NCBI GenBank assembly: GCA_016210005.1
Contig: JACQVA010000235.1
Span: 1 to 52,332, forward strand
Reading direction: 5' to 3'
Length of the DNA stretch: 52,332 bases
DNA from: Deltaproteobacteria bacterium
GTDB taxonomy: Bacteria; Desulfobacterota; Binatia; HRBIN30; JACQVA1
A model generated the notes under the pieces. That model had not been told where the DNA came from. It saw only the letters and a program-made list of their open reading frames with translations, and did no database searches. A program made the translations under genes and the position numbers. Positions 1 to 52,332 of this stretch are shown here, piece after piece (within the stretch, counting starts at the first letter, position 1; each line of letters starts with the position of its first letter).

Positions 1-117
1 GGTTTTTCGGCCAAGTACGGCGTTGACAAGCTGGTCTACTACGAAGCGCAGGGCTGCGCAGAGACCGCAATCGTGCGGGAGAAGCAGCTGAAGAAGTGGC
101 GCCGCGCCTGGAAGATG
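1..117 (+). pseudogene. GIY-YIG nuclease, 3' part only
   Basis: Read in frame from base 1, this gives the C-terminal half of a small GIY-YIG nuclease of the YhbQ/UPF0213 type, ending in the family motif REKQLKKWRRAWK. The N-terminal GIY-YIG half lies beyond the window edge. After the WK the family normally continues with about 15-20 residues of the type LELIEKTNPEW. Here the frame instead runs into unrelated repeat-like sequence and stays open to a stop at 457-459, overlapping the 3' end of the convergent secreted-protein gene. Homology therefore stops near 117, and I read the copy as truncated at its C-terminus. Bases 1-82 match 52251-52332 at 81 of 82 positions. Confidence 0.7.
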
Positions 118-151
118 ACAAATTGCGTCCGTTTCGGCCATGGGCCTCGGC

Positions 152-174
152 CTGACAGTACACAGTACTGCCAG
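152..174. repeat. Short imperfect inverted repeat
   Basis: A hairpin with arms CAGTAC and GTACTG around a 3-base loop, extended by four further pairs with one mismatch. It sits directly after the point where GIY-YIG homology is lost and before the 28-base repeat arm at 203-230. It has no T-run, so it is probably part of the repeat element rather than a terminator. Confidence 0.5.
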
Positions 175-202
175 ACTGGTGAGGATTTGCCCGGTCGGCT
201 GT

Positions 203-230
203 ACGTTACCCACAGATTTGTCGCACACCC
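203..230 (-). repeat. 28-bp repeat arm, inverted relative to the copy at 52046
   Basis: The reverse complement of this segment matches 52046-52073 at 25 of 28 positions, with core GCGACAAAT-Y-TGTGGGT. It lies downstream of the GIY-YIG fragment at the window start, whereas the other copy lies upstream of the GIY-YIG start at the window end, in opposite orientation. A complete GIY-YIG unit would therefore be bracketed by inverted arms. Confidence 0.7.
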
Positions 231-321
231 CTCGAAGGGCGGCAACCTCTATTCGTTCAACGGGCTGTACAGCTCACCGGTATTGGGACACGGATACAAA
301 CCAGGTGCCGACAGCTGTCCC

Positions 322-4986
<4,665 letters not shown>

Positions 4987-5163
4987 GCCGGCTCTATCCC
5001 TCTAAACGCTTGGATTTCACAATCGCGTGCCGGTAAGATAACGGTAAAATCTGCTGAAGTGAGGAATAAGGACCGTCGATGGAAGCCATGTCTACTTCGA
5101 CTGGCCGGGTGCACGGGGCGGCACCGAGAACGGCGCCGGCGCTCGCCCTCGGCCGCTGAGCGT
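4987..5163. promoter_or_regulatory. Divergent intergenic region
   Basis: This 177-base region separates the secreted-protein gene from the regulator. It is the most AT-rich stretch nearby. For the plus-strand gene a possible promoter is TTGGAT (5010-5015), an 18-base spacer and TAAGAT (5034-5039). The repeated GGTAA half-sites (GGTAAGATAACGGTAAAAT, 5032-5050) resemble a direct-repeat operator of the kind bound by OmpR-type winged helices, which is the domain class of the adjacent regulator. No measured evidence supports any of these. Confidence 0.3.
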
Positions 5164-8118
5164 ATGCGCGGCGTGATCCACATCCCGCCCTACCGCCTCG
5201 ATGGCGAGACGCGGACGCTGTGGCGCGGTAGCAGCCAGATCCCGTTGCGCGCGAAGAGTTTCACGGTGCTTGCGTATCTGGTGCGCAGCGCCGGCCACGT
5301 ACTATCCAAGGCGGAGCTGCTGTCGGCGCTCTGGCCCGGCGTGCATGTCGCCGACGCCGCGCTCAAGGTCTGCGTGCGCGAGATCCGCCGGGCGCTCGCC
5401 GACGACGCCGGCGCGCCACGCTTCATCGAGACGGTCGGCCGTGTCGGTTATCGCTTCGTCGGCGAGACCGCGCGCGACGAGGCAAGGGCACAGGCGGCGG
5501 GCGACGCCTTCGTCGGCCGAACGGCTGAGCTTGAGCGCCTGGGCAGCGCCCTGAGGCGCGCTCTCCACGGCCGCCGCCAGTTTGTGTTCGTCACCGGGGA
5601 AGCCGGCATCGGCAAGACGGCCCTCTTGCAACGCTTCCGCCAAGTTCACCTGCGCGGTGTGACTGTGGCCCGCGGCCAGTGCGTCGAGCAAGCGGGCGGC
5701 GACGAAGCCTACGGGCCCCTCTTGGAGGCGATCCGCGCTCTGTGTAGCGAGGACGGCGGTCATCTCGTCGCCCTGCTCCGCCGCACCACCCCCGCATGGC
5801 TTACGTATCTGCCGGGGCTGATCAGCGATCATGAGCGACTGACCCTGGCACGCGAGCTGTGGGGCACAGGCCAGCAGCACCTGCTCCGCGGTCTGGTCGG
5901 CGGTCTCGAAGCCATCGCCGCGCACGAGCCGCTCATGCTGCTGATCGAGGACTTGCACTGGAGTGACCGCCCGACGCTGGAGCTGCTCACCGCGCTCGCC
6001 CGGCGCACCGAGCCGGCGCGGTTGCTGGTGGTAGGCACCTACCGCTCCGAGGATACGGCCGTGGCGACGGCTTCGGTGGCGTCAACTGTCGCCGAGCTAC
6101 GACTTCGCGGCAGCGCCGACGAGATCGCCCTGTTAGGGCTCGCGCCCGCCGAGATCGGCCAGTACGTTTGCGAGCGCTTTCCCGATCTCGCGCAGTCGAA
6201 AGAGCTCGCCAGCGCCGTGTGGCGCCAGACCGAGGGCAATCCGCTGTACGCGGTCAACACGCTCGACCGCCTCGTTGCCGACGGCGCTCTCATCCGCCCG
6301 CAGGGACGCTGGCGGCTCGCCCCGGGGCAGCGGCCGGTGGCAGACCTCGTGCCGGAGACGCTTGCGGCCACACTGCGGGCTCAGGTGGAGGCGCTGCATC
6401 CGGCCGACGTGCGCGTGCTCGAGGTGGCCGGTCTCGTCGGTCTTCGCTTTGACACCCACACCGTGGGGGCGGCGCTCAAGACTAGCCCCGAGCACGTTCG
6501 CGCAGTGTGCAACGGGGTGGTTGCCGCCGGGCGGATGCTGAGCGCCGCGGGTGAAGACGAGTGGCCCGATGGGACAAAAGCGGCAGAGTTCGCGTTTGCT
6601 CACGCCGTCTATCGCGATGCCTTCGCTCGGCGCGTCGATGCCGCACGGCGCGGCGCTCTGCACCGGCGCATCGCCGAGGCCCTCGATCGCGGGTACAGCG
6701 GCAACGCCGGCCCCGTCGCCGCGCGGCTCGCCGGGCACTACGAGGCGGCCGGGCTGTACGCCCGTGCGGCCGGGCATCGCAAGGCGGCGGCGGCAACCGC
6801 TATCGCTCGCTGCGCCTATCCGGAAGCCATCGCACACGTCGAGCGCGGCCTCGACCTGCTCAAGCATCTGCCCGCTTCCCGGCAGCGAGACAGCTTGGAG
6901 CTGGCCCTGCGCTCGACCGGCAGTACGGCGCTGATCGACACCAAGGGGTTTGCCGCACCGGCTGTGCGCGACACCTTCGATCGCAGCCTGGCGCTGTGTC
7001 GCCGGTTGCGGCAGGCGCCCGAGCTGTTTCAGGTCCTTGACGGCTTGCACAGCTACGCCGTCACTGCCGGCGATTTGCAGACCGGCGAGCAGTTGGCGCG
7101 CCGGATGATGCGACTCGCCGAGCGAAGGCGTGATCCGTCGCTGCTAGTGGAGGCCCATCACGTTCTCGGATGCGTGCGCTGGCGGCGCGGCGACCTGGCC
7201 GGTGGGCGCCGCCACCTGGAAGCGGCGATCGCGCTCTACACGCCCGAGGCGGGAGCGATCGGGCTGCGCTACTGCGGGCACGATCCGAAGGTATGCTGTC
7301 TTGGTAACCTCGGCCTAGTCCTGTGGCACTCCGGCTACCCCGACCGCGCCCTCCAAGCGGGGGAAGACGCGCGTCGCTGGGGACACACGGTCGGCCATCC
7401 CTACTCCGCCGCGCTGGGCGAGCTGCTGCTGTCCTGGCTTCGCGCGTTGCGCGCGGAATTTCGGCTGGCACGCGAGCACGCGGAAGCGGCGCAGGCCATC
7501 GCCGGGCGCTACGATCTGGAGGCGATCGAACTGGAGAGCGCCATGTTCTGGGGGCTGGCGCTCGCGGGGCTGGGAGAGGCGGACACGGGCGCCCGGCGGG
7601 CAATCGAGGCTTTCGAGAGGTACCAGCGATTGGCGCCGGTCAGCGCCGACCTGTGCGTGCTTCTGGCGAGTGCCTTGCTGCTGGCGGGCCGAGGAGAAAC
7701 CGCCGGCCGGGCGATCGATCTGGCACAAGAGGATCTTGCCCGCCATGGGCCGGCGTTCTCGCAGATCGACATCTTTCTGATCGACGCGATCGTGCATGGC
7801 TGGAGCAGCGACGTAGAAACCGCCCGTCACCGTCTGAACCAAGCGGTAGTGCTCTGCCGCCGCTGCGGCGCTGCGGCGCTGGAGCTGCGCGCCCTGCTTG
7901 TACTATGTTCCCTGCCGGCCGCAGACAAACAACGCGCCGGCGCACTGCGGCTGCTGAAGCAGTGCCGGTCTCGCTTCACCGAGGGGTTCGAGACACGCGA
8001 TCTCCGGGAGTCGGCCGGGCTGCTCGCTCAACAAGCCGTGGGGGCTGTTTCACCAGTTCGCCGCGCTGCCAACAAATGGCCGGCCCGCCGCTCGCGGCGA
8101 TCGACTGCCCTCCAGTAG
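5164..8118 (+). CDS. Winged-helix transcriptional regulator with AAA ATPase and TPR-like region
   Basis: A 984-residue cytoplasmic regulator. Residues 1-95 form an OmpR/PhoB-type winged helix (LSKAELLSALWPG ... FIETVGRVGYRFVGE). A STAND/AAA ATPase follows, with Walker A GEAGIGKTALL near 145-155 and a Walker B-like LLIEDLHWSD near 259-268. About 400 residues of helical TPR-like repeats, the usual ligand-sensing part of MalT-like proteins, complete it. The frame is open upstream from 4528, but that stretch overlaps the divergent promoter and the start of the neighbouring gene. The ATG at 5164 gives the proper start of the winged helix, although it has no clear ribosome binding site. There is no receiver domain. 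Targets are unknown; the divergent secreted protein is the obvious candidate. Confidence 0.85.
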   Translation: MRGVIHIPPYRLDGETRTLWRGSSQIPLRAKSFTVLAYLVRSAGHVLSKAELLSALWPGVHVADAALKVCVREIRRALADDAGAPRFIETVGRVGYRFVGETARDEARAQAAGDAFVGRTAELERLGSALRRALHGRRQFVFVTGEAGIGKTALLQRFRQVHLRGVTVARGQCVEQAGGDEAYGPLLEAIRALCSEDGGHLVALLRRTTPAWLTYLPGLISDHERLTLARELWGTGQQHLLRGLVGGLEAIAAHEPLMLLIEDLHWSDRPTLELLTALARRTEPARLLVVGTYRSEDTAVATASVASTVAELRLRGSADEIALLGLAPAEIGQYVCERFPDLAQSKELASAVWRQTEGNPLYAVNTLDRLVADGALIRPQGRWRLAPGQRPVADLVPETLAATLRAQVEALHPADVRVLEVAGLVGLRFDTHTVGAALKTSPEHVRAVCNGVVAAGRMLSAAGEDEWPDGTKAAEFAFAHAVYRDAFARRVDAARRGALHRRIAEALDRGYSGNAGPVAARLAGHYEAAGLYARAAGHRKAAAATAIARCAYPEAIAHVERGLDLLKHLPASRQRDSLELALRSTGSTALIDTKGFAAPAVRDTFDRSLALCRRLRQAPELFQVLDGLHSYAVTAGDLQTGEQLARRMMRLAERRRDPSLLVEAHHVLGCVRWRRGDLAGGRRHLEAAIALYTPEAGAIGLRYCGHDPKVCCLGNLGLVLWHSGYPDRALQAGEDARRWGHTVGHPYSAALGELLLSWLRALRAEFRLAREHAEAAQAIAGRYDLEAIELESAMFWGLALAGLGEADTGARRAIEAFERYQRLAPVSADLCVLLASALLLAGRGETAGRAIDLAQEDLARHGPAFSQIDIFLIDAIVHGWSSDVETARHRLNQAVVLCRRCGAAALELRALLVLCSLPAADKQRAGALRLLKQCRSRFTEGFETRDLRESAGLLAQQAVGAVSPVRRAANKWPARRSRRSTALQ

Positions 8119-8183
8119 ACCGCCTCCGATCGCAGCAGTACTCCCCGCCTGACCGCCGGCGCCGAGACGAACTTCGAGAAGGG

Positions 8184-9503
8184 CTAGCGAAGCTGCGGTT
8201 CCGGCCCGGGGGCATCAACCGCTGGGGGTGCCTGCTTCTTCGCTGGCTTCGGAGAACCGGCGAGGGTTCGCGACTTCGCCAGCGCGTCGGCGATGTCGGC
8301 CTTCAACGCGGCGGTCAAACCATCGGCCTCGACGCCTTCGCGCACACCGGCGTGCCACTCCATCGGCTTAACCGTGCGTGCAGCGGCCCGCAGCTGGTGC
8401 ACAAGGTGCTCGTCAATGCCGGCAATGGCATCACGCAGTTGCTCCAGTGGGGGTGCCAACGCCCGCGGATCGGTGCCGCTGGTGGCCTGAATGATCTTCG
8501 CAGCCCGAACCAACGAGGCAAACAGCCGCACCACTTGCTCGGGCTCGATCCCGACCTGGCGGGCGGTGGCCTTGGCGCGTTCGAGCACGCGGGCCTCCTG
8601 CCCGCGATCCTCGATCGGCAGGCCCTGTGCGATCTTGGTGGCGGCCACCAGCGGCATCAGCCGGCAGCGCAGGTCAATGTCTTGTAGAACCGCTTCGCGG
8701 TCGGCACCGGCGGCGAAGAACATGCTGTCGCCGAGCCATTGGCGGCGCAACTGCCCGAGCCAGCCGTCGCGCTCGCGTTCGCGCAGCCAGGTGTCGAGCC
8801 AGTGCGCCAGCTCGGGTGCGGCGCGCCGCACCAGCAACGCCTTGCGGTCGCGGCTGAACGGCCCGATCAGACTCAGCTCCGGACGCAGCCAACCGCGCGC
8901 CTCGATGGTGTCGGTGAGGGCGGCGTGCACGCGCGCACCCAACACCCGGTCCGGCAGCTCGCTGTTGTCGGTGACCGGCTCAATTGTGGCATTGGGAAAC
9001 AAGCGGTGCGCGAGCCGCTCGAGATGACCGCCACGATTGACGGCGATATGTACCCCCGGCCGATTGAGGGCGGCACGGTCGGCCAAACGCTCGCTGTCCT
9101 CGCGCCGGACTAACGCCACCGCGCCGGCCACTGCATACGGGCGCGTGTAGCGGCCGAGCAGTGCCCGCTCCGGGCGCACGGTCACGCCGCTGGCGACGAG
9201 GTCGAACTTGCCGGCACTGAGGTCGTCCGCCAAATCAGGCCAGCGGAAGCGCACCCACTGCACGCGCACGCCGAGATCACGCGCGATGCGGGTGGCCACC
9301 TCGGCGTCGAAGCCGGTAATGGTGTCGCCTTTGGCTAGGCTGAAAGGAGCATAGTCGCCGGCGGTACCGACCCGCAGGACGCCCGTCCGGCGCAGGGCGC
9401 CGAGATCTTGACCGAGCGCCGCGCGCCCGCCCGCCACCAGCGCCAGCGCCACCACCAACGCTTTCCAATGTTTACCCAGCCCGCAATCGACCCGCTCGCG
9501 CAC
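8184..9503 (-). CDS. Periplasmic fusion: substrate-binding-protein-fold cyclohexadienyl dehydratase-like domain plus AroQ-gamma-type chorismate mutase
   Basis: A 439-residue exported protein. The GTG at 9503 is chosen because it is preceded by GGGAGGG at a 5-base spacing and is followed directly by a signal peptide (KALVVALALVAGGRAALG). The open frame extends to an ATG at 9584, but that stretch is unlike a leader. Residues about 34-265 form an SBP_bac_3 domain (LRVGTAGDYAPFSL, FDLVASGVTVRPERA), the fold used by PheC cyclohexadienyl/arogenate dehydratases as well as by amino-acid binding proteins. Residues about 270-345 match secreted AroQ-type chorismate mutases: LRCRLMPLVAATKIAQ, the IEDRGQEARVL segment and a closing IIQ. 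Together they could turn chorismate to prephenate and then to phenylpyruvate in the periplasm. Whether the N-domain is catalytic or only binds ligand cannot be settled here. Confidence 0.75.
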   Translation of the reverse strand: MRERVDCGLGKHWKALVVALALVAGGRAALGQDLGALRRTGVLRVGTAGDYAPFSLAKGDTITGFDAEVATRIARDLGVRVQWVRFRWPDLADDLSAGKFDLVASGVTVRPERALLGRYTRPYAVAGAVALVRREDSERLADRAALNRPGVHIAVNRGGHLERLAHRLFPNATIEPVTDNSELPDRVLGARVHAALTDTIEARGWLRPELSLIGPFSRDRKALLVRRAAPELAHWLDTWLRERERDGWLGQLRRQWLGDSMFFAAGADREAVLQDIDLRCRLMPLVAATKIAQGLPIEDRGQEARVLERAKATARQVGIEPEQVVRLFASLVRAAKIIQATSGTDPRALAPPLEQLRDAIAGIDEHLVHQLRAAARTVKPMEWHAGVREGVEADGLTAALKADIADALAKSRTLAGSPKPAKKQAPPAVDAPGPEPQLR

Positions 9504-9595
9504 ACTGCCCTCCCGCTTGGCTTTCTTGGGGGAGAGTTGACAGCTCTGAGCGCGGCAGGCAAGAGACGCAGCCGAGAAAGGCAAGACGTGATGTC

Positions 9596-10054
9596 ATGGC
9601 GGAATTGACCGCGGCGGAGTTCACCAAGGCAATTACCCTGCTGGCCGATGAAATGGGCTTGCAGCGCTTGCGCGATAAATTGGTGCATCTCAACGCGCTG
9701 GTGACGCGGCGCAAGCTCCCGTCGGCGGCGGCGTTGGCCGAGCAGCTCTACATGCTCAGCGCCGGCTTGCGGCGGCGCGTGCCGGCCACCTACGCCTTCC
9801 ACACGCTGTGGACCGAACGGCTCACGGCCAAACTCGGCGAGGAGGGCGAAAAGAAGGTCGAGCAGCTGGCCGAGGGCATCAACGCCTGCCTGGATGAGCG
9901 CGAGCAGATCATTCCCGAGAAGGCCGCCGAGCTCGAGGCCGCGCTGGCGGCCTATGAACAGGCGCTGGCGGAAATCGTCGGCAACGACAGCGCGCGACTC
10001 GACATGATCTTGAAGGCGGTGCCCGCAGTCGCCACCCAGCTGCGGCGCTCGTAG
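9596..10054 (+). CDS. Conserved-looking helical protein of unknown function
   Basis: A 152-residue, charged and almost wholly helical protein, without signal peptide or membrane segment. I do not recognise the family. It contains a central YAFHTLWTERLTAKLGEEGEK segment and a Glu/Ala-rich helix after it. It starts 92 bases from the divergent chorismate mutase fusion and ends 46 bases before murE on the same strand, so it is probably co-transcribed with murE. The ribosome binding site is weak. Codon positions look genuinely coding, with strong G/C at third positions and no plausible competing frame. Confidence 0.6.
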   Translation: MAELTAAEFTKAITLLADEMGLQRLRDKLVHLNALVTRRKLPSAAALAEQLYMLSAGLRRRVPATYAFHTLWTERLTAKLGEEGEKKVEQLAEGINACLDEREQIIPEKAAELEAALAAYEQALAEIVGNDSARLDMILKAVPAVATQLRRS

Positions 10055-10100
10055 GCGAGCGTGCTGTTTTGCGCACCGCCTGCGTTCAGGCCGCGCCGCC

Positions 10101-11588
10101 ATGCAACTCGCCGAGCTGATCCTTGATGCCGGCGTGCTGGCGCACGCTGGGCCGCTTGCCGTCGAAGTGCGACAGCTCACCGCTGACTCGCGCGCGGTAG
10201 AGCAGGGGGACGTCTTCGTCTGTTTGCCCGGCTATCGCACCGAGGGCGGCGAGACCCGCGCTGATCGGCACGACTTCATCCCGATGGCGCTGGCCCGCGG
10301 CGCGCGCGCGCTGGTGGTCGAAAGAGAGCAGGCGCCGATTCACGGCGTCACCGTGGTGCGCGTGGCCGACTGCTGGGCGGCGATCGCCGCGATGAGTTGC
10401 CGTTTCTTCGGCAACCCGTCGTCATCGCTGCGGATGGTCGGGGTAACGGGCACGTGCGGGAAAACCTCAACCACGTATTTCATCGACGCGGTGCTGTCCG
10501 CCGCCGGGCAGCTCTGTGCGCGGCTGGGTACGGTGGAGTACCGCATCGGTAGCCAGGTCTGGGCGGCGGCCCAGACCACGCCGGAAGCCCCGGAGCTGCA
10601 GCGGCTGTTGCGCCTGGCCGTCGACCGCGGCGCCACGGCGGCGGTAATGGAAGTGTCCTCTCACGCGCTGGCGCTGCGGCGAGTGGCCGGCATCGCCTTC
10701 GACGTGGCGGTGTTTACCAACCTGAGCCAGGACCACCTTAACTTCCACCCCGACATGCACCACTATCTGCGCGCCAAGGGCCGGCTGTTCGAAGAGCTCG
10801 CCAGCGGCGGCAAAGCTGCCACCGCGGTGGTCAACACCGACGACCTGGCGAGCGCCCACATCATCGCGGTCAACCGCGGTAGGCTGCTGACCTACGGCAT
10901 CGAGTCGGCCGCCGACGTACGCGCGCGCGGGCTGGCGATGGCGCTTGACGGCGTCAGCTTCAGCGCCGACACCCCCTGCGGTTCACTTGAGGTTAGCTTG
11001 CGTCACTTGGGCGAGTACAGCGTGTACAACGCGCTGGCCGCGATTGGGACGGGCGTGGCCATGGGCATCCCGCTGGCGCAGATTCGCGCCGGTCTGGCGC
11101 AAGCGCCGCCGGTGCCGGGGCGTTTCGAATTGGTCGACTGCGGGCAGGATTTCGGCGTGGCGGTGGACTACGCCCACAAGCCCGACGCGCTCGAACGTCT
11201 GCTCGCCAGTGCGCGCACGCTCAAGCCCAAGCGGCTGATCACCGTCTTCGGCTGCGGCGGCGATCGCGACCGCGGGAAGCGGCCGCTGATGGGCCGGATC
11301 GCGGCACGGCTGAGCGACCTGGTGATCGTGACCTCCGACAACCCCCGCTCGGAGGAGCCGGCGGCGATCATCGCCGAGATCACGCACGGTCTTGCCGGTA
11401 GCGCCACGAGCTACCGCGTCGAACCGGATCGCGCCGCCGCCATCGACTTAGCGATTACCCTCGCTCAGCCCGGCGACCTGGTGCTGATCGCCGGCAAGGG
11501 CCACGAAACCTATCAGCTGTTCGCCGACCGGCGCATTGAGTTCGATGACCGCGAGGTGGCGCGCGCCGCGATCGCGCGGCATCGCTGA
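10101..11588 (+). CDS. murE: UDP-N-acetylmuramoyl-L-alanyl-D-glutamate--2,6-diaminopimelate ligase
   Basis: A 495-residue Mur ligase that adds the third peptide residue to the peptidoglycan precursor in the cytoplasm. Three Mur domains are visible: the N-terminal uridine-binding part with LTADSRAVEQGDVFVCLPG, the ATP-binding central domain with GVTGTCGKTST (GKT at 120-122), and the C-terminal domain with YAHKPDALERLL and GKGHE. The motif DNPRSEEP at about 413-420 is the signature of meso-diaminopimelate selection; lysine-adding enzymes differ at the Arg. The length is normal. It stands apart from murF, mraY, murD and ftsW, which usually follow it in the dcw cluster, so it is either a relocated or a second copy. 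Confidence 0.93.
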   Translation: MQLAELILDAGVLAHAGPLAVEVRQLTADSRAVEQGDVFVCLPGYRTEGGETRADRHDFIPMALARGARALVVEREQAPIHGVTVVRVADCWAAIAAMSCRFFGNPSSSLRMVGVTGTCGKTSTTYFIDAVLSAAGQLCARLGTVEYRIGSQVWAAAQTTPEAPELQRLLRLAVDRGATAAVMEVSSHALALRRVAGIAFDVAVFTNLSQDHLNFHPDMHHYLRAKGRLFEELASGGKAATAVVNTDDLASAHIIAVNRGRLLTYGIESAADVRARGLAMALDGVSFSADTPCGSLEVSLRHLGEYSVYNALAAIGTGVAMGIPLAQIRAGLAQAPPVPGRFELVDCGQDFGVAVDYAHKPDALERLLASARTLKPKRLITVFGCGGDRDRGKRPLMGRIAARLSDLVIVTSDNPRSEEPAAIIAEITHGLAGSATSYRVEPDRAAAIDLAITLAQPGDLVLIAGKGHETYQLFADRRIEFDDREVARAAIARHR

Positions 11589-11615
11589 AAGACTGAGAAC
11601 GGGGTGCTGCCGGCG

Positions 11616-14600
11616 CTACTGCGGCACTACCCGCGCCAAGCCTTCGGCCACGGCGGTCGGGTTGAAGGTGGCCTTGTTGGCCAGCGTGCGGCTGCCGCCG
11701 GTGAGGAAGTTGCCGTCGCGGTTGCTGGGCTCGCGATCCATGATCAGTACCACCGGCAGGGCGGCGCTGCCGTTGCTGCGCAAGCCGGCGATGGTGCGAA
11801 AGACGTCCACGCTGTTGGGCGAAAGGTGCAACACGATCGCGTCGGGCCGCACGCTCGGGAGCAAGTCGAGCGCCTGTTTGCCGTCCAACGTCACCGCTGC
11901 GGACAACCCCGCGCCGGTCAGCTGCTCGCGCACGCCGGCCACGACATCGATGTCGGCGCTCATCGCCAGCACCCGCTTGGCACGCGGCGCCAGGCGTGCC
12001 AGCGCATCGAGCAGGCGCTGGGGCTCGTTGGGCCACAGCACGCAGTCCGACGGCCCAAAGCAGAATCCGGCCTTCTCGCTGGCCCTGGCGTACAGCAACA
12101 GCGGCACGCCTTCGGTGTCGGCGTGCGCGCGCAGGGCGCGCACCAGTTGCCAGCCGTTACTGCCGGACATGACGTTGACCGCCACTGCGCCCAGCCGCTT
12201 GCCGGCGAGCGCGGTCACGGCCGCCTCGGTGGGCTCGCAGCCGACCGCATTCCAGCCGGCCGCGGCAAGTGTGGCAACCATCGCGCAGCCGAGTTCGCCG
12301 TCAACGACGGCGATGGTAGCCGGAGCGGGTTCTTCCTCCAGAACTGGCTCAGCTTCGGCCACGAGGGTGTCGTCGAGTGCCGGTTCTCCGAGATCGTCCA
12401 ATCCCGGGATGACGCAGCGTTCGATTTCGAGTGCCGGCTGGCTCTCATCCACGGCCAAGGCCTCGGCCAGGGCGAGGTGTTCTTTGCGGGTACGTTCGAG
12501 CTCGGCTTCCAATTCGCCGGCGCGGGCGTGGAGGGCGGCGCGTTCGTTTTCCCACTCGCCGGCGAGCTGCTCCAGTTCGGCGCGGCGGTCGGCGCGTTCT
12601 TGATCGGCACTCGTGGCCAGCTCCGCGATCTGCGCCTGCAGGGCAGCCAATTCGGCCTCACGCTTGGCTAGGCGCTGTTGCGCGGCGTCGTGCTCGGCTT
12701 GTGCCGTCGTGAGTTCGCTGCGCCACGTAGCCGCGGTGACCTCGGCATGAGCACGTTGCTCCGCCAACGACTCAGCTGCGGCAGCCAGCTCAGCGCGCAG
12801 CTGCTCAACGTCGCGCTGCATTGCCTCTGCGCTCTCGCTGGCGGCGGCGTAGGCGGCGGTGGTCTCGTCACGCTCGCGCTGCAAGCCACCGAGCGCGGCC
12901 TGCACTTCTGCCAGTTGCCGGCGTAGCAGCTCGGCCTCCCGGCCATGATGGGTGCGGTTCTGCTCGAACTCTGCTTGCACCGTCGCGTGACGGGCAGTCG
13001 TGGTGGCCAACTCGCTTTCGAGTTGCTGGGCACGCGCCAGCTGCTCGGCCACGGCCGCCTCCAGTTGGCGGCGCGCGGCGGCCAGGGCGTCGCGTTCCTG
13101 CGCCAGGCGCTCGGCGTACGAGGAGCGCTCGCCGGCGTCGTGCTCGTAGCGCGCGCGCAGTTCGCCGAGCTGTGCGTGCAGATCGGCGATTTGCTGATCG
13201 CGGGCATTGACCGCGGCGTTGCGCTCGGCCTGGCCACGGTCCTGCTCGGCGCGCAAAGCGGCGCACAGCGCCTCGAGCTGCTCGCGATCACCCTGCACGG
13301 CCGCGCGGGCGGCTTCGGCCGCCGCCAGTTGCGCCTGCAGTTGCGCGTGCTCTGCCTGCAGTTGCCGGGTGGTTTCGTCTAGTGCTTGCAGTTGGCCGGT
13401 GGCGTGCTCGGCGGCCGCCAGCTGTTCGGTCTCCAGCCGCGCCAACGCCTCGGCGAGGCGGGTGCGCTCGGCTTCGGCAGCCTCGGCACGTTCGGAGAGT
13501 TGCTGGAGCTGCGCCGCCCACGTTGGCTCGCGTTCGCTCCACACCCGCAACTCGGCGTTGAGCCGCTGGCGTTCGTGCTCAGCATCGCTCAACGCGGCCA
13601 CGTGCTCGGCGCGCAGTTGGGCGAGCTTCTTCTCCACTTGCGCTAAGCGGGTTGCGCTCAGCTTGGCGGAGGTAGCGCTGGCGTCGCCTGCCTCGTGCGC
13701 CGTCGCCAGCGCCTGGTGCAAGGCCGCCGCCGCCGCCTGCGCCTGCGCCAACTCCTGGCTCAGCTCGTCGCGTACGTGGCGCTGTTCGTCGAGCTGCTGC
13801 TGCAAGCGAGTCACCGCCTGTTCGGTGGCGGCGGCCCCGAGTTGCGTGGCCTCGTAGGCCTCACGCAACTCGGCGTGCTGGGCCTGCAACGCCTGATGCG
13901 CTGCCAGGCTTGCGGCCAGCTGCTGCTGCAACTCGGCGGCGCGGGCTTGCACCGCTTCGAGCCGGCCAAGCACCTGCTCGTGAGCGGCACGCAACTCGCC
14001 GGCCGCTGCACTCAAGGCGGTGTGCTCGGCCTCGAGCGTGCCGAGACGTTCGCGCAAGCTTGCCATGGTGGCGGCATCGCGCTCGCGTTCGCCGGCACTG
14101 GCCTGCACCTGCTCGCTGTGTTGGCGCAGGGCGGTGTCGTAGCGCTCGACCAGCTCGCGGTGAGCACGCTGCAACTCGCCGAGCTGAAGCGTGGTGCGCT
14201 CGGCGTTGGCAGTCGCCGCCGTCAGGGCGTCGTTGAGGCGGCGGGCTTCCGTGCGCTGGCTGTCGAGTGCGGTCCGAGCATCGGCGAAGCTAGCCAATTC
14301 GCCGCGGGTGGCGGCCAACTGACTGGCCAAGCGATCGCGCTCGCCTTCGAGTGCCGCCACGGTCTCCGCCACGTGAGCAAAGCGCTGGCGCTCGGCCTCC
14401 AACGTCTCGGTGGCGGCGCGGCGGGTTTCGGCCAGCTCCTTGGCGTGTCGCCACAGTGACTCGTCGAAAGCGGCGCGCAGGCGGGCGAGTTCTTCGGCTT
14501 CGGCCGCGCGTTGGCGATCGGCGAGCGCCAGCGGTGCCGGCTGGGCCTCGGCCTCGCTGCCGGCACGAGCACTGGGAACGGCGCTGCCAACTGTGCTATG

Positions 14601-15227
14601 CGGCAACTCGACGAACGCCAGCGCGCACACTTTGAGGGCTTGCCCCAGCGCTTGCAGCTGAGCATCGCTGAAGCCATGCGGCTTGTTGGCGAACAGCACC
14701 AGCACGCCGGCGCGGGCGTAACCGTGGAAGAACGGCAGGGTAGCGATGGTGAGCCGGCGCGGACTAACTTCGATCAGCGGGCGCGGTACGAACGGATTCT
14801 GGTGCGCCGCTTCAATCACGCTGATGCGGCGGTTGGTGAGGCCGCGCATCGGAATGTCCCAGCCCGGCCCGGCCACGCCGCCGCCAAGGATCTGGCAGGC
14901 CTCGTCGTTTAAGCCGGTGGCGGCCAGCAGCGCCAAGCGATCGCGCCGCTGCTCGTATGCCAGGAGCGCGACGGCGGCCGCGTTCATGGCCCGGGTTATG
15001 AATTGCGCGGCTTGCTGCGCGAACTCGTCGCGCGGCAAACGCTGGCCGTAGAGATCGAGCAGCTTCTGCCGCAGGCTGTTCAGGTTGGTCCCGACCGCGT
15101 GCAGCTGTGTCGGGGCCGGGCGCTCGCCGCCCGAGGCGGCCGGTTCGGCCACCCGCGCGGGCTCAGGCGTTGTCGCCGGCTGATCGGGTTCCGCCTTGCG
15201 GCGAGCGAGTCGCAGGCCCCACGCCAT
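11616..15227 (-). CDS. GAF - long coiled coil - two degenerate receiver domains
   Basis: A 1203-residue cytoplasmic protein. The ATG at 15227 overlaps the TGA of the upstream gene (TGATG), which decides the start. Residues about 45-200 form a GAF domain. Residues about 222-915 are an uninterrupted Ala/Glu/Gln/Arg-rich heptad coiled coil. The C-terminus carries two receiver-fold domains, at about 968-1080 and 1082-1200. The phospho-acceptor Asp appears replaced in both: AVAVNVMSGSNGW has Asn, and AIVLHLSPNS has His at the expected place. It should therefore be a scaffold controlled by protein contacts rather than phosphorylation. FrzS and AglZ of Myxococcus also join a receiver or pseudo-receiver to a long coiled coil, with the receiver at the N-terminus. 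It is convergent with murE, 27 bases away. Confidence 0.85.
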   Translation of the reverse strand: MAWGLRLARRKAEPDQPATTPEPARVAEPAASGGERPAPTQLHAVGTNLNSLRQKLLDLYGQRLPRDEFAQQAAQFITRAMNAAAVALLAYEQRRDRLALLAATGLNDEACQILGGGVAGPGWDIPMRGLTNRRISVIEAAHQNPFVPRPLIEVSPRRLTIATLPFFHGYARAGVLVLFANKPHGFSDAQLQALGQALKVCALAFVELPHSTVGSAVPSARAGSEAEAQPAPLALADRQRAAEAEELARLRAAFDESLWRHAKELAETRRAATETLEAERQRFAHVAETVAALEGERDRLASQLAATRGELASFADARTALDSQRTEARRLNDALTAATANAERTTLQLGELQRAHRELVERYDTALRQHSEQVQASAGERERDAATMASLRERLGTLEAEHTALSAAAGELRAAHEQVLGRLEAVQARAAELQQQLAASLAAHQALQAQHAELREAYEATQLGAAATEQAVTRLQQQLDEQRHVRDELSQELAQAQAAAAALHQALATAHEAGDASATSAKLSATRLAQVEKKLAQLRAEHVAALSDAEHERQRLNAELRVWSEREPTWAAQLQQLSERAEAAEAERTRLAEALARLETEQLAAAEHATGQLQALDETTRQLQAEHAQLQAQLAAAEAARAAVQGDREQLEALCAALRAEQDRGQAERNAAVNARDQQIADLHAQLGELRARYEHDAGERSSYAERLAQERDALAAARRQLEAAVAEQLARAQQLESELATTTARHATVQAEFEQNRTHHGREAELLRRQLAEVQAALGGLQRERDETTAAYAAASESAEAMQRDVEQLRAELAAAAESLAEQRAHAEVTAATWRSELTTAQAEHDAAQQRLAKREAELAALQAQIAELATSADQERADRRAELEQLAGEWENERAALHARAGELEAELERTRKEHLALAEALAVDESQPALEIERCVIPGLDDLGEPALDDTLVAEAEPVLEEEPAPATIAVVDGELGCAMVATLAAAGWNAVGCEPTEAAVTALAGKRLGAVAVNVMSGSNGWQLVRALRAHADTEGVPLLLYARASEKAGFCFGPSDCVLWPNEPQRLLDALARLAPRAKRVLAMSADIDVVAGVREQLTGAGLSAAVTLDGKQALDLLPSVRPDAIVLHLSPNSVDVFRTIAGLRSNGSAALPVVLIMDREPSNRDGNFLTGGSRTLANKATFNPTAVAEGLARVVPQ

Positions 15228-15589
15228 CAGGCCGCCCCCCGGTACGCCGCCACAACCGCGGGCCAATCGCTCGCGCCAGTGGCGTCGATGATAAGTTCCA
15301 CCTCGTCACTGCTGCTTCCCGCCAGCTCCGACCACACGAGCTGGGCCGTCAACGCGATCGATTGCCCACCAATCCAGGCGGTGAGCCGGAGCGGACGTCC
15401 CTCGTTGCTCCACAAGGCAAGTTCGGAGGGATTAAGTAACGCAGGTCGGTTCTTCGCCAGCAGGACTGCCAGACCGGAACCCGACAGCGAGGAGATCCGC
15501 AGCGGAATCGGTCCGCGGCGGCACAGATGCTCGTCATCCAAGCAAAGTTGAAGTGCCGCCGCCGCTATCGCCTGAGACTGGTTCGTCAT
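15227..15589 (-). CDS. Small PilZ-like protein with degenerate c-di-GMP motif
   Basis: A 120-residue cytoplasmic protein. The ATG at 15589 is preceded by AGGAG with 8-base spacing. An upstream in-frame start at 15631 lacks such a site. The middle (RRGPIPLRISSLSGSGLAV ... ALWSNEGRPLRL ... ALTAQLVW) follows the strand order of a PilZ barrel. The second PilZ motif, normally D-x-S-x-x-G, reads SLSGSG, so the Asp is replaced, and only a poor RxxxR-like Arg pair precedes it. Cyclic-di-GMP binding is therefore doubtful. The stop codon overlaps the start of the GAF/coiled-coil gene, indicating translational coupling and a likely physical partnership. The family call is tentative. Confidence 0.5.
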   Translation of the reverse strand: MTNQSQAIAAAALQLCLDDEHLCRRGPIPLRISSLSGSGLAVLLAKNRPALLNPSELALWSNEGRPLRLTAWIGGQSIALTAQLVWSELAGSSSDEVELIIDATGASDWPAVVAAYRGAA

Positions 15590-16216
15590 CGGGCTTACTC
15601 CTGCCCGGCATGAACCGATCGCAAGAGGCATACCAGTTGATGCTCGGGACGGTGCGCCACCAAGAGCGCCCCGCCCAGTGATGATGTTTTTGACGTTGCG
15701 CTACCGAATAGCCGAAAGCTGACGCAAATCCGCGCGTTCCCTTTCATCTGATGTGGCAAGCGGTGGACACGGCGCCGGCCGGCCGCCAATGACGAGTCGC
15801 GCCCCGACTGCCGAGCCTTTGCCGAACGGCAAACGGCCGACGGGGGGGCTAGACGCTGAGTCTGCCGGGCCGTCGGTGCCAGGGTCGTCGGCGAAGAGCT
15901 ACTGGGAATTGCGGGCGGCGAACTTCTCGCAGATCGGGTTACCCAGGCGGTCCAGCAAATCCAGGTCGATCTTGACGGCGGCAAGCTAACAATTCGTCAC
16001 GGCGATCTGAGGCTGGTGGCGCGGGAGCAACGCGACCACCTTCGCCGGCGGGAACGCCCTGCTCGCACGTTGATGTTGGCAGCGTACCGAGCGCGATGTT
16101 GACCAGCGTGGCCAGCTCGTCGACGGTGACCCGCGCGCTCGCCGCATTGCTGGTGGCTTGGTTCGGGGCGGGGAATATACAGCGGGCGATCCTTCGATGC
16201 GCGCCGACCCCGGTCG
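15590..16216. other. Intergenic region without an intact gene
   Basis: About 630 bases lie between the PilZ-like gene and the methyltransferase gene. Open frames exist on both strands, but none has a convincing start, ribosome binding site or recognisable product. The only recognisable content is the repeat-type tail fragment described at 16018-16180. A C/G-rich run occurs near 15840. Confidence 0.5.
16018..16180 (-). pseudogene. Remnant of a dockerin-like Ca-binding tail
   Basis: The minus strand encodes ARVTVDELATLVNIALG followed by TLPTSTCEQG. This is the VTVDEL-type EF-hand/dockerin-like repeat that commonly ends large secreted proteins of the kind encoded at 322-4986. The second repeat, expected directly after, has decayed, and no gene body lies upstream because the methyltransferase gene occupies that position. 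I read it as the leftover 3' end of a lost secreted-protein gene. Confidence 0.45.
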
Positions 16217-17359
16217 CTACTTCTTCGAGAACTCGTAGCTCTTGCCCGTCTCGATCAACGCGCGAAAATTCTCCGGCTTGACGTTGGGCGGCACGCTGCA
16301 GCCGCTGCCGAGGATGAAGCCGCCGTCGCCGCCGACCTTGTCGATCAGCTGCTTGCAGTAGGCGGAAACCTCCGCCGGCGTGCCCAGGGCCAGCAGTGCC
16401 GCCGGCACATCGCCGCGCAGGCACAAGTGACCGCGGAGCACTTCCTTAGCGCGCAAGATGTCGGTGACGCCGTCCAACTCCAGCACCGCCGAGCCCCGCG
16501 GCAGCCGCTTGAACTGCGCCAGGTTCTTGTCCCAGCACTGGTCGAGGTGGAAGATCGTCACGATGCCTTCAGCCCAGCACGCCTCCACCACCGCTTGCGT
16601 CGCTGGCCACCAGAAGCGCTCGCACATGGCCGGCGGATAGAAGAAGCCGCCGGCGCGTTCTTCGGTAAACAGCCACAGATCTATGCCGGAGGCCTTGATG
16701 ATACCGATCTGCTTCGCGATCAGGTCGGCCGTCATCCGCTTGATGGCCCGCTCCACCGGCACGGGGTTGTAGTAGAGGTCCTGGGTGAAGGGCACCATCG
16801 ACCGCATCAGTGAGAGCGCGAAGAACGGGTGCAGGCTGTAGCCTGCGAAGAACGGCCGCGTACCGCGCTTGCTGCACTCGGCGGCGAAGCGCTCGAAGCC
16901 CGCCACCAGGCGACTGATCGTGTCGGGCACCTCGGCCGGCGCCAGGCCGGTGATACGCCAGAGAAAGTCGTCGTAGTAGAACTGCTCGAAGCCCATCTCG
17001 GTGATCTTGTCGTAGTCTGCGGGCTGGAGCATTTCCTGCTCGTCGAGTTGGAACGGCTGATCATCCGCGAGGTCCTTGCCGGGGATGCGCATCTTGAGCG
17101 GATACACGCCGCCGGCCTGTAGCTGGGCGGGCGCGTACGCTGCCGGGTAGGGATTCTCCCAACCGCCGTACTGGTCGAAGACTTTGAACACCGCCTCCAC
17201 AACCACCTGGTTGTCGCCGGCGATCTGCGCTTGCGACAAGCCGGCGAGACCACCTGCCGGTTCCGGCAGCAGCGTCGGCAGCACCGGGACGCGGTCGGGC
17301 TGCTCCAGCCGGATCGCCGCCCACAGGCGTTCGTCGGGTGTCATGAATTCATTGGCCAC
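16217..17359 (-). CDS. UroD/MtaA-like corrinoid methyltransferase
   Basis: A 380-residue cytoplasmic TIM-barrel protein of the uroporphyrinogen decarboxylase/MtbA superfamily. It starts at GTG 17359, overlapping the upstream corrinoid-protein gene by 11 bases. Candidate zinc ligands of the methyltransferase branch are present: H271 in IFHLDQ and C354 in GSGCSVPPN, with GDVP at 316-319. Such proteins move a methyl group between a corrinoid protein and a thiol or another acceptor, or demethylate a methoxy or methylamine-type substrate. The substrate cannot be read from the sequence. True heme-pathway HemE is unlikely because of the corrinoid neighbour and the His/Cys pattern. Confidence 0.8.
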   Translation of the reverse strand: MANEFMTPDERLWAAIRLEQPDRVPVLPTLLPEPAGGLAGLSQAQIAGDNQVVVEAVFKVFDQYGGWENPYPAAYAPAQLQAGGVYPLKMRIPGKDLADDQPFQLDEQEMLQPADYDKITEMGFEQFYYDDFLWRITGLAPAEVPDTISRLVAGFERFAAECSKRGTRPFFAGYSLHPFFALSLMRSMVPFTQDLYYNPVPVERAIKRMTADLIAKQIGIIKASGIDLWLFTEERAGGFFYPPAMCERFWWPATQAVVEACWAEGIVTIFHLDQCWDKNLAQFKRLPRGSAVLELDGVTDILRAKEVLRGHLCLRGDVPAALLALGTPAEVSAYCKQLIDKVGGDGGFILGSGCSVPPNVKPENFRALIETGKSYEFSKK

Positions 17360-17981
17360 GAGTCCCCCCCAGGCAGTACCGTACCCCCGCTGTGGCGTCC
17401 GTGGTTTGGAAGTCAGCGCCGACGTAAGCTTGCACTGCCGGGGTCGTCACGCCGCCGCCGACCAGCAGCTTGAGCCGATTTCTGAGTCCGGCCTGCACCA
17501 ACAGCTCGGCTGCTTCCTTCATGCTGGGGAAGGCGGTGGTCACCAGCGTGGAGAAGCCGACGAAGTCGGGTTGGAGCGCGCGCACGCGCTCGAGCAGCAG
17601 CGCGGGCATGACGTTCACGCCTAAGTCATGCACGCTGAAGCCGCGGGCGCGCAGGAGCGTGGCGAAGATGTTCTTCCCGAGGTCATGAATATCGCCGCGC
17701 ATGGTCGCTACCACCACCGTGGCGAGCGGCTCGGCGGAGCGGGTCTGAGTCAGGTGCGGTTCGAGCACGGTTGCCGCGGTCTTGAAGATCTCGGCAGCCA
17801 ACAGCAACTCCGACAGGAAGTAGTCGCCGGCTTGAAAGCGCTCGCCGACGAGCGTCATGCCCTGGCGGCAGGCTTCGAGAATCGCCAAGGGGTCGGCGCC
17901 GCGATCGAGTTGACCCGCAACGATCCGCAGCGCGTCAGCGCGCCTCAACTCCACCACGGCGGCACTCAGCTCGTCTTCCAT
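17349..17981 (-). CDS. Corrinoid (B12-binding) methyl-carrier protein
   Basis: A 210-residue cytoplasmic protein of the MtmC/MtbC/MtaC type. Residues 1-85 are the four-helix cap domain (B12-binding 2) and residues 86-205 the Rossmann-like B12-binding domain. The lower-ligand motif D-x-H-x-x-G is present as GDIHDLGKN (96-104), with H99 expected to coordinate cobalt. The start has GAGGA 6 bases upstream. The downstream methyltransferase overlaps it by 11 bases, so the pair forms one unit. No reductive activase (RamA-like) or second methyltransferase gene occurs within the window. Confidence 0.9.
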   Translation of the reverse strand: MEDELSAAVVELRRADALRIVAGQLDRGADPLAILEACRQGMTLVGERFQAGDYFLSELLLAAEIFKTAATVLEPHLTQTRSAEPLATVVVATMRGDIHDLGKNIFATLLRARGFSVHDLGVNVMPALLLERVRALQPDFVGFSTLVTTAFPSMKEAAELLVQAGLRNRLKLLVGGGVTTPAVQAYVGADFQTTDATAGVRYCLGGTRGQ

Positions 17982-18116
17982 CTCGTGTCCTCAGCGTCGA
18001 AAGTTGCCTATCCCCGTCGTCTCGCCGAAAGCAAGCAGCTGGAGTTCTGAGCGGTATTACGCCGAGCGCGAAAGCCGCGGGCAAGCGCTGAAGCCGGAGG
18101 ACTTAACCGGCAGTGA

Positions 18117-18575
18117 TCAGGCCGGGTAGAAGCGGCTGATCGTGTCGACCACACACGCCGGCTTATCGCCGCTCTCAATCTCGACGGTGACGCGGATGGT
18201 GGCTTGCACCCCGCCCTTGACGTCTTCGACGGCGATCAGCTCGCCGCTGCCGCGAACGCGTGAGCCGACTCTCACCGGTGCCGGAAAGCGCACCTTGTCG
18301 CAGCCGTAATTGACCCCCATGCGGATGCCGCGCACCTCGACGATCTGCGGCAGCAGCATGTTCACCAGCGACAACGTAAGGTAGCCGTGGGCGATGCAGG
18401 CGCCGAACGGACCGCTCTTGGCGCGTTCGGGGTCAACGTGAATCCATTGATGATCGCCGGTAGCATCGGCGAACTGGTTGATGCGCTCTTGAGTGATCTG
18501 AAGCCACTCGCTGTGGCCGAGGTGTCGGCCGCGGGCTGCTAGCAGGTCGGCGGGCGTATTGAAGACGGTTGGCAT
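18117..18575 (-). CDS. MaoC-family hot-dog dehydratase
   Basis: A 152-residue protein of the MaoC/R-specific enoyl-CoA hydratase family. The hydratase motif is clear: DATGDHQWIHVDPERA followed by GPFGACIAHGYLTLSL, which supplies the Asp/His catalytic pair. It would hydrate trans-2-enoyl-CoA in fatty-acid or related acyl-CoA degradation. The ATG at 18575 has GGGAG at 7 bases. A GTG at 18608 overlaps the exbD stop and is the alternative start. It is the last gene of the tonB-exbB-exbD-exbD run, a position that may be accidental. Confidence 0.85.
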   Translation of the reverse strand: MPTVFNTPADLLAARGRHLGHSEWLQITQERINQFADATGDHQWIHVDPERAKSGPFGACIAHGYLTLSLVNMLLPQIVEVRGIRMGVNYGCDKVRFPAPVRVGSRVRGSGELIAVEDVKGGVQATIRVTVEIESGDKPACVVDTISRFYPA

Positions 18576-18604
18576 ATGCGTGCTCCCGGTCATGGGCCGT
18601 CGGT

Positions 18605-19075
18605 TCACGGCAGCGGCGGCGGTGCTCCGGCGGCGGTGGGCGGCGATTCCAGCGGGGTGGTGAGGGCGGCGATGGTGACCGCGCCGCCGGCGCGCATCTG
18701 ATCTAGCACCTCGACGGAAAAGCCGTAGGGGGCGTCGTTGGCGGCATCGAAAAAGATGATGTGGTCGTCACGCGCCGCGAACATCCGCCGCAGACGCGGC
18801 GCTAACTCCTCGAAAGCCACCAGCGTCCCGTTGACCGTCAGCGTCTTGTCCGCGCTCACGCGCAGTACCAGCGGTGGCTCGGGGTCCTTGGCCAGCTCCT
18901 GCTGCTCCACTTCTTGCTTTTCCTGCTTGGGCGTGTGGACCCAGAATTTCTTGGTCAGCAGCGGCGTCACCACCATGAAGATGATCAACAGCACCAGCAC
19001 GACATCGACTAACGGGGTCACGTTCATCACCGGCACGACGGGGGCTCTCTTGCCCGTCCCCACATTCATGGCCAT
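18605..19075 (-). CDS. exbD: ExbD/TolR biopolymer transport protein (second copy)
   Basis: A 156-residue inner-membrane protein with one N-terminal membrane segment (PLVDVVLVLLIIFMVV) carrying the conserved D24 of the proton path, followed by a periplasmic domain. ExbD works with ExbB to energise TonB. It lies 3 bases after the other exbD. The tail is Pro/Ala-rich. The periplasmic Lys/Glu/Gln-rich linker (KQEKQEVEQQE) differs from the first copy, suggesting a non-redundant subunit. Confidence 0.9.
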   Translation of the reverse strand: MAMNVGTGKRAPVVPVMNVTPLVDVVLVLLIIFMVVTPLLTKKFWVHTPKQEKQEVEQQELAKDPEPPLVLRVSADKTLTVNGTLVAFEELAPRLRRMFAARDDHIIFFDAANDAPYGFSVEVLDQMRAGGAVTIAALTTPLESPPTAAGAPPPLP

Positions 19076-19078
19076 GGC

Positions 19079-19591
19079 TCAGCCCCCCTGTACTTCGGGC
19101 TGTGGCGGCGGCACCGGCGCGCTTTCGCCCTGCCCGCTGCCGGGAGGAGCTGCCGGCGGCAACACCCCCGTCTTGTGTTTTTCTCCCACCAGCAGCGAGA
19201 TGCCGGGGAAGCCGATCTGCTGACAGCGGGCGAAGATGTCGCGCACGTCGCCGTACTTCAACTTGGCGTCGGCCCGCAGCACCACGCGCCGGTCGGGATC
19301 GACTTCGTGCAGCGTGATTAGGTAGCCAACCGCGCTTTCGAGGTCGTACTGGCTTTCGTCGATGTGGTACTCGCCCGCTTGTGCCACCGTGATCTTGATC
19401 GGATCAATCGCCGACTTGAGGTCGGGATCGGGGTTGAAGATGCCGGGGAGCTCCACCGGCAGGTCCTGGTCCAAGCGCGGCGCCACCACCATGAAAATGA
19501 TTAGCAACACCAGCACGATGTCGACCAGCGGGGTGACGTTCATGTCGGGCTGGACATCGCCCGCCCGCGCGCTGCCGCGTATCGGCTTCAT
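19079..19591 (-). CDS. exbD: ExbD/TolR biopolymer transport protein (first copy)
   Basis: A 170-residue inner-membrane protein: short cytoplasmic N-terminus, one membrane segment (PLVDIVLVLLIIFMVV) with D24, and a periplasmic domain ending in a Pro/Gly-rich tail. The ATG at 19591 is chosen because upstream in-frame codons run antisense-like through the end of exbB. The site GCGGGAG directly before it is close to the ATG. Together with exbB and tonB it forms the energy-coupling module for outer-membrane receptors. Confidence 0.9.
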   Translation of the reverse strand: MKPIRGSARAGDVQPDMNVTPLVDIVLVLLIIFMVVAPRLDQDLPVELPGIFNPDPDLKSAIDPIKITVAQAGEYHIDESQYDLESAVGYLITLHEVDPDRRVVLRADAKLKYGDVRDIFARCQQIGFPGISLLVGEKHKTGVLPPAAPPGSGQGESAPVPPPQPEVQGG

Positions 19592-19613
19592 GCTCCCGCC
19601 TGCGCCGGTTGTT

Positions 19614-20348
19614 CTAAGAAGCGCGCCGCCCGAGTTCTGCCCCGTCGGCGGCGCGTTTGCCTTGCTGCGACTGCAGTTCGCGTTCGGCGCGGTCCTCGAT
19701 GGTGTCGAGCAGTTCGCCGCAGGCGTTCTTGAGCAGCAACTCCTCGCGGCCGATCCGGGTTGAGAGGTAATTGAAGGCAAGCACCGCCGGGATGGCCACG
19801 GTCAGGCCGAGGGCGGTCTCGATCAGCGCTTCACTGATGCCGGCAGACACCGACGACAGGCCGCCGGAGCCGGTGGAGGCGATCCCTTGGAAGGCGGAGA
19901 TGATTCCCAAGACGGTGCCGAGCAAGCCGACGAACGGAGCGGTGGAGCCGACCGAGGCCAGCACCCCCAGGCCGCGACGCAGGTCGGCGGCGATCTCTTC
20001 CATGAAGCGCTCCATGTAACGCTGGGTCTGATCGAACGGCGTCAGCCCGGAGACATCTGCCGTCTGCTCGGCGTGCCGGTAGGTGGACAGGCCGGCGCGC
20101 ACGATGCGGGCGAGGTGGCCGCGCTTGAAGTTGTCGGCCGCGGCCACCACGGCGTCGAACCGCCCCGCGTTCATGTCCTCGGTAACCTTGGCCGAGAAGC
20201 TGCGCGAAGCCGAGCGCGAGCGCCGCAGCGTCAACAGGCGCTCGACAAACACGGTCAGCGATGCCAAACCCATCAGCAGCAGCACGCCCGCCACGATGAG
20301 CGCGGGCAGTCCCATGTGTTGCCACATTTCTGCGAAACTGAATTGCAT
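19614..20348 (-). CDS. exbB: ExbB/TolQ/MotA proton channel protein
   Basis: A 244-residue inner-membrane protein with three membrane segments (about 14-36, 130-155 and 170-195) and the family signature LASVGSTAPFVGLLGTVLGII. The segment GGLSSVSAGISEALIETALGL lines the proton path. The start is preceded by AGAGGAA at 7 bases. It lies between tonB and two exbD genes, the common tonB-exbB-exbD1-exbD2 order. No TonB-dependent receptor gene is present in the window, so the transported substrate is unknown. Confidence 0.93.
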   Translation of the reverse strand: MQFSFAEMWQHMGLPALIVAGVLLLMGLASLTVFVERLLTLRRSRSASRSFSAKVTEDMNAGRFDAVVAAADNFKRGHLARIVRAGLSTYRHAEQTADVSGLTPFDQTQRYMERFMEEIAADLRRGLGVLASVGSTAPFVGLLGTVLGIISAFQGIASTGSGGLSSVSAGISEALIETALGLTVAIPAVLAFNYLSTRIGREELLLKNACGELLDTIEDRAERELQSQQGKRAADGAELGRRAS

Positions 20349-20396
20349 AGCTCAATTCCTCTTGTCGTGCTGGGCGCCTTTGCCGGCGCCGGTTGG

Positions 20397-21149
20397 TTAG
20401 GACAGTCTGAAACCGACCTTGATGATGCGATAGATGCTGATGGCCCGGCCGTTGTGCCGAGCCGGCTGGTAGCGCCACGTCTTGACCGTGTCCACCGCGG
20501 CGGTAAGGAACGGTTCTTCTCCTTCCATCACCTCGACTGAGGCCACGCGGCCTTCGGCGGTGATGACGATCTTGAGCGTCACGCTGCCGGTCTTGCCGGC
20601 GTGCTTGGCCGCTTTCGGGTACGGCGGTTGCGCGTTGGACTTCGACGGCACCGGAGCCACCGCGCCCTCGGGCAGCGCCACCGGACCGCTCTGCCCGCCC
20701 GTGCGGTAGCCGCCTTCGAGGCCGGCGGGGTCACCCTCGCCCTCTCCGTACACCGCGATGCCTTTGTCCAGACTGGGGTCGGCTTCCTTCGGCGCCTCTA
20801 GCGGCATCTCCTTGGGAGCGACCAGCTCCTTTGGCGGCGGTGGCTTGTCGAGCTTGCGCACCTTCATGTCTTTGGGCACCACCGGTGGCGGCGGCGGGGC
20901 CGGCTTCACTTCCACGGGCTCGGGCGGTGGCGGAGGTGGCGGCGGCGGCTCCGGCTTGACCACCTTTTCCACGAAGGTCACGTCCACCGGCTTCTCCTTC
21001 ACCAACTGCTTGGTGCCGGCGCCCACAGCCACCAACAGCAGCCCGATCCCGACGTAGAGCACGGACGACGCCAACACCGCTGTCCACCATTGTCGCGGTT
21101 CCCGCTCTTCGGCGCCGTAATGGCCAAACACTGAGGCCGCTTGGCTCAT
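20397..21149 (-). CDS. tonB: TonB energy transducer
   Basis: A 250-residue protein with an N-terminal membrane anchor (about 25-47), a rigid Pro/Glu then Pro/Lys-rich periplasmic spacer (PEPPPPPPPPPEPVEVKP), and a C-terminal TonB domain (about 165-250) with YPKAAKHAGKTGSVTLKI and VDTVKTWRYQPARHNGR. It carries proton-motive energy from ExbB/ExbD to outer-membrane receptors. The ATG at 21149 is chosen over an open-frame start at 21236 because it places the membrane anchor properly. First gene of the operon. Confidence 0.92.
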   Translation of the reverse strand: MSQAASVFGHYGAEEREPRQWWTAVLASSVLYVGIGLLLVAVGAGTKQLVKEKPVDVTFVEKVVKPEPPPPPPPPPEPVEVKPAPPPPPVVPKDMKVRKLDKPPPPKELVAPKEMPLEAPKEADPSLDKGIAVYGEGEGDPAGLEGGYRTGGQSGPVALPEGAVAPVPSKSNAQPPYPKAAKHAGKTGSVTLKIVITAEGRVASVEVMEGEEPFLTAAVDTVKTWRYQPARHNGRAISIYRIIKVGFRLS

Positions 21150-21565
21150 GGTCGTCTCATCCCGTTGCTGCTGGCCCGCGCCGGGGCCGAGGTATGCCTC
21201 ACTAGCGAATCCTCCGGTGTGCCCGACAAGCAACACCGTCCTTAATCCGAGTTATTACTACCATTCATCCGCCACCCACTCCACCCCGAACCTCGCACCC
21301 GCGCCTCTTCTCCGGCATCGCCAGCCACACGCTGGCGCTTGGCGGCGCCACGGTGGCACTCTGAGCCCTTGGCGCCACCGCTTTGCGTAGCCGGCCCCGC
21401 CGGTGGCCGACCCATTACTAGAAAAACGAACATCTGTTAACATGCCGGCGGCGATGAAGCGAAACCACCGAGGGGCGGTCGAACGCCAAGAGGCATGGTC
21501 TCGCTCGAGGTTCGGCCAGCCGACTTGGATTGGTCTAACAAGCGTTTAATTTGGGGAGGGCGTTC
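21150..21565. other. Divergent intergenic region between tonB and a CoA-transferase gene
   Basis: 416 bases with no convincing gene. It contains two TAAC-N4-GTT-type half-palindromes (separate entry) and a strong ribosome binding site GGGGAGGG at 21553-21560, five bases before the CoA-transferase ATG. No clear terminator was seen. Confidence 0.6.
21428..21547 (+). promoter_or_regulatory. Two candidate operator sites of the form (T/G)AAC-N4-GTT(A/T)
   Basis: GAACATCTGTTA lies at 21428-21439 and TAACAAGCGTTT at 21536-21547, the second ending six bases before the ribosome binding site of the CoA-transferase gene. A complete palindrome of the same form, TAACGTTTGTTA, lies upstream of acxA at 42106-42117. 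Spacing and symmetry suit a TetR-type dimer, but the sites are short and the link is inference. Confidence 0.35.
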
Positions 21566-22777
21566 ATGTCCGGCAATGCACTCACGGGCATCAAGGTGAT
21601 CGAGCTGGGGCAGTTGGTGTCGGCGCCGTACTGCGCCAAGTTGTTCGCCGACTACGGTGCCGACGTCATCAAGGTCGAACCGCCGGCGGGCGACCGCGCC
21701 CGCTACTGGGGCCCCTTTCCCAACGACGTGCCCGACCCGGAGAAGAGCGGGCTGTTCTTCTTTCTCAACCGCAACAAGCGCGGCCTCACCCTCGACGTGC
21801 GACCGCAGCACGGGCGCGAGTTGCTGCTACGGCTAATCGCGCAGGCGGACGTGCTGATCGAGAACAACCCGCCGCGCTTCATGCGCGAACACCAGCTCGA
21901 CTACGCCGCGCTGGCGCAGATCAATCCCGACTTGGTGATGATTTCGATCACGCCCTTCGGGCAGACCGGGCCGTACAGCGAGTGGAACGGCTACGACCTC
22001 AACGCCTTTCACCTTACTGCGGCGGGCAGCCGCTACTGCGGGCAGCCGAACCAGGCGCCGCTCGAACATGGTACGTTCGCCGCCGACTTCTTCGGCGCCA
22101 CCGCCGGCGCGGCCTGGGGGCTGGCGGCAGTGTACGGGCGCCGGCGCGCCGGCGGCGGCCAGCTCATTGATGTCTCGTGTGCTGAGGCCATCGCCGCGCT
22201 TTTCGTCGGCGGCCAGAACATCGGCGGCTGTGCGCAAGACGGAGTGTTCGATCGCCGCACCGGGGTCGGGATGTCGTTGGGGGCGCCGGCCACCATCTTG
22301 CCGTGCAAGGACGGCCATGCCTGGATGCTGGCCTTGGAGCCCGGCCAGTGGAACGGCCTGGCGCGCGTGATGGGCAACCCCGAGTGGATGCAGCTGGAGA
22401 TGTTTCAGGAGATGTTCGTCCGCGCCCAAAACGCCGACGCCATGTATCCGCTGATCGAGCAGTGGACAAGTGAACACAGCAAGTGGGAAATAATGGACCA
22501 ATGTCAGGCCAACGGCTGCCCGGTGACGGCGGTGTTCACCGTAGCCGAGGCGGCCGAGCACCCGCACCTGAAAGCGCGTGACTACATCGTCGAAGTGGAG
22601 CATCCCCGGCTAGGGAAGGTTCGCGACCTGGGCGCTCCCTTCAAGCTCCCGGCCAGCCCCGGCGGGCCACGCCATCCCGCACCATTGCTCGGCCAACACA
22701 ACGACGAAGTCTACGGTGAGCTACTCGGCCTCGGCGGCGCTGAGCTGACGCAGTTGCGCAGCGAAGGCATCATCTGA
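21566..22777 (+). CDS. Class III CoA-transferase (CaiB/BaiF family)
   Basis: A 403-residue cytoplasmic CoA-transferase. The N-terminal signature GADVIKVEPPAGD and the downstream LNRNKRGLTLD and HGTFAADFFGATAGA segments are all present. The Asp in the last segment is the expected catalytic residue that forms the acyl-anhydride intermediate. A GGGGAGGG site 5 bases upstream fixes the ATG at 21566. The next CoA-transferase gene starts 32 bases downstream, so the two are co-transcribed and could act as separate enzymes or as a heterodimer. The acyl substrate cannot be deduced. Confidence 0.9.
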   Translation: MSGNALTGIKVIELGQLVSAPYCAKLFADYGADVIKVEPPAGDRARYWGPFPNDVPDPEKSGLFFFLNRNKRGLTLDVRPQHGRELLLRLIAQADVLIENNPPRFMREHQLDYAALAQINPDLVMISITPFGQTGPYSEWNGYDLNAFHLTAAGSRYCGQPNQAPLEHGTFAADFFGATAGAAWGLAAVYGRRRAGGGQLIDVSCAEAIAALFVGGQNIGGCAQDGVFDRRTGVGMSLGAPATILPCKDGHAWMLALEPGQWNGLARVMGNPEWMQLEMFQEMFVRAQNADAMYPLIEQWTSEHSKWEIMDQCQANGCPVTAVFTVAEAAEHPHLKARDYIVEVEHPRLGKVRDLGAPFKLPASPGGPRHPAPLLGQHNDEVYGELLGLGGAELTQLRSEGII

Positions 22778-22809
22778 CGAAGGCGGGCCGGTCAGTCGAG
22801 GTGACAGTC

Positions 22810-24030
22810 ATGAGCAAGGCACTTCCCCTCCAAGGCATCCGGGTGGCGAACTTCGGCTGGGTCTGGGCCGGCCCGGTGGTCGGGCAAACCCTCGGCTTCT
22901 TGGGCGCGGAGGTCTACAAGATCGAGTCGCGGGCGCGGATCGACCTCACCCGCATGCTGCCGCCGTTCGGCGGCGGCGTGCGTGACCCCGATCGCAGTCT
23001 CTCGAATCACGCCTGCTGGGCCGGCAACGGCAGCATCAGCCTCAATCTCAAGAAGGCCGAGGCGCAAGAACTGGCGCGCCAGTTCATCGCCACCTGCGAC
23101 GTGGTGGTAGAAAACTTCGGCCCCGGCGCGATGCAGGACATGAACCTCGGCTACGAGACCCTCACGGCGCTCAAGCCCGAACTGGTCATGTTGTCGATGC
23201 CGGCGGCCGGCCTCTACGGCCCGCTCAAGGACATCAGAACTTACGGCCTCAGCCTGACCAGTATCACCGGCTTAGATAGCCTCACAGGATACCCCGGCGG
23301 CCCGCCGGTGCCGGTGGAGAACGCTTTCTCCGATCCCTACAACGGCATCATGGGAGCCTTCGCCGTGCTCGCCGCCCTCATGTACCGCGACCGCTGCGGC
23401 ACCGGCCAGCACATCGACTACTCGCAGCAAGAGGCGGTCATGCCCATGGTTGGACCGGCGTTCATGGACTACGTGCTCAACGGCCGCGTGGCCGGCCCGC
23501 TGGGTAACCGCCATCCGCTGGCAGCGGCGGCCCCTCACGGCGTCTTCCCTTGTGCGGGCGCAGACCGCTGGGTCAGCGTCGCGGTCGTCACTGAAGCGGA
23601 ATGGCAGGGTCTGGTGAAAGCCATGGCCGAACCAGCATGGGCGCGCGCACCCGAGTTCGCCCAGCTCGCCGATCGCCTCCACCACCTCGACGACCTTCAT
23701 CAACACTTGGCGGCGTGGACTGCGGATTTCAACGACTACGAGTTGGCGCAACTGCTGCAACGGCACGGCGTCGCGGCGGCGCCGGTGCTGAACGTCGGCG
23801 ATTTACTCAAGGACCCGCATTACCGCGCGCGTGGCACGTTCATCGAGGTCCAGCATTCGTTGGGATTTCGCGAGACCATCTACGGCGCCTACGTCAAGAC
23901 CAGCCGCACCGAAGCCGACGTTCGCTCCGGGCCGCAAATCGGTCAAGACAACGATTTCGTCTTCAAGAAGCTGCTCGGTGTCTCGGAGGACCGTTACCGC
24001 CGGCTCATCGAAGAGCAGGTGATCTATTGA
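22810..24030 (+). CDS. Class III CoA-transferase (CaiB/BaiF family)
   Basis: A 406-residue protein. GAEVYKIESRARID replaces the more usual GADVIKVE, and FSDPYNGIMGAFAVLAAL carries the expected catalytic Asp. The ATG at 22810 has GAGGTGA five bases upstream (22798-22804). It follows the preceding CoA-transferase closely but is only distantly similar to it, so this is not a recent duplication. Both partners keep the Asp, in contrast to the pair at 34485-36914. Confidence 0.9.
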   Translation: MSKALPLQGIRVANFGWVWAGPVVGQTLGFLGAEVYKIESRARIDLTRMLPPFGGGVRDPDRSLSNHACWAGNGSISLNLKKAEAQELARQFIATCDVVVENFGPGAMQDMNLGYETLTALKPELVMLSMPAAGLYGPLKDIRTYGLSLTSITGLDSLTGYPGGPPVPVENAFSDPYNGIMGAFAVLAALMYRDRCGTGQHIDYSQQEAVMPMVGPAFMDYVLNGRVAGPLGNRHPLAAAAPHGVFPCAGADRWVSVAVVTEAEWQGLVKAMAEPAWARAPEFAQLADRLHHLDDLHQHLAAWTADFNDYELAQLLQRHGVAAAPVLNVGDLLKDPHYRARGTFIEVQHSLGFRETIYGAYVKTSRTEADVRSGPQIGQDNDFVFKKLLGVSEDRYRRLIEEQVIY

Positions 24031-24647
24031 CCCGCGCGCTCGAGCCGGCGCCCAATTCCGCGCGTGCGATCGCTTTCATCACCAAGGGCAACACCAGCTG
24101 CGGCTGCGCCAGGGGCGCGGCATGGCCGGTGCGCTGGGCGGCGGCCACCGGCACGACCGCACCCAAGCGCTCGATCAACTCGCGGCGCGAGCGGCCGAAG
24201 AACTTGTCCACCCGCTCCTCCCGGATGTCCGGCTCCTTCGCCCGGTCTTTCGGTGAACAAGATCAAGGTGCCGGCGGCAAAAGGCGGCACCGGACTACGG
24301 CGGCCGAAGATGGTTTGTTGAAACTCGCCTTCAGGTCTTGAACCGCCGACGTCGGGCCTTACTCGGCACCTCCGGGTTCGGTCGCGCCCCCGGCACAGGA
24401 GCTGGCTGCGCTCCGGTCGCTATCGCTCTCTTCGGTCCACCAGCCCCTGCTGCGGTCCCATTCCCTGGTACCGTGACTCCATCCTTGCCTTCTTCCTTGC
24501 CCTCTACACTATTTCACCCAAGGGAAAATGTCTCACTGTCATTGGCACAGAGGGCGGTTTCTGAAAGATGCAACGACGGACTTTTGGATCTCGCGCGTTT
24601 AAGAGGCAATGGGCCAATAGGGGCCCCAACAACGAAGGAGATCCGAT
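24031..24647. other. Intergenic region without an intact gene
   Basis: About 617 bases between the CoA-transferase and the EF-hand gene. On the minus strand, about 24005-24211, an open frame starts at a GTG (DKFFGRSRRELIERLG ...). Its coding-like codon use could make it a gene fragment, but no family was recognised and no ribosome binding site is seen. The rest is not assignable. The right end holds the canonical AAGGAG at 24635-24640 serving the next gene. Confidence 0.4.
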
Positions 24648-24922
24648 ATGAAGATCGATCGCTGGTTGCTGATGGGCACAATGCTTCTGGTACCCGCATC
24701 TGCGTTCGCTCAAAGTCCGCCGAGCCCTGCGGAGCTGGAGTCGGAGCGTGCCCCCTCTTTGCGCAGGCGGACGCCGACGGGAGCGGGACGCTGTCTTTGA
24801 GCGAGTTCAAGACCTTCGAGTCCCTCATTCGGGACAAAATGACAGAGCAACACTTCAACCACCTCGATACGAACGGCGACGGCGTCCTGGGTCTCGACGA
24901 GCTGCCCAGGCGGGCCGCCTAG
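24648..24922 (+). pseudogene. Exported EF-hand protein gene interrupted by a frameshift
   Basis: The ATG at 24648 with AAGGAG 7 bases upstream starts a clean signal peptide (KIDRWLLMGTMLLVPASAFA-QS) and the segment PAELESERA. The frame then ends at a TGA at 24798-24800. The frame one base back encodes LFAQADADGSGTLSLSEF and HLDTNGDGVLGLDELP, two EF-hand loops, and ends at TAG 24920-24922. Restoring one C to the run of five Cs in GTGCCCCCTC would join both halves into a protein of about 91 residues. This is either a real recent mutation or an assembly error. Confidence 0.75.
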
Positions 24923-24985
24923 GTCCTCGATTCGGGCACCCTCCCTTCTAGCGTCGCCCAGCGGCCTCGCATTCGCGACCATGTC

Positions 24986-25138
24986 ATGAGCGCCGAGGAA
25001 CGGCTCAAGAAGGCACATCTCACGCTGCTGATCCGCGTCAAGAGCGTGCTGACGCCAGCACAACAACAAAAGCTCCGCCAGCTCCGGCCAGAACATCTGC
25101 CGGGGTTGGGCGATGATGCTAATCAGGAGGAGGAACAC
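24986..25138 (+). pseudogene. LTXXQ/Spy-CpxP-like fragment
   Basis: About 51 codons encode RLKKAHLTLLIRVKSVLTPA then QQQKLRQLR. This matches the C-terminal LTPxQ helix of periplasmic Spy/CpxP-like metal- or stress-response proteins. There is no signal peptide or N-terminal half, and no stop before the next gene, so the frame runs straight into the lipoprotein start at 25139. A gene finder would fuse the two into one 350-residue product. I treat it as a decayed fragment. Confidence 0.4.
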
Positions 25139-26038
25139 ATGGGCGCATTGCACATTCTAACGAAAGTGCTGCCACCATTGCCAATCCTGGCATGCCTCAT
25201 TGGGTGTGGCACGAGCAATGGGGCATCCGGCGCAAATCTTCAAAGCGCTGCATTCGGTCATAAGGTGTTTGTCGCGGTCGGCGATGGCGGGGAGATCATT
25301 ACCTCAAGCAGCGGTTCCTCGTGGAACCAGCAGTCGAGTGGCGTCACTGTGGCTCTGCTCAGCGTCACCTACGGCGGCAACAAGTTCGTTGTTGTCGGAA
25401 ATAGTGGCAAGTCTCTCGTGTCGAGCGACGGCACTTCTTGGAGTGCCACCACAGTATCCAGCGACGTGTCGTTCCTTGGTGTTGCATACGGCGATGGGCT
25501 CTTTGTGATGGTCGGCGACAAGGGCTCGATCTACACATCAACCGATGGAAGTGGGTGGACCTCGCAAGAGAGTGGCACCACAGGGGATCTCCGAGGCATT
25601 ACCTTCGGTGCAAGCATGTTCGTGGCGGTCGGCGCGGATGGCGACATTCTCACGTCTGCAGATGCCGCGAGTTGGTCTGCGGCGACTTCGGGTACAACTG
25701 AAGCGCTCGCGGACGTTCACTACGGAAACGGCGTGTATACGGTCGTGGGGACCAAGGGCACGATTCTGCGATCCGCGGACGCCATCTCGTGGTCGACCAT
25801 CGAGACGGGGATCAGTCGCGACCTCAACGCCATATCTTACGCAGAGGGGCTGTTCGTCGTCATTGGCGCCGATGGAACGATTCTCACGTCGTCAGACGCA
25901 GCGACGTTCAGTCAGCGGACCTCCGGCACGAGCGAGAACCTCCGCGGCATCGCGTTCGGCAACAATGTTTTTGTCGCCGTGGGATTTTCGGGCACCATTT
26001 TGAATTCTGATGATGGAATCACATGGGCAAAGGCGTGA
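25139..26038 (+). CDS. Lipoprotein with seven beta-propeller-type repeats
   Basis: A 299-residue lipoprotein. The ATG at 25139 is chosen because AGGAGGAGGAA lies just upstream and a signal peptide with lipobox LIGC (Cys23) follows. The mature part is seven units of about 39 residues of the form FVAVGxxGxILTSxDGxSWxxxxSGT, close to BNR/YCF48-like blades, so a seven-bladed propeller is likely. No enzymatic residues were recognised. Such proteins often bind ligands or partners at the outer membrane. The stretch looks less GC-rich than the CoA-transferase genes to its left. Confidence 0.8.
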   Translation: MGALHILTKVLPPLPILACLIGCGTSNGASGANLQSAAFGHKVFVAVGDGGEIITSSSGSSWNQQSSGVTVALLSVTYGGNKFVVVGNSGKSLVSSDGTSWSATTVSSDVSFLGVAYGDGLFVMVGDKGSIYTSTDGSGWTSQESGTTGDLRGITFGASMFVAVGADGDILTSADAASWSAATSGTTEALADVHYGNGVYTVVGTKGTILRSADAISWSTIETGISRDLNAISYAEGLFVVIGADGTILTSSDAATFSQRTSGTSENLRGIAFGNNVFVAVGFSGTILNSDDGITWAKA

Positions 26039-26132
26039 CGTGGATCGAGGGGCGACGCCGACGACGATTCTTCCGCCAATCGGCCTTCGTCGTCGAGCAT
26101 TTGCAGTCGTGCGCAGGACGAGAAACGAGAAG

Positions 26133-26321
26133 ATGCACGAGGGTTGGAACCCCGAAGCCGAGGCGTTGCGCGTCGAGCGCCTCACCTGTGTCGCTGCACT
26201 CGTGCTTCTACTCACCATCATCGTTGCCGTCGCTTCGTGCGGGGGTGACGACCTCGTGTTCCCCGGAGAGTTGTACACACAGACGGCGACCCCGGAGGAG
26301 ACTGCTACGCCGACGGCGTGA
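26133..26321 (+). CDS. Small lipoprotein with TATPTA tail
   Basis: A 62-residue predicted lipoprotein. A hydrophobic segment (VAALVLLLTIIVAVAS) ends in the lipobox VASC (Cys36), followed by GGDDLVFPGE and a TATPEETATPTA tail of the same Thr-Pro character as the linkers of the giant secreted protein. The N-terminus before the hydrophobic part is long for a signal peptide, so the start is uncertain. Function unknown. Confidence 0.55.
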   Translation: MHEGWNPEAEALRVERLTCVAALVLLLTIIVAVASCGGDDLVFPGELYTQTATPEETATPTA

Positions 26322-26560
26322 CTTGGTCGTTCACTCCTCTCGATTTTCGAGAGTTCAAAGTCGTCGACTTCCGATGAATGCACGAAGCGCCCGTAGCGTT
26401 TGAGGAGGGCGACCACCACTAGCCCACCTGTCTGGACAGCCACGGCAGGCTCACGCCGTTGGCCAATGCCGAATAGGGTTCTCCTGCGTCGTGGGCGGCG
26501 ACGGACCCGGCACCATCCTCTCCGGCTGGTCCGATGAGCCAACCCGTTCCCCATCCCCTA

Positions 26561-26599
26561 TTGACCGAGGCGTCAAATGATTGCATATTGCAAATATGC
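26561..26599 (+). promoter_or_regulatory. Leaderless promoter and operator of the marR-efflux operon
   Basis: The -35 TTGACC (26561-26566), a 17-base spacer and the -10 CATATT (26584-26589) end exactly 6 bases before the ATG at 26596, so transcription should start at the A of the ATG. The perfect inverted repeat GCATATT-GCA-AATATGC (26583-26599) covers the -10 and the start codon, where a MarR dimer would block transcription. This predicts autorepression and drug- or ligand-induced release. Confidence 0.6.
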
Positions 26600-27066
26600 T
26601 GAAACGCAAAGGTACACCAGGCCAGAAGCTCGAGGGCGGTGCGCGTGAGCTGGTCACGCACCTTGACCGCGCGATGCGCCGGTTGGTTCTGGCCGGCAAC
26701 GAGCAGGGCATCCCGGAGAGCTTCAGTCGTTCGGAGATTGCCGTTCTCGACACCGTCGGCGCAGAAGGGCCGATGACCATGGGTGTGATCGCCGCGCGCG
26801 TTCGGATGCCACTCAGCACGGTGACCAGAGTCGTCGATCGACTCGTCGTGAGGGAATTGGTTCAGCGCGAGCGTCCGGAGGACAACCGCCGCGTCGTGCG
26901 GGTCGCGCTCGCGCCCGACGGCCATTCGTTCTACCAGGCTGCGCTGAGGAGTCGGATCGCCGGGGCACAGCGCATGTTGCAGCGCTTGACCGAGGGTGAA
27001 CAGCGCGAGCTGGTCCGACTCTTCCGGAAGATCGCAGATTCCATCGCGGAGGAGCCGCAGGGATGA
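26596..27066 (+). CDS. MarR-family transcriptional regulator
   Basis: A 156-residue winged-helix regulator: helical dimer part, then SFSRSEIAVLDTVGAEGPMT, the recognition region MGVIAARVRMPLSTVTRVVDRL and the wing LVQRERPEDNRRVVRVAL. It is the first gene of the efflux operon and overlaps the outer-membrane factor gene by four bases (ATGA). It has no Shine-Dalgarno sequence and a promoter placed for a leaderless transcript. It probably represses the pump until a toxic compound binds. Confidence 0.9.
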   Translation: MLKRKGTPGQKLEGGARELVTHLDRAMRRLVLAGNEQGIPESFSRSEIAVLDTVGAEGPMTMGVIAARVRMPLSTVTRVVDRLVVRELVQRERPEDNRRVVRVALAPDGHSFYQAALRSRIAGAQRMLQRLTEGEQRELVRLFRKIADSIAEEPQG

Positions 27067-28556
27067 CACGGGCCGCGCCGCACACCCGGTTGATCTGCCG
27101 CCTCACGCCGCTCTGGTGTATCGCTGTCCTGGCGGGCTGCGTTCTGGTAGGACCCAACTACGTCGCCCCGACGGCGTCCGAACTCCACGTTCCATCATCG
27201 TGGCAGGGCTCTGCACCATCGACCGCAGCCGGCCTTGAAATCGCAAACTGGTGGCAGCACCTCGGCGACGCGCTGTTGAGCCGACTTGTCGCGCAGGCGA
27301 TGCAGGCGAGCCCGGACGTGCAGTCCGCCCGCGCCAAGTTGCGCCAGGCGCGGGCACAGCGCCTTCTGGCGTTCGGTAACCTGTGGCCCACGGCCAGTGC
27401 CTCCGCATCGGCCCATCATACCGAGACCAGCGAACCGTCCGGCATTGGCGGTTCCCCATCCCAAAACGTTGCCGCCGGCAGCTCCCAAGACCTGTACAAT
27501 GCTGGGTTCGACGCGTCGTGGGAACCAGACATCGTCGGTGGTCAACGCCGTGCCCTCGAGGCCGCGAGCGCCGACCAGGCGGCGTCGATGGCGAGTCTGC
27601 ACAGTGCACAGGTGACGTTGGCGGCCGAGGTCGCACGCAACTACGTGGAGGCGCGATCGCTGCAGGCACGGATCGCCATCGTTCGAGCAAACCTTGGCAG
27701 CCAATCGGAGACCCTGGCGCTCACGCAGTGGCGTGTGCAGGCCGGCCTGACCAGTTCGCTGGACGCAGAGCAGCAACGCACCAACGTCGAGCAGACGCGG
27801 GCGACGATTCCTCCCCTCGAAACCTCCTTGGCTGAGGCGGAGCATCGGATTGGTACTCTCCTCGGCCTCGCACCCGGTGCGTTGCACGAGGACCTCGCCG
27901 TCCCGGCGCCCATTCCACAAGTTCCGGAGCCGCTCACCATCGGGATCCCGGCAGATATTTTGCGCCAACGACCGGACGTGGCCGCCGCCGAGCGCACGCT
28001 AGCCGGGGCCACCGCGCGCATCGGTGAGGCCGCGGCGGCGCGCTATCCGAGCTTCACGCTCTCCGGATCGGTCGGGGTCGAAGCAATGACGATCGGTGCG
28101 CTCACCAATGGAAGCTCCCTCGCCGCCAGCGTGGTGGGTAGCCTCGCACAGACGATCTTCGACGCGGGGCGCATCAGCGCGAAAATTGAAATCCAGGACG
28201 CGATACAACAACAAGCGCTGGCGACGTATCAGGCGACGGTTCTCACGGCGCTCGAAGACGTCGAGAACGCACTCGTCTCGCTCGCCAACAGCCAGGCACG
28301 TGCAACGGCGCTGGCCGCGGCTGTCGAGTCGGCGCGCAACGCCGCGCTCCTCGCCCGCTATCGCTACAGCACGGGCATCATCGACTTCCAGGCCGTCCTC
28401 GATACCGAGCGCACCGTTCTAACAATCGAGGAGAGTCTCAATGTGACGCAGGCCGAGAACACCGTCGCCGCCGTCCAGCTATACAAGGCGTTGGGTGGCG
28501 GCTGGTCTCCGGCCGAAGCGCTTGCCGGACCCAATATGCAGGGCACATCATCATGA
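27063..28556 (+). CDS. Outer-membrane efflux factor, NodT/OprM family lipoprotein
   Basis: A 497-residue TolC-type channel protein. Signal peptide with lipobox LAGC (Cys26) followed by the NodT-family start VGPNYVAP. Two outer-membrane efflux repeats are visible, with DASWEPDIVGGQRRALEA in the first and RYPSFTLSGSVGVEA ... IFDAGRISAKIE in the second. It forms the outer-membrane exit duct for the MacAB-like pump. It overlaps marR and the adaptor gene by four bases each. Confidence 0.92.
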   Translation: MTRAAPHTRLICRLTPLWCIAVLAGCVLVGPNYVAPTASELHVPSSWQGSAPSTAAGLEIANWWQHLGDALLSRLVAQAMQASPDVQSARAKLRQARAQRLLAFGNLWPTASASASAHHTETSEPSGIGGSPSQNVAAGSSQDLYNAGFDASWEPDIVGGQRRALEAASADQAASMASLHSAQVTLAAEVARNYVEARSLQARIAIVRANLGSQSETLALTQWRVQAGLTSSLDAEQQRTNVEQTRATIPPLETSLAEAEHRIGTLLGLAPGALHEDLAVPAPIPQVPEPLTIGIPADILRQRPDVAAAERTLAGATARIGEAAAARYPSFTLSGSVGVEAMTIGALTNGSSLAASVVGSLAQTIFDAGRISAKIEIQDAIQQQALATYQATVLTALEDVENALVSLANSQARATALAAAVESARNAALLARYRYSTGIIDFQAVLDTERTVLTIEESLNVTQAENTVAAVQLYKALGGGWSPAEALAGPNMQGTSS

Positions 28557-29851
28557 GTCATCCATCGTTCTCAGCGAGCAGCGACATCACTGCGATTCTC
28601 GGAACTGGCGGCGCGAGTACCCGCTTCCGGTGGTCCCTGCGCTGGATCGGCGTTCCAGTCGTGATCCTTGTGGGAGTCGTCGCCTACTTGTTCCTGCGTT
28701 CGGGCGACCATGGCCAATCGCCGCTTTACGAGACCGAAACCGTGGCGCGCGGCAATCTCGTGGTGACCGTGTCCGCCACCGGCACCCTGGAGCCCACCAA
28801 TCAGGTCGATGTCGGCAGCGAGCTCTCGGGGCTCATCGAAGTGGTCTTGGCGGAGGAAAACGACCGCGTGACCCAGGGGCAGGTGCTGGCGCGCCTCGAC
28901 ATCTCGAAACTCACGGACGAGATCACCAAGTCGGAGGCGGCACTGGCTTCCGCCGAGGCCAAGGTGGTGCAAACCACTGCCACCACCAAGGAGGCACGGG
29001 CCAACCTTGCGCGCCTGCGCGCCGTGTCGCGGTTGTCGGGCGGGAAGGTGCCGTCGAAGGCGGAAATGGAGACCGCCGAGGCAACCCTGGCACGGGCAGC
29101 TGCAGATGTGGCCAGCGCCCGCGCTGCCGTTTCCGAAGCCCGCGCCGTGCTGAGCTCGAACCAGACCAATCTCGCGAAAGCCTCGATCCGCTCGCCGATC
29201 AATGGGGTAGTCCTGAGTCGGAAGATCGAGCCGGGCCAGACCGTCGCTGCAGCCATGACGACCCCGGTGCTGTTCACGCTGGCGGAGGACCTATCGCAGA
29301 TGAAGCTTCAGGTGAAGGTTGACGAAGCCGACGTCGGCCAGGTGGAAGACGGGCAATCCGCAACCTTCACCGTGGATGCGTACCCGACGCGGAAGTTCCC
29401 GGCCCGGATCGTCCGTGTCGGATTCGGTTCGCAGACAACTGACAACGTAGTCACGTACAAGACGATCCTCACCGTCAACAACGATGACGTCAGTCTGCGA
29501 CCGGGCATGACGGCCACCGCAGAAATCACCACGGCACAGCGAGAGAACGTGCTGCTCGTGCCCAATGCCGCACTGCGGTTCACGCCGACGCTAAACAACG
29601 AGAGCAGCCACAAATCCGGCGGTGGCATCGTCGGCAGTCTGTTGCCGCACCCACCGGAACCACAAGCGAGAAGACCCGCTGCTTCTCCGGCGAAGAGCGG
29701 CGGGCAGCGGGTATGGATCGTACGCAAAGGGGAGGCCGCTGCCGTCGATGTCACCGTGGGCGTCACCGACGGGCGCTTCACCGAGGTCATAGGCGGAGGC
29801 CTTGAGCCCGGCATGCAGGTGATCACCGATGTGCTCGTCTCATCCAAATGA
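28553..29851 (+). CDS. MacA-like periplasmic adaptor (RND/ABC membrane fusion protein)
   Basis: A 432-residue protein with one N-terminal membrane anchor (about 31-50), a lipoyl-like half (GTLEPTNQVDVGSELSG), a coiled-coil hairpin (about 115-205), the second lipoyl half (IRSPINGVVLSRKIEPGQTV), and beta-barrel and membrane-proximal domains. A Pro/Ser-rich insert of about 45 residues (LNNESSHKSGGGIVGSLLPH ...) before the last domain is unusual. It joins the inner-membrane MacB-like complex to the NodT-type channel. Confidence 0.9.
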   Translation: MSHPSFSASSDITAILGTGGASTRFRWSLRWIGVPVVILVGVVAYLFLRSGDHGQSPLYETETVARGNLVVTVSATGTLEPTNQVDVGSELSGLIEVVLAEENDRVTQGQVLARLDISKLTDEITKSEAALASAEAKVVQTTATTKEARANLARLRAVSRLSGGKVPSKAEMETAEATLARAAADVASARAAVSEARAVLSSNQTNLAKASIRSPINGVVLSRKIEPGQTVAAAMTTPVLFTLAEDLSQMKLQVKVDEADVGQVEDGQSATFTVDAYPTRKFPARIVRVGFGSQTTDNVVTYKTILTVNNDDVSLRPGMTATAEITTAQRENVLLVPNAALRFTPTLNNESSHKSGGGIVGSLLPHPPEPQARRPAASPAKSGGQRVWIVRKGEAAAVDVTVGVTDGRFTEVIGGGLEPGMQVITDVLVSSK

Positions 29852-30573
29852 CTGATGTCCGACCCACCACAAGAGCCGCCCCGTTGATCGAATTGAGCGG
29901 AATTGTGAAGACCTACGGCTACGGCGAGTCGACGTTCCAAGCACTACGCGGCGTGGACGTGCGGGTCGACGAGGGCGAGTTCGTTGCCATCATGGGCCCC
30001 AGCGGTTCGGGCAAGTCGACGGTGATGAATATCCTGGGCTGCTTGGATGTACCGACCTCGGGTGCCTACCGGTTCCGCGGCGTACACGTCGAAATGCTCT
30101 CGCGTGATCAGCGCGCCTTGCTGCGCCGCCACTATCTCGGCTTCGTGTTCCAGGGCTTCAATCTGCTCGCGCGCACGTCAGCCATCGAGAACGTCGAGCT
30201 GCCGCTGCTCTATCGTGGCGAAGCGGCGGCCACACGTCATGCGGCAGCGCGCGTGGCACTGGCATCCGTGGGCCTGCATGGATGGGAGGGTCACTCCGCT
30301 GTGGAGCTCTCGGGCGGCCAGCAGCAGCGGGTTGCGATCGCGCGCGCCATCGTCACCAAGCCGACCCTTCTGCTTGCCGACGAGCCCACCGGAAATCTCG
30401 ACACCCAACGCAGCCGTGAGATCATGGAGTTGCTGACGGTCCTCAATCGTGACCAGGGCATCAGCGTCGTGATGGTGACCCACGACCCTGACATGGCGGC
30501 GTTCGCCAGCCGCATCGTCCACTTCGTCGATGGCTGCATCCAACGCGTCGAGCACAAGCGGGAGGTTCGGTGA
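29848..30573 (+). CDS. MacB-type ABC transporter ATPase subunit
   Basis: A 241-residue ATPase of the LolD/MacB family. Walker A GPSGSGKST (50-58), signature LSGGQQQR (about 154-161), Walker B LLLADEP (about 174-180) with GNLD following, and the switch His in VMVTHD are all intact. The permease is encoded separately by the next gene, so this is a split MacB. Overlaps of four bases on both sides indicate coupled translation. Confidence 0.93.
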   Translation: MTDVRPTTRAAPLIELSGIVKTYGYGESTFQALRGVDVRVDEGEFVAIMGPSGSGKSTVMNILGCLDVPTSGAYRFRGVHVEMLSRDQRALLRRHYLGFVFQGFNLLARTSAIENVELPLLYRGEAAATRHAAARVALASVGLHGWEGHSAVELSGGQQQRVAIARAIVTKPTLLLADEPTGNLDTQRSREIMELLTVLNRDQGISVVMVTHDPDMAAFASRIVHFVDGCIQRVEHKREVR

Positions 30574-31781
30574 TGCTCTGGAGTATCGTCGTGCTGGCGG
30601 TGCGGGCGATCCGCCGCAACCTGATGCGCGCCTTCCTCACCGTCCTGGGTATCGTCATCGGCGTCTCCGCCGTCGTCAGCATGGTGACGCTCGGTAACGG
30701 GGCCACCCGCGCCGTATCGGATCAGATCTCCAGCCTGGGAAGCAACCTCCTGATGGTCAGCCCGGGGCAACGGCTAGGCCCGGGGCGAGACACGGCTGGC
30801 GCGCCGGCCTTCAAGGTGGCCGACGCGACAGCCATCGAGGCCCAAATCAGTGGTCTCAAGGCCGTCGCACCTAGCGTGAGCACCAGCGTGACCGCGGTGC
30901 ACATGGCGAAGAATTGGTCCACCAGTGTGATCGGCACCACCGCCGCATACGTCCAGATCGGCAACTGGAGGCTCGCCGACGGCCGTATCTTCAACGAGGC
31001 CGAGGAGAAGGCCGGCAAGGCGGTGTGCGTGATCGGCGACACCGTGCGGCGGGAGCTCTATGGCAGACAGAACCCCGTCGGCGGCGAGTTGCGCATCAAG
31101 CAGTTTTCCTGCGCGATCGTCGGGCTGCTGCAGGCGAAGGGGCAGTCGTCAATGGGGATGGACCAGGACAACACGGTGATCATGCCGGTGCGTACGGTGC
31201 ACCGCAGGCTGACCGGCAACCAGGACGTCGGCACGCTGTTGGTCTCGCTGAAGGACGGGGAGTCGAGCAACAAGGTCAAGACCCAGATCGAGCGGCTGAT
31301 GCGCGAGCGCCGCAGAATCGCCGACAACGAAGATGACAATTTCAACGTGCTCGATACGAGGCAGATCGCGGAGGCGCTCTCCGGCACGACCCGTATCATG
31401 ACGATGCTGTTGGGAGCAGTGGCCGCCGTGAGTTTGCTGGTCGGCGGAATCGGCATCATGAACATCATGCTGGTATCTGTAACCGAGCGCACGCGGGAGA
31501 TCGGCATCCGCCTCGCCATTGGGGCGCTCGAGCGGGAAGTGTTGTTGCAGTTTCTCGTCGAGGCCGTCGTGCTCTCCGCGTTCGGCGGTCTCGTCGGCAT
31601 TGTTCTGGCCACGCTTGCATCCGTGGGACTCGCCCGCGTGATCCAAGTTCCCTATCTCTTCAACCCGCAAATCAACCTGGTCGCATTCCTGTTTTCAGCC
31701 GCGATCGGCGTGATCTTTGGTTTCTTCCCGGCACGCCGCGCGGCACAACTCGATCCGATCGAGGCGTTGCGGCACGAGTAG
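30570..31781 (+). CDS. MacB-type ABC transporter permease (FtsX domain)
   Basis: A 403-residue permease: one N-terminal membrane segment (RNLMRAFLTVLGIVIGVSAVV), a periplasmic MacB core domain (about 45-265), and an FtsX domain with three membrane segments (LLGAVAAVSLLVGGIGIMNI onwards), ending PARRAAQLDPIEALRHE. The GTG at 30570 overlaps the ATPase stop; an ATG directly follows it. MacB-type pumps use ATP to drive the adaptor mechanically and export macrolides, lipoproteins, peptides or signals; the substrate here is unknown. Last gene of the operon. Confidence 0.92.
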   Translation: MMLWSIVVLAVRAIRRNLMRAFLTVLGIVIGVSAVVSMVTLGNGATRAVSDQISSLGSNLLMVSPGQRLGPGRDTAGAPAFKVADATAIEAQISGLKAVAPSVSTSVTAVHMAKNWSTSVIGTTAAYVQIGNWRLADGRIFNEAEEKAGKAVCVIGDTVRRELYGRQNPVGGELRIKQFSCAIVGLLQAKGQSSMGMDQDNTVIMPVRTVHRRLTGNQDVGTLLVSLKDGESSNKVKTQIERLMRERRRIADNEDDNFNVLDTRQIAEALSGTTRIMTMLLGAVAAVSLLVGGIGIMNIMLVSVTERTREIGIRLAIGALEREVLLQFLVEAVVLSAFGGLVGIVLATLASVGLARVIQVPYLFNPQINLVAFLFSAAIGVIFGFFPARRAAQLDPIEALRHE

Positions 31782-31794
31782 CGGGTCTCGTTCT

Positions 31795-32166
31795 TCAGTG
31801 TCGGTCTGAAGCCGTGCAGCCTGACTTCGTCCACTGGTCGTTAGCCGTGGCCCCGGTCGGCGCCAAGGTCACCACGCGCACGTTGCCCGGGCTGGTGCCG
31901 TCGTGGATGTCCAGATCGTCGGCGATCAACACCGCCTGTCCGGAGGCCATTAAGGCCACGTGGTTGCACGATGCCGTCATGGTGCTGGCGCAGCTCAGGG
32001 TTTCTAGCGCGGCGCCCCCATTACTGTACAGCGTTGTTGCCGTCGCCGACCACTGTGCGCCGGCCACGTCCGCGCGCGTCTCGATGCGGTACCAAGTATC
32101 GGCCGTAAGCTGAACCGTGCCGGTGGCGCAGTGTGGAGGCGTGCTGTGCCGTCGCTTTTCACGCAC
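31795..32166 (-). pseudogene. Fragment of a LamG/tail-fibre-like protein
   Basis: An open frame of about 123 codons without credible start or ribosome binding site. The product, with TWYRIETRADVAGAQWSATA, a DDLDIHDGTSPGN segment and VRVVTLAPTGATANDQWT, resembles the concanavalin-like domain of tail-fibre or surface proteins, where a hydrophobic strand pair precedes an xDDxxIxD segment. It ends soon after DQWT, where relatives normally continue. It is therefore probably a degraded fragment, perhaps of prophage origin. It lies convergent to the efflux operon. Confidence 0.45.
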
Positions 32167-32266
32167 CGCAGCGCCGCACGCGCTGGTGCCACCCGGGCTG
32201 GCTGATGCGGAGCGCGCGCAAGAACGCCGGCATGGACGGGCAGGATCTGGATTGAGCGCCCGGCCC

Positions 32267-32303
32267 TTGCACCTGCCTGATCGTTATCGTATAAAAATCG
32301 TAT
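32267..32303 (+). promoter_or_regulatory. Leaderless promoter and operator of the toxin-antitoxin pair
   Basis: The -35 TTGCAC (32267-32272), a 17-base spacer and the -10 TATAAA (32290-32295) end 6 bases before the ATG at 32302, predicting a leaderless transcript. Two direct copies of ATCGTAT (32286-32292 and 32297-32303) overlap the -10 and the ATG and are likely antitoxin binding sites for autoregulation. Confidence 0.65.
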
Positions 32304-32628
32304 GTCGAAGCAGGCGATATCGGTAACGCTCGCGGCCGACAATCTGTTGTGGGTCCGAGGGCAGGCGCATGCGCGCGGCGCGGGCAGCGTCAGCTCGGTG
32401 ATCGATCGGCTGATCTCCGCGGCGCGGGCCGGCGGGCACGTCCACGACGACAGCATTCGCTCGGTGAAGGGCACCGTGCACATTGCCGAGACCGACCCCG
32501 CCCTGCACGGTGCCGACGCGGCGATTGGTGCGCTGTTCCCCGGTGCGCTGGTCTCTGAGGCATCGGCCCGATACCGGCGCAGCGCCAAGTCGTCCCCACG
32601 GTCGAAACCGTCCGGACGCAAGCGGTGA
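32302..32628 (+). CDS. VapB-like antitoxin
   Basis: A 108-residue protein. The N-terminus (QAISVTLAADNLLWVRGQAH then SSVIDRLISAA) has the strand-helix-helix pattern of ribbon-helix-helix antitoxins. The basic C-terminal tail (SAKSSPRSKPSGRKR) would wrap the toxin or contact DNA. It overlaps the PIN-domain gene by four bases (GTGA), the usual arrangement of type II toxin-antitoxin pairs. It has no Shine-Dalgarno sequence. Confidence 0.75.
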   Translation: MSKQAISVTLAADNLLWVRGQAHARGAGSVSSVIDRLISAARAGGHVHDDSIRSVKGTVHIAETDPALHGADAAIGALFPGALVSEASARYRRSAKSSPRSKPSGRKR

Positions 32629-33029
32629 TGCTGAAAGCCGCGGTCGCCGATACCCACGCCCTCATCTTTCACGCGAGCGGCAGCCGCCACCTCGGTCGGC
32701 GGGCGGCCGCCGTCTTCGCGGCGGCGGAGCAACGCGCGGCCGTGGTGTACATCCCGGTCGCCGTGATGTGGGAATGCGCGCTGCTCGCCCGCGTCGGCCG
32801 GGTTGATTTTCAACGCTCAGTGCGGACGTTTTTCGATGACCTCTTCAGCAACCCGGCGTATCAGCCGATCGACTTGACCCCCGAGCAGGTGTGCCTCGCG
32901 GATGAGCGGCGCCCGAACAATGACCCGTTCGACGCACTCATCTGCGCGGCAGCGCATCAGCTCGACCTGCCCCTGCTGACTCGAGACGAAGCGATCCACG
33001 AGTCGAGGCTGGTTCGGGTTGTCTGGTAG
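32625..33029 (+). CDS. PIN-domain ribonuclease toxin, VapC-like
   Basis: A 134-residue PIN nuclease. The acidic metal-binding residues are in place: D9 in VADTHAL, E50 in MWECALL, D100/D103 in NDPFDALICAAA and D121 in TRDEAI. It would cleave RNA when freed from the antitoxin encoded just upstream. The start is GTG at 32625 (ATG at 32628 as alternative), overlapping the antitoxin stop. An 11-base repeat, ATCGTATGTCG, present at the antitoxin start, recurs 27 bases after its stop (33056-33066). Confidence 0.88.
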   Translation: MMLKAAVADTHALIFHASGSRHLGRRAAAVFAAAEQRAAVVYIPVAVMWECALLARVGRVDFQRSVRTFFDDLFSNPAYQPIDLTPEQVCLADERRPNNDPFDALICAAAHQLDLPLLTRDEAIHESRLVRVVW

Positions 33030-33067
33030 CCTGTTGGCGACGCGCCCCCGCGACGATCGTATGTCGG

Positions 33068-34303
33068 TCAACCTTTCTTGCGTCGCAGCTCCGCAGGTGT
33101 AGCAACGGCCGCGGCACTGGCGAGATCCGCGATCTCGTCGGGCCGATAGCCCAATTCCCCGAGGATCTCCTCGGTGTGCTGCCCGTGCAGCGGCGGGCTG
33201 AGTCGTACGCTACCGGGCGTGCCGTGGAAGTGAATCGGTACGCCGGTGACGCGGATGGGTCCGAGCTTGCGGTGCTCCGTGGTCACGATCATCCGATTGT
33301 GGAGGATCTGCGGGTCCTCGACCGCTTCGGGAATTTCGTTGACGGGCGCCGTCAACACGTCCGCCGCGATCAGCCGCTCGACTAACTCGGCGCAGGTAAA
33401 GTCCTGGCAGCGCGCCTCGATCAGGCGGTCGAGTTCGTCCTGATTGCGCAGCCGGCTGTCGATGTCGTGGAAGCGCGGCTCATCGGCCCACGCGACGTCC
33501 AGCGCGCCGCAGAGGTTGCGAAAGAACTTCTCGGAGGGGCAGGTGATCACCGCCCGCTTGCCGTCCTTGCAGGTGTAAATCCCCGAGGGCGCGAAGTATT
33601 GGCTGCGGTTGCCGGTTCGTGGCGTGACTTCGCCGGTGAGCAGATACGGCGCCAGGCCGGTGCACTGCGCGTGCATGAGCGCGTCGAGCAGCGAGACGTC
33701 GATGCGTTGGCCCGCGCCCGTTTGCGCGCGTGCGTGCAAGGCCGTCAGCGCCGCGGTACTCACCAGCAGTGAGGTCATCACATCCACCACCGGGATGCCC
33801 ATCCGCACCGGCGCGCCGTCCGGCTGGCCGTTCAGGACCAGCACCCCGGCGTAGCCCTGGGCCAAGAAATCAATCCCGGGGCGGCCGGCGTAGGGTCCAT
33901 CGGCTCCGAATGCCGTCACGCCGATCCAGATGATGTCGGGGCGATGCCGGCACACCTGCTCGTAGCTGCTCCCGAGCTTGGACAGCGCGGGCTCGCGGAC
34001 GTTGGTAATCAGCACGTCGGTGGTCTTCAGCAGTCGGGCGAAGACTTCCTGCGCCCCTGGCCGGCGCAGATCGAGAACCAGGTCGCGCTTGTTGCGGTTG
34101 AGGCTGAGGAACGGCGAGTGCTCGCCCTGGCGCTCGGGCCCGAGGTTGCGGCTGTCATCGCCGATGAACGACTCGACCTTGATGACATCGGCCCCGAGAT
34201 CCCCGAGCAGCGTCGCCCCGTACGGCCCCGCCAGCATGGTAGCCATGTCGAGGACGCGAATGCCGGCGAGGGGGCCGGGGGAGGAGTGCGGCTGCGGGCT
34301 CAT
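33068..34303 (-). CDS. Class III CoA-transferase (CaiB/BaiF family)
   Basis: A 411-residue CoA-transferase with GADVIKVESFIGDDSRN, LSLNRNKRDLVLDL and MGIPVVDVMTSLLVSTAAL, the last carrying the expected catalytic Asp. The ATG at 34303 is chosen; the open frame continues upstream only because it reads through the intergenic repeat at 34325-34417. It ends 38 bases from the toxin gene on the opposite strand. It is likely the distal gene of the acetone carboxylase/CoA-transferase run, though separated from it by the repeat. Confidence 0.9.
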   Translation of the reverse strand: MSPQPHSSPGPLAGIRVLDMATMLAGPYGATLLGDLGADVIKVESFIGDDSRNLGPERQGEHSPFLSLNRNKRDLVLDLRRPGAQEVFARLLKTTDVLITNVREPALSKLGSSYEQVCRHRPDIIWIGVTAFGADGPYAGRPGIDFLAQGYAGVLVLNGQPDGAPVRMGIPVVDVMTSLLVSTAALTALHARAQTGAGQRIDVSLLDALMHAQCTGLAPYLLTGEVTPRTGNRSQYFAPSGIYTCKDGKRAVITCPSEKFFRNLCGALDVAWADEPRFHDIDSRLRNQDELDRLIEARCQDFTCAELVERLIAADVLTAPVNEIPEAVEDPQILHNRMIVTTEHRKLGPIRVTGVPIHFHGTPGSVRLSPPLHGQHTEEILGELGYRPDEIADLASAAAVATPAELRRKKG

Positions 34304-34324
34304 GCCAGGCAGCCGGAATAGTGT

Positions 34325-34417
34325 CCCCTCTCCCCCTTGGGGGAGAGGGTCAGGGTGAGGGGGTCGGTCGCGCTTGCCGAAGCCCTCACCCCAACCCTCT
34401 CCCAGAGGGAGAGGGAG
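34325..34417. repeat. REP-like intergenic inverted repeat
   Basis: CCCTCTCCC-CTTGGGGGAGAGGG-type palindrome followed by GTCAGGGTGAGGGGG and, about 30 bases on, the complementary CCCTCACCCCAACCCTCTCC. This paired palindrome is a widespread dispersed repeat of GC-rich proteobacterial genomes. It could form a long hairpin between two CoA-transferase genes and may limit read-through or stabilise upstream mRNA. Confidence 0.85.
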
Positions 34418-34484
34418 ATCCGGCGGCAGCACGCGAATCCCGTCTTGCAGCGAATCCGCGACTTGCAATCCGACATCCGCAATT

Positions 34485-35696
34485 TCACGGAATCACTCCC
34501 TGTTCCTTGAACTCCCCGACTTGCTCCCACGAGTAGCCGAGCGTCTCGGTGAGAATCAGCTCCGTGTGCTGGCCCAATTCCGGGCCCAGGCCCCAGACGG
34601 AGCCGGGGGTCTTGCTGAGCCCGATCGGGAGGCCGCGGATCTTCACCTGGCGCTGCACTTCTTCGCAGTACGTCTCCAGGAAGTAATCGTTGGCCCACGC
34701 CTGTGGGTCCTCGGCGAGATCGGCGAGGTTGTTGATGGGGCTGGCGACGATGCCGAGCGATCGCCAGCGCTCCATCCATTCGCCGGCGCTCCGACGCTTG
34801 ATGGCTTTGTCGAGGCGCGTGACAAGGGCCTTGGCGTTGCGGCGGCGCTTCTGCACGCTGTCGAAGCGCGCCTCGCTGGCGAGGCCGGCGTCATCTAGAC
34901 TCTGGCAGAGGCGGGACCAGTTCTCGTCGGTGTTGGCCAAGCAGAGGAAGACCCACTTGTCTTTCGCCGGGTAGCGGTTCCGCAGCGGATTTTCGGTCGC
35001 CTTGCGGGGCTGCTGCTTGGAGTACTGTTCGCTGCCCGTCGCGAGATACGCTTGCAGCGTCGGCGCAGTGAGGAACAACTGCGCGCCGTAGAGCGAGGCG
35101 TCGAGCATCTGGCCTTTGCCGGTGCGGTTGCGATGATACAGCGCCAGCATGATGCCGAGCGCGGACATCAGGCCGCCGTAGGCATCGCCCGAGCCCATGC
35201 CGAGATAGATCGGCGGCTGCGCCGGCTCGCCGAGACGCGCCATCAAACCGGTGAGCGCCTGCACGGTCATGTCGAACGACGGCTTGTTCACCGCGCCGAA
35301 GCGGCCGTAGCCGGTGTTGGTGGCGTACACCAGACGCGGGTTGATCGCGCTGAGCTTGTCGTAGCCGAGCTGCCAGCTCTCCAGCAGCTCGACGCCCATG
35401 TTGGAGAGAAACACGTCGGACTTCTCGACTAGGCGGTACATGATCTCGCGGCCCGCCGGCTTCTTGAGATCGAGCGCGATGCTCTTCTTGTTCCGATTGA
35501 TCACTAGGAAGTACTGATTCCAGTCGCCGACGGGCAGCGCCTTGATGCTGCGCACGCCGCGGCCCTGATCGCCGCCCTGGGGGCGCTAGCCCTAGCTCTC
35601 CTCGTCGCCGACTTCGTCGTGATGCTGCGCCGCCACCGGCCCCTGAAACCAGACCGTCAGGTCGATGACTCGGATGCCTTCAAGTGCGGCTGCCAC
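34485..35696 (-). pseudogene. Class III CoA-transferase with disrupted N-terminus (two in-frame TAG codons)
   Basis: The GTG at 35696, with AGAGG upstream, starts a normal CaiB N-terminus (AAALEGIRVIDLTVWFQGPV). From codon 26 to 37 (35621-35586) the expected LADFGADVIKIE-type segment is replaced by HDEVGDEES-stop-G-stop, after which RPQGGDQGRGVRSIKALPVG resumes in the same frame. The replacement keeps the length, and no frameshift restores homology. Downstream the gene is intact and keeps the catalytic Asp in GSGDAYGGLMSALG. A shorter product could start at 35555 but would lack the CoA-binding N-terminus. Neighbour of the Asp-less CoA-transferase. Confidence 0.8.
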
Positions 35697-35720
35697 GCGC
35701 GTACCTCTCCGTCCGTTGGC

Positions 35721-36914
35721 TTAGACAATGACTCCGCCCGCGGCCAGCTCGCCGATGCGGTCTTCCGAGTACCCCAGTAGCTCGTGCAGGATCTCGGCCG
35801 AGTGCTGGCCGAGGCAGGGCGCGGTGCGGCTGAGCCGGCCTGGGGTCTCGCTCATGAAGATCGGGAAGCCGAGGGTCTTGATGCGGCCGACACCGGGGCG
35901 GTCGAGTTCGAGGATGTAACGGTTGCGCAACGCCTGCGGATCGTTGGCCGGATAGTCGAACTCCTCGATCACGTCGGCCGATAGCTGGCGTTGGGTCAGC
36001 TCGCGTTTCCAGTGCTCGGCGGGTTGCTGGCGAAACTTGTCTTCGAGCACCCGGATGAGTTCCAGGCGGTTTTCGCCGCAGCGTTTCTCGTGGCTATTGA
36101 AGCGCGGATCGTTTTGATCCAAGCCCATCATGGCAGAGAAGCCGGGCCACCACCGATCCGTGTCGGGCATGGTGACGCACACCCAGCGGCCATCCTGCGA
36201 CGGGTACAGGATGCCGCTCATTGGGTTGCCGGCATCCATCCGCGCGACAGGGTGCAGGAAGCGCTCGCCGCCCATCGCCAGGAACGCTTGCACGTCGAGG
36301 CTGGCGCCGTAGATGTTGCCGGCGAACAGCGAGACGTCCACCTCCTGCCCTTCGCCGGTGGCTTGGCGATGGTGCAGGGCCAGCGAAACGCCGAAGGCGA
36401 TCATCACGGCAGTGTACATCTGGCCGGCACCCGCGTAGACGGGCGGCTGGCCGGGCTGCGGCATGATGGGCATCATCCCCGTGCGCGCGGCGGCCAACTC
36501 ATCGAGCGCCGGTAGATCGCGGTCCGGGCCTTTGGGTCCGAAGCCCGAGGCATGGGCGAAGATGATGTCAGGCTTTAGTGCGCAGAGACTGGCGTAGTCG
36601 AGTTGTCGCTGCTCGATACGGACCCGCGGCCAGTCGGTGACGAACACGTCGGCCTTGCGAATCAGCTCGCGCAGAATCGCACGTCCGGCATCGTCGTCGA
36701 GATTGAGAGCAAGGCCGAGCTTGTTGCGCTGCGCGAGTTCGGCCTGGTAGTCCCACGGCACCGACGGGTCGTTGGGCTGCCGTCCGTGGGCGTCCGGCAG
36801 GTTTTCGATTTTGATGACCGTCGCGCCGAAGTCGGCGAGCAGCGCCGTCCCGATCGACGACCAGAACTCCGTCGTCAGATCGAGGACGACCACGTTGTCG
36901 AGCGCCTTGCTCAT
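35721..36914 (-). CDS. Class III CoA-transferase homologue lacking the catalytic Asp
   Basis: A 397-residue CaiB-family protein with GATVIKIENLPDAHGR and RNKLGLALNLD. Where relatives have the catalytic Asp, it reads AGAGQMYTAVM, with Gln165 in its place, so it should not form the acyl-anhydride intermediate. This suggests a structural subunit of a heterodimeric CoA-transferase or an altered activity. The gene with the intact Asp motif (34485-35696) begins 24 bases downstream but is broken. It follows acxC, separated by a dispersed repeat. Confidence 0.85.
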   Translation of the reverse strand: MSKALDNVVVLDLTTEFWSSIGTALLADFGATVIKIENLPDAHGRQPNDPSVPWDYQAELAQRNKLGLALNLDDDAGRAILRELIRKADVFVTDWPRVRIEQRQLDYASLCALKPDIIFAHASGFGPKGPDRDLPALDELAAARTGMMPIMPQPGQPPVYAGAGQMYTAVMIAFGVSLALHHRQATGEGQEVDVSLFAGNIYGASLDVQAFLAMGGERFLHPVARMDAGNPMSGILYPSQDGRWVCVTMPDTDRWWPGFSAMMGLDQNDPRFNSHEKRCGENRLELIRVLEDKFRQQPAEHWKRELTQRQLSADVIEEFDYPANDPQALRNRYILELDRPGVGRIKTLGFPIFMSETPGRLSRTAPCLGQHSAEILHELLGYSEDRIGELAAGGVIV

Positions 36915-36925
36915 GATGGAGAACT

Positions 36926-37023
36926 CTCACCACAGAGGGCGCAGAGGCACGCAGAGGTTTTCTGACAAAGGCTCCTGGGTGTTCATCCGCATCTCTGCGT
37001 CCCTCAGCGTCCTCGGCGGTGAG
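36926..37023. repeat. Dispersed intergenic inverted repeat (CTCACC...GGTGAG)
   Basis: This repeat runs from CTCACCACAGAGGGCGCAGA to CCTCAGCGTCCTCGGCGGTGAG-like sequence, with complementary ends (CTCACC/GGTGAG) and GCAGAG/CTCTGC arms. It is a recognisable, widespread type of intergenic repeat. It separates acxC from the following CoA-transferase gene and could form a hairpin in the transcript. Confidence 0.8.
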
Positions 37024-37032
37024 TCCGGCTTG

Positions 37033-37575
37033 TTACTTCGACCATTCCCGAATCACATCCGGTGTCTTGTCGACGAACTCCTGCTCATTCGGCAACGGCT
37101 TGCCGAGCCATTTCCGATAGAACGTATCCAAATCCGGCAGGAACTCGAAGTCGGGCGGCGTGCCACGCGGCACCGACTCGACTTCGAGCTGGGTACCGCA
37201 ACCGGGGCAGTAGTATTCGCGGATCTGGACCCACGACGGATCGGGCTGTTGGCTGCCGCGATAGACCTCGGCGAGCGCCTCGGCGGAGTCGCGGACGTGG
37301 ATCAGGGCATACAGCTTCCAGTTCACCCGGTAGTCGCCGAACTCGTGCCCGCAGCGGCACTTCACGACGCGGTCGGCGCCCTTCTGCACGATAAACAGCG
37401 CCGGGGTCAGCGGCAGCAGGATGCGCTCCGGCCACGGCACGCGGCGCTGCAGGATATCGACCCACTGCTCGAATCGCCCGGTGTCCTTGGCCTCCTTCAT
37501 GATCTCTTGCACCCGAGGCCATGGCAGTTTCCCGTCTACCAGCTGCTCTATCTCGCGAACATCGTATTCAGGCAT
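37033..37575 (-). CDS. acxC: Acetone carboxylase gamma subunit
   Basis: A 180-residue small subunit. Two Cys pairs suited to zinc, KCRCGHEF (C73, C75) and YCPGCGTQLE (C123, C126), flank the core DYRVNWKLYALIHVRD. The length fits the known gamma subunit of about 20 kDa. The ATG at 37575 has GGAG at 7 bases. It lies 22 bases after acxB. A gamma subunit of this type, rather than only hydantoinase A/B pairs, is what makes the acetone carboxylase call stronger than a generic hydantoinase or acetophenone carboxylase call. Confidence 0.85.
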   Translation of the reverse strand: MPEYDVREIEQLVDGKLPWPRVQEIMKEAKDTGRFEQWVDILQRRVPWPERILLPLTPALFIVQKGADRVVKCRCGHEFGDYRVNWKLYALIHVRDSAEALAEVYRGSQQPDPSWVQIREYYCPGCGTQLEVESVPRGTPPDFEFLPDLDTFYRKWLGKPLPNEQEFVDKTPDVIREWSK

Positions 37576-37597
37576 CGTCGGCTCCAACGGTTATGGT

Positions 37598-39820
37598 CTA
37601 GAAGGCGAAATCGTCAGGGAGATTCCAGAACGCCCGCAGTTCCTTGCCATAATCCGGCGACAACTCCATCGAGCCGCGCCACATGTCGAGCACCGCGGCG
37701 TCCATGTTCTCCTTGGCGAGAATTCGCTCGCGCTCCTGCTGCCACCACTGGCGGAACGGAACGCCGCGCGTCTTGCGGGCCTGGCGGATCTCGTCGCGCT
37801 TGCGGGCGGTGGCGGCTTCGTCAACGGTCCACTCTTTCGTCTTCTCGTCACGCTGGGCCACCACGCCGTGCACGCCGGCGGCTACCCAGTCGCGCGTCCA
37901 GCCGGCGTCGAGGTCGGCCTTCACGCGCGCCGGATCACGTTCGATCGGATCGCCCTGGGCTTGGGCGCCGGAGATCGGGTGAATGATGAGGTCGTACTCG
38001 TGCAGCTGGTGCGGCGTGACGAACGGCGCTACCGCGTTGGTCTCCATAATCTCGGCCTTGACGTTCTGGGCGAGATTCGGATGCACCGGGTCGCCGCGCT
38101 CGTGCACCAGCGGTTTGTGCTGCTCGATGAGCGCCTTCATGTTCGTGCCGCTGGCGTAGCTGGCACGGTCCGGCCACGTGGGATACGCGCCGAACATGCC
38201 GTGATTTGCGGTGATCTTACTGCGCATGCCGGCGCAGCCGCACTGGTACTCCACCCCCGACGTGTTCTTGACCATCCACACGGCGGTGTGGCCCAAGCCG
38301 CCGCGGAACTTTCCGTAGCCGCCGGAGTCGGGCTCGATGTTCCGGCCGATGAACAGGATGGGGTAGTAGAGCTCCGTGACCTCGGCGTTTCCGAAATCGG
38401 CGTTGGGGGTGTAGATGCACCACGCGCTGTTTTCGCCATCGGCCATGCCGCGAGAGGGGCTGCCGTTGCTGGCTTGTTCGAGCGTGAGTCCGGCCACGAA
38501 CATCCCGGACTGGTTGATCCCGGAGAACTCGGCGGTGAGCGTGGTGGCCGCACCGGCCGCCACCTCTTCGATGAACCCGCGGCTGAAATAGAGCCGGCCG
38601 AAGGTTTCGTAGAACGAGCTGAGCCACATCACCGCCGGTGCCCACGAGACGCCGGAGGAGGCGTAGTAGTTGACCGGGAACGGGTTGGCCCACGAGCCAG
38701 CCGGCGGCATCTCGAAATCCCACGTCGCCACCGGGCCCCAGTTGAACATGTCGAAGCCGACCATGTGCGAGTAGCCGTTCAGCATCGCGGACGGGATCGC
38801 GCTCGGGTGGATGTTCTCGCCGAACGGCACCCAGCGGCTGGCACCGCGCATCGACACGTGCAGCTTGGCGTCGGCATCGATGTGGACTTCCAGCGGCAGG
38901 TTAAACAGGCAGTCGATGTTCTGGTGCGGCAGAATCACGCGCTTGCCCTTCATCGCCAGGTCCTTGAAGTTGGACTTGCGAATGCGGCCGGGCACGGCCT
39001 GGGTCTTGACGCGGGCGGCAGCGTAGCGGCGGCTGTCCTCGATGTACTCGCGGCACACGTCCTGGAAGTAATCGAGCCCGTACTTCTCGATCAGCCGCAG
39101 CACGCGGTCACGGATAGTGATACAGCCCGCCAGCCGGCCGCGCGCGTCGCCCATCACCCAGTCGGGCACGCGCGTGCGCGAGCGGATGCGCATCTCGTAC
39201 CACGGGTAGTAGCGGTCATCCTCCCCGACCCGCTCCATCGAGACCGGCACACCGTCGGAGAAGCAGTCGGGGTTGAGGAAGCCGATCGAGCCGGGCGTGA
39301 CGTAGCCGCCGTCCATCACGTGGCTGACGGCGCTGGCCCAGGCCACCAGCTCGCCCTTGTAGAAGATCGGGATCGCGCCGTCGAAGTCGACCGAGTGAAT
39401 GCCGCCGTAATGCGGGTCGTTGTTCTCGAAGACGTCGCCGGGCTTGATGCCAGGATACGTCTCGTAGTCCATTTCGATCAGCTGGCGGATGAAGATTGAC
39501 AGCACGCCGGGGTGGGCGGTGATGCCCTTCGAGGCGCACACCGCTTCGCCGGTGGGCACGTGCAGCGCCCACAACGCGTCACCGCCCTCGGCGGCGACCG
39601 GCGACGCCGACACTTTGCAGCCGACTTCCCAGGCTGCGTCCATGGTGTTGAGCAGGATGTGCCACACCGCCTCGTAGGTGCCCGGGTCCGCCTGTTTGCG
39701 CGGCAGCGTCTGCAGGCCGAAGAGGCAGCCGGTTTCCTGCAACCGGCGCTCGTTCTCGGCCAGTTGATCCTTGATGCGCCGAGCGGGTTGCTGCGCACGC
39801 GCGGTGCTCTTGGCGCTCAT
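37598..39820 (-). CDS. acxB: Acetone carboxylase alpha subunit (HyuB family)
   Basis: A 740-residue cytoplasmic protein of the hydantoinase B/oxoprolinase family, with NDPHYGGIHSVDF, HVMDGGYVTPGS and GRNIEPDSGGYGKFRGGLGH. The size matches the roughly 85 kDa subunit of Xanthobacter acetone carboxylase, an alpha2beta2gamma2 enzyme that carboxylates acetone to acetoacetate with ATP going to AMP and two phosphates. GGGAGGAAGG lies upstream of the ATG, which overlaps the end of acxA by four bases. The gene order A-B-C is the same as in characterised operons. A related ketone, such as butanone, is equally possible. Confidence 0.87.
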   Translation of the reverse strand: MSAKSTARAQQPARRIKDQLAENERRLQETGCLFGLQTLPRKQADPGTYEAVWHILLNTMDAAWEVGCKVSASPVAAEGGDALWALHVPTGEAVCASKGITAHPGVLSIFIRQLIEMDYETYPGIKPGDVFENNDPHYGGIHSVDFDGAIPIFYKGELVAWASAVSHVMDGGYVTPGSIGFLNPDCFSDGVPVSMERVGEDDRYYPWYEMRIRSRTRVPDWVMGDARGRLAGCITIRDRVLRLIEKYGLDYFQDVCREYIEDSRRYAAARVKTQAVPGRIRKSNFKDLAMKGKRVILPHQNIDCLFNLPLEVHIDADAKLHVSMRGASRWVPFGENIHPSAIPSAMLNGYSHMVGFDMFNWGPVATWDFEMPPAGSWANPFPVNYYASSGVSWAPAVMWLSSFYETFGRLYFSRGFIEEVAAGAATTLTAEFSGINQSGMFVAGLTLEQASNGSPSRGMADGENSAWCIYTPNADFGNAEVTELYYPILFIGRNIEPDSGGYGKFRGGLGHTAVWMVKNTSGVEYQCGCAGMRSKITANHGMFGAYPTWPDRASYASGTNMKALIEQHKPLVHERGDPVHPNLAQNVKAEIMETNAVAPFVTPHQLHEYDLIIHPISGAQAQGDPIERDPARVKADLDAGWTRDWVAAGVHGVVAQRDEKTKEWTVDEAATARKRDEIRQARKTRGVPFRQWWQQERERILAKENMDAAVLDMWRGSMELSPDYGKELRAFWNLPDDFAF

Positions 39821-41967
39821 CGCTTCCTTCCTCCCTGCGTCAGCCAGTAAATGTTGTACTCGTCGATCTTCACGCGCCAGTCGGGCGGTACGAACAACGT
39901 GGTGTTCGGCGCCTCGATGACAGCGAGCCCGGCGACTTCGTTGCCCGGACGCAGGTCATCCATCTCGTAGATCCGCGCATCGTGCCACTGGCCCTTCTGG
40001 AAGACCGGACGAATCGCTTTCTGCGCCTTCTTCGACGGCTTCTTCCCTTCCAGGTCGTACTTGACGACCTTCGGCTTGAGGGTGTCGACCTGCGCCACGA
40101 CGGCGACCTCGGTGGTGAGGTACGTCGGCATCGGCGGTTTGCCGGCGAGCGTAAACATCTTAGCGAAGACCTCCTCGAAACGCGCCACCAGTTGGTCAAC
40201 GCGCTCCGGCGCGTCGAGCCGCGGCACCGGCGATTCCACTTCTACGTCTTCGAGCTGACCGTAGTAGCGGATGTAGGCGATCTGCCGGACGCTGATCAGG
40301 TTGCGGTCGAAGCCTTCGTTGAGCAGCTCTTTGAGCAACTCCTCTTCGAGTTCACGCCAGGCCCCGTCGATGATGCGGGCCGCCTGCATCTTGGCGTCAG
40401 CACTGGCCGCGGGCGGAATCACTGCCGACACGCTCTTGTGACGGCGATGCGCGTAGTCCATGCACGCGCCGCCCCAGGCCGAGAACGCCGCCGCGTGCGG
40501 CGCGGTGGCGACGCCCTTCCAGGGATACTCGGCGGCGTAACCACACAAGTGCATCGGGCCGGCGCCGCCGTAGCCCAGCAGGACGTAGTCGCGGATGTCG
40601 TAGCCGAGCATGAGCGAGCGCACGAGGTGCTCGCGCATCATGATGTTGATCAGGTTCACACATTGTTCGGCGGCGACGTACGGGTCCAGCCCCAGCGGGC
40701 CGGAGACCTTCTCCTTGAAGATCCGCAGCGACTTGTCCTTGTTCACCTTCACGCGGCCGCCGAGATAGTAATCGGGGTTGATGACGCCGAGCAGCATATC
40801 GCAATCGCCGATCGTCGGCGTCTCGTTGCCGGTTTCCTGGAACACGGGGCCGGGCGTGCCGCCGGCGCTGTCGGGGCCGAGCTTGATGCGGTTGGTGGTC
40901 GGGTCGATGCGGATGTAGGTGCCGGTGCCGGCGCCGATCGAGCGAATGTCGAGCATCGGCACGTTCACGTACATCTGCATGAAAGCGGGCTCGCGTTCCA
41001 TCGGCAAGATGCCCGCGGTGATCGCGCCGGCATCGAAGCTGGTGCCGCCCATGTCCGAACAGACGATGTTCTCGATGCCGCGGTTCTGCCCGAGATAGTG
41101 GGCGCCCATCAAGCCGCCGACGGGTCCGGACATCATGGTCTCGAACAAGCGCGGGTAGCGGATGTTGGTCACGCCGCCGTAGCAGAGCACGGTCTTCAAC
41201 GACCGGCTGTAGCCGTAGTCAGCGAGCTTCGATTCCACGGTCAGGAACTGTCGCCGCGCCGGCTGCGTGGCGTATGCCTGCACGACGGTGGCGTTGGCGC
41301 GGGAAATCTCGCGTTGCACCGGCGCCACTTGGCTGGAGACGGCGAGATAGACGTTGCGGCCGGCCTCTTTGATGATCTCCTCGGCGATTGCCTGCGCCCG
41401 CAGCTCGTGCGCCGGGTTAACGAAGGAGTAGAGGAAGACGATCGCCAGCGCCTCGATGCCCTCGTCGAGCAACTCGCGCACGCCCTGGCGCACCTCGTGC
41501 TCGTAGATCGGGATCACCGGCGCGCCGAACATGTCGATGCGTTCGGTGACGCCGCGGGTGAGCTTGCGCGGCACCAGCGGGGCCGCGTGCTTGCGGTACT
41601 GCATGTGGGTGATCTCGGACCAATCGAGGCCGATGAAGCTCTGCCGGCCGCGGCCTTGCACGATCAGGTCCTCGAAGCCGCGCGTCACCAGCAGCCCGGT
41701 TTTGAGCCCATCAAGGTTGATCAAGGTGTTGAGCATCGCCGTGCCGGTGTAGATGGCGGTCTCGACATTCGGACAGAATTCCCGGCCGTCTTTCGCCAGC
41801 GACTTCCCCCAGTACGTCAGGGCGTCGTCGAGCGATTCCATGTAGCCAATGCTCTCGTCGTAGCGGGTGGTCGGCGCCTTGCCGATGACAAAGCGCCCCT
41901 GCTCGTCGACGACGATCACGTCGGTCATGGTTCCGCCCGCATCGGACGCCACCAGATATCGGCTCAT
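39817..41967 (-). CDS. acxA: Acetone carboxylase beta subunit (HyuA family)
   Basis: A 716-residue protein of the hydantoinase A/oxoprolinase family. The N-terminus has the actin-like ATP-binding phosphate loop ASDAGGTMTDVIVVDEQG. A second nucleotide-binding part has SDMGGTSFDAGAI and GYGGAGPMHLCGYAAEYP. The length is that of the known beta subunit (about 78 kDa). It would activate acetone or bicarbonate by phosphorylation for the alpha subunit. First gene of a minus-strand operon. AGGGAGGC is 11 bases before the ATG, and a palindrome TAACGTTTGTTA lies about 140 bases upstream. No sigma-54 promoter or AcxR-type activator was seen. Confidence 0.87.
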   Translation of the reverse strand: MSRYLVASDAGGTMTDVIVVDEQGRFVIGKAPTTRYDESIGYMESLDDALTYWGKSLAKDGREFCPNVETAIYTGTAMLNTLINLDGLKTGLLVTRGFEDLIVQGRGRQSFIGLDWSEITHMQYRKHAAPLVPRKLTRGVTERIDMFGAPVIPIYEHEVRQGVRELLDEGIEALAIVFLYSFVNPAHELRAQAIAEEIIKEAGRNVYLAVSSQVAPVQREISRANATVVQAYATQPARRQFLTVESKLADYGYSRSLKTVLCYGGVTNIRYPRLFETMMSGPVGGLMGAHYLGQNRGIENIVCSDMGGTSFDAGAITAGILPMEREPAFMQMYVNVPMLDIRSIGAGTGTYIRIDPTTNRIKLGPDSAGGTPGPVFQETGNETPTIGDCDMLLGVINPDYYLGGRVKVNKDKSLRIFKEKVSGPLGLDPYVAAEQCVNLINIMMREHLVRSLMLGYDIRDYVLLGYGGAGPMHLCGYAAEYPWKGVATAPHAAAFSAWGGACMDYAHRRHKSVSAVIPPAASADAKMQAARIIDGAWRELEEELLKELLNEGFDRNLISVRQIAYIRYYGQLEDVEVESPVPRLDAPERVDQLVARFEEVFAKMFTLAGKPPMPTYLTTEVAVVAQVDTLKPKVVKYDLEGKKPSKKAQKAIRPVFQKGQWHDARIYEMDDLRPGNEVAGLAVIEAPNTTLFVPPDWRVKIDEYNIYWLTQGGRKR

Positions 41968-42292
41968 CGCAAACCTATGCCTCCCTCACACTCCGGCTCT
42001 CGGGTCCGCCACGAGAGTTCCTGCTGAGCTTGGGCGAGCCCGCCGTCGCGGTAGCGATAGGTGCCTCACGGGCCACTTCCAACCGGACAGCGGAACTGCC
42101 GAAACTAACGTTTGTTAAGCTACCCGCTCGGCAAAATCAAGCGCCATCCGGCGTCCCGTCAGGACTCCGGCGCGGTCGATCACGCCGAGCGATGCTCCTC
42201 AAGACCTGAAGCTCTCGGCGCCTGGCTTCGTGACGCCCGAAGCCAGCTTTGGCCTCGGCGAGCTCTGGGCCTTCGCGCTAGTACCCCAGGCA
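41968..42292. other. Upstream region of the acetone carboxylase operon
   Basis: 325 bases with no convincing gene. It contains the ribosome binding site of acxA (41979-41986) and the candidate operator at 42106-42117. I searched the minus-strand reading for TGGCAC-N5-TTGCA-type sigma-54 elements and found none. Confidence 0.5.
42106..42117 (-). promoter_or_regulatory. Candidate TetR-type operator TAACGTTTGTTA upstream of acxA
   Basis: A 12-base site with perfect outer symmetry TAAC-N4-GTTA, 139 bases upstream of the acxA ATG in the most AT-rich part of the region. Near matches occur upstream of the CoA-transferase pair at 21428-21439 and 21536-21547, suggesting a shared regulator. The TetR gene at 42674 is a candidate, but its own promoter carries a different palindrome. 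Confidence 0.35.
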
Positions 42293-42532
42293 TCAAGGAA
42301 GGCTTCGACGCTTCTCTCCGGCGCGCTTGTCCTGATCCATCCCGAGACAGAGGAAGTCTTCGTCGTCCTGCCACTCAATGATCCGCCGTAGCAACATGCC
42401 GGTGAGGGGGTAACCGAAGGGCACCGAGGCACCCGCCCCTGCGAAGATCGCAACGGCTCCACCTGCCTCAGCACGCAGCCGGCGAGCGGCAATCAGTTCC
42501 GGCGATAACCGCGACTTGGGCGCTTCAGACAT
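42293..42532 (-). pseudogene. N-terminal fragment of a SIR2-family protein
   Basis: From an ATG at 42532 the minus strand encodes SPELIAARRLRAEAGG then AVAIFAGAGASVPFGYPLTG and MLLRRIIEWQDDED. The GAGAS-xxx-G-P motif is the NAD-binding start of SIR2-like proteins, including those used in phage defence. The frame diverges soon after and ends after 79 codons, while complete SIR2 domains need about 200 residues or more. No other frame downstream restores the family. A remnant of a lost, possibly defence-related gene. Confidence 0.55.
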
Positions 42533-42638
42533 CACCTGCCCCGTTAGTGCAACCCCGCATAAGCCACAGCGAACTGCGAAGTCAAACTGCGAAGGGACCG
42601 TCCACACTTCGCCGCAGTGATGGGCGAGCCGTTGGTGT

Positions 42639-42667
42639 TTGCACGCCCAGTGCAAGAACCATATGAT
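42639..42667 (+). promoter_or_regulatory. Leaderless promoter and operator of the tetR gene
   Basis: The -35 TTGCAC (42639-42644), a 17-base spacer and the -10 TATGAT (42662-42667) end 6 bases before the ATG at 42674. The perfect inverted repeat TTGCAC-GCCCA-GTGCAA (42639-42655) uses the -35 as its left arm, so binding of a TetR dimer would block RNA polymerase. This predicts autorepression of tetR and the dehalogenase gene. Confidence 0.65.
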
Positions 42668-42673
42668 TCACCC

Positions 42674-43291
42674 ATGGGCGCAGCCGCCGGCAGTATTGAC
42701 CATGCCCGCATTGACGGGCGCAAGGCGCGCCGGGCGGGCACGCGTGCCGCGGTCGTGGATGCCCTACTGGACTTACTCGAGGACGGCGAGCTGAGGCCGA
42801 CCGGGCCGCGCATTGCCGCACGCGCCGGGGTGTCGCTGCGCTCGATCTTCCAGCACTTCACCGACATCGAGGCGTTGTTCGCTGCCGCCGCGGATCGGCA
42901 GACCGAGCGTATCCGTGCCCTCGCCAGCCCCGTCACGGGGCAGGGGCCACTGAGCCAGCGCCTCGCGGCCTTCGCCGCCCAACGCGCGCGGATCTTCGAG
43001 GCGATAACTCCGGTGCGGCGCGCGGCCCTGCTGATGGAACCCTTCTCGCCGGAAATAGCCCGGCGCTTGCGTCAGGCGCGCGCTGCCGCCAGACGCGAAA
43101 TCGAGCGGGTGTTCGCACCCGAATTGAGCCCGCTGCCAGCCAGCGAGCAAAGCGAAGTACTTGCCGCCCTGGATGCCGCCAGCGGCTTCTCGACTTGGTA
43201 CACGCTGCGCGCGCATCAGGATCTCGCCCCCGAGCCGGCGCTCCGGGTGATGACGCGCCTGCTCGCCAACCTCTTGTCGGAGGAACGATGA
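42674..43291 (+). CDS. TetR/AcrR-family transcriptional regulator
   Basis: A 205-residue regulator. The N-terminal helix-turn-helix reads RAAVVDALLDLLEDGELRPT then PRIAARAGVSLRSIFQHFTD, the standard TetR DNA-binding domain. The C-terminal ligand-binding part is all helical. The ATG at 42674 lacks a Shine-Dalgarno sequence and fits a leaderless transcript. Its TGA overlaps the start of the haloalkane dehalogenase gene (ATGATG), so the two genes are coupled and the dehalogenase substrate, or a product, is a likely inducer. Confidence 0.9.
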   Translation: MGAAAGSIDHARIDGRKARRAGTRAAVVDALLDLLEDGELRPTGPRIAARAGVSLRSIFQHFTDIEALFAAAADRQTERIRALASPVTGQGPLSQRLAAFAAQRARIFEAITPVRRAALLMEPFSPEIARRLRQARAAARREIERVFAPELSPLPASEQSEVLAALDAASGFSTWYTLRAHQDLAPEPALRVMTRLLANLLSEER

Positions 43292-44184
43292 TGGAGTACC
43301 TGCGCACGCCCGACGAACGCTTCGGCAATTTACCCGGCTATCCCTTCACACCGCATTACCTCGAGGCCGACGGCTTGCGCATTCACTACCTCGATGAGGG
43401 CCCAGGCGGCGCCGCCCCGGTACTGTTGCTGCACGGCGAACCCTCGTGGTCATACCTCTATCGCCGGATGATCCCCGTCATCGTCGCCGCCGGCCACCGC
43501 GTGGTGGCGCCGGACCTGGTTGGCTTCGGCCGTTCGGACAAACCCGTCCGGCGCGGGGACTACACCTATCAGCGCCACGTCGACTGGATGCGCGGCGTCG
43601 TCGAGCAACTTGATCTGCGCCGCATCACGCTCGTGTGTCAGGACTGGGGCGGCCTGATCGGCCTGCGGCTGGCCGCCGAGCATGAGCAGCGCTTCGCAGG
43701 CATCGTGGCGGCCAATACCTTTCTGCCCACGGGCGATGTCTCCCCCGGACCGGCTTTCTTGGCGTGGCGGCAGTATTCGCAGGAAACGCCCGAGTTCCAT
43801 GTCGGCGGCATAGTGCGCGGGGGCTGCGTCAGTGACCTCGCCCCGGAAATCATCGCGGCCTACGATGCCCCGTTCCCCGATGATCGCTACAAAGCCGGCG
43901 CCCGCCAGTTCCCGACGCTGGTGCCGGCCACGCCCGATGACCCTGCAACTGAACCCAATCGTCGCGCTTGGGAGGTGCTGAGCCGCTGGCATAAGCCGTT
44001 CCTGACCGCGTTCAGCGACTCCGATCCGATCACTGCCGGAGCTGACGTGGCCCTGCGACAAGCGATCCCCGGCGCTGCCGGCCAACCGCATACTACCATC
44101 GCCGGCGCCGGCCACTTCCTGCAAGAGGATAAAGGCGAGGACTTCGCGCGCGTGATCGTCGCCTACCTGGCGGCCGCCTCCTAG
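43288..44184 (+). CDS. Haloalkane dehalogenase, subfamily I type
   Basis: A 298-residue alpha/beta hydrolase. The nucleophile Asp119 lies in VCQDWGG, Trp120 supplies one halide-binding residue, and His276 lies in GAGHFLQED. The catalytic acid is in SDSDP (Asp246 most likely). The oxyanion segment is LHGEPSWSYLYR, with Glu where subfamily II has the halide-binding Asn. Trp160 in the cap could be the second halide ligand. This pattern (Asp acid after strand 7, Glu, two Trp) is that of subfamily I. It would hydrolyse haloalkanes to alcohols. GGAGG precedes the start; ATG 43288 and ATG 43291 are both possible. Confidence 0.87.
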   Translation: MMEYLRTPDERFGNLPGYPFTPHYLEADGLRIHYLDEGPGGAAPVLLLHGEPSWSYLYRRMIPVIVAAGHRVVAPDLVGFGRSDKPVRRGDYTYQRHVDWMRGVVEQLDLRRITLVCQDWGGLIGLRLAAEHEQRFAGIVAANTFLPTGDVSPGPAFLAWRQYSQETPEFHVGGIVRGGCVSDLAPEIIAAYDAPFPDDRYKAGARQFPTLVPATPDDPATEPNRRAWEVLSRWHKPFLTAFSDSDPITAGADVALRQAIPGAAGQPHTTIAGAGHFLQEDKGEDFARVIVAYLAAAS

Positions 44185-44190
44185 CCCGCC

Positions 44191-44219
44191 TCGACGCGCA
44201 TTGTCGGCTTCCCTATAAT
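44191..44219 (+). promoter_or_regulatory. Putative promoter upstream of the parC-like gene
   Basis: TATAAT at 44214-44219, with TCGACG 17 bases upstream (44191-44196), is the best sigma-70-like promoter in the gap. The implied leader of about 90 bases contains a 16-codon frame from GTG 44228 to TGA 44276-44278, which could be a leader peptide or chance. Confidence 0.45.
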
Positions 44220-44317
44220 CCCGCACCGTGGCCAGAGCGGCGCTCGGCGTGCGGTGTCACAATGTGTTTGAACGATGAGCAGTGCGCGCAAGTGCCAGCC
44301 AGAACGAGGATTGAAAC

Positions 44318-46633
44318 GTGAAGAGAGCAGCACCGGCTGAACAGATTCATCCCGTCGATCTCCGCAGCGCGGCCGAGGCGCGCTACCTCGCCTACGCGCT
44401 CAGCGTCATCACTTCGCGCGCGCTGCCGGATGTGCGCGACGGGCTCAAGCCGGTGCAGCGCCGGATCCTGTACGCGATGTACCAGAACCTGCGCCTCACC
44501 GCCGGCACCCGCCCGCGCAAGTCGGCGGCGGTGGTCGGTGAGGTGCTGGGGAAATATCATCCCCACGGCGACCTCGCTGCCTACGAGGCGATGGTGCGCA
44601 TGGCGCAAGGCTTCGCCCTGCGCTACCCGCTGGTGCATGGCGAGGGCAATTTCGGTTCGCTCGACGGCGACAGCCCGGCGGCCATGCGCTACACCGAGGC
44701 CAAGCTGGCGCCGATCGCCGAAGAGCTGCTGCGCGACATTCGCCACGATACCGTCGATTTCCGCGAAAACTACGACGCCACGCTGCGCGAGCCGGTGGTG
44801 CTGCCGGCCGCCATCCCGAATCTGTTGGTCAACGGCAGCACCGGCATCGCCGTCGGCATGGCCACCAACATCCCGCCGCATAATCTCGGCGAAGTGGTCG
44901 AGGCGCTGATCGCGCTGATTCACCAACCCGACCTCGACAACAAGGAACTGTGCAAGTTCGTCAAGGGGCCGGACTTTCCCACCGGCGGCGAGCTGCTCAA
45001 CTCGCGCAAAGAGCTGCGCGACATCTACGAGACCGGTCAAGGAGCCGTGCGGCTGCGGGGCCAGTACACCGAAGAGAGCGACAAACGCCGCCGCCGCCTG
45101 ATCGTCACCTCGATACCCTACACCGTCAACAAGGCGCGTATCGTCGAGGAGATTGCCGAGCACATCGTGGCACGGCGCCTGCCGCAAGCGCTCGACGTGC
45201 GCGACGAATCCACCGGCGACATCCGCATCGTCGTCGAAATCAAGCCCGACGCCTCGGCCGAAGCGGTGATGGCGTACATTTACAAACACACCGACTTGCA
45301 GGCCAATTTCAACGTCAACTTGACGGCCTTGGTGCCGACCGCCACACCCGGTGTGGGCCAGCCGGCACGCCTGACACTGCGTGAACTGTGCCGCCACTTC
45401 CTCGACTTCCGCCTCGAGGTCGTTACCCGCAGACTGACCCACGAGTTACGCGAGCTGCAAGCTCGGCTGCACCTCCTGGCGGGCTTCCTCAAGCTGTTCG
45501 GCAACCTCGACCTGGCGATCAAGATCATTCGGCAGTCGGCCGCGCGCGCCGAGGCGGCGCAGAAGTTGCAGAAGGCATTTGGCCTCGATGAGGTCCAGGC
45601 CGAGGCGATCCTCGAGACCCGCCTGTATCAGCTGGCGCGTCTGGAGATCGAGAAGATCCGTGAGGAACAGCGCGAGAAGCAGAAGCGGGCTGACGAAATC
45701 GACAAGCTGCTGCGCAGCCCCAAGGCGCGCTGGCGACTGGTCGAGACCGAACTGAAGCAGGTCGCCGACACCTACGGCGATAAACGTCGTACCGTGCTGA
45801 GCGCGGCCGGCGAACTAGTGTACGACGCCGAGGCCTACGTCGTCCACGAGGATGCCACCGTGGTGGTGACGCGCGACGGCTGGATCAAGCGGGTGGGCGA
45901 GGTCAAGGACCCCGCCTCCACGCGCGTGCGCGAAGGCGATGTCGCCAGGTGGATCCTGCGCGGCAACACCCGCGACAGCCTGGTGCTGCTGTCAAGCCTC
46001 GGTACCGCGTTCGTCATGAAGGTCACCAACGTGCCCGCCACCACCGGTTACGGCGAGCCGGTGCAGTCGCTGCTCAACTTCAAGGATGGCGAGCGCGTGA
46101 TCAGCGCCGCGCTGATCCCCGCCGCCGATGCTGAGACCAAAATGGCCGCACGCTGGCTGGTGGCCAGCGCTGGCGGCATGGGCTTCTTCTGCCAGCCCGA
46201 TCTGGCGGAAACCACCAGGAGCGGCCGGCGCTTCGCGCGGGTAAAGGAGGGCGACGAGATCATCGTGGCAACACCCGCAGCCGGCGACGCGATTGCGGTT
46301 GCCACCGGCGACGGCAAGGTGCTGGTGTTCCCGGCCCAGGAGTTACCCGAACTCTCCGGCCCGGGGCGCGGTGTGATCATCATGCGCATCGACAAAGACG
46401 ATCGCGTTGTCGGTGCCGTCTGCCATCGCCGGGCCGACAGGGTCGTCGCCGTTGGCGACGATGGTGGCGAGCGGGTGCTGTCGCTGCCGGAGATGGCCCA
46501 CCGTGCGCAAAAAGGCCGTAAAGCCATCAAGCGGATGAAAGTGGTCGAACTGCGTCTCGAGGCGCGCTCGTCCAGCCGCGCGGCGCTTGCGCCCGGCGGT
46601 GCTCCGGTGCAACAGGACCTGTTCAAGAAATAG
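44318..46633 (+). CDS. parC: Type IIA topoisomerase subunit A, ParC-like (DNA topoisomerase IV)
   Basis: A 771-residue DNA-cleaving subunit. Winged helix with KYHPHGD, catalytic Tyr125 in AAMRYTEAK, the GNFGSLDGD segment, a long coiled-coil tower (about 370-500), and a C-terminal beta-pinwheel (about 510-740) without a canonical QRRGGKG GyrA box, which favours ParC over GyrA. The quinolone-determining region reads [10 protein letters not shown]: Leu86 takes the place of the usual Ser (Ser80 in E. coli ParC), while Glu90 keeps the acidic residue. The start is GTG 44318 with GAGGA at 7 bases. No ParE gene is adjacent. Confidence 0.9.
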
Positions 46634-46650
46634 CCCGCCGGCTTTGAACG

Positions 46651-46664
46651 GCGGTTGAAACCGC
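46651..46664. repeat. Short perfect palindrome between parC and the methyltransferase gene
   Basis: GCGGTTGAAACCGC pairs six bases on each side of a 2-base centre. It has no T-run and overlaps the upstream region of the next gene, so it could be a protein-binding site or a weak hairpin rather than a terminator. Confidence 0.3.
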
Positions 46665-46673
46665 TCAGCCGTG

Positions 46674-47312
46674 ATGTCAAGACTCGAACGACAGCTCTAC
46701 ACTCACGCCTGGCGATACTGGATCAACCAGCTGCTGTTGCCGTTTAAGCTGGTGCTACCGCAGCCCCTGATCGCCAGGATTCCCGGCCTGACCACTAACC
46801 TGGACATCCGCGTGGGGGTGGTGCTCGCTGAGGTGCGCGGCACGCTGGTGGACATCGGCTGCGGCACCAACCGCCTGGTGCAGCGGTATCGGGCACAGGG
46901 CGGCGAGGGGCAAGGACTCGACGTCCATCCGTGGCCCGGGGTTGATCGGGTGGTCGCGGACACCCGCGCGCTGCCGTATCCGTCCGGTTCCGTCGACACC
47001 GTCACATTCGTCGCTTCTCTCAACCACATCCCCGACCGCGAAGCTGTGCTGCGCGAGGCTGTGCGAATCCTGCGGCCGGGCGGTCGAGTCGTGATTACTT
47101 ATCTCACGCCGCTGGTCTCGCGCCTGTGGCATGCGTGGGCGTTCTGGGATGCCGACCAGCACGAACGGGGGATGGAGCCGGGTGAGAGGTTTGGCTTCAC
47201 CGACGCCGAAATCGGCGCCATGTTGGAGCGGGCGGGCTTGCGGGTGTTGCGGCGCGCCGGTTTTTCTTGGCACCTGAACCACCTGTACGTATGCGAAAAG
47301 CCCGCGGCCTAG
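46674..47312 (+). CDS. Class I SAM-dependent methyltransferase
   Basis: A 212-residue protein of the Methyltransf_11 type. SAM-binding motif I is LVDIGCGTNRL, followed by GLDVHPWPGVDRVVAD and the VDTVTFVASLNHIPDREAVL segment, and RPGGRVVITYL. A hydrophobic patch near the N-terminus (INQLLLPFKLVLPQPLIARI) may associate with membrane or lipid. The substrate is unknown. It starts 40 bases after parC; a GTG directly before the ATG is an alternative start. Confidence 0.85.
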   Translation: MSRLERQLYTHAWRYWINQLLLPFKLVLPQPLIARIPGLTTNLDIRVGVVLAEVRGTLVDIGCGTNRLVQRYRAQGGEGQGLDVHPWPGVDRVVADTRALPYPSGSVDTVTFVASLNHIPDREAVLREAVRILRPGGRVVITYLTPLVSRLWHAWAFWDADQHERGMEPGERFGFTDAEIGAMLERAGLRVLRRAGFSWHLNHLYVCEKPAA

Positions 47313-47354
47313 GCGCTTGCCCTGATCACGGAAACGTCGCAAGCTGCGCCTGCG

Positions 47355-49124
47355 ATGGCGGCCACGTTGCAGATCACCATTGACGGCGCCGCGGCGGAGC
47401 CGCTGCGCTTTGCCGCCGCCGAACTGCAGCGCTACCTCGCGGCCATCACCGGATCCGCCGCCGAGGTGCGCTCGGCGCAGTTGTCTGGGCAGCTGCTGGT
47501 GTTGGGGCCGCTGCCGGAGCGGGTGCCGGAGCCGCCGGCAGACGCCGACGGCTTTGTCATCGAGCCGACCGCTGCCGGCGCCGTCATCTCCGGGGCATCG
47601 CCGCGGGCCGTGTTGCACGGTGTCTATGCGCTGCTCGAACAGCAGGGCTGCCGCTGGTCGCTCCACGGCCGCGCCCACGAGGTGGTGCCGCGTTTGCCCG
47701 CGCTGGCACCGATCCGTGCGGTGCGGGTGCAGCCGCGCTTCGAGGTTTGCGGCTACAGCGCGGACATCATGACGTGGCATTACGCCGATGCCGCACACTT
47801 GAGTGAACATCTCGAAGCCGACTGCGAGTTCATCGACTGGATGGGCAAGAGCGGCGCCAACGCCTACTTGCTCATCCGCCATCCTTTCGATTCGCAGCTG
47901 ACCATCCCCGAGCTGGTGCCTGAGTTCAACCGTCGCGGCATCGCGGCCGAGTATGGCGGCCATGTCATCCCGCTGTTGCTGCCGCGCGAGTTGTTCGCCC
48001 GGCACCCGGAGTATTTCCCTTGTGCCGCCGGCGGCGCCCGCAGCGAGTTCGGCAACCTCTGCACCGCCAATGCGGGGGCGCTGCGCCTGGCCACCGAGAA
48101 TGCCGTGCGCTACGTGCGCGAGTATCCGGAACTGAGCGTGCTGCACATTTGGGGGGCGGACTTGTGGGACGGCGGGTGGTGCCATTGCGCCGCCTGTGCC
48201 GGGGTGACGGTGCAAGACCAAAGCCTGCGCCTTTGCAACGCGGTGGCGACCGCGCTGGCGGAGCAGGGCGAAGCCCGGCCGGTGTGTTACTTGGCCTATC
48301 ACGACACCATCGCGCCGGAGTTGCAGCTGCGGCCGGCCGAGAACGTCTACGTCGAGTTCGCCCCGCGCGAGCGCTGCTATGCGCATGCGCTCGACGACCC
48401 CTGCTGCGCCGCCAACCGGCGTTATCGCCGGGCGCTCGAAGGCTACGCCGAACGCTTCGACGGGCGGGTGCGCTTCTTCGAGTACTACGCTGACGCGATC
48501 CTATTCTGCGGCTGTGCGCTGCCGCTGGGCGAAGTCATCGCGGCCGATCTCGACTACTACCATCGCCTGGGCATTCGCCAGATCACCAACTTACAGTTCG
48601 GTGCTTTCAGCTTGTGGGCCTATCCCCTCAACTTCCTCGCTTACGCCGCGGCCGCCCGCAGCCGGCGTTGCGACCTGGCGCAGGTGCGCGAGCAATACGC
48701 CGAGGGTTTTTCTCGCCAGCGCGATCTGGCAGCGGCGGCGCTGCGGGAGTTGGAGACCATCATGGGCCCCGTCGTCACCTATGGTGACATTCGCCGGCCA
48801 CCGTTGCGGCCGCGGGCGGCGGCGGCACTGCGGCCGCGGCTCGAGTCGGCAATCCAACGCCTGGGGCGACTCGCAGAGGCCCTCGCGCCGGCGCTCGAGC
48901 CGGGCGGCGAGCTGGTGGCCTTGCAGGCCCAGCTGCGCTACAACGCCGCGGTGCTCGCCGGCGTCGGTGAGCAGCTCGCCGGCCGCGACCCCCGGCACGC
49001 CTATGAGCGCGCGCTGGCGATCATGGAAAACGTCGAGCGCCGCTTCAAGGGCTTGTGGGGAGCGGAGAACCTGCCGGTCATTCATGCCTACCATGATGCC
49101 GCGATAGCGGAGGCGCGGGGATGA
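47355..49124 (+). CDS. DUF4838-type protein with glycoside-hydrolase-like N-terminal domain
   Basis: A 589-residue protein without signal peptide. Residues about 1-110 (FAAAELQRYLAAITGSAAEV ... PRAVLHGVYALLEQQGCRW) follow the N-terminal domain shared by GH20 hexosaminidases and alpha-glucuronidases. The rest is a TIM-barrel-like DUF4838 region with many Cys (WCHCAACAGV, CCAANRRY, FCGCALP) and WGADLWDGGW. Such proteins are thought to act on glycans, but no reaction is established. The Cys clusters could bind metal. It overlaps the sppA start by four bases (ATGA). Confidence 0.75.
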   Translation: MAATLQITIDGAAAEPLRFAAAELQRYLAAITGSAAEVRSAQLSGQLLVLGPLPERVPEPPADADGFVIEPTAAGAVISGASPRAVLHGVYALLEQQGCRWSLHGRAHEVVPRLPALAPIRAVRVQPRFEVCGYSADIMTWHYADAAHLSEHLEADCEFIDWMGKSGANAYLLIRHPFDSQLTIPELVPEFNRRGIAAEYGGHVIPLLLPRELFARHPEYFPCAAGGARSEFGNLCTANAGALRLATENAVRYVREYPELSVLHIWGADLWDGGWCHCAACAGVTVQDQSLRLCNAVATALAEQGEARPVCYLAYHDTIAPELQLRPAENVYVEFAPRERCYAHALDDPCCAANRRYRRALEGYAERFDGRVRFFEYYADAILFCGCALPLGEVIAADLDYYHRLGIRQITNLQFGAFSLWAYPLNFLAYAAAARSRRCDLAQVREQYAEGFSRQRDLAAAALRELETIMGPVVTYGDIRRPPLRPRAAAALRPRLESAIQRLGRLAEALAPALEPGGELVALQAQLRYNAAVLAGVGEQLAGRDPRHAYERALAIMENVERRFKGLWGAENLPVIHAYHDAAIAEARG

Positions 49125-50830
49125 AGAGCCGAGTGCGCGTGGCGCTGGTCCTCTTGCTGATTCTGCTGGTGGCGGGCCTCTTCGGCCGCCCGTTGTTGAT
49201 TGGTCCGCCAGGCGACGCATCGCGCTACTTGTTGCTCGAGGTTGGCGGGGCGTACGCCGAGGCGGCGCCGGCGGGGCTGCTCGGCCGCGTCTTTCGCCGC
49301 CGCGAGCACACGCTTTTGGAGCTGCTGGCCACACTCAAGAGTGCGGCCAAGGACGATCGCATCCGCGGCCTGGTCGTGCGCGTCACCAAGTTGCAGATCG
49401 GCTGGGCCAAAGCCCAAGACATCCGCGCTGCCCTCGGCGACTTCAAGGCCGGCGGCAAGCCGGTGATCGCCTATCTCGAGCACGAGGCCGGCGCCGGCAA
49501 TCTCGAATACTACGTCGCCAGTGCCGCCACCGAGGTGTATCTGCCGCCCAACGCCAGTGCGCCGTTGACCGGGCTGTTGTCGCAGTTCTTCTTTTTCGGC
49601 GGCGTCTGGGAGAAGCTCGACATCGAAATGAACGTCGAGAAGATCCGCGAGTACAAGACCGCGGGTGACATGCTGGCCAACAAGTCTATGACCGCGGCTC
49701 ACCGCGAGATGGCCGACTCGTTGCTCGACAGCATCAATCAGCAGTTCATCGCCGGAATCGCGGCGGCGCGCGGCTTGGACGAGGCGGCGGTGCAGGCGGT
49801 GGTGAACCAGTGCCCGATCGAGCCCGCGGCGTTCGCCGCCACCCGCCTCAGCGATGGGGTGAAGTTCCTCGACGAAATCCGCCATGACTTGGTGGGGGCG
49901 GCGGGAAAGTTCCTCACCGCCCAGGAGTATCGGCCGGCCGGCCGTTCGGCGCCGGGCTTCGATTGGCGGCCGAAACTGGCTGTGATCTACGCGGTCGGGC
50001 CGATCCACACCGGCGCGGCGGGCGGCGGGGTGGCGGATGATTCGGTTGGCGCCGATACGCTGGCGGAGGCGTTCGAGCAGGCGAGCAGCGACAGTGATAT
50101 CGGGGCGATCGTATTTCGCATCGACAGCCCGGGCGGCTCGGCGCTGGCGTCGGACTTGATCTGGCGCGCCGCCCAGCGGGCCAAGGCCAAGAAGCCGGTG
50201 ATGGTGTCGATGTCGGATGTGGCCGGCTCCGGGGGCTACTATATCGCCGCCGCCGGCACGCGGATCGTGGCGCAGCCGGGCTCGCTGACGGGCTCGATCG
50301 GCGTGGTGTTGGCCAAGCCCAACATTCGCGGCTTCCTCGGCAAGCTCGGCATCACCACTGAGACGTTGACGCGCGGCCGCTTTGCCCGGCTCGATGACAT
50401 GACCAGCAGTGCTAGCCCCGAGGAGCGGGCCAAGGTCGTGGCTGCTATGGAGCATATCTACGACGTATTTCTCGCTCGGGTGAGCGAGGGGCGTCTGCTG
50501 ACGCGCGAGCGGGTCAACGAGCTCGGACGCGGGCGGGTGTGGACTGGGAGCCAGGCCAAGGACAACGGCCTGATTGACGAACTCGGGGGTTTCATGCGCG
50601 CGATCGAGTTGGCCAAGGAGGCCGCCGGCATCGCGCCGGCGCAGGAAGTTCGGTTGCAGTTCTACCCGCGGCCCAAGAACACGATCGCGCGGCTGGCCGG
50701 CTACCTCGAGGCCCGCGCCGCGCTGCCGATGCCGCCGGCGTGGCAACGAGTGGCGGCGGTGCTGCTACCTCTGAGTTTTCCCGACGAAGCAATCCTGGCG
50801 TTGATGGCGGAAGTGGTAGAGATTCGCTGA
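49121..50830 (+). CDS. sppA: Signal peptide peptidase SppA (67K type)
   Basis: A 569-residue membrane-anchored serine protease, double-domain form. The N-terminal membrane segment (about 7-27) is followed by the first domain, with the general-base Lys179 in REYKTAGD, and the second domain, with nucleophile Ser370 in VAGSGGYYIAAAG, preceded by RIDSPGGSALASDLIW. It degrades cleaved signal peptides and membrane protein fragments. Both catalytic residues are present and the length is normal for the tandem form. The stop lies 3 bases from the convergent oxidoreductase gene. Confidence 0.92.
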   Translation: MKSRVRVALVLLLILLVAGLFGRPLLIGPPGDASRYLLLEVGGAYAEAAPAGLLGRVFRRREHTLLELLATLKSAAKDDRIRGLVVRVTKLQIGWAKAQDIRAALGDFKAGGKPVIAYLEHEAGAGNLEYYVASAATEVYLPPNASAPLTGLLSQFFFFGGVWEKLDIEMNVEKIREYKTAGDMLANKSMTAAHREMADSLLDSINQQFIAGIAAARGLDEAAVQAVVNQCPIEPAAFAATRLSDGVKFLDEIRHDLVGAAGKFLTAQEYRPAGRSAPGFDWRPKLAVIYAVGPIHTGAAGGGVADDSVGADTLAEAFEQASSDSDIGAIVFRIDSPGGSALASDLIWRAAQRAKAKKPVMVSMSDVAGSGGYYIAAAGTRIVAQPGSLTGSIGVVLAKPNIRGFLGKLGITTETLTRGRFARLDDMTSSASPEERAKVVAAMEHIYDVFLARVSEGRLLTRERVNELGRGRVWTGSQAKDNGLIDELGGFMRAIELAKEAAGIAPAQEVRLQFYPRPKNTIARLAGYLEARAALPMPPAWQRVAAVLLPLSFPDEAILALMAEVVEIR

Positions 50831-50833
50831 GCA

Positions 50834-51808
50834 CTACGGGATCAGCAGCACCTTGCCGACGCTGCGGCGCGAGGCGATTTCGTCCAGCGCCGCCGCCGCT
50901 TCGCTCAAGGGGAAGGTGGCGGAGATCACCGGACGAATCGCCCCGCGCCGGTAGAGCTCGAACAGGGCGTGCAGCGCCTGCGAGACCAGCTCGGGAACCT
51001 GGCGCTGGAAGCCCCCGAGCCCCATGCCGGCCACGGTGATGTTCTTCAACAGCACGCGGTTCGCCTCGATGGTGGGGATCTTGCCGGAGGCGAAGCCAAT
51101 CACCAACAAGCGGCCGCCGAAGGCGATGCACTTGGTGGAGAGGTCGAAGACTTGGCCGCCGACGGGGTCGTAGATCACGTCGGCACCGCGGCCGCCGGTG
51201 GCTTCCTTGACACGCTCAACCCAGTCGGCGCTGTTGTAGTCGAAGGCCGCTTCGGCACCGTGCTCCCGTGCGATCGCGCACTTGCGTTGCGAGCCGGCGG
51301 TGGCGAGCACGCGCGCCCCCAGCGCCCGGCCGACTTGCACGGCGGTGAGCCCGACGCCGCCCGCGGCGGCGTGGACGAGCAGGGTATCACCCGGGCGCAG
51401 GTGGGCCCGATGTACCAGCGCCAAGTACGAGGTCAGGTAGACAATGCCGAAGCCGGCGCCGTGCTCGAACGGCATCGCCGCCGGCATACTCACTACGCCG
51501 GCCGCAGGAGCAAGGGCGACGCTGGCGTAGCCGCCCCAGTCGAGTAAGGCGAAGACGCGCTCGCCGGGCTGGACCGAATCAACCCCCGGGCCGGTGCCAC
51601 GCACCACGCCGGCAACCTCGCCGCCAGGGGCAAAGGGCAGCGGCGGGCGTACCTGGTACTTACCCGCGACCATGAGCAGGTCGAAGAAGTTGCAGCTGCT
51701 GGCGCGGACATCGATCATCACCTGCCCCGGTCCCGGCTGCGGGTCCGGCAACTCCACCAGGCGCAAGCCCTTGGCCTCGCCCCATTCCGATACGACCATC
51801 GCGCGCAT
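50834..51808 (-). CDS. Zinc-independent quinone oxidoreductase, MDR family
   Basis: A 324-residue NADPH-dependent medium-chain reductase of the Qor type. Substrate-domain start MRAMVVSEWGEAKGLRLVEL, the signature of the quinone oxidoreductase group in VHAAAGGVGLTAVQVGRALG (nucleotide-binding AxxGGVG), and the closing FPLSEAAAALDEIASRRSVG. The Cys/His zinc ligands of alcohol dehydrogenases are absent. GAGGAG precedes the ATG by 7 bases. It could reduce quinones or enones; no specific role is indicated by its neighbours. Confidence 0.9.
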   Translation of the reverse strand: MRAMVVSEWGEAKGLRLVELPDPQPGPGQVMIDVRASSCNFFDLLMVAGKYQVRPPLPFAPGGEVAGVVRGTGPGVDSVQPGERVFALLDWGGYASVALAPAAGVVSMPAAMPFEHGAGFGIVYLTSYLALVHRAHLRPGDTLLVHAAAGGVGLTAVQVGRALGARVLATAGSQRKCAIAREHGAEAAFDYNSADWVERVKEATGGRGADVIYDPVGGQVFDLSTKCIAFGGRLLVIGFASGKIPTIEANRVLLKNITVAGMGLGGFQRQVPELVSQALHALFELYRRGAIRPVISATFPLSEAAAALDEIASRRSVGKVLLIP

Positions 51809-52045
51809 GTCCGGCTCCTCGATCCTCGGCTACGGGCCCCGTTGTAAGCGCGGGCGTAGGTGATGGCAAGCCGCGACTTGATGTAGGTTTTCACCGCCGC
51901 GCGCATCGACAACCGCTTGGCTGGCGCCGGGCCTGATGGTTCGCTTCCCGAACACGCTACGGACGCGCTGGCGGAGGTCCGGCCCAGTGTCCGGCTCTTG
52001 GTGCTGTGAAAGCTGGCTCCAGCACGCCACCGGCTATCGCCGGCC

Positions 52046-52073
52046 GGGTGCGCGACAAATTTGTGGGTTACGT
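52046..52073 (+). repeat. 28-bp repeat arm upstream of the GIY-YIG gene
   Basis: It shares 25 of 28 positions with the reverse complement of 203-230 (core GCGACAAATTTGTGGGT). It lies 60 bases before the GIY-YIG start, while the other copy lies about 85 bases after the end of GIY-YIG homology, in inverted orientation. Confidence 0.7.
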
Positions 52074-52093
52074 GGTTCGGTGTTATGGCCGTC

Positions 52094-52113
52094 ATTCCCG
52101 CGAAAGCGGGAAT
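52094..52113. repeat. dRS3/REP-like palindrome
   Basis: ATTCCCGC-GAAA-GCGGGAAT is a perfect 8-base stem with a GAAA tetraloop. The extended form GTCATTCCCG ... GGGAATCCAG is a widespread dispersed repeat, similar to the Neisseria dRS3 core (ATTCCC-N8-GGGAAT). It sits 20 bases before the GIY-YIG start codon. Confidence 0.85.
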
Positions 52114-52133
52114 CCAGTTTGGCGTTTGGCGCT

Positions 52134-52332
52134 ATGGACAAGCAGTTCTGCGTTTACATCCTGGCCAGCAAACGGAACGGCACGCTGTACCTTGGGGTGA
52201 CCTCACAGCTGGCAACGCGGGTGTGGCAGCATAAGAGCAAGGTAGTGGAGGGTTTTTCGGCCAAGTACGGCGTTGACAAGCTGGTCTACTACGAAGCGCA
52301 CGGCTGCGCAGAGACCGCAATCGTGCGGGAGA
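52134..52332 (+). CDS. GIY-YIG nuclease, 5' part (runs off the window)
   Basis: The ATG at 52134 begins MDKQFCVYILASKRNGTLYL, then GVTSQLATRVWQHKSKVVEG and FSAKYGVDKLVYYEAHGCAE, the N-terminal two thirds of a YhbQ/UPF0213-like single-domain GIY-YIG protein. The GIY and YIG positions read VYI and YLG here, and the catalytic Arg follows in LATRVWQH. 66 codons are visible before the window ends. Expected total length is about 90 residues. No Shine-Dalgarno sequence is evident. Confidence 0.85.
   Translation, partial: MDKQFCVYILASKRNGTLYLGVTSQLATRVWQHKSKVVEGFSAKYGVDKLVYYEAHGCAETAIVRE

Follow-up and report, generated by a model that had tools for sequence, protein, structure and literature searches.

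Leaderless operons encoding TetR-family regulators or toxin-antitoxin pairs have already been published. In Rhodobacter sphaeroides, the acuR-acuI-dddL operon is headed by the gene for a TetR-family repressor, and its transcript was mapped exactly to the AUG (PMC3017554). As described there, acuR has an inverted-repeat operator at its promoter, lacks a Shine-Dalgarno (SD) sequence and is less strongly translated than the genes that follow it; the authors associate leaderless mRNAs with regulators that are needed in small amounts, such as lambda CI and TetR (PMC3017554). For Mycobacterium tuberculosis, a primary start was available for 37 toxin-antitoxin pairs, of which 32 were reported to be leaderless, as was about a quarter of all genes with a primary start; the study gives TANNNT as the -10 element and found no -35 consensus (Cortes 2013, PMC3898074). 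A study of 953 bacterial genomes describes “TA-led” leaderless genes with TANNNT about 12 bp upstream of their starts, and reports that leaderless genes are likelier in the COG class transcription (Zheng 2011, PMC3160421). Work on Deinococcus-Thermus, which includes a survey across bacterial phyla, describes leaderless messages driven by a -10 motif located a few bp ahead of ORFs, with a -35 element raising output (PMC12340547). Finally, crtR of Corynebacterium glutamicum, which encodes a MarR-family regulator, has been reported to be leaderless (PMC5401885).

The three operons described here resemble these systems to different degrees. Like acuR, the tetR gene heads its operon, has a repeat in its promoter and lacks an SD sequence; it belongs to another lineage and precedes other genes, and a leaderless transcript is predicted for tetR but was proven for acuR. 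Our antitoxin-toxin pair parallels those of M. tuberculosis as a message that is, in this case, predicted to be leaderless. By contrast with the description of M. tuberculosis, SD-like signals outnumber -10 signals at starts in the Binatia genome, and a TTG -35 belongs to the pattern. As in the TA-led genes described by Zheng and colleagues, each promoter has a -10-like hexamer roughly 12 to 7 nt before the start, although the literal TANNNT is present in tetR only. ORFs adjacent to a -10 motif are described as a common mode in Deinococcus-Thermus (~30% of ORFs), whereas in Binatia they appear to be a minor one. The crtR gene is described as divergent from its target operon, with a promoter motif that is not easily found, whereas marR heads its own efflux operon and a promoter-like site was found. 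What is new is the occurrence of this arrangement in the Binatia lineage; our literature search turned up no earlier description of leaderless Binatia genes. If the prediction is right, this occurrence adds the uncultivated candidate phylum Binatota to some cultivated groups known to express repressors and antitoxins from leaderless mRNAs. It also suggests that a leaderless mode can coexist with a common SD signal, and provides a rule, open to testing, by which the start positions of small regulators could be predicted.

Promoter-like elements abutting three start codons

The window, that is, the whole 52,332-nt stretch of DNA analysed, contains three genes at which TTGNNN, a 17-nt spacer, a -10-like hexamer and 6 further nt lead directly into an ATG (Table 1). 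The hexamers, coordinates, spacers and 6-nt gaps listed for these genes in an earlier note were all correct on re-reading of the sequence. Exactly three of the 1108 ATGs examined on both strands of the window combine the 6-nt geometry with a score at least equal to the weakest of marR, the antitoxin gene and tetR; the mean count at 36 alternative spacings is 0.19, a comparison that flatters these promoters since the score threshold was set post hoc on the same three genes. The earlier note also held that the three genes lack an SD sequence. Indeed, no SD-like stretch precedes any of the three ATGs, and none is associated with an in-frame ATG, GTG or TTG within 90 nt downstream of them. The position of the -10-like hexamers and the absence of SD sequences fit leaderless, σ70-type (TA-led) genes in all three cases, although CATATT (marR) and TATAAA (antitoxin gene) do not match the literal motif TANNNT.

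A scan for the σ70 consensus detected the promoters of marR and tetR, the latter in an 18-nt-spacer reading, and did not detect that of the antitoxin gene. The marR promoter is the sole promoter-like site between positions 26039 and 26620, where 0.1 would be expected, and the scan likewise found no second promoter-like site upstream of tetR.

Each promoter is associated with a repeat, as the earlier note had claimed, but the repeats do not cover the promoters in the same way: that of marR does not reach the -35 hexamer, and the main repeat of tetR covers the -35 hexamer and the spacer. We consider the marR repeat a probable MarR operator, the main tetR repeat a probable TetR operator, and the ATCGTAT direct repeat a probable operator at the antitoxin locus. 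The repeats suggest autoregulation, with each repressor predicted to bind its own operator. Since the start codon lies inside the repeat at marR and at the antitoxin gene, promoter, operator and start appear to be packed into one site.

In all three operons, the start codon of the downstream gene can overlap the stop codon of the regulator gene; the marR stop codon overlaps the ATG of the gene that follows. We refer to the 108-aa gene as an antitoxin gene because a PIN gene lies directly behind it with overlapping stop and start codons, and the label therefore rests on position; neither Pfam (at 0.001) nor NCBIfam (at 0.01) gave a match that would assign the protein to a known antitoxin family. 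A PIN gene right behind a small gene is the arrangement of VapBC-type type II toxin-antitoxin systems.

The best overall explanation, which we regard as highly probable, is that a σ70-type promoter is placed against the ATG in each case, yielding autoregulated operons whose transcripts are leaderless or nearly so.

Table 1. Features of the three operons, with positions in the window
Feature	Position	Strand	Basis or remark
marR promoter	TTGACC 26561-26566, N17, CATATT 26584-26589, GCAAAT, ATG 26596	+	sequence
Inverted repeat GCATATT-GCA-AATATGC	26583-26589/26593-26599		7/7; -10 in left arm, start codon in right arm
marR, MarR-family regulator, ATG start, heads efflux operon	26596..27066	+	Pfam MarR 1.2e-12
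Outer-membrane efflux protein, HlyD-type adaptor, ABC ATPase, MacB/FtsX permease	27063..31781	+	downstream of marR
Antitoxin-gene promoter	TTGCAC 32267-32272, N17, TATAAA 32290-32295, AATCGT, ATG 32302	+	sequence
Direct repeat ATCGTAT, 11 nt apart	32286-32292/32297-32303		over -10 and start codon
Small gene, 108 aa, “antitoxin”	32302..32628	+	PIN gene next, stop and start overlapping
PIN-domain gene, probable toxin	32625..33029	+	Pfam PIN 2.9e-9
tetR promoter	TTGCAC 42639-42644, N17, TATGAT 42662-42667, TCACCC, ATG 42674	+	sequence
Inverted repeat TGGTGTTTGCAC-N5-GTGCAAGAACCA	42633-42644/42650-42661		83%, over -35 and spacer
Weaker palindrome overlapping the main tetR repeat	42656-42669		90%, over -10
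tetR, TetR-family regulator, ATG start	42674..43291	+	Pfam TetR_N 1.6e-6
Alpha/beta hydrolase, ATG overlapping tetR stop, GGAGG upstream	43291..44184	+	sequence and Pfam

No Rfam family matched anywhere in the window at gathering scores. Positions 5164-8118 encode a 984-aa, regulator-like protein that combines a DNA-binding Trans_reg_C domain with an AAA_16 ATPase domain and is absent from the leaderless-type matches. The window also holds five genes of CoA-transferase family III (21566-24030 and 33068-36914), which bracket the efflux and toxin-antitoxin operons with two genes to one side and three to the other.

Regulator families and other genes in the genome and class

The host genome (5.9 Mb, 268 contigs) belongs to the class Binatia, and its nearest relative among the genomes compared, G001, is from the same family. 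The earlier note had proposed a genome-wide scan for TTGNNN combined with TANNNT. The literal pattern TTG-N20-TANNNT-N6-ATG is enriched, with 20 matches in the host genome versus 5 for the reversed pattern, and 778 versus 190 over 58 Binatia genomes (exceeding the reversed control in 53 genomes, below it in 2 and equal to it in 3), but it catches only tetR of the three genes in the window. The 20 genes include those for cytidylate kinase, exonuclease VII, radical-SAM and HAD proteins. Pfam searches with 19 of them identified three antitoxins (L075, L084 and, below the cut-off, L083), the twentieth gene being the tetR of the window; L067, L072, L079 and L080, for which Pfam gave no match, may be antitoxin-like. 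L075 and L084 are near-alike PF09720 antitoxin genes that have the same leaderless-type promoter on separate contigs of G000 (C223 and C268), and C223 carries a second PF09720 match.

How common are such starts? Start signals were counted in a sample of 915,618 bases that included the window (639 genes called, 613 used). SD-like stretches are most frequent at 5 nt, with 86 candidate starts versus 6-20 at spacings of 15-30 nt, and TANNNT lies at 6 nt in 17 genes versus ~7 (range 0-13) at other spacings. The SD-like peak is above the TANNNT signal, and we therefore rejected the reading that this is a leaderless lineage.

Two of the three genes in the window fail the literal TANNNT test, which was dropped in favour of a weighted -35/-10 score with other spacings in the same regions as controls. 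The score and the range of 6-8 nt were chosen after inspecting marR, the antitoxin gene and tetR. Most start codons are not independently known, so all candidate starts were tried, equally in the controls; because the gene caller overlooked the antitoxin gene and truncated some starts, the enrichment figures rest on all candidate starts. With this score, 64 of 348 operon-leading genes in the host genome, a set containing marR, tetR and two or more further TetR genes, have a promoter-like site at 6-8 nt (controls 21-47, mean 33), as do 10 of 139 internal genes (control mean 8). The corresponding counts in G001 are 23 of 136 leading genes (control mean 11) and 5 of 111 internal genes (control mean 5). 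On these counts, leaderless starts seem to be a genuine but minor mode in the Binatia genome.

Two regulator families exceed this level. Sites at 6-8 nt precede 13/27 TetR genes of the host genome, all of which were included (controls 1-6, mean 4.0; SD-like stretches 5/27), and 13/29 TetR genes of relatives, these being the best-scoring 29 loci of 618 matches in 23 genomes (controls 1-4; SD-like 6/29). For PF09720 antitoxins from 13 genomes the count is 20/30 (30 loci of 44 matches; controls 0-5, mean 2.4; SD-like 12/30). Phd antitoxins show a weak excess, 10/29 (controls 4-7; SD-like 13/29), in a set of 29 of 30 loci (L326 left out) drawn from many more matches. Only 1/30 short-chain dehydrogenase (SDR) genes (30 of 56 matches) has such a site, and 24/30 have SD-like stretches; since SDR genes may often sit inside operons, the leading genes are a fairer control. 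Compared with the leading genes of the same genome, some of which are themselves TetR genes, the 13/27 TetR genes are significantly enriched (Fisher p=7.7e-4), and SD-like stretches are less frequent (5/27 versus 137/348, p=0.04).

These counts bear on two claims of the earlier note. That regulators make systematic use of leaderless mRNA is partly supported by the enrichment of TetR genes and PF09720 antitoxins, but “systematic” goes too far: 14/27 TetR genes and 19/29 Phd genes lack such a promoter, and the literal pattern matches non-regulators too. That the geometry is identical, as a rule for the lineage, is too strong a statement: the strict form (window score, 17-nt spacer, exactly 6 nt) occurs in 1/27 TetR genes, which is the tetR of the window itself, in 4/30 PF09720, 1/29 Phd and 0/30 SDR genes, and in 2/331 other leading genes (0-3 at other spacings). 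Nor does the literal TANNNT show a peak in TetR genes, with one gene each at 6, 7 and 8 nt.

An alternative explanation is that leaderless starts are a general minor mode unrelated to regulators, which stand out simply as operon heads. The excess among leading genes in both genomes is consistent with this, as are the housekeeping genes among the literal-pattern matches. Nonetheless, TetR genes exceed even the leading genes of their own genome (p=8e-4, rounded), and the proportion of PF09720 antitoxins is higher still; this argument does not extend to Phd. We regard a general mode of this kind as unlikely, and it would in any case be compatible with the best explanation for the three genes.

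Homologues of the three regulators and the predicted transcript start

Relatives of the antitoxin (51-58% identity) were found in three other genomes. In all three, and hence in 4/4 loci with our own, the -10 hexamer lies exactly 6 nt before the ATG, and all four have TTG at -35 or -36. The DNA between the hexamers varies in the relatives, and the hexamers keep their place. ATCGTAT repeats are present on both sides in L061, L063 and L064, and are degenerate in L062.

For tetR, the set of homologues from the class comprised 17 loci (L031-L047), our own included. A promoter-like site lies 5-10 nt before the start in 13 of the 16 relatives (14 of 17 loci with our own), compared with 8, 2, 0 and 1 for control sextets, and 12 of these 14 loci have no SD-like stretch. 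In the narrow range of 6-8 nt the count is 7 of 17, and one control reaches 6. Of 80 further homologues fetched from named genomes, 6 on repeated contigs were left out and 7 had no candidate start; among the 67 counted, 38 have a site at 5-10 nt (versus 10-13) and 31 at 6-8 nt (versus 2-11). TTTGCAC-N5-GTGCAA of the tetR repeat is kept in G001 (L032). The locus thus has the AcuR-type arrangement, with a TetR-family first gene and an inverted repeat in its own promoter that is kept in relatives. As judged by eye, many homologues have a TTGCAC-type inverted repeat between or over the promoter elements, with the -10 at 6 to 10 nt from the start, and a similar arrangement occurs in records from Chloroflexi and Actinomycetota (e.g. 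L092 and L091).

The marR gene has distant relatives only, the best-scoring match being 37% identical, and the lack of a close orthologue means that there is no orthologue footprint for its promoter. A search of genome contigs with MarR found no relative; the MarR family has 7 matches in the host genome, 4 of them above the cut-off, and the marR of the window is the one studied here. Among 11 MarR homologues (L001-L011, our own included), 8 score at 6-8 nt versus 0-5 in controls, five of the 8 with GTG starts. L002, L003, L004 and L006, all from one family, have TTGNNN-N17-TANNNT-N6/7 followed by a GTG start; the geometry therefore serves GTG as well.

Leaderless or nearly leaderless transcripts are the best reading of all three loci, with conservation supporting the antitoxin gene and tetR. 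A +1 at the A of the ATG is a prediction. Given the gap of 5-10 nt among relatives of tetR, leaders of 0 to ~3 nt are equally possible.

It could be argued that the promoters are real but that transcription starts some nt earlier, or translation at another codon, such that the mRNAs have a short, ordinary leader. The range of gaps in tetR relatives fits such a model, since sequence alone does not pin down the 5ʹ end, and some relatives look leadered: in L005 the start lies 15 nt after the -10, and L043, L045 and L046 have SD-like stretches. We nonetheless consider short ordinary leaders improbable for the three genes, whose nearby in-frame starts lack SD-like stretches, and in 4/4 loci the alignment of the antitoxin proteins begins at the first Met. 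It is very unlikely that the hexamers arose by chance in AT-rich operator DNA and that the real promoters lie further upstream: CATATT and TATAAA are loose, the threshold was post hoc and the antitoxin promoter escaped the consensus scan, but sites at 6-8 nt outnumber those at other spacings of the same regions, the antitoxin hexamers are fixed while the DNA between them changes, and no other promoter-like site was found upstream of marR or tetR.

A possible mechanism, and palindromes near start codons

How might operons with leaderless promoters function? We propose that a σ70-type promoter reads each gene with its -10 directly against the start codon, such that the mRNA would start without a leader or with about 0 to 3 nt of leader. 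The ribosome would then bind the 5ʹ-terminal AUG without an SD sequence to start the first cistron. Translation of the next gene, whose start codon can overlap the regulator stop, is probably coupled, or may use a ribosome site of its own. Binding of the regulator to the repeat that covers the promoter would shut off its own operon. We speculate, with considerable reservation, that leaderless initiation in Binatia is a selected channel for self-limiting genes, i.e. repressors and antitoxins. In some of these genes, one half of the operator would hold the -10 and the other half the start codon (CATATT-GCA-AATATG at marR; CATACTNAACGTTCAGTATG in L276, L386, L389 and L397), and one site might set promoter, repression and translation start, keeping repressor output low.

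Palindromes with a score of at least 7 were found near the start in 4/13 and 5/13 TetR genes with abutting promoters (shuffles 4%), compared with 2/62 other leading genes with abutting promoters (shuffles 6%). They also occur, above the level of shuffles, in TetR genes without abutting promoters (3/14 and 3/16), and are therefore not a mark of leaderless genes alone. The counts for Phd antitoxins are 4/10 and 3/19, and no palindrome of this score was found near the start of PF09720 antitoxins. At marR, L278, L386 and L397, a single palindrome spans both elements, with the -10 and the start codon in opposite arms; L389 and L276 have, as judged by eye, CATACTGAACGTTCAGTATG. In L276, L386, L389 and L397, which are TetR genes of different genomes, the palindrome-like CATACTNAACGTTCAGTATG encompasses the start codon together with a -10-like element.
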